From Leisingera sp. ANG1 (GTDB taxonomy: Bacteria; Pseudomonadota; Alphaproteobacteria; Rhodobacterales; Rhodobacteraceae): 64,000 bases of DNA. A program made the position numbers and the translations under genes. How positions within the stretch are numbered: position 1 is the stretch's first letter; every line of letters begins with the position of its first letter. The stretch is taken from the NCBI RefSeq assembly GCF_000203975.2, contig NZ_AFCF02000012.1, positions 62,001 through 126,000 on the forward strand, given 5' to 3'. The notes beneath the pieces were generated by a model. The model saw nothing but the letters and a program-made list of their open reading frames with translations. It made no database searches and was not told the DNA's origin. Of this stretch, positions 1-64,000 are shown in pieces.

Positions 1-1200
1 GCTTACAAGTGGTCTTTCCTGCATTGGGGCCTGGGCGCCTGGGCCTGCTATGCCATTGCCGGGCTGGCGCTGGGATTCTTCAGCTACCGCCGCGGCCTGC
101 CGCTGACCATGCGCTCCTCGCTGACGCCGCTGTTCGGCGCCCGCCTCTCCGGCTCCATCGGCCATCTGGTGGATATCGTCGCCGTTGTCGCCACCATCCT
201 CGGCGTGGCGCAGACCCTGGGCTTCGGGGTGGAGCAGTTTGTCTCCGGCCTTACCCGTATCGGCATTACCGGGCTGACCAATGACGCAGGCACCGCCAAC
301 ACCACCGGCGTGCTGGTGGCCATCGTGGTGATTATGGCCGCCTCCACCGCCTCGGCGCTGTCGGGCGTCGGCAAGGGCATCAAATGGCTGTCCAACTTGA
401 ACATGGTGCTGAGCATCGCGCTCTTGAGCTTCTTCCTGCTGTTCGGCTCCACCTTCTTTGGCCTCCAGGCGCTGGTCGTTGGCCTCTGGGATTACTTGAT
501 TGCTCTCCCGGACATGAGCTTTCGCGTCTGGACCGGTGACGGAAACCCGGACAGCGTCGCATCGAAACTGGAAGGCTGGCAGGGCAGCTGGTCGGTGTTC
601 TATTGGGCCTGGTGGATCGCCTTTGCGCCCTTTGTCGGCTTGTTCCTGGCCCGCATATCCAAGGGCCGCACGATCCGCGAGTTCGTGCTTGGCGCGATGA
701 TCGTGCCGTCGCTGATGTGTTTCGTCTGGTTCACCTGGGCCGGCGGCACAGCCATCGACCTGGAACTGCAGGGCGGCGCAGGCGGCCAAATCTCCGGCGC
801 ACCGGATGGCGACAAGATCTTCGCCATGGTACAATACATGCTGTCGCCTTGGCTGGGCTGGGCGATGTCTGTGATGATCGTGGTTCTGCTGATGACCTAC
901 CTGGTGACCACGGCTGACAGTGCGGTGCTGATCGTCAACACCATCAACGCCGCCGGCGACGAAGGCCCCAAGGCCCGCCCGCATATCCTGTTCTGGGGTG
1001 TGGCGCTGGGTGCGGTGGTCACAGCGCTCTTGCTGGTCGGGGGCCTGAAGGCAATCCAGACCGCGATGGTGATCGGCGCCCTGCCCTTCTCGGTGGTGAT
1101 GGTGCTGCAATGCGCGGCGCTGATCAAGGCGATCTACAACGACGGCCGCCGCGCCCAAGCAGGCGTGGCCGCCACGGCAACCCAGGAGCCCGCTGAATAA
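1..1200 (+). CDS. BCCT family (betaine/carnitine/choline) transporter, 5' part missing
   Basis: The reading frame is open from the first base (it begins A-Y-K-W-S-F-L-H-W-G) and ends at TAA 1198-1200, so about 400 C-terminal residues are present and the N-terminus lies left of the window. The HWGL and YRRGLPL stretches, the later TADSAVLIVNT segment and the many hydrophobic helices are typical of BCCT carriers, which are inner-membrane uptake systems for glycine betaine, choline, carnitine or DMSP, driven by Na+ or H+. In marine Roseobacter group bacteria such carriers supply osmolytes or methylated carbon sources. The substrate cannot be read from this fragment. The tail after the last helix is short and Ala/Gln-rich. 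An orphan solute-binding protein gene follows after 116 bp. Confidence 0.9.
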   Translation, partial: AYKWSFLHWGLGAWACYAIAGLALGFFSYRRGLPLTMRSSLTPLFGARLSGSIGHLVDIVAVVATILGVAQTLGFGVEQFVSGLTRIGITGLTNDAGTANTTGVLVAIVVIMAASTASALSGVGKGIKWLSNLNMVLSIALLSFFLLFGSTFFGLQALVVGLWDYLIALPDMSFRVWTGDGNPDSVASKLEGWQGSWSVFYWAWWIAFAPFVGLFLARISKGRTIREFVLGAMIVPSLMCFVWFTWAGGTAIDLELQGGAGGQISGAPDGDKIFAMVQYMLSPWLGWAMSVMIVVLLMTYLVTTADSAVLIVNTINAAGDEGPKARPHILFWGVALGAVVTALLLVGGLKAIQTAMVIGALPFSVVMVLQCAALIKAIYNDGRRAQAGVAATATQEPAE

Positions 1201-1316
1201 GGCATCTCCCCAGGGGCGGCGGCCAGCGGGCAGGGCTGCCGATCCATTCTCCAGACTGCTGCCCGCACCTTTTCGTGTGCCGGACACAGCAATAAACAGC
1301 AATAACAGGAAGCAAA

Positions 1317-2969
1317 ATGACCAAATACTACAACAGGGAAACCCTCCACCCCGCGGCTCTGATGCACGCAGAGGAGGCGGCGCAAGGCAAGCTGGACCGC
1401 CGCGAATTCCTGAGCCGGGCAACCGCACTGGGGGTCACTGCCTCTGCAGCCTACGGGATGATCGGCCTCAGCCAGCCGGTGCAGGCGGCGGCCAATGCGC
1501 AGCAAGGCGGCACCATCCGCATCCAGCAGGTGGTGCGCGCGCTGCTGGATCCGCCGCTGTTCAACTGGCCGCAGCTGGGCAACCTGGTGCGCGGCTATCT
1601 GGAATATCTGGTGCAGTACAACGCCGACGGCACCTTTGAACCCCGCCTCCTGGAAAGCTGGGAAGTCAACGAAGACGCCACCGAATATCTGCTGCACATC
1701 CGCCCCGGCGTGAACTGGAACGACGGCCGCGGCACCCTGACCGCCAAGGACGTCGCCTATAACTTTGCCCGCTGGTGCGATGGCAAATGGGAAGGCAACT
1801 CGATGGCGGCCCGCATGGGCTCCCTGCAGAACGAGGCCGGCGACGGCCCGGCTGAGGGCGCGCTGGAAATCGTTGACGACCTGACCCTGAAACTGAAACT
1901 GACCCGCCCGGACATCACCATCATCCCGGCGGTGACCGAATACCCCGCCGCCATCGTGCCGGACGGCTGGTCTGGCGATCCGGGCGCCGATCCCGTAGGC
2001 ACCGGCCCGTACAAGCTGGTCGAATACGAAGTCGGCGTGAAGGTGGCGCTGGAGAAGAACACCGACCACGAGTGGTGGGGCGAAGGCGCCTATCTCGACC
2101 GGATCGAGTTCATCGACTTCGGCACCGATGCATCGACCCATCTCTCTGCCGCGGAGGCCGAGGAAATTGACATGACCTACGAGACCGTGGGGGAATACGT
2201 CGACATCTTCACCTCTATCGGCTGGAACGTGAGCGAGTCCGTGTCCGCCAACACCCTGGTGCTGCGCACCAACCGCGACGCAATTGTAGACGGGGCCTCC
2301 CCCTATGCTGACGCCCGCGTGCGCCGCGCCCTGGCGCTGGCCTGCGACAACGCGGTGCTGCTGGAGCTGGGCTATGACGGCCGCGGCACCCTGGCCGAGA
2401 ACCACCATGTCTGCCCGATCCACCCGGAATACGCCGACATCGGCGCCCCGGTCCGCGACGCCGAGGCCGCGCGCCAGCTGATGGAAGAGGCCGGGATGCT
2501 CGATTTCGAGCATGAGCTGATCTCGATCGATGACGACTGGCGGCGCAACACCACCGATGCGCTGGCGGCGCAGATGCGCGATGCCGGCCTCAACGTCAAA
2601 CGCACCGTGCTGCCCGGCAACACCTTCTGGAACGACTGGGACAAATATCCGTTCAGCTCCACCGACTGGGGCCACCGCCCGCTTGGGGTGCAGGTGCTGA
2701 CGCTGGCCTACAAGACCGGGGTTGCCTGGAACGAAACCGGTCTCGCCAGCGCCGAGTTCGACAGTATGCTCGAAGCTGCTTCAGCGATCGCCGACGCCGA
2801 TACCCGCCGCGGGCATATGGAGAAGATCGAGCAGTTCATGCGCGACGACGGAACCATCATCCAGCCCTACTGGCGCTCGCTCTACCGCCACGCCCGCCCC
2901 GGCGTCATCGGCGCCGAGAGCCATCCGATCAACGAAATCCACGTTCACAAGCTGGCGCTGGAGGCCTGA
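1317..2969 (+). CDS. ABC transporter substrate-binding protein, family 5 (peptide/nickel type), Tat-exported
   Basis: This 550-residue periplasmic solute-binding protein belongs to the DppA/OppA-like SBP family 5. The N-terminus carries a twin-arginine motif (DRREFLSRATALG, about residues 23-35) followed by a hydrophobic stretch and an Ala-rich cleavage region near residue 60, so export in folded form by Tat is likely. The body has family-5 features: a post-signal strand with bound-ligand loop, a PVGTGPYKL segment near residue 225 and a long C-terminal lobe. An SD-like AGGAAG lies 5 nt before the ATG. No cognate permease or ATPase gene lies next to it in the window, so it is an orphan binding protein, perhaps serving permeases elsewhere. 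A strong terminator follows directly. Ligand unknown: peptides, opines, sugars or nickel are all possible for the family. Confidence 0.9.
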   Translation: MTKYYNRETLHPAALMHAEEAAQGKLDRREFLSRATALGVTASAAYGMIGLSQPVQAAANAQQGGTIRIQQVVRALLDPPLFNWPQLGNLVRGYLEYLVQYNADGTFEPRLLESWEVNEDATEYLLHIRPGVNWNDGRGTLTAKDVAYNFARWCDGKWEGNSMAARMGSLQNEAGDGPAEGALEIVDDLTLKLKLTRPDITIIPAVTEYPAAIVPDGWSGDPGADPVGTGPYKLVEYEVGVKVALEKNTDHEWWGEGAYLDRIEFIDFGTDASTHLSAAEAEEIDMTYETVGEYVDIFTSIGWNVSESVSANTLVLRTNRDAIVDGASPYADARVRRALALACDNAVLLELGYDGRGTLAENHHVCPIHPEYADIGAPVRDAEAARQLMEEAGMLDFEHELISIDDDWRRNTTDALAAQMRDAGLNVKRTVLPGNTFWNDWDKYPFSSTDWGHRPLGVQVLTLAYKTGVAWNETGLASAEFDSMLEAASAIADADTRRGHMEKIEQFMRDDGTIIQPYWRSLYRHARPGVIGAESHPINEIHVHKLALEA

Positions 2970-3001
2970 CCGCCGCTGGGCTTTGGCAGAAACAATAACT
3001 G

Positions 3002-3034
3002 CGCACACCGGTCTCGGTGTGCGTATACTTTTTC
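3002..3034 (+). terminator. Rho-independent terminator after the orphan SBP gene
   Basis: CGCACACCG (3002-3010) pairs perfectly with CGGTGTGCG (3015-3023) around a GTCT loop. The stem is followed by TATACTTTTT. It lies 32 bp past the stop codon of the family-5 binding protein, on the same strand. Confidence 0.9.
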
Positions 3035-3216
3035 GCCATAGATGTTACCGCCAAGGGCACGGGTACAAAAGAAGGGCTGTATCAGGGCATTCCCGTTGCA
3101 AGGGTTGCCGAAGACGAAACTTCCGAGCGTCAATAATACAGGAACCGAGGTAACTGGAAAGCCGCCCCGCCACGGCGAATTTCGGTAAGGAAACAACATC
3201 TGCAATCAGTAGTAAG

Positions 3217-3233
3217 CATCGGACAGTCCGATG
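3217..3233. repeat. Perfect interrupted palindrome in the 2970-3368 gap
   Basis: CATCGGAC and GTCCGATG form 8-bp perfect arms around a single A. The palindrome sits in a 399-bp stretch with no convincing gene, between two convergent transcription units that each have their own terminator. It has no T tract, so it is unlikely to be a terminator itself. It could be a protein-binding site or the trace of an insertion. I see nothing else definite in this gap. Confidence 0.5.
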
Positions 3234-3334
3234 AGCGGAACCACCTTCACAGGCACTGCAGGAAATCGCCCCATGTCGTCTGCACTGCCCCGTCACCACC
3301 CAGTTTGCAAAAGTAAAACTGATCGCAGGGAAAA

Positions 3335-3364
3335 CCCAGGCAGGCAAAAACCGGGCTGCTTGGG
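3335..3364 (-). terminator. Terminator of the dctPQM-pxpBCA operon
   Basis: On the minus strand CCCAAGCAG (3364-3356) pairs with CTGCCTGGG (3343-3335) with one G-T wobble, and TTTTCCC follows. It starts 5 bp past the pxpA stop codon and would end the 5-oxoproline operon. Confidence 0.7.
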
Positions 3365-3368
3365 AATT

Positions 3369-4142
3369 TCAAAGTTCCACGCCATTGGCTTTGGCAAGAT
3401 CCGTGCCACTGTCCAGCAGCGCTCTGCGAACGGCTGTTGCTATCGCAAGGGCAGCCGGGGTGTCGCCATGCAGGCAGATGGTGTCGATGCGGGTTTCGAT
3501 GCGCTTGCCGCTGGCGGTAATGATGGCGCCTTCGCGCACCATCTCTACCATCCGCCGCCCGGCCTCTGCCGGGTCATGGATCACCGCGCCGGGCAGGCTG
3601 CGGTCCACCAGCGTGGCGTCGTCGTTATAGGCGCGATCAGCAAAGATCTCACACGCTGTCTTGCAGCCCAGCTCCCGCGCTGCCTGCTGTTGCGCGGTGC
3701 CCGCCAGCACCATCACAATGATTTCCGGGTCCACCGACAAGGCCGCCTGATAGCAGGCCCGCGCCATCGTCAGATCTTCCGCAGCCATATTCGCCAGCGC
3801 ACCGTGCAGCTTTAGATGCCGCACCGCGCCGCCCGCCGCGCGCGCCATCGCCTGCGCCGCGCCCAGCTGGTAGCGCACCATATTGCCAAGCGTCTCACGC
3901 GGCACCGACATCCGGCGGCGGCCAAAGCCCTGCAGGTCGGGAAAACCCGGATGCGCGCCGATGCCGGTACCCTTGGCCACCGCATGTTTCATAGTCGCGG
4001 CCATCACATCCGGATCGCCCGCGTGAAAACCGCAGGCGATATTGGCCGAGGTCACGATATCCAGCAGCCCGGCATCATCGCCCAGGCTCCAAGCGCCAAA
4101 GCCTTCTCCCATGTCGGCATTCAGATCGACGGTTCGGGTCAT
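3369..4142 (-). CDS. pxpA: 5-oxoprolinase subunit A (LamB/YcsF family)
   Basis: PxpA acts with PxpB and PxpC in the ATP-dependent opening of 5-oxoproline (pyroglutamate) to glutamate. The 257-residue protein opens with the family signature DLNADMGEGFG (residues 6-16) followed by ANIACGFHAGDP, and GIGAHPGFPD (about residue 59) is another conserved block. Length matches the family, which is about 250 residues. A GAGGAG Shine-Dalgarno precedes ATG 4142, 9 bp after the pxpC stop. It is the last gene of a six-gene operon with a TRAP transporter, which argues that the imported substrate is 5-oxoproline or a close relative. Cytoplasmic. Confidence 0.95.
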   Translation of the reverse strand: MTRTVDLNADMGEGFGAWSLGDDAGLLDIVTSANIACGFHAGDPDVMAATMKHAVAKGTGIGAHPGFPDLQGFGRRRMSVPRETLGNMVRYQLGAAQAMARAAGGAVRHLKLHGALANMAAEDLTMARACYQAALSVDPEIIVMVLAGTAQQQAARELGCKTACEIFADRAYNDDATLVDRSLPGAVIHDPAEAGRRMVEMVREGAIITASGKRIETRIDTICLHGDTPAALAIATAVRRALLDSGTDLAKANGVEL

Positions 4143-4151
4143 GTCATCTCC

Positions 4152-5168
4152 TCACAAGACATCTTCTTCACCGGCAATCACTCCGCTGATCAGCTGAAAG
4201 GACAGCAGGTTGGACATGCTGCGCGGATCCCGGATCAAGGGATAGCACTGGCTGCGCAGCCCCTCGCGCCGCTCCGCCTCTGCCCGCTCCAGCGCTACCG
4301 CTTCCTCCATCGCAATGAAACGGAAGCGCAGCTCTGCTCCCACCGCCGCCTGCGCCAAAACGGGCAAATCGCAAGGCAGCACCGTGCCGATCCGCGGGTA
4401 GCCGCCGGTAGTCTGGCTCTCCGCCAGCAGTACATAGGGCGTGCCGTCGCCGGTCACCTGGATGTCACCGGGCACAATCACCTCCGACACCACCGTTCGC
4501 GCGCCGTTTGGACGGAAGCCCTCGCCATCGCTCTCCATCGGAACGCCCATCCGATTGCCGCGGGCGCCGCGGCGGAAGGCCGTTTGCTCAAACCGCATCA
4601 GCTCGGCCTGCGGGAACAGCGACGTCTGCAGGCTCGCCACAACCCGCACGGTGCCGCCCTCGAACCGGTTCTCCGGTGCCAGCCCCAGCCCGGTGATGCC
4701 GCCGCTGTCCGGGCCGGTGTCCAGCACGTCGCCTTCTTTCAGCGGCGCACCGATGCCCGCCGCCAGATGCGCTGAACGCGCGCCCAGATGCTCCGGCGTC
4801 TGAATGCCGCCGCCTACGTGCAGATAACCATAGCTGCCGCTGCGGGCCGCACCGATCATCAGCCGCGCCCCCGCGGGCAGCAGGTGGCTGGCGTTCCAGG
4901 CTACGGCGGCACTGTCGATGCTGGCCCGCATCGGCGCGCCGGTCAGCGCGATGCGCAGATCGCTGTCCGCCTGGAACTCACCGCCCATGCCGGGCATCTC
5001 AACCGCCGCCAAATCCGCGCCCTGCCCCAACAGCGCCGCGCCCTCGGCCAGCGCCAGCCGGTCGGCAGCACCGCCGCGCGAAACCCCGTATTCCAACCAG
5101 CCCGGGCGGCCGCCGTCCTGAACGGTCACCCCCGGCCCGGTACGCAGTACGGTCAACGTGCCGGTCAT
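4152..5168 (-). CDS. pxpC: 5-oxoprolinase subunit C (biotin-dependent carboxyltransferase-like, KipA family)
   Basis: This 338-residue PxpC/KipA-type protein has the family start TVQDGGRPGWLEYGVSRGG (about residues 15-33) and a later RMGVPM and ESQTTGGYPRIGTV region characteristic of carboxyltransferase-like subunits of the AHS2 family. Together with PxpB it forms the complex that phosphorylates and hydrolyses 5-oxoproline delivered with PxpA. The ATG overlaps the pxpB stop codon in an ATGA arrangement (5165-5168), so translation is coupled and near-equal amounts of the two subunits are expected. In other bacteria the KipI/KipA pair was first described as a kinase-inhibitor pair; here the transporter context favours the oxoprolinase role. 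Confidence 0.93.
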   Translation of the reverse strand: MTGTLTVLRTGPGVTVQDGGRPGWLEYGVSRGGAADRLALAEGAALLGQGADLAAVEMPGMGGEFQADSDLRIALTGAPMRASIDSAAVAWNASHLLPAGARLMIGAARSGSYGYLHVGGGIQTPEHLGARSAHLAAGIGAPLKEGDVLDTGPDSGGITGLGLAPENRFEGGTVRVVASLQTSLFPQAELMRFEQTAFRRGARGNRMGVPMESDGEGFRPNGARTVVSEVIVPGDIQVTGDGTPYVLLAESQTTGGYPRIGTVLPCDLPVLAQAAVGAELRFRFIAMEEAVALERAEAERREGLRSQCYPLIRDPRSMSNLLSFQLISGVIAGEEDVL

Positions 5169-5911
5169 GACAGATCCTCCGCCTTGGCACCGCCCAGCGG
5201 GTCGCGCCGCAAACCTTGCAGCTCTTCCGGCGTCACTGGGGTGAATTGCACCTCATCGCCGGGCCGCAGCAGGAACGGCTCCTCCGCATCGGGGCGGAAC
5301 AGCCGCACTGCCGTCTGACCAGCATGCATCCAGCCGGTAGGTGCCGCCACCGAGAACAGCACCAGCTGCCGGATCGCCACCGCCAGCGCCCCTTCCGGGA
5401 TGCGTGAGGTCAACTGGCTCTGGCGTGGAATGTCCCAGGCCTCCGGCAGTTCACCCAGATAAGGCTGGCCGGGGGCAAAGCCGATGGTCTGCACCCTGAC
5501 CCGCGACGCCGACAGGGAGGCCACCGCCTCCGCCTCGGTCATGCCCGCAGCCTCCGCCGCCTGCGGCAGCTGCGGTGCCAGCTCTGTGCCGAACACCGCC
5601 GGGATCCGCCACAGGCGGCGCTGGCCGGGCAGCTCTGCCGCGTACCAGTCGCGCTGCGCCAGCAGCGTCCCCAGCCGCGCCCGCAGCGCCGCATGGTCCA
5701 GATGCCGCAAATCAAAGCGCACATAGGCCGACACCAGCGAGGTGGAGACTTCCTCGACCCCGTCCCAGCTTTCCTGCGCCAGGGCAGCACGGAACGCCAG
5801 GGCGGCGCGGTTGGCAGGCTCGCTCAGGCGGCTGCCAAAGCTCACCAGCATCCCGTCCACACCTACCGTGCGGATTTCGGGGACGGGTGTTGCTGCGCTC
5901 ACCTCAGCCAT
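5165..5911 (-). CDS. pxpB: 5-oxoprolinase subunit B (KipI family)
   Basis: The protein is 248 residues from ATG 5911. I chose this start because it overlaps the dctM stop by one base (TGATG) and because upstream frame sequence has no family resemblance. It has the AHS1/KipI pattern: a DGMLVSFGS segment near residue 20, then FAPGQPYLGELP and a C-terminal ATPTGWMHAGQTAVRLF-like block with PEDEVQF-type ending. PxpB binds PxpC to form the catalytic core of 5-oxoprolinase. Overlapping junctions on both sides (dctM, pxpC) show that transporter and enzyme are expressed as one unit. Confidence 0.93.
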   Translation of the reverse strand: MAEVSAATPVPEIRTVGVDGMLVSFGSRLSEPANRAALAFRAALAQESWDGVEEVSTSLVSAYVRFDLRHLDHAALRARLGTLLAQRDWYAAELPGQRRLWRIPAVFGTELAPQLPQAAEAAGMTEAEAVASLSASRVRVQTIGFAPGQPYLGELPEAWDIPRQSQLTSRIPEGALAVAIRQLVLFSVAAPTGWMHAGQTAVRLFRPDAEEPFLLRPGDEVQFTPVTPEELQGLRRDPLGGAKAEDLS

Positions 5912-7206
5912 CACATCTGCTCCGGCAGGAAGGTCACGATTGACGGGAACAGCACGATCAGCACCAGCGCCACGACCATCAGGAAGAAAAACGGCAGCGC
6001 CGCCTTGGCCACGGTCAGAATGTCCCGCCCGGTCAGCGACTGCAGCACAAACAGGTTGAACCCGACCGGCGGGGTGATCTGCGACATTTCCACCACGATC
6101 ACCAGGAAGATACCGAACCACAAGGGATCAATGCCCGCCTCCAGCACCATCGGCATGATCACCGAGGCGGTCAGCACGACCACCGAAATCCCGTCGAGGA
6201 AGCAGCCCATGATCACAAAGAAGATGGTCAGCGCCGCTAGCAGGGTGAAGGTCGACAGGTTCAAGGAGCCGATCCACTCCGCCAGGATGCGCGGAATACC
6301 GGTGAAGCCCATCGCCACGGTCAGGAACGATGCCCCCGCCAGGATAAAGGCGATCATGCAAGAGGTGATCGTCGCCCCCATAAGCCCCTCGGTAAAGCTC
6401 TGCCGGTTCAGCGAGCCGGACTGCCACGACAGCAGCAGCGCCAGCACCACGCCCACGGCGGCGGCATCGGTGGGCGAGGCAATCCCCACATAGATTGAGC
6501 CGATCACCCCGCCGATCAGCAGCACCACCGGCAGCAGCCTGCGGGCGCGCTTCAGCTTCTCGCGGAAGGTGGCGGCAATGTCCTCGGTCGGCAGCTGGCT
6601 GCGGTTGAGCAGCGCCCAGACCACCACATAGCCCACGAACAAACCAACCAGCAGCACGCCGGGCAGCACGCCCGCGACAAACAGCCGGGCGATGGATTGC
6701 TCGGTCGCCACGCCATAGACGATCAGGATGATCGACGGCGGGATCAGCAGCCCCAGCGTGGCGGAACCGGCCAGGGTGCCGATCACCAATTTTTCAGGAT
6801 AGCCGCGCCGCGCCAGCTCCGGGATCGAAAGCTTGCCGATGGTGGCGGCGGTTGCCGCAGACGACCCCGACACCGCGGCAAAGATCCCGCAGGCAAAGAC
6901 GTTCACATGCAGCAGCTGACCCGGCAGCCGGTTCATCCAGGGCGACAGCCCGGTGAACATGTCCTCCGACAGGCGCGAGCGGAACAGGATCTCGCCCATC
7001 CAGATGAACAGCGGCAGCGCCGCCAACGCCCAGGAGTTGCTGTGGCCCCACATGGTGGTGGCCATCACCAGCCCCAGCGGCGCCTCGGTGAACAGCGCCA
7101 TCGCGGCGATGCCCACGCCCAGCAGGGCAAAGGCCACCCACAGGCCGGCGCCCAGGAACAGGAACATAAGGACCAGAAGAATGATGGAAAGCGCGGCAAC
7201 CGACAT
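5911..7206 (-). CDS. TRAP transporter large permease (DctM family)
   Basis: This 431-residue integral membrane protein has about 12 hydrophobic segments. The family blocks are visible: FAAVSGSSAATAATIG (about residues 111-126), the LIPPSIILIVYG block and a C-terminal QITPPVGFNLFVLQ. DctM forms the ion-coupled channel of TRAP systems and works with the small DctQ subunit and a periplasmic DctP protein, both encoded directly upstream. Its stop overlaps the pxpB start, placing it in the 5-oxoproline operon. The likely substrate is 5-oxoproline; TRAP binding proteins of Bordetella pertussis (DctP6, DctP7) are known to bind pyroglutamate, so there is precedent. Energy source presumably a Na+ or H+ gradient. 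Confidence 0.95.
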   Translation of the reverse strand: MSVAALSIILLVLMFLFLGAGLWVAFALLGVGIAAMALFTEAPLGLVMATTMWGHSNSWALAALPLFIWMGEILFRSRLSEDMFTGLSPWMNRLPGQLLHVNVFACGIFAAVSGSSAATAATIGKLSIPELARRGYPEKLVIGTLAGSATLGLLIPPSIILIVYGVATEQSIARLFVAGVLPGVLLVGLFVGYVVVWALLNRSQLPTEDIAATFREKLKRARRLLPVVLLIGGVIGSIYVGIASPTDAAAVGVVLALLLSWQSGSLNRQSFTEGLMGATITSCMIAFILAGASFLTVAMGFTGIPRILAEWIGSLNLSTFTLLAALTIFFVIMGCFLDGISVVVLTASVIMPMVLEAGIDPLWFGIFLVIVVEMSQITPPVGFNLFVLQSLTGRDILTVAKAALPFFFLMVVALVLIVLFPSIVTFLPEQM

Positions 7207-7215
7207 GATGATCCC

Positions 7216-7764
7216 CTATTCGCTCAGAAGATTTTCGCCCTTGCCCTCCCAGGAGGGCAGCGCGCCGCGCAGCATGGAGACCAGCTCGTCCGCCAGCGCC
7301 AGGGTCAGGATCGCAAGGCCCAGGGTGACCGGCGCCTGCGGCAGCCACAGCGGCACCGACACCATGCCCGCGCTGCGGTCGCCGAACTCCAGCGACTCCA
7401 GCAGCAGCAGCCCCATGTACCAGGTGGCATAGCCGCTCATCGCCAGCGCCAGCAGGATCACACCCAGTTCAGTTGCGCGGTGGGCGGCAGCAGGCAGCCG
7501 GTTGGTCAGCAGCGTCACCCGGATATGGCCGCCCGCCCGCAGCGCATAGGCCAGTGCCAGAAAGGTCGAAGCCGCCAGGAAAAAGCCGGTGAAATCCGCA
7601 TAAGACGGGATCGTCAGCCCCACTCCGGTTCCGGTCAGCGCCACCGCGATCTTGTCAGAGAGGTTCAGGCACACCTGCGCAAAAACCAGCGCCACGATTG
7701 CCACGATGAACATTGCTGCCAGCCCGCCGGCCGCTCGGTAGATGAAATCAAGCACAACCCGCAT
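7216..7764 (-). CDS. TRAP transporter small permease (DctQ family)
   Basis: The 182-residue membrane protein has four predicted transmembrane segments, the usual DctQ number. I set the start at ATG 7764 (MRVVLDFIYRAAGG) because a GGAGGAGGAG Shine-Dalgarno lies just upstream; a longer frame to 7821 has a Gly/Arg-rich, non-membrane beginning. ARAGGHIRVTLL-type sequence in the middle is typical of the family, as is an amphipathic end. It lies between dctP and dctM with short gaps (58 and 9 bp) and belongs to the same operon. The C-terminal tail is about 20 residues and cytoplasmic by the usual topology. Confidence 0.92.
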   Translation of the reverse strand: MRVVLDFIYRAAGGLAAMFIVAIVALVFAQVCLNLSDKIAVALTGTGVGLTIPSYADFTGFFLAASTFLALAYALRAGGHIRVTLLTNRLPAAAHRATELGVILLALAMSGYATWYMGLLLLESLEFGDRSAGMVSVPLWLPQAPVTLGLAILTLALADELVSMLRGALPSWEGKGENLLSE

Positions 7765-7822
7765 GGCTGCTCCTCCTCCCCAGGAGACCGGACGCCGCCC
7801 CCGGCGTCCGGCCATGGTCACG

Positions 7823-8794
7823 TTACTGCTGGTAGGCGTTCAACAGGGTGGCACCGGCCTCCCCGGCCTCGCCTTTCCAGCTTTCCAGCATCTGCGCCCC
7901 AATCGCGCGCAGGCCGTCCATCAGCTGTTCCGACGGCTCGGACACGGTGATGCCATTCTCCTTCAGCACCTCGATCTGGCTGCTGGTCTCGGCCCGGCTC
8001 ATCTCCCAGCCGCGCGCCTCGGCCGCTGCCGCGGCTTTCAGAATGGCGGTCTGGGTCGCCTCGTCCAGACGGCGGAAGGCCCGCTTGTTCACCACCACGA
8101 TGTTCTTCGGGATCCAGGCCTGGATGTCGGTGTAATGGGTCAGGAAGTCCCACGCCTTCGAATTCACGCCGGTGGAGGGCGAAGTAATCATCGCCTCGAC
8201 CCGGCCGGTGCTGAAGGCCTGCGGAATGTCCGGAACCTCAACTTGGGTCGGCGCGGCACCCGCCAGGTTGGCGAACTCCTCCAGCGTCGCGTTGTAAGTG
8301 CGGAACTTCAGCCCCGCCAGATCCTCGACACTGTTGATTTCCTTGGTGGTGTACAGCCCCTGCGGCGGCCACGGCACAGCATAAAGCGCCATCAGCCCCT
8401 GCTCGTCCAGCAGCCCGTCGATCACATCCTTCTGCGCCGCCCACAGCCGCTCGGCCTCTTCATAGCTGGTCGCCAGGAACGGCAGCGAGTCTGCGCCGAA
8501 CGCCGGGTTGTCATTGGCCAGCAGCGACAGGAAGAACTCGCCCGCGGGCACCTGGCCGCTGCGCACGGCTTTGCTGATTTCCGGATGCTTGAACAGGGAT
8601 CCAGCCGAATGGACCTTGATCTCCAGCCCGCCCTCGGTCGCCTCGGCCACGTCGCTGGCGAACTCAGAAATGTTCTTGGTGTGGAACGTGGCGTCCGGAT
8701 AGGGCGTCGGCATGTCCCAGGTTGCAGCAAGGGCCGGCACCGATAGCCCGGCGATCAGAACGGCCGCGCCGCCCAGCATACGCGAAAATTGCAT
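7823..8794 (-). CDS. TRAP transporter solute-binding protein (DctP family)
   Basis: The 323-residue periplasmic protein has a Sec signal peptide (residues 1-23, cleaved after ALA-A). ATG 8794 is preceded by TTGGGAGGAAAAC, a good ribosome site, and fits the signal peptide; the longer frame to 8902 does not. DctP landmarks include an N-terminal strand TWDMPTPYPDATFHTKN, a LKFRTYNAT segment in the hinge region with the Arg expected to bind a carboxylate, and DIPQAFSTGRVEAMITSP around residue 180. It captures the substrate and hands it to DctQM. First gene of the operon with pxpBCA. Promoter region and a regulator lie divergently upstream. Confidence 0.94.
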   Translation of the reverse strand: MQFSRMLGGAAVLIAGLSVPALAATWDMPTPYPDATFHTKNISEFASDVAEATEGGLEIKVHSAGSLFKHPEISKAVRSGQVPAGEFFLSLLANDNPAFGADSLPFLATSYEEAERLWAAQKDVIDGLLDEQGLMALYAVPWPPQGLYTTKEINSVEDLAGLKFRTYNATLEEFANLAGAAPTQVEVPDIPQAFSTGRVEAMITSPSTGVNSKAWDFLTHYTDIQAWIPKNIVVVNKRAFRRLDEATQTAILKAAAAAEARGWEMSRAETSSQIEVLKENGITVSEPSEQLMDGLRAIGAQMLESWKGEAGEAGATLLNAYQQ

Positions 8795-8958
8795 GTTTTC
8801 CTCCCAATGCGAAACATTGCAATAATGTACCCATAACGCTGACATTTTGTCAACGTTTTGCCAAGGTGCAACCACCGCACTGCCCCGTCCGGCAGCGGCC
8901 ACAGGCCGGACAGCCTGCTTGATCTCCTTGATACTTTACCCTTTTATGACCACATGCA

Positions 8959-8980
8959 GATAAAACGCCGGGGTTTTATC
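8959..8980. promoter_or_regulatory. Candidate operator between dctP and the divergent regulator
   Basis: GATAAAAC (8959-8966) and GTTTTATC (8973-8980) are perfect 8-bp inverted arms around six bases (GCCGGG). The site lies 21 bp before the regulator start and 165 bp before dctP. Position and symmetry fit a dimeric winged-helix repressor binding site that would control its own gene and perhaps the transporter operon. Confidence 0.6.
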
Positions 8981-9000
8981 AACAAAAATAGGTGCAAAAA

Positions 9001-9522
9001 ATGGCCGAAAAGAAACCGGATTCCCGCCGAATCGTCTCCTCCCGCCACCTGGCCGAGGGCGAAGGCTGGGAGCTGTCGGAACTGGAGTTTGGCCTGATCA
9101 TCGCCTCCAACGCCTTTTCCCGCTGGATGACCCGCTGCATGGCGGCGGCAGGTCAGCCGGATCTGAACCCGCTGGAAATCCTGATCCTCCACAACGTCAA
9201 CCACCGCGGCAAGGACAAGCGCCTGTCCGACATCTGCTTTCTGCTCAACATCGAGGACAGCCACACAGTGAACTACGGCCTGCGCAAACTGCTTAAGGCC
9301 GGGCTTCTGGCCTCCGAAAAACGCGGCAAGGAAGTGTTTTACCGCACCTCGTCCGAGGGCGCAGAGCTATGTGCGGCCTACCGCGACGTGCGCCGCCAGT
9401 GCCTGCTGGACGGACTGTCCGCCGCCGACTTACCGGGTAAGGATCTGCGAGAGCTGGCCCGCAGCCTGCGAGCACTCTCGGGCCACTACGACCAGGCCAG
9501 CCGCTCGGCGGCATCACTCTAA
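9001..9522 (+). CDS. Winged-helix (MarR-like) transcriptional regulator of the 5-oxoproline operon
   Basis: The 173-residue protein has a winged helix-turn-helix region (about residues 60-110) including LNPLEILILHNVN, RLSDICFLLNIEDSHTVNY and a wing-like KRGKEVFYRTS, as in predicted MarR-type regulators. I chose ATG 9001, with AGGTG 6 nt upstream; a GTG at 8992 in the same frame would add three residues. It is transcribed divergently from the dctPQM-pxpBCA operon, and a perfect palindrome lies in the shared promoter region. That arrangement suggests it controls 5-oxoproline uptake and use. The effector is unknown. Confidence 0.85.
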   Translation: MAEKKPDSRRIVSSRHLAEGEGWELSELEFGLIIASNAFSRWMTRCMAAAGQPDLNPLEILILHNVNHRGKDKRLSDICFLLNIEDSHTVNYGLRKLLKAGLLASEKRGKEVFYRTSSEGAELCAAYRDVRRQCLLDGLSAADLPGKDLRELARSLRALSGHYDQASRSAASL

Positions 9523-9530
9523 GCTCCTGC

Positions 9531-9603
9531 TGGATTGGCCAAGAACAGCCTTTTTTCGGCTAACCTTGCCCCAGAAAATTGCGCTTATGTCTTGGCTAAT
9601 CCA
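9531..9603. repeat. Long inverted repeat between convergent genes
   Basis: TGGATTGGCCAAGA (9531-9544) is complementary to TCTTGGCTAATCCA (9590-9603) with one mismatch, spanning a 45-nt middle. It lies just past the regulator stop and upstream of the convergent C45 gene, in a 257-bp gap that holds no gene I can support. It may work as a bidirectional terminator or be the remnant of a small non-autonomous mobile element. The adjacent AGCC-TTTTTT-CGGCT stretch (9547-9561) lies in its loop. Confidence 0.5.
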
Positions 9604-9779
9604 ATTGAGGTTTTGAAATGCAGTGCTGCAGTACTGGTCCTATTACTTGGCCGTGTTGTCCCGGCTTCCGACAACAGGCCAGAACCGAAATGCTAGCGGA
9701 ATGGTAGAACTATCGCCGCCAGATCGGGTGCAGGACCAGTGGTGGAACGCTGCCGCCCCATAGGCTCTAGACGCCATTG

Positions 9780-10772
9780 TTACACGGCATGCTGACTCTT
9801 ATGATCGGGATAACCGACCAGCCATTGGTCTGCTTCAAAACAATCCAGATTTTTCTGCCAGGTCCGGCCAGGCCAGAGTAACTCCACCGACAACTCGTCA
9901 GGGTGATAGGCAGCTGTGTAGAGCGTGCCGAACCCTTTGTCGAAGGCAAGGGAATACAGTGGCGGCTTGAGGAACGTTCCGACAAACTTTTCTTTTGTTT
10001 CCGGATGTAGCGTCAACCTCTGCAGCAAAAAACGCTCCCTCTCAACAGACGCCGTAAGACGCGCATGACTTGCCCACTCGACGCGTTCCTGGTGGTTGGT
10101 GGCGACGGCCGCATGAGTGATCAGGGTGGGACGGTCTGGTGCAAGGAAAGCGGTAAAGTAGTTCCGGTCACGGTCAAGCACTGTCACGTTATAGCTCATG
10201 TGGCTGGGTACACGCCGCAGAACATCCTTTGCTTCTTCGATGGTGGAACAGACTTGCAGCAGATACCGGAGGATTAGCGGCACGCCGAAGCCATCCCCCA
10301 TCGCACGGCGTCCACCGAAAGTCAGAGAAACAGTCAGCCCGGCATCATTCATTCCGTCGAGGAGGCCGAACAAACCATCTGAGGTGCCCATCACGTCCCT
10401 CCCGTCCCACCCGGTCTTCAGGAATACCGCATCAAAGGCGAGAGGGTTGTAGTCGTAATTACGGACCAGCAGCGGCTCCTTGCCTGGCCAGATTGCCTGG
10501 CTGCAGCCGGCCAGATAGCGCGGCGGGCAAAAAAAACTGAGAAACCGGGACTCCATATCACCACCTCCGACCGAGGCGCACAACTTGTCGTAGAGCCCCA
10601 CCATCTCGGGCATATGTGTTAACAGAGCTCTGCGGCACTCTGAATAAGTAGGCCGACCAGAGAGGCCCTCGCCAGCCCACCAGTCCAGATAAGCAGTGCG
10701 GTATTCAGAAAAGAGTCCGGCCAGTTTTTGCCCCGGCTCCGTTTCCTGCACGGCGCGGAATTTCAGTCTCAT
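9780..10772 (-). CDS. C45-family peptidase / acyltransferase (isopenicillin-N acyltransferase-like Ntn hydrolase)
   Basis: The 330-residue protein resembles acyl-CoA:6-aminopenicillanate acyltransferase and related C45 N-terminal-nucleophile enzymes. The expected self-processing site is visible as AGCSQA with Cys90 as the new N-terminal nucleophile, followed by LVRNYDYNP (about residues 102-110), the conserved oxyanion region. SYNVTVLDR and VATNHQ fit later strands of the fold. Such enzymes make or break amide bonds on small molecules or cleave acyl groups. It is the last gene of a four-gene operon (6 bp after the ATP-grasp gene), so it probably acts on the product of the ATP-grasp and decarboxylase enzymes. 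The actual substrate is unknown. Confidence 0.88.
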   Translation of the reverse strand: MRLKFRAVQETEPGQKLAGLFSEYRTAYLDWWAGEGLSGRPTYSECRRALLTHMPEMVGLYDKLCASVGGGDMESRFLSFFCPPRYLAGCSQAIWPGKEPLLVRNYDYNPLAFDAVFLKTGWDGRDVMGTSDGLFGLLDGMNDAGLTVSLTFGGRRAMGDGFGVPLILRYLLQVCSTIEEAKDVLRRVPSHMSYNVTVLDRDRNYFTAFLAPDRPTLITHAAVATNHQERVEWASHARLTASVERERFLLQRLTLHPETKEKFVGTFLKPPLYSLAFDKGFGTLYTAAYHPDELSVELLWPGRTWQKNLDCFEADQWLVGYPDHKSQHAV

Positions 10773-10777
10773 TCGCC

Positions 10778-12229
10778 TTACATAATCTTGAAAGCCGGAT
10801 CCTCAAAGGCCTGTGCTGACGGAAGCGGCCGCGCAGTATAGGCGCTTTTGATTCCGTCAATCCAACGTTTCGACTTCTCTGTCAGCTGGAAGCCCTTGGT
10901 CATCGACCGCCCGCGGGTAACGAGGATGCCCAGATCAGCCCCCTCGTAGCGGTAGTCGCCCGCATTCGAAATACGCAGGAAAAAGGCCTCATCCTCACTT
11001 TCAACAGCGCGGCGGTGGTAGTCGAAGCGATCGAATACCACCTGACCGTCCGGCAGCATCCTATAGATGCCGGATTCCGGGGCTTTGGCCACGATATCCA
11101 CGGTGTCCTCTGTATGTTTGATCACCATCTGTGACCAGGAATCGATCATGTCCGGGTCCGCCCAGCGGGCGTTCAGTTCCTCAACATCCAGCTTGAACGG
11201 CTTTTTCGAGAACTCCAGAAGATGGAATAGAAACAGGGGCGCATCGGCGTGAGCGAAGGCCGCGTGGTTGGTCATCGAGGACGCCCCCGTAATACGCGGA
11301 TTAAGCTCACCCAGCCAGATTTCGCCGGTTTTCTTGTCGATCAGGAAATCGAGTTCGAAATAGCCGCGGTAGCCCTCTTTGCGCAGCTGTTCGCCGAACT
11401 TGAAGGTCAGCTCCCTTGCCTTTTCGCGGGTCTTGGGCGGGAAGGCAGTAGAGAAAATCTCATTGCCGCACCAGCCGCCCCGGTAGGGCGTTAGTTCCTT
11501 AAAGCCGACAAGCTCTGTCATCAGCGGCCCGACGATTGTGCCTTCGGAGGTGCAGCAGGCCTCGATCGCCGAGCCGCGGCAATCGATCCGCTTCATAATC
11601 TTGATTTCGCCCTGTCCGACGATCTCATGCTCGTGCTTGCGGAAGTCGGCCTCGGTCTTGATGAAAAACGTTGTATGGCCGGAATCCCCGAAGGCGCTTT
11701 GCAGCACCAGATCACTGCCAAGATCCGCCTTCTTGCAGATCTTCTTCAGGTGATCATAGCTGTCGACCTTTGACAGCGTATTCGGAACAGAGGGCACGCC
11801 GGCCTTGTTGCCAACACGTACGGTCTCGATCTTGTTATCCATCTTGGTCCGCAGCTTCGCCTTGGGGAACCAGACCTCACCGCCAAGTTCCTTGGCCAGC
11901 TTTTCAGTCTTCTCATCAAACATCAGGAACACAAATTTCGGCTTGCCGCCGCGTGCCTTGACGTAGTCGATGACTTCCTTGTGCTGCAGCAAGTAGTTGT
12001 TGATGTCCTCGATAGACTGAAATTCATCATGCGGCAGCTCAGAAGGCACCAGCACGTTGGGATGGCGGCCATCGAAACAGTCCATGTAACAGATATACTT
12101 GAAATTCTTTACCCACTCGTCGAGTCCAAGAAGATTGAAGTTGGTCGCTGAGACAAAATAGACCGGGTCCGTATTGGTGTGGAAATAGCGGCGGATCTCC
12201 GAAATGTTGTTCAGAACTTTCTTCGGCAT
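10778..12229 (-). CDS. ATP-grasp enzyme, biotin-carboxylase-like, of unknown substrate
   Basis: This 483-residue protein has an ATP-grasp domain: a flexible-loop strand VLQSAFGDSGHTTFFI (about residues 175-190), a YFELDFLID strand (291-298) and the metal-binding LGELNPRITGASS (306-318, Glu308 and Asn310). The N-terminal 130 residues look like a pre-ATP-grasp fold (YFVSATNFNLLGLDEW). There is no biotin carboxyl carrier partner nearby, so a peptide-bond or carboxylate-amine ligase role is more likely than acetyl-CoA-type carboxylation. Gap to the PLP decarboxylase gene is 56 bp and to the C45 gene 5 bp, so they form one transcription unit. Composition is more Lys-rich than its neighbours. Substrate unknown. 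Confidence 0.85.
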   Translation of the reverse strand: MPKKVLNNISEIRRYFHTNTDPVYFVSATNFNLLGLDEWVKNFKYICYMDCFDGRHPNVLVPSELPHDEFQSIEDINNYLLQHKEVIDYVKARGGKPKFVFLMFDEKTEKLAKELGGEVWFPKAKLRTKMDNKIETVRVGNKAGVPSVPNTLSKVDSYDHLKKICKKADLGSDLVLQSAFGDSGHTTFFIKTEADFRKHEHEIVGQGEIKIMKRIDCRGSAIEACCTSEGTIVGPLMTELVGFKELTPYRGGWCGNEIFSTAFPPKTREKARELTFKFGEQLRKEGYRGYFELDFLIDKKTGEIWLGELNPRITGASSMTNHAAFAHADAPLFLFHLLEFSKKPFKLDVEELNARWADPDMIDSWSQMVIKHTEDTVDIVAKAPESGIYRMLPDGQVVFDRFDYHRRAVESEDEAFFLRISNAGDYRYEGADLGILVTRGRSMTKGFQLTEKSKRWIDGIKSAYTARPLPSAQAFEDPAFKIM

Positions 12230-12285
12230 GTATCGTCTCCCAGTAAATTCAATTTATCGTAGGATTTCTGTTTCTTGGCGGGCGT

Positions 12286-15030
12286 CTATTTCTTGACGGA
12301 CTTCAGGGCCTCCTTGGTGAAAACGCGCAGCCCCAGATCAGCGCGGAACCCGTGGATTTCGCTGACATCAAGTGCCCGCATGAACGACAGGATTTCCGGA
12401 CTGATGACTTGGCCGGGCACCAGAATCGGAAAGCCGGGCGGATAAGGAATTATAAAGCTGGATGACACCAGTTCCTCGCCCGCCTCCAGTCTCTGCATCA
12501 GGCTGTCATCTGTCGGGATATAGTCGCAGTTGTCCTCGTTGTAAGCGAGGAAGAAGGCGGTACGGATATCGCCCTCCGGCGTGTCCTTGCCCGCCCGGAA
12601 CGCATCGTGGAACCGGCTGAAATCCGGCAGCGGCGGCACGTGCTCCACCAGCGCCGACACCCGGTTGTCAAACGACCGGCGCTCCATCTTGGAGGCATCG
12701 TCCAGAAGCTCGTCCAGATCGTTGGCGATCTCTACAAGTACTTCGATCAGATAGGCGACCGAAGACCGCGTGGTGCCGATATTGGTCATGAACAGCACTG
12801 TGTTGCGCGAGGTCTTGTTGATCTGGATCCCGTATTTGTCCATCAGGATCTTGGTCTTGAAAGTGTCGCCGTCCCAGCCGGTGCCGCCCACCGCAAGGGT
12901 CACGCGGGTCGGGTCCAGCACAAATTCATCCTGGCTCCACATGTTCCAGGTGTCGATCCAGCCGTGATCGGGGTCATAGTAGGCCTCAACACCGCTTTCG
13001 CGATAGGTTTCCGGGATCATGTCGCCGGCAGTCAGTACCCGGAAATACTTCCGCAGCAGCGGATTGTCGGATATGGCGCGCCGGATCGACATCGCGCTTT
13101 CGATCTGCTTTTGGACAAACTCGAACCCCTCCAGTTCCACCTGCCGCCGACCAACATCCAATGAGGCGATAATCTGATAATTCGGCGAGGTCGAGGTGTG
13201 GGTCATGTAGGCTTCGTGGAACGCCTGCTCTACTTCACCTTTAAAGTCCTGGTCGTTGACATGGATCATCGACCCCTGGCGCAGCGAGGTCAGCGTCTTG
13301 TGCGTGGACTGGGTGGCATAGGCCCGCACCCTCGCGTCCGGCGGCGGCACCAGCCGGGTGTTCAGCCAAGTCTCCTCATCAGCGTTCTTCAGCATTTCCT
13401 GCTGTGCCTCCCAGGCCTCCGCCGTCTCCGGGCTGCGCAGCGTCTCCCGCAGAGTATTGGCGACGCCCATGGCAGTGCGCTGGCGGTAGGTCGGGTCAAA
13501 GCGCGCAAAAGCAAACCACGCCTCGTCCCAAAGAAAGATCAGGTCCTTCTTGATGGCAAGGCATTCCTCCATCACCCGGCGAACATTGTAAACGATGCCG
13601 TCAAATGTGCAGTTGGTCAGAAGGACCATCCGGACCCGGTCCAGCTTGCCGGCGGCCTTCAGCCGCAAGAGCGTGTGCTTGATCTCGCGCAGCGGCACTG
13701 CGCCGTACATCGAATGCTCATGCAGCGGGTAGCTGTCCATATAGGCCACGCTGGCCCCCGCCAGCACCATCCCGTAATGATGCGACTTGTGGCAATCGCG
13801 GTCCACCAGCACGATGTCGCCGGGGCGGACCACCGACTGCACCACGATCTTGTTGCAGGTCGACGTGCCGTTGGTGGCAAAGAACGTGTGCTTGGCGCCA
13901 AAGGCCCGCGCCGCCATGTCCTGGGCTTCCTTGATCGGGCCGCGCGGCTCCAGCAGGCTGTCGAGCCCGCCGGAAGTGGCGGATGTCTCAGCCAGAAAGA
14001 TGTTGGAGCCATAGAACGCCCCCATGTCCTGAATCCAATGCGAGCGGCTGATCGATTTGCCGCGGCTGATCGGCATCGCGTGGAACACGCCTGTGGGCTG
14101 TTTTGAATATTCCTTTAGCGCAGTGAAGAACGGCGATTTGTAGCGGCGGTCCACTCCGCGCAGGATATTTAAATGCAGCTCCTGGAAATCTTCCTGATTA
14201 TAGAACACCCGCCTGCAGCGGCCGAGATCCAGCCCGGCGATGTCTTCGGCGGAGCGGTCGGTGACCAGATAAGCGTCCAGTTCCGGCCGTATCTTCTCTA
14301 TCAAGCGGCAGGCCTCGGGGCCGTATTGGTGCGGATCAATCGAGTCGACCGACTCCTCCTCGCTTACGCGGGTCAAATACTGGTTCAGGATAGGCAGCTC
14401 AATCTTGGACTTCAGCGACAGCCCCGGGCGAACCACCACGGCTTGCACATTGTGATTGAACAGAATGCCAATCAGCGCATCTTCCAGCGACGGCACAATC
14501 ACCGGCTCGTAGATGAATGGGTCTTCGATCCGCCGCATCCGCAGAAGGTTCTGCCGCAGGAACCGCTCCTGCGATTCCGACACGTCATCGACGATCATCA
14601 CCTCGAAATAAGGTCGTCCCAGCGCCCGTGCTTCGGGCGCGAGCGACGCTTCATCTTCGTAGTCTTCGTTGTCGATCTCATCCGAGGACAGCGGAATAGA
14701 CCGCCGCCGGTAAGCCCCAGAGGTCAGCGCCCGCGCAATACGGCGCACCGAAACCGCCAGATCCTCCACATTGCCGTGTTGCAGCAACTTTCGCAAATGC
14801 TCGAAAGCGTGGATACCCGGAAACGCCCAATAGCGTTCAATCGGCGCCAGCACATCGAACAGATGCTCTGCCGCGGCCATCAGTTTCTCGCTATGCCGCC
14901 CCTCCTGACGCTGCCGGGCCAGTCCCTCAGCTGACTCCCGCAGCGAGCTCCATCTGTCCGCCCGCAGCTGGGTTGCACTGTAATAATCCCGGATCGACGG
15001 CAAAGCCTTCCTTTGCGGCTGCAAGTTCAA
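12286..15030 (-). CDS. Large PLP-dependent Orn/Lys/Arg decarboxylase-family protein
   Basis: The 914-residue protein belongs to the fold-I inducible ornithine/lysine/arginine decarboxylase family, which in enterobacteria is about 710-760 residues. An N-terminal extension and wing-like region occupy about residues 1-300. The PLP domain shows FFATNGTSTCNK (383-394), RDCHKSHHYG (411-420), a WDEAWF aspartate (502) and STHKTLTS with the predicted Schiff-base lysine at 578. THTSTSPNY (610-618) is also family-typical. About 50 residues between the DEAW and STHK motifs look like an insertion. It probably decarboxylates an amino acid or a conjugate to an amine. It sits second in an operon with a C-N hydrolase, an ATP-grasp ligase and a C45 enzyme, suggesting amine or polyamine conjugate chemistry rather than acid resistance. 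Confidence 0.9.
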   Translation of the reverse strand: MNLQPQRKALPSIRDYYSATQLRADRWSSLRESAEGLARQRQEGRHSEKLMAAAEHLFDVLAPIERYWAFPGIHAFEHLRKLLQHGNVEDLAVSVRRIARALTSGAYRRRSIPLSSDEIDNEDYEDEASLAPEARALGRPYFEVMIVDDVSESQERFLRQNLLRMRRIEDPFIYEPVIVPSLEDALIGILFNHNVQAVVVRPGLSLKSKIELPILNQYLTRVSEEESVDSIDPHQYGPEACRLIEKIRPELDAYLVTDRSAEDIAGLDLGRCRRVFYNQEDFQELHLNILRGVDRRYKSPFFTALKEYSKQPTGVFHAMPISRGKSISRSHWIQDMGAFYGSNIFLAETSATSGGLDSLLEPRGPIKEAQDMAARAFGAKHTFFATNGTSTCNKIVVQSVVRPGDIVLVDRDCHKSHHYGMVLAGASVAYMDSYPLHEHSMYGAVPLREIKHTLLRLKAAGKLDRVRMVLLTNCTFDGIVYNVRRVMEECLAIKKDLIFLWDEAWFAFARFDPTYRQRTAMGVANTLRETLRSPETAEAWEAQQEMLKNADEETWLNTRLVPPPDARVRAYATQSTHKTLTSLRQGSMIHVNDQDFKGEVEQAFHEAYMTHTSTSPNYQIIASLDVGRRQVELEGFEFVQKQIESAMSIRRAISDNPLLRKYFRVLTAGDMIPETYRESGVEAYYDPDHGWIDTWNMWSQDEFVLDPTRVTLAVGGTGWDGDTFKTKILMDKYGIQINKTSRNTVLFMTNIGTTRSSVAYLIEVLVEIANDLDELLDDASKMERRSFDNRVSALVEHVPPLPDFSRFHDAFRAGKDTPEGDIRTAFFLAYNEDNCDYIPTDDSLMQRLEAGEELVSSSFIIPYPPGFPILVPGQVISPEILSFMRALDVSEIHGFRADLGLRVFTKEALKSVKK

Positions 15031-15080
15031 AACCTGCCTCCCTTCTGTCGCGTCAGGACCTGCGCCGCCTTCCAGTCCGG

Positions 15081-16049
15081 TTAATCAGAACCCGTTTTTC
15101 CAGGAAAAACGGAAAAATGATGCGGCGAATGTAACGTCTGCTCAAAATTCTCCAGTGTACTGCGCGGATCAGAGGCCTGCAGCCCGCGCTGCGATCCCTG
15201 ACCCGGCGTCTCAAGCGGCCCCAGCGTTTTCAGATAGGCATCAGCCCCGCTGGTGCGGTCGTATACAGTGAACTCCGCTTCCCGGTCGCGGAAGCTCTTC
15301 AGAACCTGCCCCAGTCCCTTGAGGCCTGTCTCACGCTGGCGACGGACTTGATCCAGGTCGATCTCGATCGGGAACATATCCTCCTGCCCCGCCGACTGAT
15401 GCAGCACGGTGGCCGAAGGGTCCACCACCAGCGAACGCCCGACACCGCCGGCGCTCAGCCCGTTGACGTCGAATACATAGCATTGGAACTGGGCGGCGGT
15501 CGCCCGTGCGATTGCGATCTCCGCCTCCCGGTCGGTTGTGCCGGTCAGCACCGGGTGCAGCAGCACTTCCACCCCTTGGCTGGTCAGCTGCCGCGTGGTT
15601 TCCGGGAACCAGATGTCATAGCAAATCGACAGGCCGAACCGGCCAACTCCGGGCACGTCAAACACACAGAATTCGGTGCCGGCCGAAATCCCCGCCTCAT
15701 ACGGTCTGAACGGGAACATCTTGGAGTATTTTGCGACGATCTCACCTTCCGGGTTGATCACCACGGAGGTGTTGAGAATCCGGCCATCTTCGGTTTTTTC
15801 GAACATGGAGCCGGGGATCAGCCAAATACCAAATCGGCGGGCGTCTTCCTGGAACTGCTGCAATGCATCATTCGGAAACGATTGAGCAAACTGGTCCAGC
15901 GGCCCGTAAGGTGCCAGTTCAGAAAATAGCACCATCTGCGTCCAAGGAAACCGTGCCATCAGTATTTCAATCCTATGGCGCATTGCCTCGACATTCGAGT
16001 GAAGGGCAGCGACATGCATCTGAACACCAGCAATTGCGAAAGGTGTCAT
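15081..16049 (-). CDS. Carbon-nitrogen hydrolase (nitrilase superfamily)
   Basis: The 322-residue enzyme has the Glu-Lys-Cys triad of the nitrilase superfamily: FSELAPYGP (Glu44), KYSKMFPF (Lys110) and LSICYDIWFPE (Cys143). ATG 16049 is used because GGAG lies about 10 nt upstream; a TTG at 16100 would add 17 unremarkable residues. Family members hydrolyse nitriles, amides, N-carbamoyl amines or transfer amides (for example in agmatine degradation), and the cysteine environment here is amidase-like. First gene of the operon with the PLP decarboxylase (50 bp downstream). Its upstream side has been disrupted by insertion-sequence debris and a broken LysR gene, which may have been its regulator. 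Confidence 0.9.
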   Translation of the reverse strand: MTPFAIAGVQMHVAALHSNVEAMRHRIEILMARFPWTQMVLFSELAPYGPLDQFAQSFPNDALQQFQEDARRFGIWLIPGSMFEKTEDGRILNTSVVINPEGEIVAKYSKMFPFRPYEAGISAGTEFCVFDVPGVGRFGLSICYDIWFPETTRQLTSQGVEVLLHPVLTGTTDREAEIAIARATAAQFQCYVFDVNGLSAGGVGRSLVVDPSATVLHQSAGQEDMFPIEIDLDQVRRQRETGLKGLGQVLKSFRDREAEFTVYDRTSGADAYLKTLGPLETPGQGSQRGLQASDPRSTLENFEQTLHSPHHFSVFPGKTGSD

Positions 16050-16193
16050 ATTGGGCAGATCTCCAACTATCTTTGTTGTTATCACTCTATTTGCGCTCAA
16101 CAGCCTTGGCTACCCCAAGACGATCAGAGTCGATTCCGGCAGCGAGTTGATCTCTCAGGATCTCGATCTCTGGGCCTAGGCCAAAGACGTTGC

Positions 16194-16317
16194 CCTCGAC
16201 TTTTCACAGCCAGGAATGCTGCGATCCGCCGATAGCCGTAGCGGCCATACTGGCAGGCAAGCACGATCATGTCCGCAACCAGGCGTGCTTTGTCCGCCCG
16301 GCCCTTGCCTTCCGACC
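16194..16317 (-). pseudogene. IS3-family transposase orfB fragment, N-terminal part
   Basis: The minus strand encodes a clear piece of an IS3-type OrfB: RADKARLVADM followed by QYGRYGYRRIAAFL, the conserved HTH/linker block before the DDE domain. No start, no continuation and no frame to a full transposase exist. Past about 16196 the same strand continues in another frame as ...GLGPEIEILRDQLAAG... to a TAG at about 16087; I do not recognise that part. It is one of three broken pieces in this spot. Confidence 0.8.
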
Positions 16318-16455
16318 TTCGCGCAGCTCTGGCTTTTAAAGCAGTTGCCTGATTTCCGGGTGCGATATCCGGAGGTCAATATGCAATTGCATATGGGTAC
16401 TTGGGCTAGCGCGATCCAATCAAGCCAACTTGATATCGAAATTCGATTCGGGAAC
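16312..16455 (+). pseudogene. LysR-family regulator fragment
   Basis: About 48 codons on the plus strand encode TFAQLWLLKQLPDFR and the end SQLDIEIRFGNG, which match the beginning of the effector-binding domain of GcvA-type LysR regulators (compare FARYWLQPRLGQF and EIDVAIRYGE in the intact regulator at 24048-24944). The DNA-binding part and the rest of the effector domain are gone, replaced on both sides by IS3 fragments. It points away from the C-N hydrolase operon, the usual position of a divergent regulator. Confidence 0.8.
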
Positions 16456-16572
16456 GGCTGCAATCCAGTCCCGGACAGCCTGGGCGACGAACTCAGGTCC
16501 GTTGTCAGACCGGATATAGGCCGAGATACCGCGCAGGATGAACAGGTCGCTCGCCCCCAAGGTAATGACGGC
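16453..16572 (-). pseudogene. IS3-family transposase orfB fragment, DDE-domain part
   Basis: The minus strand encodes ASDLFILRGISAYIRSDNG followed by PEFVAQAVRDWIAAV, the second catalytic aspartate block (SDNGPEF) of IS3 transposases. It stops abruptly at the LysR fragment. On the minus strand it precedes the N-terminal OrfB piece, so the order of transposase parts is reversed relative to a normal IS, showing at least two insertions or a rearrangement. Confidence 0.8.
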
Positions 16573-16720
16573 TGAGGGCTCGGATCAGCCGTCGCAAATG
16601 TGAAGCTAGCTCACGATCAGAATAATTCCCGGCAGCGAAGGCGTTGCCCCTGCGCACCAGCGCGTTTTACGTTCTTCTGCTTTCACAGCGCTTCCAGCGC
16701 GGCATGTGCCAATGCAGAAA

Positions 16721-16738
16721 GCCCCGCTTTTGCGGGGC
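16721..16738. terminator. Hairpin, possible bidirectional terminator
   Basis: GCCCCGC and GCGGGGC form a perfect 7-bp stem with a TTTT loop. It is flanked by AAA on the left and by GTT on the right, so only weak T tracts are available on either strand. It lies just outside the insertion-sequence scar. Confidence 0.5.
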
Positions 16739-16834
16739 GTTAGGCGTTGATATTGTTTTGAATTTTTGGTTGCGGGAGCAGGCAACCGCCGTATCCTACC
16801 GCGACTAGTTACCGCGGTATAGGCAGCAGGAGCG

Positions 16835-16905
16835 GCGAAACACTGATGACACTGACCAAGATTCCGGTCGCCATTAGAACAAGCACGCCCCGCTGAGTGT
16901 TTCGC
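16835..16905. repeat. 10-bp inverted repeat with 51-nt spacer
   Basis: GCGAAACACT (16835-16844) is the exact reverse complement of AGTGTTTCGC (16896-16905). An outer CAGG/CCTG pairing may extend it loosely. It lies in the gene-free stretch before the WrbA-like gene. It could be a structured 5' leader, a small RNA or mobile-element remnant; the sequence alone does not decide. Confidence 0.4.
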
Positions 16906-17100
16906 CTGCAGGAATAAGGGCACTTCTGCCGGTAATCATCCGGCCTTTTCTAGATGACTTACCATCCTTCGGCAATAGAGGCTGATTTTTTCTCGCTCCT
17001 GACTGAGATTTTTGAAAAAGACAGTAAACACCTCTTGTTGAAGGGTGACAGGAGCCTCGCTCAGGGCTCTTTCCTTCATCTTCACAGGCAACTGGATCTC

Positions 17101-17664
17101 ATGAAGAAAATCGCTGTCGTATATCATAGCGGATTTGGCCATACAGAAGTGCAAGCCCGGCACGTTCACGAAGGGGCGCAGTCAGTGGATGGCATCCTGG
17201 CCTGCTTGATAAGAGCCGAAGATGCCGCCCAAGAACCTGAAAAACTGAATGACATGGACGCCATCATCTTTGGATCGCCGACATATCTGGGCGCAGTTTC
17301 TGCACCTTTCAAAGCCTTCATGGACGCCACAACCGGAATCTGGTCCCAGCAGCAGTGGAAGGATAAGATCGCCGCAGGGTTCACCAACTCCCACAGCCTG
17401 GCAGGGGACAAGCTCAGCACATTGATCCAGATGGCAGTGTTCGGCGCGCAGCATGGCATGATATGGGTTGGACAGGCAGAAATGAACACTTCGCCAGAAG
17501 GCCAGCCCGGCCATAAGGAAGCGGTCAACCGAGTAGGAACCATGTTGGGGGCATCCGCTCAGTCGGACAACGCCGACCTGTCGGTAACCCCAAGCGGCGG
17601 TGATCTGAAGTCGGCGGAGCTGTTCGGCGCCCGAGTCGCACAGATCACTATGCGTATGCGCTGA
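17101..17664 (+). CDS. Flavodoxin-fold NAD(P)H:quinone oxidoreductase, WrbA-like
   Basis: The 187-residue protein starts KKIAVVYHSGFGHTEVQA, the FMN-phosphate-binding loop of flavodoxin-like proteins, and has IIFGSPTYLGAVSAPFKAFMD (around residue 57-77), close to the GSPTRFG block of WrbA. GFTNSHSLAGDKLSTL and a shortened C-terminal region follow. WrbA-type enzymes reduce quinones by two electrons in the cytosol and prevent radical formation. I chose ATG 17101 because it places the FMN loop at the N-terminus. An NTF2-like gene follows after 30 bp, and a hydroquinone-reductase-like GST is nearby, so quinone or electrophile detoxification is the common theme. Confidence 0.85.
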   Translation: MKKIAVVYHSGFGHTEVQARHVHEGAQSVDGILACLIRAEDAAQEPEKLNDMDAIIFGSPTYLGAVSAPFKAFMDATTGIWSQQQWKDKIAAGFTNSHSLAGDKLSTLIQMAVFGAQHGMIWVGQAEMNTSPEGQPGHKEAVNRVGTMLGASAQSDNADLSVTPSGGDLKSAELFGARVAQITMRMR

Positions 17665-17694
17665 TTGAACCATCTTTCAAAACGGAGGGCGGAA

Positions 17695-18135
17695 GTGGGC
17701 AGCAAGGAAGCAATCCGAAAGCTGATCAACGCTTACAGCTTCACGTTGGATAACGGGGACTTGGAGGGGTTTGCCAGCTTGTTTTCCGATGCGGAATGGG
17801 TTTTCGACGAGGGCAAACCTTACGTCGGCAAGCAAGAGCTTATGGACAAGCTGTTAAGCCGCGTCGTGATCCACACCGACGGAACGCCCCGCACGCGGCA
17901 CTTGTCAACAAACGAAGACATCACGGTGGACGAGGCCAAGGGAACTGCCTGTTGCCACCGGTATGTTACGGTGATCCAGCAAACCGCAGAACTGCCGCTG
18001 CAAGTGATCTATTCGGGAATTTACCTCGACGAATTCTCCCGAAACAGCAACGGGGTCTGGCGTTACCGGAAACTGACGATCAACAGGCCATTCTTCGGTG
18101 ATTTGAACCATCACATCAGGACTTCAGGCGGTTGA
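17695..18135 (+). CDS. NTF2-like / SnoaL-fold protein
   Basis: The 146-residue protein has the SnoaL/NTF2-like pattern: an N-terminal helix (EAIRKLINAYSFTLDNGD), LEGFASLFSDAEWVF, then strands with RTRHLSTNEDITVDEAKG and a C-terminal WRYRKLTINRPFFGD. Proteins of this fold can be hydratases, dehydratases, cyclases or simple ligand binders. GTG 17695 was chosen because GGAGGGCGGAA lies just upstream and the extra residues from an earlier TTG carry no fold element. It is 30 bp after the WrbA-like gene and probably co-transcribed with it. Specific role unknown. Confidence 0.82.
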   Translation: MGSKEAIRKLINAYSFTLDNGDLEGFASLFSDAEWVFDEGKPYVGKQELMDKLLSRVVIHTDGTPRTRHLSTNEDITVDEAKGTACCHRYVTVIQQTAELPLQVIYSGIYLDEFSRNSNGVWRYRKLTINRPFFGDLNHHIRTSGG

Positions 18136-18205
18136 GAAGCCTGCAGACCGAGTGAAAATTTCCGGGGAAGGCGCTTTCGGCTTCTCGTGCTTCCCGCCAC
18201 ACACC

Positions 18206-19126
18206 CTACAATGGGTCACATGTCCTGGGCAGTATGTATCTGCCAGTAGACATAGGTTGGCGGACTGGAAAACCCGCTTCGTCAAAGTAATGCACCCGGT
18301 AGTCTTGAAACGCCAAGGTGTCTTCCACTCCCGGAAGGGCAGCAATCCGTTCCAAATGCTGCTGGAGCGCTTTGTTGCCGCCCCATCGCCGGTGCAGGAT
18401 TTGAAAGGCGCCATGGTAGGCAATGTCAAACCGAATTCCCGTGGCAAAAATCATGAGATCCGCGATAGTCGGACTCGTTCCGAAGGCAAATCCGCTAGCA
18501 ACCAGTTCAGCCACCTTGTCCATGGCAGAATCCAGCGCATCCACAGCCGCGTTATAGGCAGCCTGGTCCGCAGCAAAGCCAACCTTGTAAACTCCAATAT
18601 TCAAATGCTGGTGGATCCAGATGCAAAGTTTTGCAAAGGCTGCGTCCTCCGGACACATTTCCGGCCGGTAAGCCGCCGCAAGGGCCTGCATGATTTCCAG
18701 GGAGTCTGCAGAGGCAATGGCGCCAGCGGTTTTATCCCATAAGACGGGTACAGTTATCCGGCCTGAATAGGCAGGATCTGAAGCTGCATAAACTTTCCAA
18801 AGAACATCTTCTCCCACGGGCGGCGCAGATCCTGGGGCAAAACTCCAGCCTTCTGGTCCACCCAGCCACGGGTGGCAATATGTGATACCCAAGGCTGGTT
18901 GGGGAAGGTTTGCCAGCATCAAAAGAACCCGATGGGCAAAAGGACAGGCCTTTGCCGCAAAAAGATGGTAGCTTCCGGGCCTGTCCCGCAAGCGCTGAAT
19001 TTCAGGTTTCACCCTTGATGCCGGGGTTTCGAAGCTCGTTTCGATGTCGGCTCCACGGTCGGGCAGAGTTTCAAGATCCCTGTACCATTGGCCCCGAAAC
19101 ATGCCGCGCTTGGGTGCAGTGCTCAT
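18206..19126 (-). CDS. Glutathione S-transferase, glutathionyl-hydroquinone reductase-like (Xi class)
   Basis: The 306-residue protein has a thioredoxin-like N-domain with AAKACPFAHRVLLM (Cys61), equivalent to the CPWAHR motif of Xi-class GSTs (YqjG/PcpF). Length near 310 and the C-terminal helical domain (SPTIADLMIFATGIRFD) fit that class and are longer than ordinary GSTs. Such enzymes use a cysteine to remove glutathione from glutathionyl-hydroquinones. Trp of the motif is replaced by Phe. The start at 19126 has AAGGGG seven bases upstream; an ATG two codons earlier is nearly touching that site. It follows the MBL hydrolase gene across a hairpin and is likely in the same operon. Confidence 0.85.
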   Translation of the reverse strand: MSTAPKRGMFRGQWYRDLETLPDRGADIETSFETPASRVKPEIQRLRDRPGSYHLFAAKACPFAHRVLLMLANLPQPALGITYCHPWLGGPEGWSFAPGSAPPVGEDVLWKVYAASDPAYSGRITVPVLWDKTAGAIASADSLEIMQALAAAYRPEMCPEDAAFAKLCIWIHQHLNIGVYKVGFAADQAAYNAAVDALDSAMDKVAELVASGFAFGTSPTIADLMIFATGIRFDIAYHGAFQILHRRWGGNKALQQHLERIAALPGVEDTLAFQDYRVHYFDEAGFPVRQPMSTGRYILPRTCDPL

Positions 19127-19149
19127 GTGCATCCCCTTAAAATTCAAGC

Positions 19150-19172
19150 GGAGCAGGCGGCCGGCCTGCTCC
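19150..19172 (-). terminator. Intercistronic hairpin between MBL and GST genes
   Basis: GGAGCAGGC (19150-19158) and GCCTGCTCC (19164-19172) pair perfectly around five bases. On the minus strand the stem is followed by GCTTGAATTTTAAGGGG, that is by a weak T run and then the ribosome site of the GST gene. It may attenuate transcription or protect the mRNA end of the MBL gene. Confidence 0.6.
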
Positions 19173-19207
19173 TGTTTGCGAATAAAAACCCTGACCGCTT
19201 GGTCATG

Positions 19208-20173
19208 TCAGACGTCGAAACGGTACTCGTCCGGCTGCCAGGCATAGGCTTCGCCCGAACGCAGAACCCTGCCAAAAGTCGGGAAAGGCAAGTGCGCGGA
19301 GGCAACCAGCACGCCTTCTCCGGCGGCCATATCCAGAAGGCTTGCACGGGTTTGTTTTCCGGTTGCGCCATCGACATCGAAGGCCAGGCCTGCTTCCGGG
19401 TGGGCGAATTGAACCGACGCGACACCGCAAGCGTCCCCCCAGATCAGCAGATCCTCGCCACCTGAAGACAGGCGGTAACCGCTGTGGCCCGGCGTGTGGC
19501 CATAGAGCGGCACCGCTGTGAAGCCCGGGATCACTTCGGGCGCGCCAGAGAAAACGTGGATCCGGTCGTCATATGCGGTTTTCACCCCGATCGCGGCATC
19601 AAACCAGGATTTGGCGAAGTCAGGTGCTTTCGACTGTTCAGTCGCCGACGTCCAATAGTCGAACTCGAGCCCAGAAACGTGGATTTGCGCATTCGGGAAC
19701 ACGGCTGCACCGTTTTCCAAGAGGGCACCAATGTGATCAGGGTGCATGTGAGTGATCAGAATGTCATCTACCTGATCCGGCGTGTACCCTGCCGCGGCGA
19801 GAGCAGAAAGGAATTTGCCAGCGGTCGGACCGAACAAATCTGCCGATCCGGTATCAACCAGGACCAGGCGGTTGCCCTGATTAATCAGATAGGAGGTGAC
19901 GCCAATCCGGATCGAGCCATTGTCCGGCAAGCCAGCCGCTGCTGCCAAGTCTTCCACCGATGCCTGCTCGATACCTGTCCAAAACCCGTGGGCGACGTCA
20001 ATATAACCGTCCAGCAAGGCCGTGACCTGGGCATCTCCTACCTTGCGGCGGTAGAATCCCGGGGCTTGCCCGCTTGCCAAAGGAGCCTTGGCGGAAACTG
20101 TAGCCGGCAGAACCGTTGCGGCGGCAGCGGCAGCAGCGGTACCAAATACCTGTCTGCGAGTGATTTGTGTCAT
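19208..20173 (-). CDS. MBL-fold metallo-hydrolase, exported (Tat-like signal)
   Basis: The 321-residue protein has a twin-arginine-type N-terminus (TRRQVFG, residues 5-11) and Ala-rich signal with cleavage near residue 28. The metallo-beta-lactamase fold motif THMHPDH (141-147) supplies the zinc ligands, with GHTPGHS and WGDA downstream. The family covers lactonases, sulfatases and thioester hydrolases; a lactonase-like role is possible but not shown. It is divergently transcribed from an HxlR regulator, a typical arrangement for stress-inducible redox genes, and is followed by the GST gene. Product presumably periplasmic. Confidence 0.88.
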   Translation of the reverse strand: MTQITRRQVFGTAAAAAAATVLPATVSAKAPLASGQAPGFYRRKVGDAQVTALLDGYIDVAHGFWTGIEQASVEDLAAAAGLPDNGSIRIGVTSYLINQGNRLVLVDTGSADLFGPTAGKFLSALAAAGYTPDQVDDILITHMHPDHIGALLENGAAVFPNAQIHVSGLEFDYWTSATEQSKAPDFAKSWFDAAIGVKTAYDDRIHVFSGAPEVIPGFTAVPLYGHTPGHSGYRLSSGGEDLLIWGDACGVASVQFAHPEAGLAFDVDGATGKQTRASLLDMAAGEGVLVASAHLPFPTFGRVLRSGEAYAWQPDEYRFDV

Positions 20174-20301
20174 CTTCGATCTCCTTGCAAATAAGCCGCA
20201 AGCAAGCCCGGGGAAACAACGCTCCGGCTGGCAGACCCCATGTGAAGTTCTTAAAACCGTTGTCCCTTGCTTGCATCGCTCGAAGCAGACGATAAGATCT
20301 A

Positions 20302-20337
20302 AGGAACCGAACCAAAAGTACGCACCTTTTAGTTCCT
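20302..20337. promoter_or_regulatory. Candidate HxlR operator region
   Basis: Just before the HxlR gene there are nested inverted elements: AGGAAC (20302-20307) with GTTCCT (20332-20337), and AAAAG (20314-20318) with CTTTT (20326-20330). They lie in the shared promoter region between the regulator and the divergent MBL-GST unit. Position and symmetry suggest a binding site, most likely autoregulatory; the exact half-sites are uncertain. Confidence 0.45.
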
Positions 20338-20352
20338 ATAGGATTTTCACAA

Positions 20353-20706
20353 ATGCTTGATATCAAGCCCGATCCATACGCGGCCCTCTGCCCTTCCCGT
20401 CAGATCATTGCAGTGATCGGAGACAAATGGTCCTTGCTAATCATCCCCCTGCTACTGGACGGACCAATGCGCAACGCCGAATTGATGCGGGCGATTGAAG
20501 GGATTTCACAGAAAATGCTGACCCAGACATTGAAAAGGCTGGAAGACTACAATTTGGTTACCCGCCGCGACTATGGCGAGGTGCCGCCCCGAGTGGACTA
20601 CCGCCTGTCGCCGCTTGGGCATTCGCTGGCCGCCGTGATCAGCTCGCTTGACAACTGGGTGATTGAAAACTTCGAGGACATGACCCGGAAGCAAAGCCAC
20701 GCTTGA
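20353..20706 (+). CDS. HxlR-family transcriptional regulator
   Basis: The 117-residue protein is a classic HxlR winged helix: a conserved Cys near the N-terminus (AALCPSRQI, Cys13), GDKWSLLIIPLLLDGPMRNAEL, GISQKMLTQTLKRLE as the recognition helix and a wing VPPRVDYRLSPLG. A single N-terminal Cys followed by the GDKW region is typical of HxlR proteins that sense quinones, aldehydes or other electrophiles. It is divergent from the MBL-GST operon, which is its likely target, together with itself. Starts at ATG 20353. Confidence 0.92.
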   Translation: MLDIKPDPYAALCPSRQIIAVIGDKWSLLIIPLLLDGPMRNAELMRAIEGISQKMLTQTLKRLEDYNLVTRRDYGEVPPRVDYRLSPLGHSLAAVISSLDNWVIENFEDMTRKQSHA

Positions 20707-20736
20707 TCCGGCGCCCGCCCTGCCCTCAACCCGGTA

Positions 20737-21591
20737 TCAGTTCAGAGTGCGCTTCATAAATTTACTGAAGGCCTGGATCAACGGATTGCCGCGGTTGCTG
20801 GGATGGTACAAGCACCAGATTTCGGAGAACTCACTGACCTCCAGACCATCCATTCTGACCAGCCCATCAGTGAGCGCAGGCAGGTCCGGCACCAGTGAAA
20901 CACCCAGGTCCGCCCTAACAGCCTGTATCATGAGGCTCATGGAATCGAAACTTGTGACTGAGGCCCACTCCGCCGCGTTCCTTGCAAACCATTTCCTGAC
21001 AGGATGCTGCGCCAGGCCACTGCCTGGCACCAGCCAATCGAAACTGCTGCTCTTGTCGCCCCCTTGTGGCGGCGTATAGCCATGGCCCCGCACTGCAGCA
21101 TATTCCAGCCTCCTGAGAAACTGCCCCATCAATTGTTCAGGCGGATTGGCCGAGGGGCGAACCGCCAGATCAAACCCGCGCTCCCACAGCTTAGCGAATT
21201 GATTGCTGGTGCTGAAATCAATGTCGACATTGGGAAATTCGCGCCGGAAGCCGGCAAGGTTCGGCAAGATGAAATACTCCAGCAGGAGATCCGTAGTGGT
21301 GATCCGCTGACGGCCGGTCAACTGATCATCCAAGCCAGAACAGATTGCCTCAGCCTGAGAAAGCGCCTCGCTGATTTCCCGCCCCTGTTCGGCCAGCTCT
21401 TCGGCTGCCGGGAAAGGGTGAAAGCCGGTTTTGGAGCGGGAGAATAACGGCGCGCCGGCTTTGGCCTCGATCCGCTTGATCGCCCGAAACACCGAAGACA
21501 CATCCCGGTCCAGAAACCGGCCTGCCCGGTCAAGGGTCCGCTCCCGGCACAGTGCCAGGATTACCAGGAGATCATCACCGGTCAGTTTCAT
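20737..21591 (-). CDS. LysR-family transcriptional regulator
   Basis: The 284-residue protein has an N-terminal helix-turn-helix (about residues 4-60, DLLVILALCRERTLDRAGRF then SSVFRAIKRIEAKAG) and an effector domain starting near residue 90. The HTH is slightly divergent from the usual A-x-x-L pattern, with SVFRAIKRIE at the recognition helix. ATG 21591 is used; a GTG two codons upstream is possible. It is divergent from a secreted cupin gene (21728), which is the natural candidate target, and convergent with the HxlR gene. Confidence 0.88.
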   Translation of the reverse strand: MKLTGDDLLVILALCRERTLDRAGRFLDRDVSSVFRAIKRIEAKAGAPLFSRSKTGFHPFPAAEELAEQGREISEALSQAEAICSGLDDQLTGRQRITTTDLLLEYFILPNLAGFRREFPNVDIDFSTSNQFAKLWERGFDLAVRPSANPPEQLMGQFLRRLEYAAVRGHGYTPPQGGDKSSSFDWLVPGSGLAQHPVRKWFARNAAEWASVTSFDSMSLMIQAVRADLGVSLVPDLPALTDGLVRMDGLEVSEFSEIWCLYHPSNRGNPLIQAFSKFMKRTLN

Positions 21592-21727
21592 CGGCACCCC
21601 CGAAACAGATCATTGCAACCGCGCATATTTCGCCTCTCCGTCATTTTCGTAGGTTCATTTGCATCAACTTCCGCCCATGGGGCAGCCGGATTGGCTGCCG
21701 CCCGCCATTGACAAAGGAGATCATGAA

Positions 21728-22147
21728 ATGGGTTTTTTCAAACTTGCCGCCGCAGCCGCGGTTTCGCTCACCGCAGCAACCGCGGCATTTGCGGACACCG
21801 GGCTGATGACGAAATTCGACGACATCAAATGGACCCCAATCGAGGGCACCCCGATGTCGCTGTCCATTCTTTGGGGTGACCGCAATACCGGCCCCTATGC
21901 CATGTACCTGAAGATGCCCGGCGGTTTCGAGGTTCCCGAACACGCCCACACCTACGCCTATGAAGGCATCACTATCCAGGGCGAATGGCAGCACAGCTTC
22001 GCTGGCGAAACAAAGGTGCTGCCAGTCGGATCGCGCGTTACCCAGCCCGGCAACGCCTTTCACGGTGACGCCTGCGTGAGCGAAGAGGACTGCGTTCTGT
22101 TCGTTTTCCAGAGTGGCAAGGGCGATGCGATTTTCCACAGCGAATAA
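21728..22147 (+). CDS. Exported cupin-domain protein
   Basis: The 139-residue protein has a Sec signal peptide (residues 1-23, ending AFA-D) and a single small beta-barrel. Motif-like pieces include GGFEVPEHAHTYAYEG (two histidines) and a later PGNAFHGDACVSEEDCV, which provide a plausible metal site (His-x-His and a second His) and two nearby Cys residues. AAGGAG lies 8 nt before ATG 21728. Cupins of this type are found as stress or anti-sigma (ChrR-like) proteins or as small-molecule binders; no partner sigma factor lies here. Divergent from a LysR gene and closed by a strong terminator, so it is a single-gene unit. Role unknown. Confidence 0.85.
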   Translation: MGFFKLAAAAAVSLTAATAAFADTGLMTKFDDIKWTPIEGTPMSLSILWGDRNTGPYAMYLKMPGGFEVPEHAHTYAYEGITIQGEWQHSFAGETKVLPVGSRVTQPGNAFHGDACVSEEDCVLFVFQSGKGDAIFHSE

Positions 22148-22175
22148 TCTGCCTGTTCCGTCTGTCACGAGTACA

Positions 22176-22200
22176 GCCGCCCCCTTCCGGGGCGGCTTTT
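22176..22200 (+). terminator. Rho-independent terminator after the cupin gene
   Basis: GCCGCCCC (22176-22183) and GGGGCGGC (22189-22196) form a perfect stem around CTTCC, followed by TTTT. Confidence 0.92.
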
Positions 22201-22231
22201 GCCTAGGCAACTTGCTGGCACCGGGCAGGGC

Positions 22232-22798
22232 CTATTGCCGTTTCCGCCACTGCTGCTCATAAGTTTCAAAAGCTTCAGCGAACCCTTCCAGCGGCCATTC
22301 CAGGCTGAATCGGCGGCCATGTCGGCCCACGAATTCAAACCGCAAAACACCGCCCAGCTGCATGGCTTGCAGAACTGCCGCCGACTCTTCCTCATCCAGG
22401 CTGCAGTCCGCCCACAAAAGACACCGGCGGTCCCGCATTTGCCAAACGGTCCGGCCAGCTCTGTCTATCCGGAAACCATCTGCCACGAAGGCCGTACCCG
22501 GCTCTGGGCCAAACATGACATCATGCGCACCGCTCGCATCCTTCTGCGGCGTCACGAATGTAAAAAGGGCCCCGAATTTAGGGGCTTCGGCATACACATC
22601 CACCCAGCGGATGTAGCACCGCTTCTTTAAGGTGCCTTGCTCCTGCCGCTCGTCGCAGATCGTGTTCCAAATTCCGTGGGCCGAAAAATGAGTAACCCGC
22701 CAGTTTCCCGCCGTGTCACGCCCTTGCAGATCCTGCGCTCCCGCTGCGCCTGCGATCAGCAGGCCAATGCCGGTGGCCAGGCAGCGCAGCCAAGTCAT
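22232..22798 (-). CDS. Exported protein, invasion-associated locus B (IalB)-like
   Basis: The 188-residue protein has a Sec signal peptide (residues 1-21, AGAAGA-Q) and a body with WRVTHFSAHGIWNTICDERQE, KKRCYIRWVDVYAEAP and RCLLWADCSL. The spaced cysteines and the overall order of strands recall IalB-family proteins of alphaproteobacteria, whose molecular function is not established. The resemblance is moderate and the protein could be an unrelated small periplasmic protein. Its start overlaps the stop of the thioredoxin-like gene by 4 bp (ATGA), so the two are translationally coupled, and disulfide chemistry between them is plausible given its cysteines. Confidence 0.65.
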   Translation of the reverse strand: MTWLRCLATGIGLLIAGAAGAQDLQGRDTAGNWRVTHFSAHGIWNTICDERQEQGTLKKRCYIRWVDVYAEAPKFGALFTFVTPQKDASGAHDVMFGPEPGTAFVADGFRIDRAGRTVWQMRDRRCLLWADCSLDEEESAAVLQAMQLGGVLRFEFVGRHGRRFSLEWPLEGFAEAFETYEQQWRKRQ

Positions 22799-23205
22799 CC
22801 GCTCTGGCCTGCCAGCTGCCGTGCGGAATCTAATGCCGCACGCCAGTCATGACCATGAACTGAGACAATCCGGCCGGCTTGCGAAACGAAGAAAATCGGA
22901 GGGTAGACAAATTCCAGCTGAGGCGCAGCCAGACGCAGGATCTGATCCCGCTGCCCGTAGACGCCCGGGGTTGGTACATCCCGTGTCCGCCGGATCACGT
23001 TATCCTCTACCTCAAACCCCAGAGCGCTTCCTTCGGCCTTCACCTCAGCCAGATGGTCTCTTTTGAAAGCCATGCAAGGCGGGCAGTCCTCGGCGCCATA
23101 GAAGTGGAACGTGACCGCTCCGGCGGCTTTTGCCTGCCCACCTACGGCCACTGTAAGCGCCGCCAGTGCCGTCAGTGCCGCCGCAGAAAACATCCGTCTT
23201 TTCAT
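22795..23205 (-). CDS. Exported thioredoxin-fold protein with CPPC motif
   Basis: The 136-residue protein has a signal peptide (residues 1-28) followed by VTFHFYGAEDCPPCMAFKRD with the redox-type motif Cys41-Pro-Pro-Cys44, and PPIFFVSQAGRIV for the cis-Pro and last-strand region. It is a minimal periplasmic thioredoxin-like protein. A CPPC centre is intermediate between thioredoxin (CGPC) and reducing variants. It overlaps the IalB-like gene downstream (ATGA) and follows an exported SGNH hydrolase gene (28 bp), so the three exported proteins are made from one transcript. Its partner may be the cysteine-bearing IalB-like protein. Confidence 0.82.
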   Translation of the reverse strand: MKRRMFSAAALTALAALTVAVGGQAKAAGAVTFHFYGAEDCPPCMAFKRDHLAEVKAEGSALGFEVEDNVIRRTRDVPTPGVYGQRDQILRLAAPQLEFVYPPIFFVSQAGRIVSVHGHDWRAALDSARQLAGQSG

Positions 23206-23233
23206 GATCTCTCATCTCCTGTTTGAATAACTA

Positions 23234-23932
23234 TCATTCGGCTGCATCTTGTGCAGATGTGCTCAGCATTTGCTGAACTGCTGGAGTGATTGCCCGCCCC
23301 AGTCGGCGTTGGGCCTTGGCGGTTAAGTGAACGCCGTCCGCACCGTCGGCCTTGGTAATCTGCCCAGCGTCGAACATTGGTATGCCTGTCCGTTCCGACA
23401 CTTGGCTGAAGGCTAAAGCCAGATGTTCCGATGGCTCCGCCGCAGCACCAAAGAGAGATGCCAGCCTTCCCTTTTGCGGGTCCTCCAACGGCGGTGGAGC
23501 GACGACGAGAACCTGCCGCACCCCGCCCGCACGCAGGATCCGGGCCAATGAGAAAGCAGAGCGCGCGATTGTTTCAGCATCCCGGCGCAGCCCAGCCTGA
23601 AGATCATTGGTACCCAGCATGATGACTGCGAGATCCAGCGGCAAATGCTGAGCCGCCACATCTGGGAGCGGGGTTTGAACCGTCAAGCCAATGTTGTCCA
23701 AGGGCGTTCCGTGCTGCAAATCGGTCCGGCGCCCGATGCGGCCTTCCTCAAAGACAACCGCATCCTCCAACGCAGCGCCCATGACAGGGCCCCAGCGGCT
23801 TCCTGCATCGTGGCGTGACCCGGATGCATCCGAACCCCATGTATTGCTGTCGCCCAGCACCAGGATACGGACCTCCGCCAAAGCCAGATTCGGCAGCAGG
23901 CAAATCAAGACGGCGATCAGGTGCTTGCGCAT
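23234..23932 (-). CDS. Exported SGNH/GDSL hydrolase
   Basis: The 232-residue protein has a signal peptide (residues 1-20) and the four SGNH blocks: ILVLGDSNTWG (Ser29), a Gly in the following region, VIMLGTNDL (Asn) and ADGVHLT (Asp-x-x-His). This places it among arylesterase/lysophospholipase-like hydrolases acting on esters or O-acyl groups in the periplasm. ATG 23932 is chosen since it starts the signal peptide and has GGAG about nine bases upstream; a longer frame to 23965 adds only a short polar stretch. It shares the unusual GDSNTWG motif with the cytosolic SGNH protein at 25506, suggesting two related enzymes split by compartment. Confidence 0.88.
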   Translation of the reverse strand: MRKHLIAVLICLLPNLALAEVRILVLGDSNTWGSDASGSRHDAGSRWGPVMGAALEDAVVFEEGRIGRRTDLQHGTPLDNIGLTVQTPLPDVAAQHLPLDLAVIMLGTNDLQAGLRRDAETIARSAFSLARILRAGGVRQVLVVAPPPLEDPQKGRLASLFGAAAEPSEHLALAFSQVSERTGIPMFDAGQITKADGADGVHLTAKAQRRLGRAITPAVQQMLSTSAQDAAE

Positions 23933-24047
23933 GAGAAGTTCTCCAGCCGGCGGCACAGTTTCCATACAAACCTACCGCCTGCCCCCGAATGCGTGCAGAA
24001 GGCACCTTTTGGTAACCAAGCCAATCCAGTTCACAATTGCGGGAGGC

Positions 24048-24944
24048 TCAGGCCGTAGCGGTTTCTGAAATCCAGTCCACGAATTGCCGCACAGCCCGTT
24101 TCCGCATCGCGGACGGAGACCGCAAAACCCGGTAGTGATATCCAGGCAATTGCGGGCCTTCGAGCTGCACCAAGCTGTCTTCGAACTCTGAGGAATTCAC
24201 AATCGTCCGGCTCAGCAGAGCGGCGCCGTGGCCGCGTTTCAACGCGTCGAAGGCCAAGTTGTACGCGTCAAAACTCATCCGGCGGAAAGTCTCGAAACCA
24301 TCCCGACCTGCTGCTGAAAACCAGGCTTTCCAGGACGGCGCCGTCAGTGCGGAGTTTTCCCAGCGGACCTCGATCAGGCGCTGCTTGGTCAGCATCTCAA
24401 TTCTTGCGGCCCTGCCCGGCTGCAGCAGCGACTTGCTGACGGCGGCAACGTAGTATTCCTGATAAAGCGCGATTTCCTCGCTGCCCTCCGGAGGCTTCTC
24501 ACCGTAGCGGATCGCCACATCAATCTCGCTGCCGCTCATATCCGCAACCCCTTCGCTGGCGTAGATATTCAGCGTCAACTGCGGAAAGGCCTCGTAGAAT
24601 TGCCCCAGCCTGGGCTGCAGCCAGTAGCGGGCGAACTCGCGGGTGGTAGAAATGTTGACCGAATTGGCATCAATGTTGCCATAGGTCTCCTCAAATGCCG
24701 CTGCTAAGCAATCCATGCCGCGGGTAATATCCGGCAGCATCCGGGCGCCCTGGTCAGTCAACGTGATATTGCGACCCGAGCGCTCGAACAGTTTGATATC
24801 CAGCAGTGTTTCAAGGTGGCGGATCTGATGGCTGACGGCTGTTGGCGTCACGGACAGTTCGTCGGCGGCATCAGTAATGCTCTGCAGCCGGGCGGCGGCT
24901 TCAAAGGCGCGGATCGCGTTCAGAGGCGGCAGTCGACGTTTCAT
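24048..24944 (-). CDS. LysR-family regulator, GcvA-type
   Basis: The 298-residue regulator starts MKRRLPPLNAIRAFEAAARL and has TPTAVSHQIRHLETLL in the recognition helix, both typical of the GcvA subgroup. The effector domain has FARYWLQPRLGQFYEAFPQL and DVAIRYGE. It is the first gene upstream of the three exported-protein genes and lies just downstream of the small ABM-like protein gene, all on the minus strand. Either side could be its target. Two more GcvA-type regulators occur in the window: an intact one at 30366-31295 and a fragment at 16312. Confidence 0.92.
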   Translation of the reverse strand: MKRRLPPLNAIRAFEAAARLQSITDAADELSVTPTAVSHQIRHLETLLDIKLFERSGRNITLTDQGARMLPDITRGMDCLAAAFEETYGNIDANSVNISTTREFARYWLQPRLGQFYEAFPQLTLNIYASEGVADMSGSEIDVAIRYGEKPPEGSEEIALYQEYYVAAVSKSLLQPGRAARIEMLTKQRLIEVRWENSALTAPSWKAWFSAAGRDGFETFRRMSFDAYNLAFDALKRGHGAALLSRTIVNSSEFEDSLVQLEGPQLPGYHYRVLRSPSAMRKRAVRQFVDWISETATA

Positions 24945-25022
24945 CTCATCCCTTCATGACACGGACAGCGGTGTCAGACAAAGTTGAATTATCTGGAAAA
25001 AAGGGATCAAGACGACATAGGT

Positions 25023-25052
25023 TCCGGGCCCCCGTCGGTCAAGAGGCCCGGA
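25023..25052 (-). terminator. Hairpin after the ABM-like gene
   Basis: TCCGGGCC (25023-25030) and GGCCCGGA (25045-25052) form an 8-bp stem 10 bp past the stop of the minus-strand gene at 25062. There is no T tract, so it is a weak terminator or mRNA-end hairpin. Confidence 0.55.
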
Positions 25053-25061
25053 CCACCAGGG

Positions 25062-25454
25062 TCAGTGAATGTCAGAATATGTGATGGTCACCGTGTCTGC
25101 TTTCACTAGATCCAGAAACGGTTTGTTCACCGGATCAGCAACAAACTTATCCAGCGCAGCACGGCCGGCCTCTTCGCTTTCCCAGTAAACGACTTCAATC
25201 CAGACACCATCGGCCTGCAGCGCCACGTGGCGGTCAACAAAGCCTTCGTAGTTAGCATGCATATTGGCGTTCACAGTTCCGCCAGCAGCAGCTTCTGACA
25301 TCGCTTCCACAGTAACGCCTTCCTTGGCTTTGAAAGTGACGTATTCGATGGTTCCGGCTTTTGTCAGATCCGATGCCATTGCGGCGGTTATTGTCCCTGC
25401 AGCTATAGCCGCTGCAAGCGCTGCGGTCTTCAGGCCGGTTGCAAGTTTCATCAT
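25062..25454 (-). CDS. Small exported ABM-like protein, paralogue A
   Basis: The 130-residue protein has a signal peptide (residues 1-28, AAMA-S) and then a small alpha/beta domain. IEYVTFKAKEGVTVEAM, GFVDRHVALQADGVWIEVVYW and EAGRAALDKF fit a ferredoxin-like alpha+beta barrel of the antibiotic-biosynthesis-monooxygenase (ABM) type, with no obvious cofactor site. ATG 25454 follows AGGAGGAGACAGAC. The gene lies 51 bp downstream of the SGNH/PotABCD unit on the same strand. A clear relative (35026-35409) sits beside a different ABC transporter with the same order. Export of an ABM-type domain is uncommon. Role unknown; a periplasmic ligand-handling protein is one guess. Confidence 0.75.
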   Translation of the reverse strand: MMKLATGLKTAALAAAIAAGTITAAMASDLTKAGTIEYVTFKAKEGVTVEAMSEAAAGGTVNANMHANYEGFVDRHVALQADGVWIEVVYWESEEAGRAALDKFVADPVNKPFLDLVKADTVTITYSDIH

Positions 25455-25505
25455 GTCTGTCTCCTCCTGTTGCATGATGGAATTGTGAGTGGTGGCACTT
25501 AAAAG

Positions 25506-26177
25506 TCAGAGAGTCTGCACGGTTGCGGCGATTGCCTTTCCCAGCTGTGCATGCTGTTGCTTGCTGATGTGCAGCCCATCCGTGCCCAGGGCATTACCCA
25601 CCACAGCGCCTGCATCAAAGCTGGCAATCCCGGCCTGATCCGCTGCGGTTTTAAGCGCGGCCCCCAGCGCTTCGGACTTGGCCTTGCCGCCTTCGAACAT
25701 TGCTGCAAAATCTGGGTGGGGCATGTCGTTGACCGGAGGCGGCGATACCACCAGCACCTTCGGTGCGTCATAATGATAGGCAACGCCGCCTGCGCAGCCT
25801 TGCGCGGCCTGTGCAACTTCGATGATTGCAGCGGCAATATCTTCGGCCGACCGGTTCGTTTCTGCCTTCAGATCATTGGTGCCGAGCATGATAATCAGCA
25901 GATCCACCGGCATTTCGCGGGCGATGGCCGCGGACAGTGTTTTGGCGCCATTGAACATGTCTGACTTGATGGCGTTCCAGTCCATGGAATCATCGAGGTT
26001 GGTCGCCCGAACGGTCAGCCCGTCCACAGCAACCGTGTAACCACTGCCTAGGTCTGCCGCCATGACACCGGCCCAGCGCTCATCGTCTGCATAGCGGGTG
26101 GAGGGGAACGCCTCTTCCACCCCTATCCAGCCCCAGGTGTTGCTGTCGCCGTAAACAAGGATCTTCTTTTCTGCCAT
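25506..26177 (-). CDS. Cytoplasmic SGNH/GDSL hydrolase linked to an ABC transporter
   Basis: This 223-residue enzyme has no signal peptide. The SGNH blocks are KILVYGDSNTWGW (Ser12), LLIIMLGTNDLK and GTDGLHIS (Asp-x-x-His). I use ATG 26177 with AGGAAG six bases upstream; another ATG at 26198 overlaps the ABC ATPase stop (ATGA) and would add seven residues. It is encoded last in a PotABCD-type operon, so it probably hydrolyses an ester or O-acyl group on the imported compound. The exported relative at 23234 would act on the outside. Confidence 0.88.
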   Translation of the reverse strand: MAEKKILVYGDSNTWGWIGVEEAFPSTRYADDERWAGVMAADLGSGYTVAVDGLTVRATNLDDSMDWNAIKSDMFNGAKTLSAAIAREMPVDLLIIMLGTNDLKAETNRSAEDIAAAIIEVAQAAQGCAGGVAYHYDAPKVLVVSPPPVNDMPHPDFAAMFEGGKAKSEALGAALKTAADQAGIASFDAGAVVGNALGTDGLHISKQQHAQLGKAIAATVQTL

Positions 26178-26194
26178 TTGAGGCTTCCTTTCGT

Positions 26195-27343
26195 TCATTC
26201 AGTGATGATGTGGCCGTCTTCGGGGTGCCAGCTGGCCGTCACGCCTACCCCGACTTCGATATCCAGCGTCTGCATGTCCCGCTGCTGAAGCTGCACCGTG
26301 ATCTGGGTGCCCGCGCCAGTTTCAAGACGCAGATTGACCAGGGCCCCAACAAATTCCTCGCCAATGACACGGCAAGGCACCTCGTTGTCTGCCCAGCCTG
26401 CTGCCGGAGTGATGGAAATCTGGTCGGCCCGGACAACCAGGCTGACATGCTGTCCAGGTGCCAACCCGGCAGTCTTCAAGGCATCAGTTTTAAAAGTGCC
26501 GTCAGCGCTCTCCAGCACCAATTCCCCGTTCTTTCGTGGGCGGATGGTACAATCGAAGATCGAGGAACCGCCCAGAAACTCGGCGACAAAGGGCGTCGCC
26601 GGGCGCAAGTAGATATCTTCCGGGCTTCCTGCTTGCTCAATCCGGCCCTTGTTCATGATCACCACGGTATCCGCCATCGAGAAGGCCTCTGAATGGCTGT
26701 GAGTGACATAGATAAAGGTAATCCCCAGTTCTCGCTGAAGGCGTTTCAATTCCCCCTGCATCTGCACCGACAGATGCGCATCCAGGGCCGACAGGGGTTC
26801 GTCCAGCAGCAGAACGGAAGGTTCCGTCACCAGGCAGCGTGCCAGGGCAACCCGCTGCCGCTGCCCGCCCGAAAGCTGGTTGATCCCCCGATCCGCATAT
26901 TCGCCAAGACCCAGCTTTTTCAGCCAGACTTGCGCCCGGTGCTTGCGTTCCGCCGCTCCAACACCATTCATGCGTAAACCAAACTCTACGTTTTCGCGCA
27001 CGGTCAGGAAGGGAAACAGAGCCAGAGACTGCCAGACCATTGGCATCTCGCGCTCCCAGATCGGCAAGTCGTTGATCCGCCGCCCCTGATGCAGGATATC
27101 TCCGCTGCTGGACTCTTCCAGTCCCGCCAGCATCCGCAGCATGGTGGACTTGCCGCAGCCCGACGGCCCCATGATGGCGATGAATTTTCCTTCTTCGATG
27201 TCCAGATCGAGATTTTCCACAGCCACGGCCGCTCCATAGGTCTTGCGGAGGTTCTTCAGCGAGATATGGGCTTGGCTCATGGCACGATCCTGCGGCTGGG
27301 GCGCGGCATCCCGCGCGGGTTGGAGGGGGGATAAGCTGTTCAT
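26195..27343 (-). CDS. ABC transporter ATP-binding protein, PotA/spermidine-putrescine type
   Basis: The 382-residue ATPase has Walker A GPSGCGKST (near residue 60), signature LSGGQRQRVALARC, Walker B VLLLDEPLSALDA, H-loop THSHSEA and a C-terminal TOBE-like regulatory domain, the layout of PotA/UgpC-type ATPases. ATG 27343 overlaps the stop of the upstream permease (ATGA). A shorter start at MSQAHISLKN would remove a 21-residue Pro/Ala-rich lead. It powers uptake together with the two permeases and the Tat-exported binding protein upstream. Substrate probably a polyamine-like or other cationic/organic compound; not proven. Confidence 0.93.
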   Translation of the reverse strand: MNSLSPLQPARDAAPQPQDRAMSQAHISLKNLRKTYGAAVAVENLDLDIEEGKFIAIMGPSGCGKSTMLRMLAGLEESSSGDILHQGRRINDLPIWEREMPMVWQSLALFPFLTVRENVEFGLRMNGVGAAERKHRAQVWLKKLGLGEYADRGINQLSGGQRQRVALARCLVTEPSVLLLDEPLSALDAHLSVQMQGELKRLQRELGITFIYVTHSHSEAFSMADTVVIMNKGRIEQAGSPEDIYLRPATPFVAEFLGGSSIFDCTIRPRKNGELVLESADGTFKTDALKTAGLAPGQHVSLVVRADQISITPAAGWADNEVPCRVIGEEFVGALVNLRLETGAGTQITVQLQQRDMQTLDIEVGVGVTASWHPEDGHIITE

Positions 27344-28137
27344 TTCGCGTCCTTCGTCAGGCGGCGGAGCACCAAGAACTGGGCGCCGAGGATCAAAGAG
27401 ATAGAGGTGGCAAAGGTGATTGAGCCGATGGCATTGATGCGCGGGCTGACTGCGGATTGCAGAAAGCTGAGAATCCTGACCGAAGAGGTTTCCTCCAGCC
27501 CTCCGACAAACCAGGTGACCGCGTATTCATCAAAGCTCACCGCCATGCAGAGAAGAAAGGCAGCCAGCACCGAAGTTTTGGTCGACGGGATGATGATCTC
27601 CCAGAAAGCGCGCCAATTGGAGGCCCCCAGGTTCTGCGCTGCGAACTCCAGGTCGCCGTCGATTTGCGAAAACCGCAGCCGGATGATCGCCATGGCGAAG
27701 GGTGAGGTCAGCACGATGTGGCTGACAACGATTGCGGGCAGCGTGCCGGACAGACCGATGCGGGATAGATAGGCCAGCATCGCCAGCCCGATGACCACCA
27801 AGGGGATCAAGGGCGGCATCAAAGCAAATACCAGCACCAGTCTTTTGCCAATGAAATTGAACCGGTAGTCGGCATAGGCAGCCGCAAAGCCCATGGCGGT
27901 GGCAATCGGCGCCACGATCAGCGCAATCTTGACCGTATTCTTGAAGGCGTCGATCACCAGCGCATCCGCTAGGATCAGCCGGTACCACTCTAGCGTGAAG
28001 CCACCAAGCGGGATGGTCGGGAACCGGTCCGAATTCAGCGAGAACACAAAGTTCGTCAGAATTGGCGCATAGAGGAACGCAAGGGCCAGTCCGGTGAAGG
28101 CAAGAGTCAGACGGCGGGTGGTGCGGGAGACTCGCAT
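27340..28137 (-). CDS. ABC transporter permease, PotC-like
   Basis: The 265-residue inner-membrane protein has six hydrophobic segments and an EAA loop (AAQNLGASNWRAFWEIIIPST), the docking site for the ATPase. It overlaps the ATPase gene (ATGA) and follows PotB-like by 3 bp. Together these form the permease pair for the binding protein encoded upstream. Confidence 0.92.
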   Translation of the reverse strand: MRVSRTTRRLTLAFTGLALAFLYAPILTNFVFSLNSDRFPTIPLGGFTLEWYRLILADALVIDAFKNTVKIALIVAPIATAMGFAAAYADYRFNFIGKRLVLVFALMPPLIPLVVIGLAMLAYLSRIGLSGTLPAIVVSHIVLTSPFAMAIIRLRFSQIDGDLEFAAQNLGASNWRAFWEIIIPSTKTSVLAAFLLCMAVSFDEYAVTWFVGGLEETSSVRILSFLQSAVSPRINAIGSITFATSISLILGAQFLVLRRLTKDAK

Positions 28138-28140
28138 GGG

Positions 28141-29001
28141 TTAGGACCTCCGGTAGGCATAGGTGATCGAGGCCAACGCGGTGAGCAGCAGTGTGACGAT
28201 CATCATCAGGGCGACGACAGCGGCGCGGGGCCACTGCTGGCCGGATTTCACGGTGTCTGCGATCAAGATAGACAGGGTCGTGAACTTGCCGCCGCCCAGG
28301 TAGGTTGCGGTCACGAAGTCGCCAAAGCTGAAGATGAAGGCAAACAGAGCGCCTAGCACGATGCCCGGGCGGGCCGCAGGCAGCACGGTTGCAAACAGCA
28401 CCCGGCGCGGGCCGCAGCCCAGGTTGTAGGCCGCGTCGATCAGCGTCCGATCCAGCGACAGAAGCGAGATCGCCTGGATCACGATCACCAGCGGCAGTGT
28501 CAAGGTGACAAGGCCAACCATCAGCGCCAGCGGCGTGTTCAGCAGGCTGCCGGTCTCAATACCGATGGCTGCCATCAACTTCATCACGATGCCGTTTTCG
28601 GTCAGGTAGATCTGCCAGGAATAGATACGCACCAAGTAAGAGGTGAAGAACGGCACTACGAACAGGCCGAGCAGGACCATCCGGGCGCGGGGTGACAGGA
28701 AGAAACTGATGGCAAGAGCACAGGGCAGTGCAGCAAGCGTGGCCAGCACAGAGGCACTGGCAGCGATCACCGCGGTGCGCGCATAGGCGGACCAGAAATA
28801 CCCTGCGGTCAGGATCTTCTGCCAGTTCTCCAATTGGAAGTCCGGCGTCAGTAGAAAGTTCTTCACATCCCAGAAGCTAAGCCAGATCAGCAAAACCATC
28901 GGCCCTAAAAAGAAACCGGCCAACCAGACCGGCAGCGGCAGGCTCCATAAGGCACTGTAGGCAGTCTTGGACAGACGCCTGGCTTGAAGGAGAGAAGTCA
29001 T
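28141..29001 (-). CDS. ABC transporter permease, PotB-like
   Basis: The 286-residue membrane protein has six hydrophobic helices and an EAA-like loop (AAYNLGCGPRRVLFATVLPAA). ATG 29001 has AAGGAA eight bases upstream and gives the usual family length; a longer in-frame start at 29046 is less likely. Partner of the PotC-like permease, second gene in the operon after the binding protein. Confidence 0.92.
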   Translation of the reverse strand: MTSLLQARRLSKTAYSALWSLPLPVWLAGFFLGPMVLLIWLSFWDVKNFLLTPDFQLENWQKILTAGYFWSAYARTAVIAASASVLATLAALPCALAISFFLSPRARMVLLGLFVVPFFTSYLVRIYSWQIYLTENGIVMKLMAAIGIETGSLLNTPLALMVGLVTLTLPLVIVIQAISLLSLDRTLIDAAYNLGCGPRRVLFATVLPAARPGIVLGALFAFIFSFGDFVTATYLGGGKFTTLSILIADTVKSGQQWPRAAVVALMMIVTLLLTALASITYAYRRS

Positions 29002-29035
29002 GGTAGTTTCCTTCGACTCGATGAAGGGGAAGTGC

Positions 29036-29064
29036 CCCGCTGCCAACGGGAGCCCGGCAGCGGG
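29036..29064 (-). terminator. Hairpin between binding-protein and permease genes
   Basis: CCCGCTGCC (29036-29044) pairs perfectly with GGCAGCGGG (29056-29064). It lies between the binding-protein stop (29088) and the first permease start (29001). There is no T tract, which fits a 3'-end stabilising or partial-termination hairpin that lets the binding protein be made in excess. Confidence 0.6.
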
Positions 29065-29087
29065 ACTGAAGCACCCGAGAGGGGAGG

Positions 29088-30200
29088 TCAGGCGCTCTTG
29101 TAGGCGGACCAGAAGTCGTTCCAGTCGCCCAAGTCCTGCTGCACAGGCAGCTGGCGAATATGGATGCGCCCCTTGCGGATCAGGTCGATAGCATTGCCAT
29201 CACCCTTGAACATTCCCAGGTGGCGGGCATCCTCCGGCTTCTCGGCGATCATCCGTTCCCAGCCGGATTTCGACGGGATGATCGCGGGGAACACATTGAG
29301 GTTCGCCAGGTTGTACTGGCCGGCCGGGCTGGAGGCGTGCTGGATGAACTTGCGCGCCAAATCAGTCTTGCGGGAGCCGCGCCCGATGGAGAAACTCTCG
29401 GTGAACTGGATGCCGCCCTGCTCCGGGATGGTGGTGGTGACATTGGCACCATCGCGCCGCAGCACGCCGGTAATCCACTCGCCAATCCCTGGCATCACGG
29501 TAACTTCGCCGGACTTCAGTGACGACAGGACACCGCCGTAGTCATAGAAACCACGCACCTGCGGTTTCAGGCTTAGCGTGGTGTCCTGCAGCCTGTCCCA
29601 TGCGCCTTCGCCAATGTCGTAAGGCTGTGCGTTGCCGTCGCGCAGGCTCAGAACGCCGAGGTTGGGCAGGTGCCAATCGAAATGGCCGACCTTGTCCTTG
29701 TGCTTTGCGTCCCACAGCATGTCATAAGACATTGCCTCTTTGACAGAGACCGCGTCCAGATTGTGGGAAATGCCCAGGAATCCGAAGCGGCTGATCACCG
29801 CATACAGCTCGTCGTCATGCCAGTGGCCAGGGAACTTGTGGAACTCCGGATAGAAGTCATCGAACGGGTAATCTTCCGGGTCCAGTTTTTCGACGAAATT
29901 TGCGCGGACCAGCTGCTGCACATATTCTGCATCGGCATGGATCAGGTCGTAGGTGCCGGCCGGAGACTGTGCAAGCAAGGCCAGCATCTGCTCGCCGCCG
30001 ACGTAATACTTCGGGGTAATCTTGACGTTGTGCAGCTCTTCGAACTCGGCAACCGCATCCGGTTCCGCCTGACCGTACCAGGCCAGCATTGTCATTTCGG
30101 TTACCGATTGGGCACGGGCAATCATCGGCATCGCCAGCGCCCCTGCTGCCATGGCGCTTGTCTTCAAAAGACTCCGCCGCGTGAGTGTTGTTTTGGCCAT
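29088..30200 (-). CDS. ABC transporter substrate-binding protein (PotD/FutA-type), Tat-exported
   Basis: The 370-residue protein starts with a twin-arginine signal (TLTRRSLLKTS, residues 5-15) and a cleavage site near residue 30. Its body is a class-II type-2 periplasmic binding protein of the spermidine/putrescine and iron-type SBP family; segments such as LAWYGQAEPDAVAEFEELHN, GGVLSSLKSGEVTVMPG and the C-terminal lobe are typical. ATG 30200 is preceded by GGGAGGAG. It is the first gene of the operon. A GcvA-type LysR regulator lies upstream on the same strand. Ligand unknown. Confidence 0.92.
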   Translation of the reverse strand: MAKTTLTRRSLLKTSAMAAGALAMPMIARAQSVTEMTMLAWYGQAEPDAVAEFEELHNVKITPKYYVGGEQMLALLAQSPAGTYDLIHADAEYVQQLVRANFVEKLDPEDYPFDDFYPEFHKFPGHWHDDELYAVISRFGFLGISHNLDAVSVKEAMSYDMLWDAKHKDKVGHFDWHLPNLGVLSLRDGNAQPYDIGEGAWDRLQDTTLSLKPQVRGFYDYGGVLSSLKSGEVTVMPGIGEWITGVLRRDGANVTTTIPEQGGIQFTESFSIGRGSRKTDLARKFIQHASSPAGQYNLANLNVFPAIIPSKSGWERMIAEKPEDARHLGMFKGDGNAIDLIRKGRIHIRQLPVQQDLGDWNDFWSAYKSA

Positions 30201-30365
30201 TTCCGGCTCCTCCCTTGCGTGATGAAGGAAGTATCCGGACAGGCTGCTGCCCCAACAATCGAGCAGAACTCACGCGTCTCCAAGATTTTCTCAGCCTTTG
30301 GACGCGGCCAATCCGTGAGTTTTGCGGGCTGCAATCCTTGCCAGCTGCAAACCAGCTGCCGAATC

Positions 30366-31295
30366 TCAACCCTGAGGCATGAACTGCTGGCCATAGGCGC
30401 TGTCCCGGAACAGATCCGCCTCGCTCAGTAGCCAGTCCTGAAACGCCTTGATCTTCCCGGTGCGAGCTCGCTCCACCGGGCAAACCAGGTAATAGCTACG
30501 GTCCTTTAGCACCTGCGGGATGGGCGCGGCAATGCGCCCCCGCTCAATCTCGCGGGACGCTGCGATCACGCTGACAAGGGCGACCGCGCGGTTGTCTATG
30601 GCGGCCTCAATACACATGATTTCATCGCTGAAATGCGCAATCGGGCGGATCTGGCAGGCAGGCACCCCGGCTGAGGCGAACCACGCTTGCCAGTTCGGAT
30701 CGCCGTCTTCGAACCCAAGCCATTCATATTCGACCATATCCCGGCTCAGCAAATCTTCCGGAGTTTTGATCTTGCTGCTCAGTTTACGGGCGCAGACCGG
30801 GGTCACAAAGTCATCCAGCACCCAGGCCGCATGCGCGCTGGGGTCGGGCGTATCCGTGTATCTGATCGAAATATCAACGGAATACCGCGCAAAATCCAAA
30901 ACGCTGTCCGAAGCGATGACTTTAACATCGAGCTGCGGATACAGGCGGCTGAATTTCGGCAGCCGGGGGCTAAGCCAGCTCCAGGCAAAAGAGCGCGTTG
31001 TGGTTACTACCAGCTCGCCCTCGATTTCATCCATGCTGAGCTGCGCCACGCCCTGGTTCAGCTGGCTGAAAGCATCGCTGACAAAGGGGCTCAATATTTC
31101 GCCCTCAGCCGTCAGTTTCAGCGACCGTGTCAGCCGGTGGAACAACGAAATGCCCAGCTGTGTTTCCAAGGTCTTGAGCCGGTGGCTGATCGCGGTAGGC
31201 GTCAGCGACAGCTCTTCTGCGGCCATCTTGATGCTCATATGGCGCGAAACGGCCTCAAAGGCCTGTAAGCTGGTCAGGGGCGGCAGGCGTTTCAC
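30366..31295 (-). CDS. LysR-family regulator, GcvA-type
   Basis: The 309-residue regulator has the MKRLPPLTSLQAFEAV start, recognition helix LTPTAISHRLKTLETQL and an effector domain with FAWSWLSPRLPKF and VDISIRYTD. It is close in pattern to the regulator at 24048. It lies between two ABC uptake operons, both on the minus strand, so it may control the PotABCD-type unit downstream (165 bp away) or the ribose-type unit upstream. Confidence 0.92.
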   Translation of the reverse strand: MKRLPPLTSLQAFEAVSRHMSIKMAAEELSLTPTAISHRLKTLETQLGISLFHRLTRSLKLTAEGEILSPFVSDAFSQLNQGVAQLSMDEIEGELVVTTTRSFAWSWLSPRLPKFSRLYPQLDVKVIASDSVLDFARYSVDISIRYTDTPDPSAHAAWVLDDFVTPVCARKLSSKIKTPEDLLSRDMVEYEWLGFEDGDPNWQAWFASAGVPACQIRPIAHFSDEIMCIEAAIDNRAVALVSVIAASREIERGRIAAPIPQVLKDRSYYLVCPVERARTGKIKAFQDWLLSEADLFRDSAYGQQFMPQG

Positions 31296-31366
31296 GGTAT
31301 GAACCTCGCGTTTACAGGGGCTGGCCCCTCCCGTTCGGAAGGGGCCTCTGAAGGTTCAGTGTGGAA

Positions 31367-32350
31367 TTACCCCCTTCTGGAGCGCAATACGTCCAAAGCG
31401 GCCGCAACAACCAAAACGATACCTGTCGTCATGAGACTCAACTCTGTTGGGACGTTCATCAGAATCAACCCGTTCGAGAGCATACCCAAAAGCCAGACGC
31501 CCAGCACAACCCGCAGGACCGATCCTTTACCCCCGGTGAAGGGGATGCCGCCCAGAAGAACTGCCGTCAGAACGCTGAGTTCGACCCCGACCCCCAGTGT
31601 CCCTGCCGGAGCGGAGTTGATCCGGGAAATACTCATCAGCGCTGCGACTGCCACAAAAAATCCCGTGGCGGCATACAGCCCGACACCAATTGCCTTGACC
31701 CTAAGCCCGACCAGGAATGCCGCCCTTTGATTGACGCCCAGCGCCACGATTTGCGGCCCGATTGGCAACAAGGCCATGACAGCCGTGCCAAGCGCAATGA
31801 CAACCAGCATGATCCAGGTCAGCACCGGAAGCCCCAGCACACGCTCATAGCCGATCACCAAGAATTCCTCGGGAAAGCCGAAAATCGGGTTTGGCGCCAG
31901 CCATTGCGCCAGACCACGGATCAGGGTCAGCGTCCCCAGCGTCACGATGATCGGAGACATTCCGATGGACGACACAAGCACGCCGTTGATCAATCCGGCA
32001 ACCGTGCCAACCGCCAGCGTCAAAAGCACCGCGCCGGTAATCCCCAGCGGCTCAAAGCTGAGCCCGGCCACCACACCGCAAAGCGCCAGCGTTGAGCCCA
32101 CCGAAAGGTCGATCTTGCCGGCCATCAGCAGCATTGCAAATGGAATGGATATCGTCATCAGCGCAGATACCTGCACCGAGATCGCAATCCAGTTGTTGGC
32201 AGTCATAAAGACCGGCGCCTTCACATAGAAGAATAGCGCCAGCAGGGTGATGGCTGCTGGCAGGGCAGCTGCCACAGCGATCTCGAACCAGTCGCGTTCC
32301 GTTTTGTCGTCCGCCGTTGCCGCGGCCCGGGTCAGTCCGGTGTCTGTCAT
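31367..32350 (-). CDS. Ribose-type (CUT2) ABC transporter permease
   Basis: The 327-residue membrane protein of the RbsC/BPD_transp_2 family shows about 8-10 helices and the AGKIDLSVGSTLALCGV segment near residue 80. It overlaps the ATPase stop (ATGA) and is the last gene of its operon. CUT2 systems import pentoses, autoinducers or other small polar molecules. No sugar kinase, isomerase or regulator of the ROK/DeoR type is nearby, so a non-sugar ligand is possible. Confidence 0.92.
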   Translation of the reverse strand: MTDTGLTRAAATADDKTERDWFEIAVAAALPAAITLLALFFYVKAPVFMTANNWIAISVQVSALMTISIPFAMLLMAGKIDLSVGSTLALCGVVAGLSFEPLGITGAVLLTLAVGTVAGLINGVLVSSIGMSPIIVTLGTLTLIRGLAQWLAPNPIFGFPEEFLVIGYERVLGLPVLTWIMLVVIALGTAVMALLPIGPQIVALGVNQRAAFLVGLRVKAIGVGLYAATGFFVAVAALMSISRINSAPAGTLGVGVELSVLTAVLLGGIPFTGGKGSVLRVVLGVWLLGMLSNGLILMNVPTELSLMTTGIVLVVAAALDVLRSRRG

Positions 32351-33900
32351 TGCATCATTTCCATTTGCTGCGCCCCGGCACCGGAGGCCGGAAGCTCCTG
32401 TTGCGTGCTGTGTTCAGCCCTGTGGGCCAATTCGATCAGCAGCTCTTCGTCATGCGGATTATCAATCAGCGCCACCTGCTTGCCGCGCCCCAGCACCAGT
32501 ATCTTGTCCGCCAGCAGGCAGATTTCCGTTGCATCGGATGAGGCTACCGCCACCGCAGTGCCTTTGCGTTTCACTTCTGCCAGCGCTTCGTACAGTTCGT
32601 GCCGGGCGCCGATATCGACGCCCTGAGTAGGCTCATCCAGCAGCAGCAGCTTGAGGCCTGAGCCTTCGACCAGCCAGCGGCCCACCATGATCTTCTGTGC
32701 ATTGCCGCCACTGAAACGCTGCCCCTGCAGTCGCGGGTTTGGGGGCTGAATGTTCAGCCGCCGTGCGGCGCGCTCAAACTCCCTCCCTTCCCGCTGGAAA
32801 CTGCGCAGCAGCTTCGGCATAGGAGAGCGCCCGAAATGCGGCACCAGCAAGTTTTCGACAGCTGGAAAACTTGCAAAAAGGCTCTGCTCCTTGCGGTCGC
32901 TTGCCACCAGCGCGACACCTTTCGACAGGGCATCGCGCGGTGCGGTGAAGCTTACTTCCCGACCGTCCAGCTCAACCCGCCCCCCAGTTTTCGGTGCCGC
33001 ACCCGACAGACATTCCAGAAGCTCTGTCCTGCCTGCCCCCATCAAACCGTAGATGCCAAGCACTTCACCCGCCCGCAGTTCCGCACTGACCGGGCCGACA
33101 AAACCGGTTGTCAGCGCGTCCAGCCTCAAAACCGCAGGCCCATCCGCCGAAAACGGAACTTTTTCCAAGCCATGCATCATTGCATCCGGCGAGATTGCAT
33201 CCGTCATGTCGGCAATTGTCACCTCGTCAACCGGTCTGGTCCAAAGGATACGCCCGTCCCGCAGGATAGTGACCTGATCTGCAACCTTGGGGATTTCGTC
33301 CAGGAAGTGGGTGACATAGATGACACCGATCCCGTCCTTGGCCACCGCCTGCCTAATCACCGAATGAAGCGCCTTGGCCTCCTTGTCCGACAGGGACGCG
33401 GTTGGCTCGTCCAGGATAAGGAATTTGGGCTTCAGCCGCAGCGCGCGGGCAATTTCGACGACCTTGCGCTCCCCAACACCCAGCATTCCGAGGTCAGTGC
33501 GCGGATCAATTCCCGTGACGCCAAGCCGTTCAAGCAGTTCCCGCGCCTGAGCATTCTGGGCGCGGCGGTCCACCCGGCCGCCGCGCTTGATTTCATGGCC
33601 AAGAAAGATGTTCTCGGCGACGCTTAGCCCTTCAAACACCTGGAAGTGCTGATAGATGATCGCCACACCCAGGTCTTGGACCTGCCGCGGCGACGCCCCT
33701 CGTAATGAGGCATCACCGGCAAGGATGTCGCCGGAATCCGCATCCTGGGCCCCGCTGATGCAATTCAGAAGCGTGGATTTCCCTGCCCCGTTCGCTCCTA
33801 GAAACGCCAGGACCTTTCCAGCCTCGACCCGCAAGTCCACCCCCTTGAGCACCGCAACCGGCCCATAGGATTTGCGCAGATCCTTCACTTCAAGCCGCAT
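32347..33900 (-). CDS. Ribose-type (CUT2) ABC transporter ATP-binding protein, double ATPase
   Basis: The 517-residue protein carries two ABC domains. The first has GANGAGKST, LGVGERKVVEIARAL and LILDEPTAS; the second has GLMGAGRTE, FSGGNAQKIMVGRWL and LLLDEPTQGVD, the degenerate second half usual in RbsA. ATG 33900 has AAGGAGG upstream. It couples with the single permease gene (ATGA overlap) and the binding protein. Confidence 0.94.
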   Translation of the reverse strand: MRLEVKDLRKSYGPVAVLKGVDLRVEAGKVLAFLGANGAGKSTLLNCISGAQDADSGDILAGDASLRGASPRQVQDLGVAIIYQHFQVFEGLSVAENIFLGHEIKRGGRVDRRAQNAQARELLERLGVTGIDPRTDLGMLGVGERKVVEIARALRLKPKFLILDEPTASLSDKEAKALHSVIRQAVAKDGIGVIYVTHFLDEIPKVADQVTILRDGRILWTRPVDEVTIADMTDAISPDAMMHGLEKVPFSADGPAVLRLDALTTGFVGPVSAELRAGEVLGIYGLMGAGRTELLECLSGAAPKTGGRVELDGREVSFTAPRDALSKGVALVASDRKEQSLFASFPAVENLLVPHFGRSPMPKLLRSFQREGREFERAARRLNIQPPNPRLQGQRFSGGNAQKIMVGRWLVEGSGLKLLLLDEPTQGVDIGARHELYEALAEVKRKGTAVAVASSDATEICLLADKILVLGRGKQVALIDNPHDEELLIELAHRAEHSTQQELPASGAGAQQMEMMQ

Positions 33901-33927
33901 GGCCTGCCTCCTTGCCGGTGCGGCACA

Positions 33928-34932
33928 TCAGTTTTCGTAGTTGGAAATAAGGAAATTCAGCAGCGGCTGATCCGCTTTACTGGCCAGAACAGTGGGCGTG
34001 TAGGCAAAGCTTGGCTCTTTCTCCCGCACCGCGTTCAGCGCCAAATCGACAATGTTGGCACCCAGTTCATTGATGAGGATAGCCGCGGAGGCCCTGTAGG
34101 CACCGCCTTCGTTTACGGCGCTCAGCCCCTCCAGCGAGCCGTCCTGGCCGCCGACAAACATCGTGTCTGCGTCGGCGCCAGCCAGTTTGATCGCCCGCAG
34201 AGCGCCGACCGCTGCATCATCTGCCATGCCGATAATAATGTCGAGATCCGGATGCTGCTGCAGCACCGTCTCAGCTACCCGCAATCCGTTGGTCTGGTCC
34301 GCGGCATCCTGTTCGGCGACCACCTCGATACCGTTTTCCGAGAAAATCCGGACAACTTCAGTCCAGCGCGGAGCAAGCGATGGCAGCGGGGTCAGAGTGG
34401 TTACAAGCGCCTTAGCTTCAGTGACCCCTTGTTTCTTGGCCCAGTCCACGGCGGCCTGCGCCACGATCTGGCCGGACTGCGCATGGTCAAAACCGACAAA
34501 GCCGTCCGAACCGTCCATTTTGCCCAGATAGGTCAGCCATTTAATCCCTTGCCCTTGCGCCTGACGCTGCAGCGGCTGCAATGCAGTGGGTTCGATCGGC
34601 AGGACAACGATCGCGTCAACGCCAAGGGTGATCCAACCCTGTATCGCATTGATTTGCTGCTCCAGATTGTTGGCTTGAGTATTGTCATGCAGAACCGTGA
34701 CGCAGCCGAGCTCCGCGGCGCGTTCATCGGCAAAGCGGCGCACTTGCTTGACGATAGCAACCTCGGACACTGAGTGGCTGTACGCCACCTGGTAGCTCTG
34801 GCCGCCACTGCAGGCATCCGCCGCCGCTTCCCGGATCTGTTTGATGGTGACATTTTTGATTTCATCGGCCTGCGCCAGCGAGCCCGCAGCCAGGCCCGCC
34901 ACCAGCGCGACAGTTTTTGTGATCGTTTTCAT
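33928..34932 (-). CDS. Ribose-type ABC transporter substrate-binding protein
   Basis: The 334-residue periplasmic protein has a signal peptide (residues 1-22, SLAQA-D) and a type-1 periplasmic binding fold (RbsB-like): YQVAYSHSVSEVAIVKQ, AIVVLPIEPTALQPL, DIIIGMADDAAVGALRAIK and FVGGQDGS. Two cysteines (near residues 41 and 76) could form a disulfide. First gene of the SBP-ATPase-permease unit, after a hairpin that separates it from the small ABM-like gene. Ligand unknown. Confidence 0.92.
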   Translation of the reverse strand: MKTITKTVALVAGLAAGSLAQADEIKNVTIKQIREAAADACSGGQSYQVAYSHSVSEVAIVKQVRRFADERAAELGCVTVLHDNTQANNLEQQINAIQGWITLGVDAIVVLPIEPTALQPLQRQAQGQGIKWLTYLGKMDGSDGFVGFDHAQSGQIVAQAAVDWAKKQGVTEAKALVTTLTPLPSLAPRWTEVVRIFSENGIEVVAEQDAADQTNGLRVAETVLQQHPDLDIIIGMADDAAVGALRAIKLAGADADTMFVGGQDGSLEGLSAVNEGGAYRASAAILINELGANIVDLALNAVREKEPSFAYTPTVLASKADQPLLNFLISNYEN

Positions 34933-34990
34933 TGGGATTCCCTGTTGTTTCTTGACATTGGATGGCTGCCTTTCCCGGCAACTCCTGGAC

Positions 34991-35016
34991 CGGGCGGAGC
35001 CTGAACGCTCCGCCCG
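34991..35016 (-). terminator. 10-bp hairpin between ABM-like and ribose-type SBP genes
   Basis: CGGGCGGAGC (34991-35000) and GCTCCGCCCG (35007-35016) are perfectly complementary around CTGAAC. There is no T tract on the minus strand, so partial termination or mRNA stabilisation is more likely than a full stop. Confidence 0.6.
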
Positions 35017-35025
35017 GAAGCCGGA

Positions 35026-35409
35026 TCAGAATTCAAAGAGGTTGGAGTATTTCACCGACAGCGAGTCGCCATTCACCAGACCAAGGAAGCCCTTGGTGCG
35101 GGGATCTTCGACAAAGCGCGGCAAAGCGGCTTCTGCATCCTCCAGCGAGGTCCAGTACACCACCTCGACCCAGGAGCCATCGGTGTTTCTGGCCAGATGA
35201 CGGGCGACGAAACCGTCGTAGCCTTCCAGCACCTCATCCATGGCCAGGGTTTCACGCAGGAACTCATCCGGGTTTGCACCGTCGACGAGGTTGAATTCCA
35301 GGTATTCTACTATCACCGCCTTGTCGATCGGAAGCGCCTCTGCGACGGCGCCAGCTGCGGCGGTAACAGTCATGGCTGTCGCAAGTGCCAGGGATTTCAG
35401 CATTTTCAT
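35026..35409 (-). CDS. Small exported ABM-like protein, paralogue B
   Basis: The 127-residue protein has a signal peptide (residues 1-23) and the same domain as the one at 25062: VEYLEFNLVDGANPDEF, GYDGFVARHLARNTDGSWVEVVYWT and DAEAALPRF align block by block. The WVEVVYW-like strand is shared almost exactly. ATG 35409 has AGGAG upstream. It stands directly upstream of the ribose-type ABC operon and downstream of an amidase gene. The repeated pairing of this exported domain with an ABC uptake system and a hydrolase suggests a shared, undescribed role in handling the ligand. Confidence 0.75.
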   Translation of the reverse strand: MKMLKSLALATAMTVTAAAGAVAEALPIDKAVIVEYLEFNLVDGANPDEFLRETLAMDEVLEGYDGFVARHLARNTDGSWVEVVYWTSLEDAEAALPRFVEDPRTKGFLGLVNGDSLSVKYSNLFEF

Positions 35410-35446
35410 TGGTTTTCTCCTGTTGGATTGAGCAAAGTCTGACCCA

Positions 35447-35489
35447 GCCCGCCCAACACATAGGCAGCGCAGATGCCCTGTGGGCGGGC
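35447..35489 (-). terminator. Hairpin between amidase and ABM-like gene
   Basis: GCCCGCCC (35447-35454) pairs with GGGCGGGC (35482-35489), with further imperfect pairing inward. It lies 23 bp after the amidase stop (minus strand). Confidence 0.5.
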
Positions 35490-35511
35490 CGGTCATTCGG
35501 GAACCGGTGAG

Positions 35512-36984
35512 TTAGAGCGAGATCCGGCTATAATGCTGCGACCAGGGTCGCAGCCGTTCAAAGGCCGCGGCTGCGGCCAGGACGTCACCATCAGCCTGGC
35601 GGCGTCCGGCAATGTGCAGGCCAACCGGCAAGCCGGAAGCACCCAGGCCCGCGGGCACCGACACACACGGGTGGCCGGTGAAGTTGGTCAGGAAGGTAGG
35701 GCACCAGCCGATCAGCGGATCGATTTCCACACCGTTGATTTCGCTGGGGCCCTTGGTGTTGCCATCCGCGGTGTTCTTGACCGGCATTGCGCTCACCGTG
35801 GGTGAAACGATCAGGTCGTATTTCGCAAAAGTGGCCTGGTAGGCATCGAACACTTCCGAGCGGACAGACAGATCGCGGTAGAGGTCATCCGCGCTGTAGC
35901 CCGGCCCCACGCGCTCCACCCATTCCAGCAGATCCGGGGCCAGGCCGTGGCGGTGCTCCTCGGACAGCAGGTCAAGGCCGGCGGCTTTGATGGCGTCAAA
36001 GCTGTGGCGCATGATCGGCACGAACAAGCGGCACCAGATGTCGCTGTATTCGCGCTGGTCGCGGGTCAGGCCGATCTTGATCTCCTCCACCTCGGCACCG
36101 GCTAGTTCAAACACTTTGACCGCATCGGCAACAACCTCGCTGACCTCTCCCTCAATCGGGAAAACATCCAGGTCCGGGCTGTAACCGATCTTCATGCCCT
36201 TGATGCCACGCAGGGCTGCATCGGAAAAATCGTTGACCATCTGGTGGCAGTTCGGGTCGCCGGGATGTGCGCCTTGCAGAATGCCCAGCGACAGGATCGC
36301 ATCCTCGACATTGCGGGTGATGGTTCCTTCGAAGATGTAGGGCAGCGTGTTGGCAAAGGCATTGGGACGCACCAGCAGGGGAGTGCGGCCTGCCGAGGCG
36401 CGGTAGCCAACGGTGTTGGTCCAGGCGGCGGGAATACGGATCGACCCGCCGCCGTCTGTTCCTTCTGCAACCGCCAGCATACCTGCGGCAACCGCCGCGG
36501 CAGAGCCGCCGGACGACCCGCCCGCATTGCGGCTGGTGTCAAACGGGTTGGTTGTCGGACCAAACGCCACGTTGTCCGTCGTGCCGCGGTACCCCATCGC
36601 CGGGCTGTTGGTCTTGCCGACAAAAATCGCGCCTGCCGCCTCCATCCGCTCGACAAAGCCGCATTTCATATCGGCAATGTTGTTCTTGAGCTGAGGAATG
36701 CCCCCCAGAGTGCTCGGCCAGCCAGGTTTGAAGTCGAACAGGTCCTTCATCGCTGTCGGCACACCATGCAATGCACCCAGCTCATCACCGCGGGCGACGG
36801 CTTCGTCCGCGGCCTTGGCGGAATCCCGCGCCTCATCAAAAGCGGTAAAGACAAAGGCGTTCAGTTTTTCGTTGCCCGCTTCGATCCGCGCAATTGCAGC
36901 CTCCATCACCTCCGACGCGGAAACGCGCCGCTCGCGGATGGCAAGCGCCGTTTCGGTTGCACTCAACTTGGCAAGATTTGCCAT
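35512..36984 (-). CDS. Amidase (amidase signature family)
   Basis: The 490-residue cytosolic enzyme has the Ser-Ser-Lys triad of the amidase signature family: PTAMKDLFD (Lys80), [16 protein letters not shown] (Ser157/158) and [11 protein letters not shown] (Ser181). Such enzymes hydrolyse amides, ureides or carbamoyl groups. ATG 36984 has GGGAGGAAA upstream and gives the family length; the frame continues open for 82 more codons without resemblance. It is placed between the ABM-like gene and the Liv transporter, separated from the latter by a terminator. Specific substrate unknown. Confidence 0.92.
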
Positions 36985-37141
36985 ATTCCATTTCCTCCCT
37001 AAGACAAGTCCGGTTCCAGAAGCTTCCAGCCCGGCTTGCCAACAGGATGGCGGAGCGGGGAAATCCAACAACTGAGAAAAGCTCAGCCCATAGGTGAGGA
37101 AGTTTTTCACTTTAATAACAGCAAGATAACTAACACCCAGG

Positions 37142-37153
37142 CGTGGCGCCACG
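37142..37153. promoter_or_regulatory. Perfect 12-bp palindrome upstream of the amidase
   Basis: CGTGGCGCCACG reads the same on both strands. It lies about 160 bp upstream of the amidase start and close to the end of the Liv operon. It may be an operator for the amidase unit. Confidence 0.4.
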
Positions 37154-37166
37154 TTGACTGTCAGAA

Positions 37167-37201
37167 CTAAAATAAAGAGCGCGGAGTCTGTTACTCCGCG
37201 C
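37167..37201 (-). terminator. Terminator of the Liv-type operon
   Basis: On the minus strand GCGCGGAGT (37201-37193) and ACTCCGCGC (37187-37179) pair perfectly, followed by TCTTTATTTT. It begins 30 bp past the livM-like stop. Confidence 0.9.
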
Positions 37202-37231
37202 CGGTGCCTTGCTCTGTTTCTAACAGGCACA

Positions 37232-38236
37232 TCAGCGGTCTTGCGCTGGCTCCTTTGCCGGTCCGGGTTTGAAGGCGCCAGCGACCCCTTCGGGAAAGAA
37301 AATCACCGTCAGAACGACCGCAACCCCCAACAACAGCAGCCGGTAGTCATCGAAACTTCGCAGAAGCTCATTGCCGATCACCACGATGAAAACCCCCGCT
37401 ATGGCCCCTGGGAAGCGCCCCATGCCGCCAATGGCTAGCATCACCATTGCCATCAGGAAGAACTCTGTTCCCAGCACCTTGGGCGTGACCACAGAGGTGT
37501 AATGCGCATAAATGCCGCCGGCCACAGCCGTGAAAACCGCAGAGACGACAAAGGCCAGCAGCTTGTATTTGTACTCATTCACCCCGATTGCCTGCGAGAA
37601 AGTTTCCGCATCGCGCATGGCGATGAACGCCAGCCCCATGCGCCCGCGCAGAATGACAAAGTAGATCAGGTATACACAGACCGCGCCGAAGGCGAGCGTC
37701 ACCCAGTACCAGGTCAGCTTGTCGATAGAAGAGACCTGGAACCCAAAGAGGTTGAGCCACGGAATTCCCAGCAGCCCGGTGTTGCCGCCCATTCCGATGG
37801 CCTTGCCCTGCTGGATCAAGGGCGGCAGCGCCAGATGCACCGCAAATGTAAACAGAGCCACATACTCCCCTTTCAGCCGCAGGCTCGGCACGGCGACCAG
37901 CACCCCGATCACTGCCCCAACCAGCGCTGCTGCGCCAATGGCCAGCAGGGGCGTCAGCCCGGCATGGATCGACAGCATCGCCGACCCATAGGCTCCAAAG
38001 GCAAAGAACACGAGCTGCGCGTAGTTGAAGATTCCGGCATAACCCAGGATCAGATCCCAGCTGGAGATTACGATGCACCAGATGAAGACCAGGATGAAAA
38101 TGTGCCGGACATAACTGTCGCCCAAGAGCCCGCCCAGCAGGGCAAGCCCGCCGACGAGCACCCAGAAAATCAGGCTGTCGCGGCCGAGACCGGAGCCGGT
38201 GAATTGCGATGTGATGGTAGTGAAACGGTCAGCCAT
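37232..38236 (-). CDS. Branched-chain amino acid-type ABC permease, LivM family
   Basis: The 334-residue membrane protein with about 9-10 helices shows LivM features: SWDLILGYAGIFNYAQLVFFAFGAYG, LRLKGEYVALFTFA and GGMGRFPGAIAGVF. Last gene of the Liv operon, one base after the LivH stop and followed by a terminator. Liv-type systems import branched-chain amino acids but very often other substrates such as urea, amides or aromatic compounds. The neighbouring plus-strand catabolic genes make a nitrogen-containing ring compound or amide a better guess. Confidence 0.93.
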   Translation of the reverse strand: MADRFTTITSQFTGSGLGRDSLIFWVLVGGLALLGGLLGDSYVRHIFILVFIWCIVISSWDLILGYAGIFNYAQLVFFAFGAYGSAMLSIHAGLTPLLAIGAAALVGAVIGVLVAVPSLRLKGEYVALFTFAVHLALPPLIQQGKAIGMGGNTGLLGIPWLNLFGFQVSSIDKLTWYWVTLAFGAVCVYLIYFVILRGRMGLAFIAMRDAETFSQAIGVNEYKYKLLAFVVSAVFTAVAGGIYAHYTSVVTPKVLGTEFFLMAMVMLAIGGMGRFPGAIAGVFIVVIGNELLRSFDDYRLLLLGVAVVLTVIFFPEGVAGAFKPGPAKEPAQDR

Positions 38237-38237
38237 C

Positions 38238-39110
38238 TTAGTTCTCCCAGACTCCGAACAGGCCTTTTGGGCGGATCATCAGAACGGCGATCAGCATCAC
38301 CAGCCAGGCCGGCATGGCCCAGCTCGGGCCGATGTAGAAAATGACAAAGGCCTCCAGGATCGCCAGGATGAAGGCCGCGACAAAGGCACCCTTGGTGCTG
38401 CCCAACCCACCAAGAACCACGATCACAAACGCCTTGAGGAACGGCGCCCAGCCGCCAAGCGGTGAAATCAGGAACACCGGCGCCAGCAGGATTCCGGCGA
38501 TGCCGGTCAGCACCACCGACAGGGCGAAGGTCAGTGAAAACACCTGATTGACGTTCACACCCACCTGATTGGCGCCCTGCATATCCTGGCTGACCGCCCG
38601 GACGGCCTGGCCATAACGGGTGGCAGAGAGAAAGTATTCCAGAGCTGCAACCAGCCCAAGGGAGATAGCAAAGATCCAGATCCGGTACCAGGACAGGGTG
38701 ATCCCGCCGATTTCCAGCACACCTTCGGTGAAGGCCGGGATGGTCTTGGTGCCGGGCCCAAAGACCAACTGCAGACCGTTTTCAATGATGAAAGCCAGGC
38801 CCAGCGTCACCATGATGGTGTTGATTTTCCAATTCGCACTGCCCCGCAGCGGCCGGATGATCAGCCGTTCGATGCCGATCCCTGCCACCGCCAGAATGGG
38901 AATGGCAATCAGTACTGCCAGCCATAAAGGCAGGTTGAGATGCCCAACGACCAGGAACCAGGCCAGAAAGCCCCCCAGAGAATAAAGCGAGCCATGGGCA
39001 AAGTTCAAAATGCGCGAGGCGCCGTAAACCAGCGACAAGCCGACTGCGACAGCGCAGTAGACCGCCCCCTGAGTAATCCCGCTCAGCAGGATTTCAATGA
39101 TTTGCGTCAT
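38238..39110 (-). CDS. Branched-chain amino acid-type ABC permease, LivH family
   Basis: The 290-residue permease has the LivH pattern: GAVYCAVAVGLSLVYGASRILNFAHGSLY near the N-terminus and GGLGSTKGAFVAAFILAILEAF near the C-terminus. It overlaps the LivF stop (ATGA). Partner of the LivM-like permease. Confidence 0.94.
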   Translation of the reverse strand: MTQIIEILLSGITQGAVYCAVAVGLSLVYGASRILNFAHGSLYSLGGFLAWFLVVGHLNLPLWLAVLIAIPILAVAGIGIERLIIRPLRGSANWKINTIMVTLGLAFIIENGLQLVFGPGTKTIPAFTEGVLEIGGITLSWYRIWIFAISLGLVAALEYFLSATRYGQAVRAVSQDMQGANQVGVNVNQVFSLTFALSVVLTGIAGILLAPVFLISPLGGWAPFLKAFVIVVLGGLGSTKGAFVAAFILAILEAFVIFYIGPSWAMPAWLVMLIAVLMIRPKGLFGVWEN

Positions 39111-39781
39111 AGGGCCTCCTGCAGGCTGCGGTTGTTTGTTTCGGTGACCACGCCTTCCTCAATGGAATAGACCCTGTCGATCATCCCTTCGAGCAGCGCC
39201 AGGCTTTGTTCGACCAGCAACACGGTGAGCCCCTCGCGGTTCAGCTGCGACACGGTGCGCAACATGGTTTCCGTCAAGTTCGGCGCCAGTCCCAGAGAGG
39301 GTTCGTCAATGGCAAGAAGCGACGGATTGGACATCAGCCCCCGCCCCAGCGCCACCATCTGCGCCTCGCCGCCGGACAAGGAGCGGCACAGCTGGCTGCG
39401 GCGCTCCGCTAGGCGCGGATACAGGCTGAAAACGCGGTCCAGGTTCTCTTTCTCCCGCCGGCGCGCTTCGGGCAGATAGGCGCCTAGTTGCAAGTTCTCC
39501 AGCACACTCATATCGGGAAACAGGCGGCGATCTTCGGCCACATAGACCAGGCCCCGGCCAACCAGATGCGGCGCTTTGCGCCCGGCAATATCCTGGCCGT
39601 CAAAAGTGATTTGGCCGGATTTTGCAGGTACCAGCCCGCATATCGTCTTCAGAAGTGTGCTTTTGCCATGGCCGTTGGCCCCAACCACGGCAACCAGCTC
39701 CCCTTTGTTCACGCGTAGCGATGCATCATGCAGCACATGGAAATCGCTGTAGAAGGCGTTGACGCCTTTTACCTCAAGCAT
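39107..39781 (-). CDS. Branched-chain amino acid-type ABC ATPase, LivF family
   Basis: The 224-residue ATPase has Walker A GANGHGKST, signature LSGGEAQMVALGRGL and Walker B LLAIDEPSLGLAPN. Q-loop YVAEDRRLFPDMSVLENL is LivF-like. ATG 39781 gives the family length and overlaps the LivG stop by 8 bp; a TTG/ATG further up is not needed. Works as a heterodimer with LivG. Confidence 0.93.
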   Translation of the reverse strand: MLEVKGVNAFYSDFHVLHDASLRVNKGELVAVVGANGHGKSTLLKTICGLVPAKSGQITFDGQDIAGRKAPHLVGRGLVYVAEDRRLFPDMSVLENLQLGAYLPEARRREKENLDRVFSLYPRLAERRSQLCRSLSGGEAQMVALGRGLMSNPSLLAIDEPSLGLAPNLTETMLRTVSQLNREGLTVLLVEQSLALLEGMIDRVYSIEEGVVTETNNRSLQEAL

Positions 39782-40502
39782 CGTGTTTCTTTCCAAGATA
39801 AATCTCGACCACATGGTCGTCGTTCAGCACCACTTCGGGGCGGTCTAGCATCACGAACTCGCCGAAGTTGATGATCAGGATGCGGTCCGCGATCTCAGCC
39901 AGTGCCCGCGTCTTATGCTCGACCATCACAATAGTGATGCCCAGCTCCTCGCGGACATGGCGGATCACCTGCAGGAATTCGAGGATTTCCTCGGCATTCA
40001 ACCCGCCTAGCGGTTCATCCATAAAGATGATCTCCGGCCCCGTTGCCAGTGCCGCCCCCAGCATGATCCGTTTGCGGGTCAAGAGGTCGGCCTGTGACGC
40101 GGGCAGGTTCAGCGCCTTTTCCAGCTGGGTCAGGTAGAGGATGTCCTGCATCGGAATATCCGGCGCTGAGCCGCGAGCTTCGCTGCCGAACATCTGCCCC
40201 GCCAAAAGGTTTTCGCCAACTGTCACCGACGACAGCAGCGTCGGGATCTGAAAGGTCTGAGCAATCCCCAGCCCGCAGCGGCTGTGACGCTTGAACCCGG
40301 TTACATCCTTGCCATTGAAAAGCACCCTGCCCCGGGTCGCGTGCAGGCCCCCGGTGCAGACATTCATCAAGGTCGATTTGCCGGCGCCATTTGGACCCGC
40401 CACGCCCAGGATTTCACTCCGCTCAATCTGAAAGGACAAATCCGTCAGCGCCCGGAACGGCCCGAATTGCATGGTTACGTTTTCAAGGGACATTTGCGTC
40501 AT
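39774..40502 (-). CDS. Branched-chain amino acid-type ABC ATPase, LivG family
   Basis: The 242-residue ATPase has Walker A GPNGAGKST, a Q-loop LGIAQTFQIPTL and a Walker B IIFMDEPLGGLNAEE, with MVEHKTRAL as the switch. The canonical LSGG signature is not visible: the equivalent segment reads DLLTRKRIMLGAALATG, so this half-site looks degenerate and LivF probably contributes the main catalytic signature. It is the first transport gene after the binding protein, from which it is separated by a terminator-like hairpin. Confidence 0.9.
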   Translation of the reverse strand: MTQMSLENVTMQFGPFRALTDLSFQIERSEILGVAGPNGAGKSTLMNVCTGGLHATRGRVLFNGKDVTGFKRHSRCGLGIAQTFQIPTLLSSVTVGENLLAGQMFGSEARGSAPDIPMQDILYLTQLEKALNLPASQADLLTRKRIMLGAALATGPEIIFMDEPLGGLNAEEILEFLQVIRHVREELGITIVMVEHKTRALAEIADRILIINFGEFVMLDRPEVVLNDDHVVEIYLGKKHDA

Positions 40503-40548
40503 GTAGGAATCTCTCGGGTTGTTTTGCCTGTACTTCGCCCGCTGTCTG

Positions 40549-40592
40549 AAAAAGCCGCGCCTCCGGAGAAGGAGGGAGAGCGAAGGCGCGGC
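40549..40592 (-). terminator. Terminator/attenuator between livK- and livG-like genes
   Basis: On the minus strand GCCGCGCCT (40592-40584) and AGGCGCGGC (40562-40554) pair perfectly, followed by TTTTT (40553-40549). It lies 15 bp after the binding-protein stop and would reduce read-through into the transport genes, giving excess binding protein. Confidence 0.85.
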
Positions 40593-40606
40593 AGGTGCCC
40601 GGACCG

Positions 40607-41821
40607 TTACTTGATCCAGGAAGGAGCCACGATCTCCGCGACCTTCCGGTCGCCAACCACAACCCGGACGCGTTCCTTGTTCTGCACCTGGAACAGCTGC
40701 GCAGGCTGTGTATCCGGACCGTTGTCGATGAAGTTGCGGTCATTGAAATCGAAAGTGCCGACCAGGCCCTGATACTTCATGGTGCGGATGGCATCAGCGA
40801 CGGCCGCATGATCCGAAGCATCACCCACCTGTTCAACAGCGGCGGCCCACATATGCACCATGTCATAGACTGCTGCGGCCAGGCTGACTGACGGTTCGCG
40901 GCCATAGGCGACCTTCCAGCTTTCGACAAAAGCAGCACCGGCTTCGTTTTCCTGGTGGGCATTGAGGGTGAAGGCCAGCAGGCCCTCCGCCTGCCCCTGG
41001 GCAATCACATCATCCAGGCCGGTCGTCGCCCCGATGTAACCGACATTCAGCAGGGCCTTGCCGGCCGGGTTGTCCTTGTACTGCGAAAGAAACGTCGTCG
41101 CGACAGCAGGCTCCAGCGCTTCCAAATGGATCAGCGACGGTGCAGCCTCGCGGATTTGCGACTGGATGCCGGTCCATTCCACGGTGTCATAGGGTACTTC
41201 CTGCACATACACGACTTCCCAGCCCGCCTCTTCGGCGGCGGCAGCCATGGATTTCGCGTTGTTGATGTCCCATTCGAAATCGCCATGCACAATGGCCAGG
41301 CGCTTGGTTTCGAAGGCATGGCCGGTTTTCAGCACCATGTCGAATTGCGCCCGGCCATAGTTTAAGCCCACGTCGGAGGCATTGAAGATCGCGTTGCAAC
41401 GCATCCGCTCTGCCAGATCGACAACGCCAATCACCGCGTCATTGTGGATGTAAGGGATGCCGTAGGGACAGAAGGCAGGAATATCCGGCCCCATGCCGCC
41501 GTAGCCATTGATCAGAGCGCTGACCTGCTCGCGTTCGATCAGATTGGCAGCTGCGGCAGCCAGCTTGTCCGGGGTCAGGTCGCCGATGTCGAAGGTCACC
41601 ACTTCGACCTGGCTGCCGAGCAGGCCGCCGCCTGCGTTGATTTCACCAACAGCCAGATTGATTGCCTGCTCCATCGTTTCACCATCCGCGGCGAAATACC
41701 CGGTCAGCGGAATCGGTGCGCCGAGCGAAATGGTGTCTGCATGGGCCGCGACCCCTGCTGCAGCAAGAGCACCGGCAAGCAGACCGGCCTTTGCACGGAC
41801 CTTTATAGAATTGAAAACCAT
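40607..41821 (-). CDS. Branched-chain amino acid-type ABC substrate-binding protein (LivK-like)
   Basis: The 404-residue periplasmic protein has a signal peptide (residues 1-28, VAAHA-D) and a LivK/AmiC-like receptor fold: ISLGAPIPLTGYFAADGETMEQAINLAVGEINAGGGLLGS is the classic opening (in two parts of the N-lobe), with VSALINGYGGMG and later YDMVHMWAAAV. ATG 41821 has GGGAGGAAC upstream. It stands at the head of the Liv operon and is divergent from the SnoaL-VOC-SDR operon. Ligand unknown; an amide or ring compound is suggested by the divergent genes. Confidence 0.93.
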   Translation of the reverse strand: MVFNSIKVRAKAGLLAGALAAAGVAAHADTISLGAPIPLTGYFAADGETMEQAINLAVGEINAGGGLLGSQVEVVTFDIGDLTPDKLAAAAANLIEREQVSALINGYGGMGPDIPAFCPYGIPYIHNDAVIGVVDLAERMRCNAIFNASDVGLNYGRAQFDMVLKTGHAFETKRLAIVHGDFEWDINNAKSMAAAAEEAGWEVVYVQEVPYDTVEWTGIQSQIREAAPSLIHLEALEPAVATTFLSQYKDNPAGKALLNVGYIGATTGLDDVIAQGQAEGLLAFTLNAHQENEAGAAFVESWKVAYGREPSVSLAAAVYDMVHMWAAAVEQVGDASDHAAVADAIRTMKYQGLVGTFDFNDRNFIDNGPDTQPAQLFQVQNKERVRVVVGDRKVAEIVAPSWIK

Positions 41822-42104
41822 GTAAGTTCCTCCCATTGGAACAGCTGTGTTTTTAGCAAGGCTCCGCCCCGGGCGCGCAGGCGCCCTGCCGCAAACCACA
41901 GATCGCGGGCTGGCTTGCAGATCCTTGCTGAACAGAGGCCTGTGAGGCCGCAGAGCGCCCATGAGAGGCACTGCACAGCCTGACACTAACCGCGGCCTGC
42001 CGTTTCCTTGCCTGAAATCTCCTCATCCAAGGGCTGAGGTTTCGTCGGGTGACAGCAACTGCCTGTGCGCCTCACCTATTCATGAGATTCAAAAGGAGGT
42101 TTCC

Positions 42105-42566
42105 ATGACTGATCAGGAACGCAACAAGGCTACGGTGGCTGATATCTACGCCACCTGCTGGAATAAGAACGATATGCAGCGCGTCGATGAGATTTTTAAC
42201 GAAGACGTGCGCCACGGCCTTCTGCTGGATGGCTGGCCTTCCGGCCGTGATGGCTTCAAAAAACTGGTGGCGTTCTGGCGCGAGGCGTTCCCTGACATCC
42301 ACGAAGACGCGATTGACTTGGTGGCCGATGGCAACACGGTGATGTCCCGTTTCCGCCTGCGCGGCACCCATCACGGAGATTTCTATGGCATTCCCGGCAC
42401 CGGCCGCAAAGTAGACATCTATGGCGCAGAGTGGTTCAAGTTCGATGAGAACGGCAGGGTGACGGACTATCTCTATCACGAAGACACTCTGGGCCTGTTC
42501 TTCCAACTGGGGGTCATGCCGCTGCCGCATCTGGCCATTGCCGGTGTCGATGGTTCACAGAAGTAA
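42105..42566 (+). CDS. SnoaL-like / ester cyclase-fold protein
   Basis: The 153-residue protein of the NTF2-like superfamily has an N-terminal NKATVADIYATCWNKNDM helix, FREAFPDIHEDAIDLVADGNTVMSRF and RGTHHGDFYGIPGTGR, typical of SnoaL-like polyketide-cyclase domain proteins. A perfect AAGGAGG lies six bases before ATG 42105. It starts a three-gene operon (VOC and SDR follow) divergent from the Liv transporter. Cyclase, isomerase or hydratase roles are all possible. Confidence 0.88.
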   Translation: MTDQERNKATVADIYATCWNKNDMQRVDEIFNEDVRHGLLLDGWPSGRDGFKKLVAFWREAFPDIHEDAIDLVADGNTVMSRFRLRGTHHGDFYGIPGTGRKVDIYGAEWFKFDENGRVTDYLYHEDTLGLFFQLGVMPLPHLAIAGVDGSQK

Positions 42567-42578
42567 AGCCTGTTGCCC

Positions 42579-43139
42579 ATGGACCTTTCCAAGCTGCCTT
42601 CGGTTGTAGACGGTGAGACGCTGTCGAACAGCTTCCTCGGCAATGCAGTAGAACTGTGCATTGTCACCGATGACCACATGAAAACAATGGAGGGACTGTG
42701 CCAACTGGGGATTGGGCCATGGGCCGTCTACACCTTTTCCCCGGAAACGGTGTCGGACCAGACATATAAAGGCGAACCCTGCGCATTCGCACTCAAAGTC
42801 TGTTTTGCACAATCCGGCAACATGATTTGGGAACTGATGCAGCCGCTTTGGGGGCCTTCTATCTTCCAGGACTTCCTCGACAAGCACGGTACCGGTTTCC
42901 ACCACGTGGCCTATGACTGCAACAATGAACCCTGGGAAATCCGGATCAGCGAACTGGAAAAACGCGGTTTCAAAGTGGTGCAGTCCGGGAAATGGCAGGG
43001 TCAGAATGCGTTTGCCTTCTTTGACACAGAAGCCGCCACAGGAGCTACGTTCGAGACCTATCACTTTCCAGAGGGCTGGGATTATCCGGAACCGGAAAGC
43101 TGGTTCCCGGCGCCGCCGCCCGCTGGCGCGGACTGGTAA
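42579..43139 (+). CDS. VOC-family (glyoxalase/methylmalonyl-CoA epimerase-like) protein
   Basis: The 186-residue protein matches vicinal-oxygen-chelate proteins: AVELCIVTDDHMKTMEGLCQLGIGPW as first beta-alpha-beta unit, FALKVCFAQSGNMIWELMQP with the metal Glu, and GTGFHHVAYDCN with the metal His. ATG 42579 is 12 bp after the SnoaL gene; an earlier TTG (42573) is less likely. VOC enzymes catalyse epimerisations, isomerisations or ring-opening dioxygenations. Second gene in the operon. Confidence 0.88.
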   Translation: MDLSKLPSVVDGETLSNSFLGNAVELCIVTDDHMKTMEGLCQLGIGPWAVYTFSPETVSDQTYKGEPCAFALKVCFAQSGNMIWELMQPLWGPSIFQDFLDKHGTGFHHVAYDCNNEPWEIRISELEKRGFKVVQSGKWQGQNAFAFFDTEAATGATFETYHFPEGWDYPEPESWFPAPPPAGADW

Positions 43140-43208
43140 GAACCTCCCCCAAACTTCCACGGTGCCCGGCCTTTGCCGGCGCCGTCTTTTATTCAGGAGA
43201 CCCCAAAA

Positions 43209-43994
43209 ATGACAAACCCTGCAGCAGTGGACTTTAGCGGCCAATCGGTTTTCATCACTGGCGCCAGCCGCGGGATCGGCTACGGCGTTGCCCGCGCTTT
43301 TGCACAACATGGCGCGAGCTTGCACATTATGGCACAGGGTGAAGAAATCCATGATGCCGCCCGCCGGGTTTCTGATGAAACCGGTCAAAGCGTGACTGGC
43401 TGGACGTGTGACATTACGGACAGTGCGAAGGTCGAAGAGATCTTTGCCGAAGCCGGTCCGCTGGACGTATTTGTCGCTAATGCCGGGCTGGAAGCCGTCA
43501 CTCCGATCAGCGACCGCAGCAAAGAGGCCGAGGCGCAATTTCGCCGGGTGACCGAAATTAATACCGTCGGCACCTACCTGACCACACGCGCCGCAGTGCC
43601 GCAGCTGGGGCCAGGCGGACGTATCATCCTCACCGCGTCGATATGGGGCAGCACTGCAGTGCCTGAACTCAGTGCCTATGTAGCCTCCAAACATGCGAAC
43701 ATCGGCTTCATGCGGTCTATTGCAAAAGAGCTTGGCCCGCGGGGCATCCGTGTCAACGCGGTCTGCCCAGGCTGGGTGATGACCGGCCCTGCGCTCAACA
43801 CGCTCAGGGAAATGTCGCGGGAGAGAGGGGTGGCGGAAGAAGTTATCACTCAGGAGATTAGTGCGGAACAATCCCTGCCTGGAGTGCAATCCGCCGATGA
43901 TGTCGCGCTCAGCTATCTCTATCTCGCCTCACCTCTGGCTGCCAATATCACCGGCCAGACTCTGAACGCGGATCGCGGTGCGGTGCAGGGCTGA
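43209..43994 (+). CDS. Short-chain dehydrogenase/reductase
   Basis: The 261-residue SDR has cofactor loop TGASRGIGYG (near residue 20), VANAG (about residue 93), catalytic region LTASIWGST with AYVASKHANIGF (Tyr-x-x-x-Lys) and a C-terminal ADRGAVQG. It oxidises or reduces a hydroxyl/keto group with NAD(P)H. ATG 43209 has CAGGAGA upstream. Third and last gene of the operon; its stop codon lies in the stem of a terminator. Confidence 0.93.
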   Translation: MTNPAAVDFSGQSVFITGASRGIGYGVARAFAQHGASLHIMAQGEEIHDAARRVSDETGQSVTGWTCDITDSAKVEEIFAEAGPLDVFVANAGLEAVTPISDRSKEAEAQFRRVTEINTVGTYLTTRAAVPQLGPGGRIILTASIWGSTAVPELSAYVASKHANIGFMRSIAKELGPRGIRVNAVCPGWVMTGPALNTLREMSRERGVAEEVITQEISAEQSLPGVQSADDVALSYLYLASPLAANITGQTLNADRGAVQG

Positions 43995-44022
43995 GCACAC
44001 TCAGCTTAGATTTTCTTCTCTC
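43990..44022 (+). terminator. Terminator after the SDR gene
   Basis: GCTGAG (43990-43995) and CTCAGC (44000-44005) pair around CACA, followed by TTAGATTTTCTTCTCTCT. It separates the SnoaL-VOC-SDR operon from the DUF1989 operon. Confidence 0.7.
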
Positions 44023-44103
44023 TGGCCTGAATATTCCTCAGTTTTCCCGGGCAGGCCATTGGTGTGTTCTTTGTAAAACCACACTGACAAAGGTCTGCCC
44101 GCC

Positions 44104-44799
44104 ATGATCCCCTCCGCCACCAAATTTGATCCCGGCCAGCCGGACGGCACTAACCGCAGTCTGGAGGTTGCCATCTCTGCCGACGGCTCGCCTGAAGCCG
44201 GTCTCACTTACGAAATCCCCGCCCGCTGCGGCATGGCCGTGCGGGTTCTCAAGGGGCAGACACTTACTGTGATCAATCCCGCCGGTTTTCAGGTCTGCGA
44301 CTTCTGGGTCTTTGCGGCAAATGACCTGAACGAATACAGCTCGATGGAGCATCTGCACACCTCACTCGGATCGATCTTTCCGAAAGTAGGAGACGGCGTG
44401 GTCTCGAACCTGCGCCGCACCCTGATGATCATTACCGAAGACACCTCACCCGGCGTGCATGACACCGTGATCGCGGCCTGCGATCATAACCGCTACCGGC
44501 AGCTTGGTGTGGAAGAATACCACGACAACTGCACCGATAATCTCCGGCAGGCCCTGATTGCCATTGGTCTGCGGGCGCCGGCGATCCCCGCTCCCTTTAA
44601 TCTTTGGATGAACGTGCCGGTGCAGCCCAGCGGCAGCACCAGTTTCGAGCCGCCGGTATCCAAGCCAGGCGACCAGATGTCGTTCCGTGCTGAAACCGAT
44701 GTGATTGCGGTGATGTCGGCCTGCCCGCAGGATGTGACGCCAGTGAACGGCAAAGGCACCTCGCCCGAGCGGCTCGAATTCCGCGTCACCGGCGGCTGA
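44104..44799 (+). CDS. DUF1989 (urea-carboxylase/amidolyase-associated) protein
   Basis: The 231-residue protein belongs to the DUF1989 family, often found beside urea carboxylase or guanidine-carboxylase genes and in other amide-nitrogen loci. Typical pieces are TYEIPARCGMAVRVLKGQTLTVINPAGFQVCDFWVF, TRHxxS-like metal region replaced by EYSSMEHLHTSLGS, and NLWMNVPVQPSG. Its biochemical role is not settled; members include guanidine/carboxyguanidine deiminase subunits. It starts a tightly packed operon with an amidohydrolase, PuuE-like enzyme and amidase, so it may act in stripping ammonia from a ring-derived carbamoyl compound. Confidence 0.88.
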   Translation: MIPSATKFDPGQPDGTNRSLEVAISADGSPEAGLTYEIPARCGMAVRVLKGQTLTVINPAGFQVCDFWVFAANDLNEYSSMEHLHTSLGSIFPKVGDGVVSNLRRTLMIITEDTSPGVHDTVIAACDHNRYRQLGVEEYHDNCTDNLRQALIAIGLRAPAIPAPFNLWMNVPVQPSGSTSFEPPVSKPGDQMSFRAETDVIAVMSACPQDVTPVNGKGTSPERLEFRVTGG

Positions 44800-44811
44800 G
44801 GCGGTTGCGCA

Positions 44812-46359
44812 ATGGGTGATCTGCTGCTGACAGGCCGCTGGGTGGTGCTTTCCGCCACAGATGTGCGCCAGGACCATGCGGTCCTGGTTCACCACGGGCG
44901 CGTGGCAAAAACCGGACCGGCAGCGGATATGCGGGCGGCTCATCCGGGCATACCGGAATGGGGCGGTCCTGACTGCGCCATTCTTCCGGGGCTGATCAAC
45001 GCGCACCACCACTGCTATGGGCCGGAACTGCTCAACCAGGCGGTTGCCGACGACTTTCTGGAACCTTGGATGTTCAGCGGCCCCGCCATGGCCGGGCTGT
45101 CCCCCTATGCCTCGACGGCCTACTCAGCTTTGCGGCTGGTGCGTTCGGGGGTGACAGCTGTTGTGGACATGTGTGCCGCCGGGCCGTCGCGGCCGGTTAG
45201 TGAAACACGGCTGCATGAAAAGGCGGCAGCCTACCGTGATGCCGGGATAAGGGCCTCCATCGCCCCTGCCGAGCGTTGGCAGAACCGCATAGTGCATGGG
45301 GCCGGAGAGGAAGCCGCCTTCCTCGCAACTCTTCCGCCAGAATTGCGCACCCGGCTGCTGGAAAGCGAGGCCCGCAGGCAGAGACTGGCACCTGCAGAAT
45401 ATCTCGCCCTGATCGGCACTCTGGTGCCGCAGGGGGACGGCCTTCTGAACTTCTGGTTCGGTCCCACCGGTCCGCAATGGACCCCGGACGGGCTGCTGCA
45501 GCAGATCGCGGTGGCGGCTGAACGCCTGGATACCCGTATCCAGACCCACGCGCTGGAAAGCCACTATGAGAGCATCGAAAGCCCGCGCATCCGCGGCGGC
45601 TCAGTCATCCAGCATTTCGAAAACACCGGGCTGCTGACCGGGCGTTTGTCCCTGGCGCATGCGGTCTGGGCCACCAGCGACGACATTGACCGCCTCGCCC
45701 GCAGCGGAACCCAAGTGAGCCACAACCCCAGCTCCAACCTGCGCCTGCGGTCGGGGATCGCGCCGGCTGCTGCCATGTTGGAAGCAGGCGTTACAACCGC
45801 CATTGGCATGGATGGCACCTCGCTGGCCGGTGATGAAGATATGTTTGCCGAGATGCGCCTGGCCCTCAACCTGAACCGGCCGCCACACGGCACGGCGCAA
45901 TCGCTGACGGCGCAGCAAGTTTTCACAATGGCAACAGAACACGGGGCACGCCTGATGGGCCGGGAAGGTGAACTGGGTCAGCTGCACCCAGGGTATTGCG
46001 CCGACGCGGTGGTTCTGGATTTGGAACGTCTCCTTGCCCCCTGGAGCAGCACCGTTGCTGATCCTCTGGAGTTGATCGTGGGCCGCGCCAAGGCGGACGA
46101 TGTGCGCGACGTTCTGGTGGGTGGCCGTCCGGTTCTGCGCGGCCGCGTCTGCGCGGGGATTGATGAGCCGTCTCTGATGAACCGGGTGCAGCAGGAAGCA
46201 GACGCCAACCCGCCAAGCCCCGCAGCCCGGCAGCTGCAGCGTGATCTGCGCCCCTATCTGATGCGCTGGTACGCGCAGTGGGACGCCTGGGCCGCCGACA
46301 CTCATCCGCCGGTGACGCGCTACGGCGCCCGGCCTTCGCCGACAGGAAAGGACCTGTAA
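44812..46359 (+). CDS. Amidohydrolase (AtzA/TrzN/SsnA-type aminohydrolase)
   Basis: This 515-residue metal-dependent hydrolase has the motif INAHHHCYG (metal His65 and His67), HALESH near residue 245, LAHAVW (metal His about residue 282), HNPSSNLRLRSGIAP and GMDGTS (metal Asp about 329). That is the pattern of the AtzA/guanine deaminase/SsnA group, which hydrolyse C-N or C-Cl bonds on N-heterocycles. Length 515 is longer than the usual 440-480, with an extra C-terminal tail. 12 bp after the DUF1989 gene, and its stop overlaps the PuuE-like start (TAATG). Probably opens or deaminates a ring compound in the cytosol. Confidence 0.9.
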   Translation: MGDLLLTGRWVVLSATDVRQDHAVLVHHGRVAKTGPAADMRAAHPGIPEWGGPDCAILPGLINAHHHCYGPELLNQAVADDFLEPWMFSGPAMAGLSPYASTAYSALRLVRSGVTAVVDMCAAGPSRPVSETRLHEKAAAYRDAGIRASIAPAERWQNRIVHGAGEEAAFLATLPPELRTRLLESEARRQRLAPAEYLALIGTLVPQGDGLLNFWFGPTGPQWTPDGLLQQIAVAAERLDTRIQTHALESHYESIESPRIRGGSVIQHFENTGLLTGRLSLAHAVWATSDDIDRLARSGTQVSHNPSSNLRLRSGIAPAAAMLEAGVTTAIGMDGTSLAGDEDMFAEMRLALNLNRPPHGTAQSLTAQQVFTMATEHGARLMGREGELGQLHPGYCADAVVLDLERLLAPWSSTVADPLELIVGRAKADDVRDVLVGGRPVLRGRVCAGIDEPSLMNRVQQEADANPPSPAARQLQRDLRPYLMRWYAQWDAWAADTHPPVTRYGARPSPTGKDL

Positions 46360-47246
46360 TGATCCGCAAGCCGATCAAATGGCCGAATGGCGCGCGCTGT
46401 GCCTGTGCCATCAGCTTTGACATTGACGCTGACAGCCTCATCCATATCTCCCGCCCCAAGGACGGCCATGACCGGCTTTATCCCATCTCGATGGGCAGAT
46501 ACGGCCCCACAGTTGCCATCCCCCGCATCCTGGAAACCTACCGCCGTTTTGGCTTGAAACAGTCGTTCTTTGCCCCTGGCTGGGTGGTCGAGCAATACCC
46601 CGAGGCTATGGAGATGATCCTAAAGGACGGCCATGAAATCGGCCATCACGGCTATCTGCACGAGGACCCCACTGCACATGGGCCTGCCGAGCAGCGGGAA
46701 TGGTTCGAAAGAGCCTTGGACAGCCACAAACGGATGCTGGGCAACACACCCAAAGGTTACCGGGCGCCCGTCTACAATTTAACTCAGGCAGTGATCGACC
46801 TGCTGATCGAACACGGCTTCGAATACGAAAGCTCGCTGATGGCCGATGATGTGCCCTATCTGATGAACACGCCCACCGGGTCGCTGGTTGAACTTCCCGT
46901 CCATTGGGGCACCGACGACTGGCCGCCCTTCGCCCACTACGATGAAATCGGCTACATGATGCCGGTGGCTGGACCCAGCCGCGGTCTTGAAGGTTTCTGG
47001 GAAGAATTCGAAGCCCAATACGAGGCCGGAGGGTTCTGGCTGGCGATCTGGCATCCTTTCCTGACCGGGCGTCTGGCGCGCTGGCGGCAGGTGGAAACTT
47101 GGCTGGAGAAAGCGCTGGAGCGCGGCGATGTCTGGTTTGCGCCGATGCATGAAATCGCAGCCCATGTCCGCGCCGAGGCCGCAAAAGATCCGAACGCCGT
47201 CCGGGTGGAAGAGCTGCCTTACTACACCAAGCCGGTGCTGTTCTGA
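46359..47246 (+). CDS. Polysaccharide-deacetylase-fold hydrolase, PuuE allantoinase-like
   Basis: The 295-residue NodB-fold protein has SFDIDADS (catalytic Asp), HEIGHHGYLHEDP (metal histidines) and GYRAPVYNLTQAV (Arg motif). It lacks a signal peptide and shows the loop layout of cytosolic PuuE-type enzymes, which hydrolyse allantoin or related cyclic ureides rather than polysaccharide. Its placement between an aminohydrolase and an amidase supports a cyclic amide substrate. Start overlaps the previous stop by one base, and its own stop overlaps the amidase start (TGATG). Confidence 0.88.
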   Translation: MIRKPIKWPNGARCACAISFDIDADSLIHISRPKDGHDRLYPISMGRYGPTVAIPRILETYRRFGLKQSFFAPGWVVEQYPEAMEMILKDGHEIGHHGYLHEDPTAHGPAEQREWFERALDSHKRMLGNTPKGYRAPVYNLTQAVIDLLIEHGFEYESSLMADDVPYLMNTPTGSLVELPVHWGTDDWPPFAHYDEIGYMMPVAGPSRGLEGFWEEFEAQYEAGGFWLAIWHPFLTGRLARWRQVETWLEKALERGDVWFAPMHEIAAHVRAEAAKDPNAVRVEELPYYTKPVLF

Positions 47247-48538
47247 TGTCAGCTGTTACCCGGCTTGCCCGCGCATTGGGCCGGGCCGATCAGCCCGATG
47301 CTGTTGGGATTTTCATCCGCCGTGATGATGCCGGGCTGTTTGAGCTGGCTCGGAGGTCTGACCGGCGGCGGGCGGAGGGTGGCTCGCTTGGCCCGCTCGA
47401 CGGCCAAATCGTTGTGATCAAGGGCAATATCGCTCTGAACGACCTGCCAACCACCGCAGGGTCGCTCAGCTTTATTGCACAGGCGGAAACGACGGATGCG
47501 CCTCTGGTTCAGCGTCTAAAGGCGCAAGGAGCCATTCCGATGGGCCATGCGAACCTGTCGGAATTTGCGTTTTCCGGATTGGGGCTGAACCCGCATTTCG
47601 GAACACCGCGCAACGGGCTAGACCCGGATCTTGTCCCGGGCGGCTCCTCCTCCGGCTGCGCTTCGGCCATTGCGCTTGGCATCGCGGACTTTGCGATTGG
47701 CACCGATACCTCAGGCTCCACCCGTGTCCCGGCAGCGTATCAAGGGCTGTTTGGCTTCCGCCCGACCATGGGCCGGTATGAGGACAGCGGCATTCTGCCG
47801 CTGGCCCCGTCGCTGGACACACCCGGACCAATGGCGCGGGATTTGGACGGGTTGATCGCGTTGGATGATGCTTTGCGGGATACTCTGCCGGAGGTCGGTG
47901 CCGCCCTGACCCGGCGGATTGTCATACCCGACCGCGCCAGCCTGGGACGCCTGTCCAAAGAGATCGCGGGTTTGCTGCACGCAGCCGCCGGGCGGTTGCG
48001 TGAAAGCGGATGGGCGGTAGAGATCCGGCCCTTTGCGGCACTGGACGAAATCCGCACGCTGTTTGACAGCTTCGGAACGCTGGTCGCCGCCGAAGCGCCG
48101 GACACCTTGGCCCGGTATACCCGCCTCAGCAATCCAGCGATTGATCCCAATGTCCGCCGCAGGCTTCTAGCTGCGCTGCCGGTTAAGCCTGCAAATGCCC
48201 GGCAGCTGATGGCCACGCGCAAACGCCTGCAAGCACTTGCCAAACGGGAGCTGGAGGGGGCTCTGTTGCTGATGCCAACGGTTCCGGCCCCCCCGCCCCG
48301 CATGGACACAGTTTTGTCCAGTGCAGACAGGTTTGCCCAGGAAAATGCCAAAGCACTGAGGCTGGCGATGCCGCTTGCCTTTCTCGACATGCCTGCGCTT
48401 GCAATGCCTGCTGGCGCTTCCGGGCCCGGGCATTCGCTTTCCCTGACCGGCCCTGCCGGCAGCGACAGCAGCATTCTTGCCTATGCCAGACCGCTTGCAC
48501 CACTGCTTTCACAGCTCAACACGGAGACACCTGCATGA
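47246..48538 (+). CDS. Amidase (amidase signature family), AtzE/AtzF-like
   Basis: The 430-residue enzyme has VVIKGNIAL (Lys59), GGSSSGCASAIALG and TDTSGSTRVPA with the Ser-Ser-Lys triad. The GSSSG variant and Thr-Ser-Gly-Ser loop resemble AtzE/AtzF- and allophanate-hydrolase-like amidases. It would hydrolyse a carbamoyl or amide intermediate. Tightly coupled to the PuuE-like gene (TGATG) and to the next gene (ATGA). Confidence 0.9.
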   Translation: MSAVTRLARALGRADQPDAVGIFIRRDDAGLFELARRSDRRRAEGGSLGPLDGQIVVIKGNIALNDLPTTAGSLSFIAQAETTDAPLVQRLKAQGAIPMGHANLSEFAFSGLGLNPHFGTPRNGLDPDLVPGGSSSGCASAIALGIADFAIGTDTSGSTRVPAAYQGLFGFRPTMGRYEDSGILPLAPSLDTPGPMARDLDGLIALDDALRDTLPEVGAALTRRIVIPDRASLGRLSKEIAGLLHAAAGRLRESGWAVEIRPFAALDEIRTLFDSFGTLVAAEAPDTLARYTRLSNPAIDPNVRRRLLAALPVKPANARQLMATRKRLQALAKRELEGALLLMPTVPAPPPRMDTVLSSADRFAQENAKALRLAMPLAFLDMPALAMPAGASGPGHSLSLTGPAGSDSSILAYARPLAPLLSQLNTETPA

Positions 48539-49014
48539 CAGCCGCCAGTCGAGCCGCAGCCGACCGCAAGGAGATTGCGGCACTGATTGCCCGCCAGTTC
48601 CGCGCCTTGTGCTGGGACGAAGAAACGCCGCCCGATACCAGCGCCCTGACAAGCGCCTTCCTGCCAAACGCCCAGCTCTTTGCTTCTGCCCGCCCTGCCC
48701 GAGCGCAATCCGCCCGGGATTTCGCGGCCAGGATGGCAGGCCTGCGAGATAGTGGCCAAATTCCGGTGTTCGAGGAGAAGGGCCGCGGCCTTCACATCTG
48801 GGTTGCTGGCAAAGTCGCGATCGCCTTGGCCGGCTGTGAGATGCATGAAAATCGGACAGAAGTTACCGAAGACATCAGCGCCTTCCTGCTGGTCCGGAAC
48901 CCGGAAGGCTGGGTCATCGCGGCCCAAGCCTGGGACATCCTGCCATCCATTGCAGCGGCCTTTTCCGCTAGCGGGCTGGAAGCAGAACCTTTTGACGTCA
49001 GACACTTTCCCTAA
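48535..49014 (+). CDS. NTF2-like protein in the amidase operon
   Basis: The 159-residue protein has an N-terminal helix with KEIAALIARQFRALCWDE and TSAFLPNAQLFASA, then a GRGLHIWVAGKVAIALAGCEM and FLLVRNPEGWVIAAQAWD layout of NTF2-like folds. It overlaps the amidase stop (ATGA) and lies 13 bp before the azoreductase-like gene. It could be an accessory or a small hydratase. Not assigned to a named subfamily. Confidence 0.75.
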   Translation: MTAASRAAADRKEIAALIARQFRALCWDEETPPDTSALTSAFLPNAQLFASARPARAQSARDFAARMAGLRDSGQIPVFEEKGRGLHIWVAGKVAIALAGCEMHENRTEVTEDISAFLLVRNPEGWVIAAQAWDILPSIAAAFSASGLEAEPFDVRHFP

Positions 49015-49027
49015 AGGAGCAAAACAC

Positions 49028-49678
49028 ATGCCCAAGTCCCTACTCATCGTTCACTCCAGCGCACGGAAGAACCGTTCACACACGCGCGATCTGGCGCGGG
49101 TCTTTACCGAGACTTGGACCGCCAACGGCGGTGGTGAAATCACCGAACGCGACATCGGCCTGACTCCACCCAGCATCATCAATGAAGACTGGATTGCTGC
49201 AGTTTTCACCGACCCGTCTGAGCTCACAGACGAACAACGTGCTGTCCTGGCCGAATCTGATGCCTTGATCGAAGAAATCAAAGCGGCCGACGTGATCGCT
49301 TTGGGTGTCCCGATGTACAACTATTCAATGCCTGCCTCCCTCAAGGCCTGGTTTGATCTGATTGCACGTGTCGGCGTCACCTTCAGCTTCGATCTCTCCC
49401 GGGGAGATACTCCGATTGAACCGATACTGTCCGGCAAGAAACTGGTGGTTCTGTCGTCCCGGGGCGAATTCGGCTTCGCGCCGGGTGGCGAACGGTCACA
49501 TCTGAACGGTTTGGATCCTGCCTTGGCAGCTTCCGCGCATTATTTGGGCGCAAATGCAACGGAAATGGAAACGATTGCTATCGAGTATGAAGAGTTCAAG
49601 GATGAGCGTTGGGAAAAGTCTTTGGCAGCAGCACAAATCCGCACTGCGGAACTGGCAGCCGCTTTGCCGACCGAGTGA
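49028..49678 (+). CDS. azoR: FMN-dependent NADH-azoreductase-like flavoprotein
   Basis: The 216-residue protein of the AzoR/NQO2-like fold has an opening KSLLIVHSSARKNRSHTRDLA, the flavin-binding VPMYNYSMPASLKAWFDLI, VTFSF and a LSSRGEFG segment. Such enzymes reduce quinones or azo/nitro compounds with NADH and often accompany aromatic or heterocycle breakdown. ATG 49028 has AAAGGAG upstream. Final gene of the operon; a weak hairpin (49705-49728) lies downstream with no T tract. Confidence 0.87.
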   Translation: MPKSLLIVHSSARKNRSHTRDLARVFTETWTANGGGEITERDIGLTPPSIINEDWIAAVFTDPSELTDEQRAVLAESDALIEEIKAADVIALGVPMYNYSMPASLKAWFDLIARVGVTFSFDLSRGDTPIEPILSGKKLVVLSSRGEFGFAPGGERSHLNGLDPALAASAHYLGANATEMETIAIEYEEFKDERWEKSLAAAQIRTAELAAALPTE

Positions 49679-49898
49679 GGCCTGGCCAAACGCTGGAAGT
49701 TGTTGCGGGGTGCATTTATGTCCCCCGCGATCCTTCGGCGTGCAGCTTGTTGAAATACCCGGTCTTCAGAATTCTACTGTGAGGGCACTCGCAAAAAGAA
49801 CCCGCTGCCAATTCCGGCAACGCCAAAAAGCAACCCAAGAAACGAGCACAGGTTGAGGGCCGCCAGCGCAATCTGGGTTTAAAGCTCCCTATGGCGCA

Positions 49899-50816
49899 CT
49901 ACCAGAAGCGGTCATTCACGCTGTTCAGGGCTGATCTCAGCAACTTCACAAACTCGTCGGCCAAAGCCGAAGTCGGCCGGTGAGCGGGCTGCATAATCGA
50001 CACCTCCAGCGCAACGCCCGGCCGGAACGGGCGGAACACCACCGGACGCGGTTCTGGCCGCATGTTCACATACCCGGCCGCAGTGATCGGATCGCAAACG
50101 CAATAGCACAGCCCCTTCTCCACCAGCGTCAGCGCCGGATGAAAAGTTCGGAGTTCAAACCGGTGCTCAAACCGCGCCTTCTGCGCCTCAAACGCGCGCA
50201 GGGTGGCGATCAGGTTCGGATGCCCCTCCTGCAACGCCGCCATCGGTTTGCCCGACAAATGCCGTGCCTCCACAGCCTCCAATTCTGCCAGCGGATCACC
50301 TGCAGGGATCGCACAGACACATTCCATCTGGAAATCCACCGTCTCAATCGCCGCTGACGGCCTCGGCGTCTCCCCCAGCCCGATGTCATATTGCTGCGAT
50401 GCCACCCATTCCTCGATCACCGGCGAGGCCCGCATCATCAGAGACGCCCGCACCTCCGGCTTGTCCTGCAGGAACTCTCCCAGCAGCTGTGGCATCAGCA
50501 GGCTCGCCGCGGCCGGCATGCAGGCGATGTTCAACCGCCCCTTCGCCAGCGCCCCGATCTCGCGCATGGTGCGGGTCGACAGCGCCAGCCGGTCAAGAAT
50601 GGCCTCCGTCTCGCCCAGAAAATACTGCGCCTCCGGCGTCGGTGCCATTTTTCCCCGCTGGCGGCGGAACAAATTGATCCCCAGCTCGGTCTCAAGGTTA
50701 GCGATCAGGGCAGAGACCGCAGGCTGAGTCCGTCCCAGAATCCGCGCCGCATCAGACACCGATCCGGTCCGCATCACCTCCCGGAAGGCCTGTAGCTGAC
50801 GAAAGCTCAGGTTCAT
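49899..50816 (-). CDS. LysR-family transcriptional regulator
   Basis: The 305-residue regulator starts MNLSFRQLQAFREVMRTGSVSDAARILGRTQPAVSALIANLETELG, a standard LysR HTH (shown in parts), and has an effector domain with LNIACMPAAASLLMPQLL. It is divergent from the TRAP operon at 50962 (145 bp apart), a clear regulator-target layout. A 220-bp gap on its 3' side holds no gene; it contains a weak hairpin at 49705-49728. Confidence 0.93.
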   Translation of the reverse strand: MNLSFRQLQAFREVMRTGSVSDAARILGRTQPAVSALIANLETELGINLFRRQRGKMAPTPEAQYFLGETEAILDRLALSTRTMREIGALAKGRLNIACMPAAASLLMPQLLGEFLQDKPEVRASLMMRASPVIEEWVASQQYDIGLGETPRPSAAIETVDFQMECVCAIPAGDPLAELEAVEARHLSGKPMAALQEGHPNLIATLRAFEAQKARFEHRFELRTFHPALTLVEKGLCYCVCDPITAAGYVNMRPEPRPVVFRPFRPGVALEVSIMQPAHRPTSALADEFVKLLRSALNSVNDRFW

Positions 50817-50961
50817 GGCTTTTGATTTCCTTCACATTTTTCGCAAACCATAAAGCAACTCTATTCCCCAATCAATTTAATCGCTTTGACTTAATACCCC
50901 CCACCCGCAAGTTTCCCTTCCACGGATGCACCACCTGTATCCGCCCAAAAGGGAGGGGAAC

Positions 50962-51444
50962 ATGACACGCGCCTTCAGTGTGCTGCTGACAGTGCTGATC
51001 TGCCTGGTGGCCCTGGGACAGTTCGTCCAGGTGATCACCCGCTACGTGCTGGAAATCCCGGTGATGGGGCTGGAGGAAAGCCTGCTTTATCCCACGCTTT
51101 GGCTTTACATGCTGGGCGCCGTGAACGCCTCGCGCGAGAACACCCACATCCGCGCCAATGTGCTGGAAATCTTCCTGTCATCCGAGCGCCAGCACCAGGT
51201 GCTGGCCATCATCGGTGAAGTCATCAGCCTTGCCGTCGGCCTTTGGCTCACCTCCTGGGCCTGGGACTTCTGGAAGTATTCCCAGCGGGTCTGGCGCGAA
51301 AGCCCGACACTTTATCTGCCCACCTTCTACGTCGATGCAGCGCTGTTCATCGGCATGGTCCTGATGATGGCCTTCACCGCCTGCCACTTGCTCCTGCACA
51401 TCCGCGCTCTGTTCACCCCTCTCCCGGCGCGAAAGGAAGCCTGA
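50962..51444 (+). CDS. TRAP transporter small permease (DctQ family)
   Basis: The 160-residue membrane protein has four hydrophobic segments; VTRYVLEIPVMGLEE-like sequence (ITRYVLEIPVMGLEESLL) after the first helix is the usual DctQ feature. GGGAGGGGAAC lies just before ATG 50962. First gene of an operon with DctM, DctP, a three-component dehydrogenase and RidA. Confidence 0.92.
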   Translation: MTRAFSVLLTVLICLVALGQFVQVITRYVLEIPVMGLEESLLYPTLWLYMLGAVNASRENTHIRANVLEIFLSSERQHQVLAIIGEVISLAVGLWLTSWAWDFWKYSQRVWRESPTLYLPTFYVDAALFIGMVLMMAFTACHLLLHIRALFTPLPARKEA

Positions 51445-51445
51445 G

Positions 51446-52744
51446 ATGATCGAGATTGCCCTCCTTGCCGTTCTGGTCCTGGTCCTTTTGCTGACCCTGG
51501 GCGTGCCGCTCCCCTACTGCTTTGGCGCTGGTCTGATGGTGATGTATTTCGCCGGGGACGTGGTGATGAAGGGCAACATGCTCTGGGGCTTCCAGCAGCT
51601 GGGCAACCCGGTGCTGCTGGCGATCCCGCTGTTCGTGCTGGCCGGCACGATCATGAGCGTCTCCGGCATTGCCGCCAGCCTGCTGAACTTCGTAAACATC
51701 TTCATCGGCCATTTGCGCGGCGGGCTTGGTGTTGTCGCCACCGTGTCCTGCGCCCTCATTGGCGCAATCTCCGGCTCCGGCCTCACCGGGGTGGCCGCCA
51801 TCGGCCCGCTGCTGATCCCCGAGATGGAGAAACAGGGCTACCCCCGCGAATACGCCACCGCCCTCATCGCCAATGCTTCGCTGCTGGGCCTGCTGATCCC
51901 GCCCTCGGTCACCATGATCGTCTACGGCTGGGTCACCGACACCTCGATCCTCGCCTGTTTCCTGGCCACCCTCGGCCCCGGCCTGCTGATCATGTCAAGT
52001 TTCTCTATCGTCAACATCCGCATGGCCCGCAAATTCCCGCTGCAGCTGGCTGAGCCGCCCAAGGGCGCCGCCTTTGTCTCCGAGGCCGCCAGCCGCGGCC
52101 TCAAGGCCACCCCGGCGCTGCTGATGCCAGTGATCATCCTCGGCGGCATCTACGGGGGCATAATGACCCCGACAGAGGCCGCAGCCGTCGCCGTAATCTA
52201 TGCCGTGCCCGTCGGCTTTCTGATCTACAAGGGCCTCGACATCCGCACCTTCCTTGGCGCCGGGCGCGAGGCGGCAACCTCGGTGGGAGCGATCATGCTG
52301 ATGATCCTGTTTTCGATGATCCTCAGCCAGATGTTCGTGCTGGAAAGCGTGCCGCAAGCCATCGTCGAGGGCATCTTCACGATCACCGAAAACAAGGCGC
52401 TGCTGCTGATCCTGATCAATATCCTCTTGTTCCTAGTCGGCATGGTGGTGAACGACGTGACTGCCATCATCCTGATTGCACCGCTGCTTCTACCGCTGAT
52501 GCAGGCCATTGGCGTCAGCCCGATCCAGTTCGCCGCGATCATGGGTGTGAACACCGCGATGGGCGGAGTCACCCCGCCCTATGCCTCGATCCTCTACCTC
52601 GGCGCCCGCGTTGGCCAAGTGCCGGTCACCAAGGTGATCCGCCCTGCCATGACACTGATCCTGCTCGGCTATCTGCCGGTGGTGTTCCTCACCAGCTTCT
52701 GGCCGGACCTGTCGCTCTGGCTGCCCCGTATCTTCGGCTACTAA
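51446..52744 (+). CDS. TRAP transporter large permease (DctM family)
   Basis: The 432-residue membrane protein has DctM blocks: ALIGAISGSGLTGVAAIGPLLIPEM, LLGLLIPPSVTMIVYG and TAMGGVTPPYASILYLG. It lies 1 bp after DctQ. Forms the channel of a second TRAP system in the window, distinct from the 5-oxoproline one. Likely substrate an amino, imino or keto acid oxidised by the downstream dehydrogenase. Confidence 0.94.
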   Translation: MIEIALLAVLVLVLLLTLGVPLPYCFGAGLMVMYFAGDVVMKGNMLWGFQQLGNPVLLAIPLFVLAGTIMSVSGIAASLLNFVNIFIGHLRGGLGVVATVSCALIGAISGSGLTGVAAIGPLLIPEMEKQGYPREYATALIANASLLGLLIPPSVTMIVYGWVTDTSILACFLATLGPGLLIMSSFSIVNIRMARKFPLQLAEPPKGAAFVSEAASRGLKATPALLMPVIILGGIYGGIMTPTEAAAVAVIYAVPVGFLIYKGLDIRTFLGAGREAATSVGAIMLMILFSMILSQMFVLESVPQAIVEGIFTITENKALLLILINILLFLVGMVVNDVTAIILIAPLLLPLMQAIGVSPIQFAAIMGVNTAMGGVTPPYASILYLGARVGQVPVTKVIRPAMTLILLGYLPVVFLTSFWPDLSLWLPRIFGY

Positions 52745-52784
52745 GCCGCCCCGCTTTCATCATCACTCACGGAGGAGAAAACCT

Positions 52785-53777
52785 ATGATGACATTCCTGA
52801 AGTCCACCTGTATGGCCGCAACCCTGGCCGCAACCGCCGGCATGGCGATGGCGGACACGCTGAAGCTCAGCCATATCCGCCCGCAAGGCGCCACCATCGA
52901 CAACGAACTGCGCGTCTTTGCTGAAAGCCTCTCCGGCGCGACCGGCGGCTCGCTGGAGCTGAACCTGTTCCCGGCTTCGGCGCTGGGTGACTACACTTCG
53001 GTGCAGGAACGCATTTCCGTCGGCGCCATTGACATGGCTGTGCAGCCTGCTGCCACTGCTGTTGACCGCCGGATGCAGATCTCGGCCTTTCCTTACGTCG
53101 CCTCCAACTGGGCTGAAGCCAAAAAGATCTACGGCCCCGGCGGCGCCATCTATGACGCGATGAAGGAGCTTTATGCCAAGCAGGACATCACCATGCTGGC
53201 CGCCTATCCGGTTTATTTCGGCGGCGTGGCGCTGAACACTGATGCGGTTGACCCCGGCAACCCAACCGCCGCCAAGGGCATCAAGGTCCGCGTCCCTGGT
53301 ATCAAGAGCTTCCAGCTGACCGCTGACGCGCTCGGCTACATCTCCTCGCCGATCCCCTTCTCCGAAGCCTTCACTGCGGTGCAGACCGGCGTGGTTGATG
53401 GTGTCGTCGGCTCCGGCGCCGAAGGCTATTATGCTTCCTTCCGCGATGTGACCTCCACCTATGTGCCAGTGAACACGCACTTCGAAGTCTGGTACATGAT
53501 CATCAACTCCGGCACCCTGGCCGAGCTGAGCGACGAAGACCGCGCAGCACTAGAAGCCGGTGCTGTCGCTTTTGAAGCCAAACGCTGGGAAACCGCCGAG
53601 GCTGACCAGGGCGCGTTTGAGCAGAAGCTTGCCGACAACGGGGCCAAGATCGTTTCGCTGAGCGATGCGGAGCTTGCCGCCACCGCCAAACACGTGCGCG
53701 CCCAGGTCTGGCCGCAGGTGCTGGAGGATGTCGGCGCGGACTGGGGCCAGGCCATCCTCGACAAGATCGCCGAGTAA
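52785..53777 (+). CDS. TRAP transporter solute-binding protein (DctP family)
   Basis: The 330-residue periplasmic protein has a signal peptide (residues 1-23, MAMA-D) and DctP landmarks: KLSHIRPQGATIDNELRVFAE, GAIDMAVQPAAT, KGIKVRVPGIKSFQLTADALG with the carboxylate-binding Arg, and SEAFTAVQTGVVDGVVGSG. GGAGGAG is located before ATG 52785. A perfect terminator hairpin follows it, allowing excess binding protein. Ligand inferred to be an amino acid or hydroxyproline-like compound from the enzymes downstream. Confidence 0.93.
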   Translation: MMTFLKSTCMAATLAATAGMAMADTLKLSHIRPQGATIDNELRVFAESLSGATGGSLELNLFPASALGDYTSVQERISVGAIDMAVQPAATAVDRRMQISAFPYVASNWAEAKKIYGPGGAIYDAMKELYAKQDITMLAAYPVYFGGVALNTDAVDPGNPTAAKGIKVRVPGIKSFQLTADALGYISSPIPFSEAFTAVQTGVVDGVVGSGAEGYYASFRDVTSTYVPVNTHFEVWYMIINSGTLAELSDEDRAALEAGAVAFEAKRWETAEADQGAFEQKLADNGAKIVSLSDAELAATAKHVRAQVWPQVLEDVGADWGQAILDKIAE

Positions 53778-53793
53778 TCCGGCCTCAGAACTT

Positions 53794-53831
53794 GGGAAAG
53801 GCGAGCCCTCCCCGGCGCCTTTCCCCTTTTT
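53794..53831 (+). terminator. Terminator/attenuator after the second DctP gene
   Basis: GGGAAAGGCG (53794-53803) and CGCCTTTCCC (53816-53825) form a perfect 10-bp stem, followed by CTTTTT. Since the enzyme genes continue on the same strand, it probably acts as partial terminator. Confidence 0.9.
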
Positions 53832-53854
53832 GCTTTCCCGACGGAGACCCGCAG

Positions 53855-54166
53855 ATGTTCCGATCCCTTCGTTCAGATGGCGCCCCCAAGGTTACGCTGA
53901 CAATAAACGGCCAGGAAGTCACCGCTGCAGCCGGGCAATCGGTCTGGTCTGCCATGGCGCTGACTGGCCAGTCCGTGACCCGCCGCGCGGCCCTGTCAGG
54001 CGAAAACCGCAGCGCCTATTGCGCCATGGGCGTCTGTTTCGAATGTATGGTGATCATCGACGGCCTGCCGAACCAGCAAGCCTGCCTGCACCGCGTTGCA
54101 GAGGGAATGACCGTCACCACCCAGAACATCACCCAAGACTGCGAGGCCGAAAATGCAGGCCCTTGA
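53855..54166 (+). CDS. [2Fe-2S]-binding small subunit of an amino-acid dehydrogenase (HcnA/LhpE-like)
   Basis: The 103-residue ferredoxin-like protein has the cysteine pattern Cys56-x4-Cys61-x2-Cys64-x12-Cys77 (YCAMGVCFECMV ... QQACLHR), as in the small iron-sulfur subunits of hydrogen cyanide synthase, opine dehydrogenase and D-hydroxyproline dehydrogenase. It passes electrons from the FAD subunits. It overlaps the following FAD-subunit gene by 14 bp. Start ATG 53855 has CGGAGA upstream. Confidence 0.9.
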   Translation: MFRSLRSDGAPKVTLTINGQEVTAAAGQSVWSAMALTGQSVTRRAALSGENRSAYCAMGVCFECMVIIDGLPNQQACLHRVAEGMTVTTQNITQDCEAENAGP

Positions 54167-55562
54167 CTGTGCCATCATCGGCGCCGGCCCGGCCGGTATG
54201 ACAGCCGCTATCGAGCTTTCCAAGGGCGGCGCCAAGGTCGCCGTGCTGGATCGCGGTACCCGCGCTGGCGGCCAGATTTACCGCGCCGCCGCCGCCAGCC
54301 CCCTGCCCAATACAAGCGCGCTGGGGCCCGACTACCAAGCGGGAGCGGAGCTGATCGCAGCTTTTGAACGCACGGACCTTACCCATTTCGCCAGCAGCGA
54401 TGCCTGGCACCTTGGCGACGACGGCCGCGTTCTGTTTTCACACTTGGGCGAAACGCATGAGCTGCACTGCCGTGAGATGCTGCTCTGCCCCGGCGCGATG
54501 GAGCGTCCGATGCCGATCCCCGGCTGGACCCTGCCCGGCGTGATGACCGCTGGCGCCGCCCAGGTGATGCTGAAATCCGATGCCACCGTGGCCGAAGGTG
54601 CGGTTTTCGCAGGTTCCGGCCCGTTGCTCTATCTGATCGTGGCGCAATACCTGCGCCTTGGAGTGCCCGTCACCGCCTTGGTCGACACCACCCCGCGGCA
54701 GAACTACCTGAACGCCGCCCCGCTCCTGCCCCGCGCCCTGCGCCAAGCCGGGCAACTGAAGAAGGGCATCGCCCTCCTGCGCGAAATCCGCTCGGCAGGA
54801 ATCCCGCAGTACCGCTTTGCCGAAAACCTCGAAGTGCTGGGACAGAACAAGGCTAAGGGACTGCGCTTCACATCAGGCGGCCAGATCCGCGAGATCGCTG
54901 CAGAAACCATCTTTTTGCATCACGGCGTCCAGCCCAATCTCAACATGACCCGGGCCATGGATCTGGCCCACCGCTGGAACCCGCAACAGCTGTGCTGGCA
55001 AGTGGAAACCGATGCATTCGGGCAAACCTCGATCCAGCATATCTCTGCCGCGGGTGACGGTGCTGGGATCATCGGCGCCGATGGCGCCCGTATTGCGGGC
55101 CGCCTGGCTGCGCTCAACATCCTGCACCGCTTGGGCCGCCTGAGCGAGGCAGACCGCAACCGCCAGGCCACCCCCGGTATTGCGAAACTCGCCGCCATGG
55201 CCCCGTTCCGCGCCTTCATCGATAGGCTCTACCACCCGGCAAACGCGCTGCGCCTGCCGCAAAACCCGGACACCTTGGTTTGCCGCTGCGAGGAGCAGAC
55301 GCTGGCGGATCTCCGCGAAGGCTTTAATCAAGGAGCCCGCGACCCCAATGCGCTGAAATCCCTCACCCGCTGCGGCATGGGCCCCTGCCAAGGGCGCCAA
55401 TGCGGCCACATGGTAACTGGCCTTCTCTCGCAATGGCGCGCCGAACCAACCGAGGCTGTCGGTTATTACCGCCTGCGTAGCCCTCAGCGGCTGCTTACGC
55501 TGGACGAACTCAGCCGCTTCCAGGCCGTACCGGCCCCCACCCATGCGGAGGCTGCGGAATGA
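54153..55562 (+). CDS. FAD/NAD(P)-dependent oxidoreductase, alpha-type subunit (HcnB/LhpF-like)
   Basis: The 469-residue subunit begins with a dinucleotide fold ALDCAIIGAGPAGMTAA, has a second Rossmann region (VAEGAVFAGSGPLLYLI) and ends with a BFD-like [2Fe-2S] module: TLVCRCEEQTLADLRE and TRCGMGPCQGRQCG. That architecture is the large subunit of HcnABC / octopine-oxidase / D-hydroxyproline dehydrogenase complexes. Overlap with the small iron-sulfur gene before it and ATGA overlap with the DAO-type gene after it show assembly of one complex. It oxidises a D-amino or imino acid with electrons to the respiratory chain, by family analogy. Confidence 0.9.
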   Translation: MQALDCAIIGAGPAGMTAAIELSKGGAKVAVLDRGTRAGGQIYRAAAASPLPNTSALGPDYQAGAELIAAFERTDLTHFASSDAWHLGDDGRVLFSHLGETHELHCREMLLCPGAMERPMPIPGWTLPGVMTAGAAQVMLKSDATVAEGAVFAGSGPLLYLIVAQYLRLGVPVTALVDTTPRQNYLNAAPLLPRALRQAGQLKKGIALLREIRSAGIPQYRFAENLEVLGQNKAKGLRFTSGGQIREIAAETIFLHHGVQPNLNMTRAMDLAHRWNPQQLCWQVETDAFGQTSIQHISAAGDGAGIIGADGARIAGRLAALNILHRLGRLSEADRNRQATPGIAKLAAMAPFRAFIDRLYHPANALRLPQNPDTLVCRCEEQTLADLREGFNQGARDPNALKSLTRCGMGPCQGRQCGHMVTGLLSQWRAEPTEAVGYYRLRSPQRLLTLDELSRFQAVPAPTHAEAAE

Positions 55563-56674
55563 AAGGCGACGTCTTAGTCATCGGCGGCGGTATCCAGGGT
55601 TGTGCCACCGCCTATCACCTTGCCCGCCAGGGCGCTTCGGTGATCCTGCTGGAGAAAGACTATGCCGGCCGCCATGCCTCCGGCGTCAATGCAGGCGGCG
55701 TACGCCTCTTGGGCCGCGACATGGCAGAAGTGCCGCTGTCCAAGGCCTCGATGGAGATGTGGCAGACCCTGGACGAGGAGCTGGGGCATGAGACCGGCTT
55801 CCGGCGCCAGAGTGTCATCAACATCGCCGCCGATCTGACCGACATGACCACCCTGCGCGCCCGCGAGGAGCGGATGCAGGCCGCGGGTTTCACCCACGAA
55901 CGCATCCTCAGCCGGGCTGAGCTGCTCGACCGCCTGCCGCATGTGAACCCGGACTGCGCAGGCGGCGCCATCTCTGAGCAGGACGGCTATGCCATCCCCT
56001 ACAAATCCACCAGCGCCTTCCGCCTGGCCGCCGAACGCCACCGCGCGAAAGTTGTCGAAGGCGAGGAGCTTCTCAGCCTGCGCCGTGTCGGCCCCGCCTG
56101 GCTCGCTCAGGGGCACAAGAACCGCTACGAGGCAGAAACCGTCGTCAACTGCGCTGGCGCCTGGGCCGACCACATCGCGCTAATGATTGGTGACAACGTG
56201 CCGCTCAGCCATGCCGCGCCAATGCTGATGATCACCGCAAGGATGCCGCATTTTGCCGCCCCCGTGGTCGGCGCCGTCAGCCGCCAGCTCAGCTTCAAGC
56301 AGTTCAAAAACGGCACCGTCCTGATTGGTGGCGGCGCCAAGGGCTTTGCCGACCGCGCAAATAACCGCACCCGGCTGGATTACGCGAAACTCGCCTCTGC
56401 TGCCCGCACCACAGTGGAGTTCTTCCCGATCATGCGCCGCGCCAGTATCAACCGAATGTGGGCAGGACTGGAAGCCTATATGCCCGACAACCTGCCTGTG
56501 ATCGGTCCGGCAGCAAACGCAGACCGCGCCTTCCACGCCTTCGGCTTCTCCGCCCATGGTTTCCAGATGGGGCCCATCGTCGGCCAGGTGATGGCGGATC
56601 TGGTGCTGGGCGGCCAAAGCCGCTTCAACCTTACCCCGTTCCGCATTAACCGTTACGACCGCAAGATCCTTTGA
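55559..56674 (+). CDS. FAD-dependent amino-acid dehydrogenase, DAO-type beta subunit (HcnC/LhpB-like)
   Basis: The 371-residue protein has the DAO-family start VLVIGGGIQGCATAYHLARQG, LLEKDYAGRHASGVNAGGVR and a C-terminal TPFRINRYD region. It is the substrate-oxidising subunit paired with the alpha- and iron-sulfur subunits upstream. The gene overlaps the alpha gene by 4 bp. An imine product would explain the RidA gene that follows 17 bp later. Confidence 0.92.
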   Translation: MKGDVLVIGGGIQGCATAYHLARQGASVILLEKDYAGRHASGVNAGGVRLLGRDMAEVPLSKASMEMWQTLDEELGHETGFRRQSVINIAADLTDMTTLRAREERMQAAGFTHERILSRAELLDRLPHVNPDCAGGAISEQDGYAIPYKSTSAFRLAAERHRAKVVEGEELLSLRRVGPAWLAQGHKNRYEAETVVNCAGAWADHIALMIGDNVPLSHAAPMLMITARMPHFAAPVVGAVSRQLSFKQFKNGTVLIGGGAKGFADRANNRTRLDYAKLASAARTTVEFFPIMRRASINRMWAGLEAYMPDNLPVIGPAANADRAFHAFGFSAHGFQMGPIVGQVMADLVLGGQSRFNLTPFRINRYDRKIL

Positions 56675-56691
56675 CAGGAAAGACAACTGAC

Positions 56692-57036
56692 ATGACCATC
56701 ACCCGGATCGAAACCGGCCAGCGCATGAGCCGGATCGTCAAGCACAACGGCGTCGCCTATCTGTGCGGCCAAACCTCCAGCGCCGCCACCGTGGCGGAGC
56801 AGACAGGCGAGATCCTCGCCAAGGTCGAGGACCTGCTGGAGAAAGCCGGCAGCGACAAGACCCGCATTTTGAAATGCGAGATCTGGCTGGCCGACATGGC
56901 CGATTTTGCCGAGATGAACGAGGTCTGGGACACCTGGGTGCCAGAAGGACAGGCCCCGGCCCGCGCCTGCGGCAAAGCAAGGCTCGCCCGCGATGTGCTG
57001 AAAGTTGAGATGATCGTCACCGCTGCCTGTGACTAA
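56692..57036 (+). CDS. ridA: RidA-family (YjgF/UK114) enamine/imine deaminase
   Basis: The 114-residue protein has VAYLCGQTS, VEDLLEKAGSDKTRILKCEIWLADM, and the Arg region EGQAPARACGKARLARD that includes the catalytic-type Arg. RidA proteins hydrolyse reactive enamine/imine intermediates to keto acids and ammonia. It is 17 bp downstream of the DAO-type gene and is the last gene in the operon. The placement supports imine production by the dehydrogenase. Confidence 0.93.
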   Translation: MTITRIETGQRMSRIVKHNGVAYLCGQTSSAATVAEQTGEILAKVEDLLEKAGSDKTRILKCEIWLADMADFAEMNEVWDTWVPEGQAPARACGKARLARDVLKVEMIVTAACD

Positions 57037-57043
57037 AATCCCG

Positions 57044-57370
57044 CTAATGCCGCACGGCCGGGTTCTGCTTGCATTGGTGGAATACGGCCTGGCGGCGGCG
57101 GATGGGATTTGAAAGTCTTTCCAGTGAGACCGGCAATCCCAAGCCAGCCGCAAGGTCCTGAATTCCGCTGACATGACAGAGTTGTTCTGCTCCGGCACCC
57201 AAGGTTAGCCTCTTTCCGCTCCGATCTTGGACCACCTCAGATTTGACGAAACCAACCTTCAGGTACGCGCACTGGTAGTAGTTTTCCTGTCCCTCACAGG
57301 GTTCGCCTGTGTGTTTCGGCCCTGAACCGACGTTCGCCATGAGTGCCAACGCTGCAATGCAGCTTCTCAA
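57044..57370 (-). CDS. Possible small exported Cys-containing protein
   Basis: A minus-strand frame of 108 codons (TTG start) or 98 codons (ATG 57340) lies in an otherwise empty 438-bp stretch. The longer form begins RSCIAALALMANVGSG, weakly like a signal peptide, and has several Cys residues (near residues 24, 33, 65, 99). I do not recognise a family. Composition is not clearly non-coding. A convincing Shine-Dalgarno is absent (GGTGAAAG at best). It may be a decayed or spurious gene. Confidence 0.3.
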   Translation of the reverse strand: MRSCIAALALMANVGSGPKHTGEPCEGQENYYQCAYLKVGFVKSEVVQDRSGKRLTLGAGAEQLCHVSGIQDLAAGLGLPVSLERLSNPIRRRQAVFHQCKQNPAVRH

Positions 57371-57474
57371 AAGCAGACTTTCACCACGAGATCAGCATCC
57401 AAACGGATTTGAGGATTATTGCGGAGAAGGCCAAGGCCGCCCTGCAGAACAAGGCGGACTTGGCAGGGTTGCAA

Positions 57475-58899
57475 TTATGCGATCAGGCCAACGCGTTTCC
57501 GAATGGCTTCAAAACTCTGACGCGCGATGACCTCGCCATCCCGGAAAACTGTTTTCAGCGCGTCGTGGCCGGACGGGATGTTGCCGTATGGGCGAACCAC
57601 AAACTTGCCCGCATCTGTTTCCATCACACCAAGACGCCCTTTCTTCGAGGTTTTGCTGCCCGCGGCAGTGATCGGGTCTTTGAAGACGTCGCGCCATTCC
57701 CCGTTCACGCAGATGGCCGAGGTTTTCATCGAGTATGAGAACGTATCCCGATCCAGTTTCTGCAGCAGGCCTGCGCCCATGCCAAAGGCGATGTTGCCAA
57801 TGGCAAGGCCTCGCTCAATCATCCGGTCCATGATCCGGACAATAGAGGTCTTGTTCACCCCGTCGCCCTGGATCACCCGCACCTGGCTGGGCAGGATACG
57901 GAAATTGTTCGGGGTCAGGGAATAGCCGAACCTCTCCATCAGCGCCTCGATCACATCGGGCACGATCTGCAACGGGTCGCCGCTGTCGGGGCGTATGACA
58001 AGCACCCCGTCACGGGCCAATACCGTGTTGCGCAGCTCAGTGCCCCAATACTTCCGCACCGCCCGCATCAAATCGTAGCTGTCCGAAACACAGGCGATGA
58101 TCCCTTGGGGGTTGTCCGCAAGGAACTGCCGCATGAAGTCCAGCTCTCCATCCGCACCGAAAGAGGTCACGGTGCTGTGCTCTGTCGCAGGGATCGAGAA
58201 ACCGGCCATGCCGGCACCGTAAACGTTGCGGGCAAGTACAAGCCCGCCCACTGTGTCGGTGCCCATCGAATTCACCAAATGCGCAGCTCCGCCGATTGCA
58301 GCACTTTCGGCGCTGGTGGCGCCGCGCGCACCGAAGTCGTGCAGCTTGAAGGCAAGGCCTTCGTCGCTGCCATCGGTTCGGATCAGGCGGTCCCGGATTT
58401 GCCGTACAACGTAGTTTGAAATGGTCGCGACGGTGCTGGGATACCAGACGGCCCGAAGCAACCGGGTTTCCAGAAAGCCGGGCAAGGCCCAGCATTTGGG
58501 ATCGGTATTCACAATTCTGACCTGCGGGATCGAGACCGGGGCAATCGTTCCTTCAGCCAGGGCGTCAATCTGCACGGGCAAAAGCCCGTCGTGCGCATCA
58601 ATGATGTGCTGAAACATTTCGACATAGAGCGAAAGGCCGTGGGCTTCGATAAAGGGGGTGGCCTCGTCCAGCATGGCTTGGGTGACGATGCGCCCATCCA
58701 GCTTCACCAGTTCAGCCTGAAGGCCGAAAAACAGGACCTCATCGATCTCACCATCGGGGCGGCGCGGCTCGATATAGGCAAAGACCTTTTCAGTGCCTTC
58801 TGGAAACTGCTTGGGGTGGCTGTATTTGTAGCTGTCCGTGTCGAGCAGGAAATTGCCCGTAGCAACACTGTTTGCAAAATTTGATGTTTGCATCATCAT
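57475..58899 (-). CDS. nadV: Nicotinamide phosphoribosyltransferase (NadV/NAMPT type)
   Basis: The 474-residue enzyme makes NMN from nicotinamide and PRPP. Visible motifs are NFLLDTDSYKYSHPKQFP, HDFGARGATSAESAAIGG, IRPDSGDPLQIV and QGDGVNKTSI, all typical of NAMPT/NadV and not of NAPRT. Length is close to human NAMPT. I used the first of three tandem ATGs (58899), with AAGGAGG about nine bases upstream. It is encoded downstream of nadM, with an 88-bp gap containing a hairpin. The two genes give a two-step nicotinamide-to-NAD route that bypasses deamidation. Similar nadV-nadM pairs are found on phages and in scattered bacteria. Confidence 0.95.
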   Translation of the reverse strand: MMMQTSNFANSVATGNFLLDTDSYKYSHPKQFPEGTEKVFAYIEPRRPDGEIDEVLFFGLQAELVKLDGRIVTQAMLDEATPFIEAHGLSLYVEMFQHIIDAHDGLLPVQIDALAEGTIAPVSIPQVRIVNTDPKCWALPGFLETRLLRAVWYPSTVATISNYVVRQIRDRLIRTDGSDEGLAFKLHDFGARGATSAESAAIGGAAHLVNSMGTDTVGGLVLARNVYGAGMAGFSIPATEHSTVTSFGADGELDFMRQFLADNPQGIIACVSDSYDLMRAVRKYWGTELRNTVLARDGVLVIRPDSGDPLQIVPDVIEALMERFGYSLTPNNFRILPSQVRVIQGDGVNKTSIVRIMDRMIERGLAIGNIAFGMGAGLLQKLDRDTFSYSMKTSAICVNGEWRDVFKDPITAAGSKTSKKGRLGVMETDAGKFVVRPYGNIPSGHDALKTVFRDGEVIARQSFEAIRKRVGLIA

Positions 58900-58965
58900 G
58901 GCTCCAGTCCTCCTTGGATTGGATATGTGAAGCCGTACCGGACCTCCCGGCAGGCTGGGGATCAT

Positions 58966-58980
58966 GGCCCCGGCGGGGCC
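58966..58980. repeat. Hairpin between nadM and nadV
   Basis: GGCCCC (58966-58971) pairs with GGGGCC (58975-58980) around GGC. It lies just past the nadM stop on the minus strand and may balance the expression of the two genes. Confidence 0.5.
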
Positions 58981-58987
58981 GATGAAT

Positions 58988-60094
58988 TCAGTGCATCCGG
59001 CTCATCAGAACCGAAGAATAGGCAAAGGGCACGTTGGGCACCAAAGCCTGAATGATGTCGAAGTGATCTTCGAACATCACGTCCGGGGTCAGTTGATTGA
59101 CCGGCATCCAGAAGGCGCGTTTGGCGTCATCCGCGCCTTTGACCTTTTCCTGCGCCTTGCCATCAATCAGCTCGAACTTGAACGCCTCGGTGCGCACCCA
59201 GCCGCGTTCGGAGCGATCCGGGTGGTCGAACACCTGCCGCGCGGCGATCCGGCCCTCCAGCAGCTTGCGCGGAATGTTCAGGCGGGTTTCCTCGATCAGC
59301 TCGCGGATTGCCGCCTCTTGCGCAGTTTCTTTCTGGAGGTGCCCGCCAGGCAAGGCATACAGTCCTTGACCCGGAGCCTTGGCCCGTTCGACCAGCAGGA
59401 TATGCCCGTTCTGGACCACCACCGCATCGGCGCAGTCCGCAGGGATTTCATGTCCAAACGCGGCAACTGCCTTTCGGTAGTTCTCGCGATAGGCCTGATT
59501 ATACGCCGCCTCTGCGCGGATTTGAGCCACGGCGCCTGTGTTTTGCTCCATCCATGAAACAACCTGATCGGTTTCAACCGCACCGAAGGTGTCACGCAAT
59601 TTCGCAACGAGAGCTTTATCCAGGAACAGCCCGGCGCGCATGTCGGTGGCATTCAAAACAGTGGATCCGTTGCGTTCCGCCTCTACTGAGACAGCTTCGA
59701 GCTCCGGAAACCAGCGCAAGTAACGGCTGCTTTCATCCTTATCATGCCCGACCAGAACAATCCGGGCATCCGCCCGCGCAATCCCTTGGGTTCGCAAGTG
59801 AAGATCAATCGCCGTGCGCACATTACCTGCCCAGGTCTTGTCGTCATACAGAGTATCGATCAGCGGCAGACATGTGATGTCCGCCGTGCAACCAGCAGAT
59901 TTCATAGCTGTGGTGATGAAGTCCGCCCGTTCCGTCCATTTGAACGCGTTCTTCTCTGATCTCGGCCGGAAAGCCGATCCGATCAGCGTCAACGTTTGAT
60001 CTGAGATTTGTGAAGCATGTTCGAACAGCTTACGGTGCCCTTTGTGAAAAGGCTGAAACCGTCCAATGATCACTGAAAGCGTGACCTGTGTCAT
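58988..60094 (-). CDS. nadM: Bifunctional NMN adenylyltransferase / Nudix hydrolase
   Basis: The 368-residue protein fuses two domains. Residues 1-175 are a nucleotidyltransferase: IIGRFQPFHKGH (HKGH 17-20), LIGSAFRPRSEKNAF and a conserved FLDKALVAKL end. Residues about 215-368 are a Nudix hydrolase with the box GGHLQKETAQEAAIREL then IEET (Gly250 to about 272). The first joins NMN and ATP into NAD; the Nudix half probably acts on ADP-ribose. Such NadM-Nudix fusions are known in cyanobacteria, Francisella and phages. It is the first gene of the nad operon. The ATG overlaps the stop of a ten-codon leader (ATGA). Confidence 0.95.
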   Translation of the reverse strand: MTQVTLSVIIGRFQPFHKGHRKLFEHASQISDQTLTLIGSAFRPRSEKNAFKWTERADFITTAMKSAGCTADITCLPLIDTLYDDKTWAGNVRTAIDLHLRTQGIARADARIVLVGHDKDESSRYLRWFPELEAVSVEAERNGSTVLNATDMRAGLFLDKALVAKLRDTFGAVETDQVVSWMEQNTGAVAQIRAEAAYNQAYRENYRKAVAAFGHEIPADCADAVVVQNGHILLVERAKAPGQGLYALPGGHLQKETAQEAAIRELIEETRLNIPRKLLEGRIAARQVFDHPDRSERGWVRTEAFKFELIDGKAQEKVKGADDAKRAFWMPVNQLTPDVMFEDHFDIIQALVPNVPFAYSSVLMSRMH

Positions 60095-60123
60095 AGCGCG
60101 ACCTCCGCGATATCAATGTGCAT
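60091..60123 (-). CDS. Ten-codon leader peptide overlapping nadM
   Basis: ATG 60123 opens a frame encoding MHIDIAEVAL and ends at TGA 60091-60093, which overlaps the nadM ATG (60094-60092) in an ATGA arrangement. It has an ideal Shine-Dalgarno AAGGAGG (60130-60136) six bases upstream, better than the GCGGAGG available for nadM itself. It lies at the very 5' end of the predicted transcript. Such a layout suggests translational coupling or a sensor leader. It is too short for standard gene callers; that it is translated is inference. Confidence 0.5.
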   Translation of the reverse strand: MHIDIAEVAL

Positions 60124-60145
60124 GCAAGACCTCCTTGCATGCACA
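60117..60145. promoter_or_regulatory. Perfect 12-bp inverted repeat at the nadM promoter
   Basis: TGTGCATGCAAG (60117-60128) and CTTGCATGCACA (60134-60145) are perfect arms with a 5-base centre. On the minus strand the centre and the second arm carry the leader Shine-Dalgarno AAGGAGG and the leader ATG. The element lies just downstream of a -10 box. It can be read as an operator for an NAD-responsive repressor or as an RNA hairpin that hides the ribosome site. Confidence 0.75.
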
Positions 60146-60147
60146 AT

Positions 60148-60176
60148 TAGGTATGTCGCTCAGTTCGGGTTGTCAA
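60148..60176 (-). promoter_or_regulatory. Sigma-70-like promoter of the nadM-nadV operon
   Basis: On the minus strand TTGACA (60176-60171) is followed after 17 bases by TACCTA (60153-60148). The consensus -35 and ideal spacing are clear; the -10 matches four of six positions. The start point would fall at the edge of the 12-bp inverted repeat, so a protein bound there would block transcription. Confidence 0.75.
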
Positions 60177-60184
60177 CTATAGGT

Positions 60185-60200
60185 GGCGCGCTCGCGCGCC
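60185..60200. terminator. GC-rich hairpin between the Gabija pair and the nad operon
   Basis: GGCGCG (60185-60190) and CGCGCC (60195-60200) pair around CTCG. It lies 114 bp past the helicase stop and just upstream of the nad promoter. No T tract follows, so termination would be weak. Nothing else definite was seen in 60201-60313. Confidence 0.45.
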
Positions 60201-60313
60201 CACAGCCTGCTTCCGCTTCCCGCGAAAGATCTGATCGCACTCTTCCGCGCGCATAGTGCCGATCGGACGACCCAGATTTTGCTTTGTCGCCGAAACTCGT
60301 ACGGAACCGTCCT

Positions 60314-62263
60314 CTAGGTCCCGCCGGGCGCAGCCATCACGACCTCGTCCTCGGACATCCATCCGTTGGAAATCAAGAAGTGGCGGATTGTATCGGGGGC
60401 CTCGGAATAGAGCACAAGCGCGAGGCTCTCTTCCGCCCGCGTGCAGGTGACGTACAGCAAACGGCGTGTACGCTCGATCGTGGTTTCCTCCCCCTTGTCC
60501 GCCTGTTTCTGCGCGGTTGGGCCTAGGGGCTTCACCTCGAACAGCGTCTCGTAGGAGGCAAGGCCTTTGAAGCGCGTGTGGGCGTCGTCGGCGACCACCA
60601 TAACCCGGGGGAATTCGAGCCCCTTGACTCCTTGGTGGGTGCCATAAGGGCTGCGGTCTTCAACATAGGCGAGGTAGCGCGCCACTTGGGAAAACGGGGC
60701 GGCAAGTGCCTGCGTCCAGGCCTCGGTGATGGTGGTTGCTATGGGAGGTGTGTCCTCGGGCGTAGTCAGGCCCTGCTCGTCAAAAGTGGGACCAAGCTCG
60801 GCAAGAATGTCGGCCATGTCCTGGGCCACGGGACTGTTGTCAGGCAAACAGGGCCGAAACTGATCTGGGATCGGGAACAGCCGGTGCTCGGCCACCACCG
60901 CTAACACTTCGGCACAACTCGGATCCCGTTCGTCCATAAATAGTGTCATCAGCGCCGCGACACCCGCCCGCGCCGCGTCGAGGCCAGAGGCTTGGTCCGC
61001 GTGCCCCGCCCGGATACCTCTCTTATCGACCAGCGGTGAGCCGTCGCGCAGCACCGCCATAGCGGCAAAGGCATCCCCATTCCTTTGTGCCGTCACCAAA
61101 GGCAAGACCCGGTGGGTGAAAAGCCGCATCGCGGGCAAGGTGCCATCGCGAAACCCGTCCTTGAGCTTGTCGGGTTTGCTCAGGGGCTCAAACAGCTCAC
61201 TAAAGCCAAGACGTGCGGCAGCCATGTGACGCTCGATCGTCAGGGTCTTGATCGCCTCCGCGTCCTGCCATGCGCGGTCTTCGGTGATGCGGGTCATTTC
61301 CGCCCGGGTCCAAGCTTCAAATGCCGCGCGATCCGTGCCCTCGCTTGGCGCAAGAAAGACGCGCACGGTGCCACCCGGTTTGTCTTCGCGCGCACGCTGC
61401 TGGCGGCCATCATCGTCGCGCCGGATCGCATTCGCCAAGTCCACGACCCGCGCGCGGCTGCGATGGTTCATCTGTTTGGCGGGTTGCGCGAAATCCCCCA
61501 CCCTTTGGTCGAGATCGCGCAAACCATCAGTGTAAATGCGCTGCATCGTGTCCCCGAGCAACCCTAGGGCGATGCGGCCGCGATGGCGCGCCTCGAAGGT
61601 CAAAAGCGCCTCCATCAATGGTTTCATCGTGTCCTGGCTCTCGTCGATCAGGATGAACGGGTAGCGCGCCAGAACGATGTTCTGGAATGTCTCGCTTTCA
61701 GTCAGGAAATGCGCGGCGAGCGCGATGACCTCGGTATGTTGCAGCGCGTCGCGGCCGAAATTGTCCCCCACGGGCGCGTAGGTGAAGGCGCGGATCTCGG
61801 CCAGGTGCTCCAGCCGCTTTGTCTTGGAGGCCATCTTCTTGACGCGTTTGTCATGGGCGTCGGTGCCCGCCCGGCCCTTTGCATGGGCTGCCTGGATCTC
61901 GGCGATCTCTGTCTGCAAGCGGCTCTCCAGCCAGCCCCTAATATCCGCCGTGCGTCCCTCGATGAGCGACCAAGCGAAGCTGTGGATGGTCTGCACCTGA
62001 AACACCGGATCGGCCTTGACGCGGCGCGTGATCTCATCTGCGGCGGCGTTGGTATAGGTGATAACGGCGATCTTGCGGCAATGTTTGCGCAAGGTGGTCA
62101 GGGTCTGTGTGTCCAACCCTTCCAGTGCGTCCTTGAGAGAGCGCGTCTTGCCCGATCCCGCCCCGGCAAAGAGAAAGAAGCTGCGCGGCTGATCGAGGGA
62201 CAGGCACGCGCGGATCGTCGCGTCAGCGCCAGCGTCGCGGGTGTCGTCGGTCACGCCCACCAT
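60314..62263 (-). CDS. gajB: UvrD/PcrA-like helicase, Gabija GajB-like
   Basis: The 649-residue superfamily-1 helicase shows Walker A GAGSGKT (residues 34-40), ITYTNAAADEITRRV (motif Ia), FILIDESQDT (Walker B), GLLGDTMQRIY (motif III), HQGVKGLEFPRVMVV (motif V) and LLYVTCTRAEESL (motif VI). ATG 62263 overlaps the upstream nuclease gene by 13 bp and has GGAGGGGG six bases upstream. A UvrD-like helicase coupled to an OLD-family nuclease is the definition of the Gabija anti-phage system (GajA-GajB). This protein is longer than the about 494-residue B. cereus GajB. Its role would be to sense or process DNA ends and regulate the nuclease. Confidence 0.85.
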   Translation of the reverse strand: MVGVTDDTRDAGADATIRACLSLDQPRSFFLFAGAGSGKTRSLKDALEGLDTQTLTTLRKHCRKIAVITYTNAAADEITRRVKADPVFQVQTIHSFAWSLIEGRTADIRGWLESRLQTEIAEIQAAHAKGRAGTDAHDKRVKKMASKTKRLEHLAEIRAFTYAPVGDNFGRDALQHTEVIALAAHFLTESETFQNIVLARYPFILIDESQDTMKPLMEALLTFEARHRGRIALGLLGDTMQRIYTDGLRDLDQRVGDFAQPAKQMNHRSRARVVDLANAIRRDDDGRQQRAREDKPGGTVRVFLAPSEGTDRAAFEAWTRAEMTRITEDRAWQDAEAIKTLTIERHMAAARLGFSELFEPLSKPDKLKDGFRDGTLPAMRLFTHRVLPLVTAQRNGDAFAAMAVLRDGSPLVDKRGIRAGHADQASGLDAARAGVAALMTLFMDERDPSCAEVLAVVAEHRLFPIPDQFRPCLPDNSPVAQDMADILAELGPTFDEQGLTTPEDTPPIATTITEAWTQALAAPFSQVARYLAYVEDRSPYGTHQGVKGLEFPRVMVVADDAHTRFKGLASYETLFEVKPLGPTAQKQADKGEETTIERTRRLLYVTCTRAEESLALVLYSEAPDTIRHFLISNGWMSEDEVVMAAPGGT

Positions 62264-64000
62264 ATCGCACCCCCTCCGTCCTTCAGCTGGCGCGCAAGCC
62301 AAGTCAGGCCAGTGTCGATATAGGGCGGCGCTCGAAGTGCTTTGATGTCCTCGATATAAAGGAGGTCCAGCGCGAAGGCGGCCTTCTCCGGTTTTTTTGC
62401 CAACCGATCAAAGAGCGCGGTGGCGAGGTCCTCTGGCGTGGACTCGGCAGCGATGAACTTGGCAAAGTCACGGGTCATGCGGCAGGACAGTTCCGCCTTC
62501 GCGGCGTCCTTTACGAGTTTCGGGTTGGTCAGCGCAAGAGCATCCTCGAAGGTGCTGGGCGTGATGTTCTTGGACACCGAGCCAAGGGTAACGCTTTGCA
62601 GTGTCTGGTAACTGACGGCGATGGGGCGGTCGGAGGCCGTGTGACACAGGGCCTTGAGTGGAGGAGCCAAAAGCGTGTCGATCTCTGCTAGCCCGGGGAG
62701 CCAGGTCTTTAGCACGTGGTTCGAGGTGGTCTGAGCGGCCCCGTAGCAAGGCTGGGCCGATTGTTTGACAACCTTACCGCCCTTGTTGACCTCCACCACC
62801 GCGTCAAGATCGGTGATAATCAGCGTCGGTAGCTCCAGTGCCTCGATCAGAGGCTTCATCCGGTGCGCGTGGCTGCCCCCCAATTCCAGGAAAGAGAGAT
62901 AGGCCGCAGCCAAATTAGGGTAGTGATGCTGGATCAGATGCGGCAGCAGGATTCGTTCTGCGGCACCCTCGATCACGATGATGGCGTCGGCGAAGAATAG
63001 GTCAAAATGTGTGCTCAGCAGATAGCGCGTCACGAAACGACGGGTTTCTGTATCCTCTCCGAAGAGCCCCGTCATATTCGCCACAGTGGCCGTGGGTACA
63101 ACTCCGGGACTTGGCAGCTCGCGCTTGAAATAACGCAGTTCCTCAAACGAGGCAGCGTGCGCGATATGGCCCGAATGTGTACTCACGACCAGCTGCGTGG
63201 TAAAAGCCGATCCCTTCTCCCTAAGATCATCATGGTCGCGGAGCACCTTGTAGGCTCTGGCCATGAAGACCTGCTGCACTTGAACATGCAGATGCGCCTC
63301 CGGCTCCTCGATCAGCACCAGTTGCAGGGGTTCGATGCCCCTGTCGTCCGCGCTCACCACTTGGGATTTGAACTTGCCTACCTGCATCCAGTCATCCCGG
63401 AAGCGCATCAGCTGGAACACCATGGAGATTAGGTTCTGGAAGCCCAGACCGTTATAGCTTTCCGGCAACTTCACCCCGGATGCGTCGCCCGATATATCGT
63501 ATTGCACAGCCGCTGGGTGATCGAGCCCGTCAACGGGTTTGATCTGCGTGGCAATGAAGAGTTTTGGATTGTTGAGTCCGCCGGGGTAGCCAAGATTTTC
63601 CAGTTCCTTGATGGCATCGGCGAAGCCATCCTTGAGACGGGCATTGAAGGTGGTTTCGGCATCATGGATGGCCTTGAGCGCTTTAATGTCGTTCGGCGTG
63701 GGGTCCGTTTCGGGGTCGATATGTTTGCGGAAATAGGGCTGTATCTGGCTGGCGATCTTCCGGCTGGTTCGGTTTGTTGGCTCATCGTCGCCGCCCTTAC
63801 TGTCTCCCGCATCTTCGAAACCGCGTTGCGCGTTGATCTCACGAATGTGGATGAGGCCAGCAAATGGGTTCGCACCGATCCCCTCCGACAAGGGCGGCAG
63901 GGGATGTGGCTCCACCGGCTCTGTCGTTGTGAAGCTCGCAGGGTCCAAAAGATGTGCGTTGAGCTCGAATAGGTCCTTCAGGCGTTTGTCCAGAAATTCC
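62251..64000 (-). CDS. gajA: OLD-family ATP-dependent nuclease, Gabija GajA-like, 5' part missing
   Basis: The frame is open to the right edge, so about 583 C-terminal codons are present and the N-terminus with the Walker A motif lies beyond the window. Seen here are the ATPase D-loop/Walker B LVLIEEPEAHLHVQVQQVF, the switch VVSTHSGHIAH and the TOPRIM domain with IIVIEGAAERILLP (Glu), ELGGSHAHRM and LIITDLDAV (Asp-x-Asp). This is the AAA-TOPRIM layout of OLD nucleases. Overlap with the helicase gene (13 bp) supports a class 2 OLD, that is GajA. It should nick or cleave DNA, and in known Gabija is held off by nucleotides and released when they fall. Confidence 0.85.
   Translation of the reverse strand, partial: EFLDKRLKDLFELNAHLLDPASFTTTEPVEPHPLPPLSEGIGANPFAGLIHIREINAQRGFEDAGDSKGGDDEPTNRTSRKIASQIQPYFRKHIDPETDPTPNDIKALKAIHDAETTFNARLKDGFADAIKELENLGYPGGLNNPKLFIATQIKPVDGLDHPAAVQYDISGDASGVKLPESYNGLGFQNLISMVFQLMRFRDDWMQVGKFKSQVVSADDRGIEPLQLVLIEEPEAHLHVQVQQVFMARAYKVLRDHDDLREKGSAFTTQLVVSTHSGHIAHAASFEELRYFKRELPSPGVVPTATVANMTGLFGEDTETRRFVTRYLLSTHFDLFFADAIIVIEGAAERILLPHLIQHHYPNLAAAYLSFLELGGSHAHRMKPLIEALELPTLIITDLDAVVEVNKGGKVVKQSAQPCYGAAQTTSNHVLKTWLPGLAEIDTLLAPPLKALCHTASDRPIAVSYQTLQSVTLGSVSKNITPSTFEDALALTNPKLVKDAAKAELSCRMTRDFAKFIAAESTPEDLATALFDRLAKKPEKAAFALDLLYIEDIKALRAPPYIDTGLTWLARQLKDGGGAIWWA

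Follow-up and report, generated by a model that had tools for sequence, protein, structure and literature searches.

The NAD+-I and NAD+-II riboswitches are both represented in Rfam, and NAD+-I is the leader RNA of nadA. In the Guanidine-II (mini-ykkC) riboswitch, a start codon is preceded by two small hairpins in tandem, whose loops are short and conserved. Translational operators that are bound by proteins usually have the shape of a single hairpin with a fixed loop and a free stem, and NrtR is a transcription factor that controls NAD genes. The NadV-NadM pathway is a route of NAD recovery for cells, and for phages that face NAD-depleting defenses. NAD+-II is the leader RNA of pnuC (PMC8632094). 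The phage version of NadV-NadM salvage comprises the same two enzymes as the locus reported here, including a NadM with a Nudix domain (PMC9503650). Catalytic residues of the Gabija nuclease GajA have been published as E379/G409/D432/D434 (PMC10781630).

A Gabija pair beside an NAD-salvage operon

The window, which is the whole 64,000-nt stretch of Leisingera sp. ANG1 DNA that was analyzed, contains open reading frames in the order gajA-gajB-nadM-nadV, all four on the minus strand. The gajA gene, encoding an OLD-family ATPase-TOPRIM nuclease, occupies 62251..64000 and runs on past the window end to ≈64494; its whole frame was found in the source contig (6251-8575 of stretch L009). The gajB gene, encoding an SF1 UvrD-like helicase, adjoins it at 60314..62263 and overlaps it by 13 bp when read from an ATG; an alternative TTG start gives 60314-62302. 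PADLOC models covered both proteins over nearly their full length (GajA, E 7e-261; GajB, E 7e-228). Pfam returned AAA_15, an ABC-type ATPase domain, and an OLD-like TOPRIM domain in GajA and a UvrD helicase in GajB, in which GAGSGKT, DESQD, and the later motifs of helicases are also present. GajA is 747 aa long when started at the ATG of residue 28 in the open frame, with a Walker A motif (GANNSGKT) at position 30 of this form. Its TOPRIM residues E509, G539, D562, and D564, counted from motif positions in the 747-aa form, have the spacing of the catalytic residues given in PMC10781630. The pair resembles the Bacillus cereus VD045-type Gabija: its genes overlap, its GajB is UvrD-like, and its OLD ATPase has the TOPRIM Glu, Gly, and DxD spaced identically. 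In contrast, GajA is longer here (747 aa versus 598 for chain 8j4t) and only distantly similar (phmmer E 7e-4) to the GajA sequence that has been solved. As judged from its sequence, the Gabija system is complete and ordinary, with a predicted anti-phage role.

The nadM-Nudix gene (58988..60094), separated from gajB by 219 bp, encodes an NMN adenylyltransferase with a fused Nudix domain. Its product contains Pfam CTP_transf_like (cytidylyltransferase-like) and NUDIX domains and matches the NCBIfam PRK05379 models with a best E of 3e-86 at 289.9 bits, below the cut-off of 397. The nadV gene (57475..58899) encodes a nicotinamide phosphoribosyltransferase with NAMPT_N and NAPRTase domains, which scores 517.9 bits against NCBIfam PRK09198, above the cut-off of 405. 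The nadV frame is open up to 58965, and its true start is most likely 58899, judged from its leader and homologues. The two enzymes are encoded in one operon, the arrangement of NadV-NadM salvage, and nadM also lies directly upstream of nadV in the other Rhodobacterales loci.

These results bear out the gene identities of an initial annotation, made from the window alone. It had called an OLD-family TOPRIM nuclease and a UvrD-like helicase a Gabija pair, on which PADLOC, Pfam, catalytic spacing, and GajB motifs agree; its 13-bp overlap is right with the ATG start of gajB. It had counted a missing Walker A motif in the GajA N-terminus beyond the window as grounds for rejection, and the motif is present. 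Likewise, its nadM-Nudix and nadV calls hold by Pfam and NCBIfam, and its placement of these genes on the same strand within 220 bp of Gabija agrees with the 219-bp gap.

Gabija and the nad genes together and apart

The functional link drawn between the neighbors in the same annotation fared differently from its gene order and strands. It had proposed that the two are a combined module for defense and NAD recovery, or that the nad genes travel with Gabija as a co-transferred counter-measure. On the side of a link are the common strand and short spacing, a consensus scan that returned no terminator-like site on the minus strand of the 219-bp gap, and the junction itself, which is common to the source genome and Leisingera SS27. 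Because of SS27, the junction is not brand new, and because no terminator was seen, Gabija and the nad genes may have a transcript in common. By contrast, the nad module (57317..60214, minus strand), delimited by DNA identity, stands without Gabija at other loci in Leisingera ANG-M1 and ANG-Vp, with 93.3-93.6% identity across 2.9 kb and sharp ends. In a third Leisingera genome, intact nad genes adjoin a gajB broken by an IS, and gajA is gone. Conversely, the nearest Gabija pairs (86-89% DNA identity), on three plasmids and in two other genomes, have no nad genes in the stretches examined. A count of adjacency found it in 1/248 family genomes and 1/385 class genomes, as sampled, and the source genome was the case both times. 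Moreover, the nad operon has its own leaders and candidate promoter. A conserved module is contradicted by these results, we give either version of the link almost no credence, and the position of Gabija beside the NAD-salvage operon is most likely a coincidence, so that the pairing can be discounted.

The nad genes occur in 4 of 21 genomes of the genus Leisingera. Among 80 named NadV loci, which do not include the source genome, only that of SS27 has a Gabija relative in the flanks examined. Phage matches all fall below 60% identity, both for NadV (1913 records) and for NadM (361 records), whereas cellular matches reach 99%. Compared with the phage NadV-NadM genes of PMC9503650, the present copy is host-borne. 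The genes scanned immediately around the locus are metabolic, transport, and regulatory; judged by these neighbors and matches, the nad genes are apparently neither phage- or prophage-borne nor closest to phage genes, as counter-defense cargo would be. The literature search found no paper uniting Gabija, NAD+, and nicotinamide phosphoribosyltransferase.

RNA leaders of nadM and nadV

Both nad genes of the source genome are preceded by a leader in which a hairpin with a five-base loop is followed by a second hairpin enclosing the Shine-Dalgarno sequence and then by the ATG. The nadM leader (60092..60145, minus strand, ending in the ATG) has hairpin 1 at 60117-60145 with loop GAGGT and hairpin 2, with the Shine-Dalgarno sequence inside, at 60098-60108. 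Its fold z is -4.2, and it matches model R1 at 60092-60143 with 60.5 bits, the source copy being in the model. The nadV leader (58897..58956, minus strand, ending in the ATG) has hairpin 1 at 58931-58956 and hairpin 2, again holding the Shine-Dalgarno sequence, at 58903-58923; its fold z is -1.7, and it scores 64.1 bits against model R2, which includes the source copy. The nadV leader was also found by R1, a nadM-leader model without any nadV leader; its 22.5 bits are significant within the window (E 5.6e-5) but inside the genome-wide noise range. A leader peptide, suggested by an ATG after hairpin 1 and a short frame that ends at the nadM start, was rejected, as this frame is absent by eye in more distant relatives.

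An exact TTGACA (60171..60176, minus strand), conserved among Leisingera relatives, is found 82 bp ahead of nadM. TTGAC stands at -82 in the source and three Leisingera copies and at -83 in Roseovarius MMSF_3359, and is not at this place in the more distant relatives compared. A consensus scan listed no promoter upstream of nadM in the 219-bp gap, where TTGACA was not scored. From its sequence and kept position, the hexamer is a putative -35 element of the nad operon.

The leader is present twice in 16/16 Rhodobacterales nadM-nadV operons examined, with a loop core GGAGGUC that has one base changed in one of the 16 genomes. Hairpin 1 was examined for covariation over seven pairs in 29 distinct leaders of Rhodobacterales (15 from nadM, 14 from nadV): 93.6% of cells are paired compared to 57.4% in shuffles, and 76 cells are double-changed compared to 27; when slid, 31-46% are paired. 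Rows left out of the models (L074 for R1; L064, L071, L072, L074, and L076 for R2) were all kept in this pair count. Hairpin 2 of the Rhodobacterales nadM leaders is short and gets no covariation support, because all three of its pairs are invariant. The register in which hairpin 2 pairs in nadV leaders varies among genomes. By eye, no leader was seen before nadV in G138 of the same family. Searched over 394 family genomes, R1 gave six matches of at least 41 bits, all directly before nadM; five come from model members, and only G206, whose core differs, is outside the model. At E <= 1, 195/394 genomes had a match, those listed below G004 scoring at most 24 bits. The G004 match itself (31.4 bits, E 9e-6), on the opposite strand and by eye in an rnpA-like frame, was dismissed as chance. 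R1 leaves one independent genome match; the case for the leader is carried by the GATAGAC and viral scans.

A similar leader with a GAUAGAC loop form lies upstream of many other bacterial and phage nadM and nadV genes. In 79 other loci, exact GATAGAC occurs upstream of 33/52 nadM and 33/78 nadV genes (L151 and L092 are the same contig and so are counted twice within both totals), against a background in these loci of 0.009 per 150 nt. Because so many leaders outside Rhodobacterales lack the exact motif (19/52 nadM and 45/78 nadV), the element is common rather than universal; the upstream region of KVP40 natV also has no GATAGAC. Across 95 nad-bearing loci (1.59 Mb), 38/41 GATAGAC hairpins and 22/24 GGAGG[TC]C hairpins with at least 5 pairs are at a nad start. 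The loop core is 31-46 nt from the start codon in 88/91 leaders and 52-53 nt in three. In Dasania, the element also precedes another gene, which is SPFH-like and follows nadV. Alignment A7 was chosen for at least 3 pairs beside the loop, which biases its inner pairs; as a check, 64 GATAGAC hairpins chosen irrespective of pairing showed strong pairing. Hairpin 2 of this form covaries in the 21 anchorable of 59 selected leaders. A protein-blind pattern, composed after phage leaders had been seen, gave 20 matches in 2.9 million viral contigs, 18 of them directly before nadM or nadV (17/19 without one duplicate). The misses were L196, with a frame that ends after nine codons, and L204, which has no NadM or NadV; among the matches, L208 equals contig L158, L198 and L203 overlap, and L210 and L211 have one leader in common. 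Hairpin 1 covariation, association with nad genes, and spacing to the start codon are direct observations, as is the independence of the two units.

No family of Rfam 15 (4227 families) reached its gathering threshold on the leaders scanned, and the above-threshold matches in the scanned loci were tRNAs elsewhere only. The NAD riboswitch families were not returned for these leaders; NAD+-I and NAD+-II are, like the present leaders, leader RNAs of NAD genes, and differ from them in genes and taxa. The phage nadM leader L210 resembles the linear ends of the DUF2815 RNA (RF03084), with a GGGUAGAC-like start and Shine-Dalgarno sequence, but its 18.6 bits fall below the gathering score of 41.2, and none of the other scanned leaders returned this family. 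Guanidine-II is similar in its paired small hairpins with short conserved loops ahead of a start codon; its loops and genes are different, and it had no Rfam match to the source leaders. Among the papers listed, none concerns such a nadM or nadV leader by title; a 2017 survey, which reportedly contains 224 RNA motifs, may describe one. With a covarying structure that precedes genes of a single functional class, the leader has the makings of a cis-regulatory RNA with a predicted regulatory role.

Proposed role of the leaders and alternatives

We think it probable that Gabija and nad, two units that move independently, lie side by side, with the leader steering translation gene by gene through a signal of NAD status. 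Unit one is a complete Gabija of a type also borne on Roseobacteraceae plasmids. Unit two is host NAD salvage, in which NadV converts nicotinamide to NMN and NadM converts NMN to NAD; its Nudix domain may cut ADP-ribose or NAD. The nad operon has its own candidate promoter and a conserved RNA leader at each gene. Hairpin 2 is predicted to lock the Shine-Dalgarno sequence in a stem in both source leaders, and hairpin 1 displays its near-invariant five-base loop ≈31-46 bases ahead of the start codon. A signal of NAD-pathway status, either a metabolite or an encoded enzyme, would bind hairpin 1 and switch hairpin 2 between closed and open. We infer a regulatory leader that works at the level of translation and responds to a sensed signal; translation is most likely what it controls. 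Such a leader may represent a regulatory RNA of a new class, and we tentatively suggest, with somewhat less than even confidence, an undescribed class of NAD-sensing translational switch with two loop forms, common to bacteria and phages. If so, each salvage enzyme would be tuned separately, in cells and in phages that rebuild NAD during infection. The conservation of the leader ahead of both enzymes in bacteria and phages offers a direct handle on the control of NAD recovery.

A riboswitch is possible but doubtful. Its ligand would be NAD, NMN, or nicotinamide, its binding site hairpin 1, perhaps jointly with hairpin 2, and the Shine-Dalgarno hairpin would be closed by it when NAD is plentiful. 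In both bacteria and phages, the leader is placed before each of the NAD-salvage genes, its Shine-Dalgarno sequence is enclosed in hairpin 2, and its spread over alpha- and gammaproteobacteria, one cyanobacterial MAG contig (L106), and phages suggests a sensor independent of a lineage-specific protein. However, the conserved core differs from that of most metabolite aptamers, being tiny (the five-base loop and closing pair) and having a different loop in each of two groups; the GGAGGUC and GAUAGAC forms may not be one family. The leader could instead be the operator of an RNA-binding protein, in the simplest case NadM or NadV in autoregulation, with loop and protein changing together, which we regard as unlikely though worth serious weight. 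Hairpin 1 has the usual operator shape, and the loop tracks gene lineage rather than host: two roseophages carry GATAGAC, whereas the Rhodobacterales nad operons examined carry GGAGGTC. Yet co-inheritance of leader and gene would yield the same pattern, and Pfam recognizes no RNA-binding domain in NadM or NadV.

Hairpins near a start codon could also merely fix the level of translation or protect the mRNA. This passive arrangement, a stabilizing 5' hairpin and a weak Shine-Dalgarno hairpin that set expression without regulating it, would suit the nadM hairpin 1, which would be near the transcription start if TTGACA is the -35 element. We consider it rather improbable; a passive role does not require a loop that is near-invariant despite a free stem, nor the recurrence of the element before nadV within the operon. 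A DNA operator bound by NrtR or another transcription factor, suggested by the perfect 12-bp inverted repeat of the source nadM leader close to the candidate promoter, is very improbable. As a genome-wide operator, this palindrome was discarded, being a single copy in the source genome even with up to 3 mismatches. The arms freely covary around a retained asymmetric center, the spacing from the start codon is conserved, nadV has a copy of its own although a separate promoter is not expected there, and the GATAGAC hairpins counted at nad starts run in the sense of the gene.

Gene content of the Gabija-nad locus

The Gabija pair, nadM-Nudix, and nadV described in the initial annotation were confirmed, all on the minus strand. 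PADLOC recognized GajA (E 7e-261) and GajB (E 7e-228), and Pfam and NCBIfam supported both nadM-Nudix and nadV; the bifunctional-enzyme models of NCBIfam matched NadM with scores short of their curated cut-offs. The gajA gene runs out of the window and has a complete frame within the same contig (G000:C4; 138,254 bp). Counted from the ATG at frame residue 28, GajA has 747 residues. The Walker A motif sought at its N-terminus was found at residue 30 of this form, and residues E509, G539, D562, and D564 are spaced exactly as E379, G409, D432, and D434, which PMC10781630 gives as active-site residues.

Separate distribution of Gabija and nad

The proposal that these genes form a combined defense and NAD-recovery module, or that nad is a co-transferred counter-measure, was not borne out by genome samples. 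A sample of 248 family genomes had 13 with GajA (E <= 1e-20), 5 with NadV, and 2 with both; the two were adjacent solely in Leisingera sp. ANG1 and on separate contigs in G203. The class sample (385 genomes) contained GajA in 8, NadV in 8, and both in ANG1 only. Within the genus, NadM (98-99% identical) occurred in 4 of 21 genomes (ANG1, SS27, ANG-M1, and ANG-Vp). GajA relatives (E <= 1e-10) occurred in 5 of 21, where the only close one is that of ANG1 and the remainder show 30-35% identity over part of the protein. Among 80 named NadV loci, taken with flanks of at most 10 kb per side that contig ends shortened in several cases, SS27 alone had a GajA or GajB relative (E <= 1e-6) there.

We aligned the DNA from window position 50001 to the contig end with a 20-kb stretch from each of ANG-M1 and ANG-Vp. 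Both share window 57317-60214 at 93-94% identity, and the rest of these stretches did not align. The neighbors of the two nad copies differ, being an esterase gene in one and a LacI-type regulator gene in the other, where genes judged by eye to encode a transporter also adjoin nad. The left neighbors in the window (50002-57042) lie on another contig of ANG-M1 at 87% identity, stopping before nad, and the genes that follow Gabija on the right, beginning near 64.9 kb, also occur at other places in ANG-Vp and G257. SS27 aligns with window 57314-62205 at 97%, and therefore shares the Gabija-nad junction. Its nadM and nadV align over their entire length beside a broken gajB; the rest of Gabija is missing from the fetched stretch, and GajA was not found in the SS27 genome. 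Thus, nad is not tied to Gabija: it lies at other loci without Gabija in ANG-M1 and ANG-Vp, and is whole beside a decayed Gabija in SS27. The SS27 gajB (L051 4995-7487, at a contig start) contains an insertion that encodes an rve-domain transposase, and the gene is truncated further along.

Three plasmids, from Roseovarius sp. THAF9, Sulfitobacter sp. LC.270.F.C4, and Pseudosulfitobacter sp. DSM 107133, carry the Gabija pair at 86-89% DNA identity, as do G081 and G213. Homology to the plasmids runs from the gajB stop codon (60315) to 64621, and that to G081 starts at 60254. The nad genes did not align with any of these five fetched stretches (16-20 kb), and G081 and G213 were absent from the NadV-bearing genomes of the family search. 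This separate occurrence in aligned relatives implies that Gabija and nad are two mobile units that came together, and nad has outlasted Gabija where the latter decayed. We conclude that nothing unusual underlies the pairing: a known defense system happens to lie beside a known salvage operon.

On the three plasmids (L059-L061), a Beta_protein (PF14350) gene and an HTH/Peptidase_M78 regulator gene (domains checked on L059 only) lie beside Gabija and convergent with it, followed by a HipA-type toxin gene and its regulator. The Pseudosulfitobacter record annotates gajB as two frames. The right end of the ANG1 contig (L009 14799-19000, L010) is GC-rich and encodes an FtsH-like protein with AAA and Peptidase_M41 domains. 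Another frame, which by eye looks like a serine recombinase, heads towards the contig end, which suggests a further mobile element there.

A leader RNA ahead of nadM and nadV

The part of this locus worth following is a leader RNA. In the 219-bp gap ahead of nadM, a TTGACA that was unscored by a consensus promoter scan lies 82 bp from the gene. It is followed by a perfect inverted repeat of 12 bp, with a Shine-Dalgarno sequence as its loop region. The arms of this repeat vary jointly across Rhodobacterales relatives while the center is constant, and a second copy precedes nadV inside the short gap of the operon. Both copies were present in all 16 Rhodobacterales operons examined, which were selected by their proteins (ANG1, 13 of the 14 loci L063-L076, L041, and L062; four are Leisingera); L075, the remaining locus, has no NadM there. 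The core GGAGGTC occurs in every operon except L071, which has GGAGGCC at nadM and GGAGGAC at nadV. No leader was seen by eye ahead of nadV in the family genome G138, whose NadV is more distant and lacks a nearby NadM.

In 29 distinct hairpins, the seven pairs of this leader stem (hairpin 1) were formed in 93.6% of cells compared to 57.4% in shuffles, with 76 double changes compared to 27, and pairing fell to 31-46% when the register was slid. A smaller hairpin 2 encloses the Shine-Dalgarno sequence ahead of both ANG1 start codons; its three pairs show no variation in nadM leaders, and its register varies among nadV leaders. The nadV frame is open for another 66 bp ahead of its likely true start (window 58899-58965), covering the nadV leader, and therefore automatic annotation may misplace the start upstream.

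A covariance model (R1) built from 14 nadM leaders found the ANG1 nadV leader, which was not used to build it, with a score of 22.5 bits and a window E of 5.6e-5. Over 394 family genomes, R1 gave six matches of at least 41 bits, all directly ahead of nadM; five were already in the model, and the new one, in G206, has a slightly different core. The next match (31 bits) looks like chance. G206, which carries this leader-bearing nadM (L193 7839-7892), was not among the genomes with NadV at E <= 1e-20.

The GATAGAC form and possible modes of action

A similar layout with the loop core GATAGAC was found outside the Rhodobacterales group. Exact GATAGAC occurred in the 150-nt region upstream of 33 of 52 nadM and 33 of 78 nadV genes (79 loci), compared to a background of 0.009 per 150 nt. 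Pairs 2 to 6 were formed in 51-61 of 64 distinct GATAGAC hairpins, chosen without regard to pairing, compared to 25-29 in shuffles. In the 21 GATAGAC leaders that allowed anchoring, hairpin 2 covaries (second pair, 21/21 compared to 8.5 in shuffles). Across both forms, the core lies 31-46 nt from the start in 88 of 91 leaders and 52-53 nt in three. Hairpins with at least five pairs were at a nad start in 38 of 41 cases for GATAGAC and 22 of 24 for GGAGG[TC]C (95 nad-bearing loci, 1.59 Mb). A scan of viral contigs without protein input, using a pattern drawn up after phage leaders were known, placed 18 of 20 matches directly ahead of frames encoding NadM or NadV; dropping one duplicate leaves 17 of 19. 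Roseophages RcXuper and MD18 carry the GATAGAC form ahead of both nad genes, and KVP40 natV lacks it. Hairpin 1, its covariation, its gene association, and its spacing are established by these comparisons.

The ANG1 leaders and the other leaders scanned matched no Rfam 15 family at threshold; the sole near miss was DUF2815 RNA on one phage leader (18.6 bits compared to a threshold of 41.2). Among the papers listed by a full-text literature search, which covers subscription papers sparsely, no title reports the leader, and it may have been described before; the matched passages of motif-discovery papers mention neither nadM nor nadV.

The leader would exert translational control through the Shine-Dalgarno hairpin. 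A loop this small and fixed would fit a compact ligand site as well as a protein operator. Loop form tracks gene lineage rather than host, which is compatible both with plain descent and with an encoded protein as the regulator. Either a metabolite or the nad enzymes themselves may be the effector.

In Dasania sp. GY-MA-18 (L102 11592-11670), one of the three GATAGAC hairpins away from nad starts lies ahead of an SPFH/band-7-like gene (by eye) directly behind nadV; this gene is possibly a third regulon member. In some gammaproteobacterial operons (L116, L128), TAGTGT...ACACTA-like palindromes seen by eye further upstream of nadM may be transcription-factor operators.
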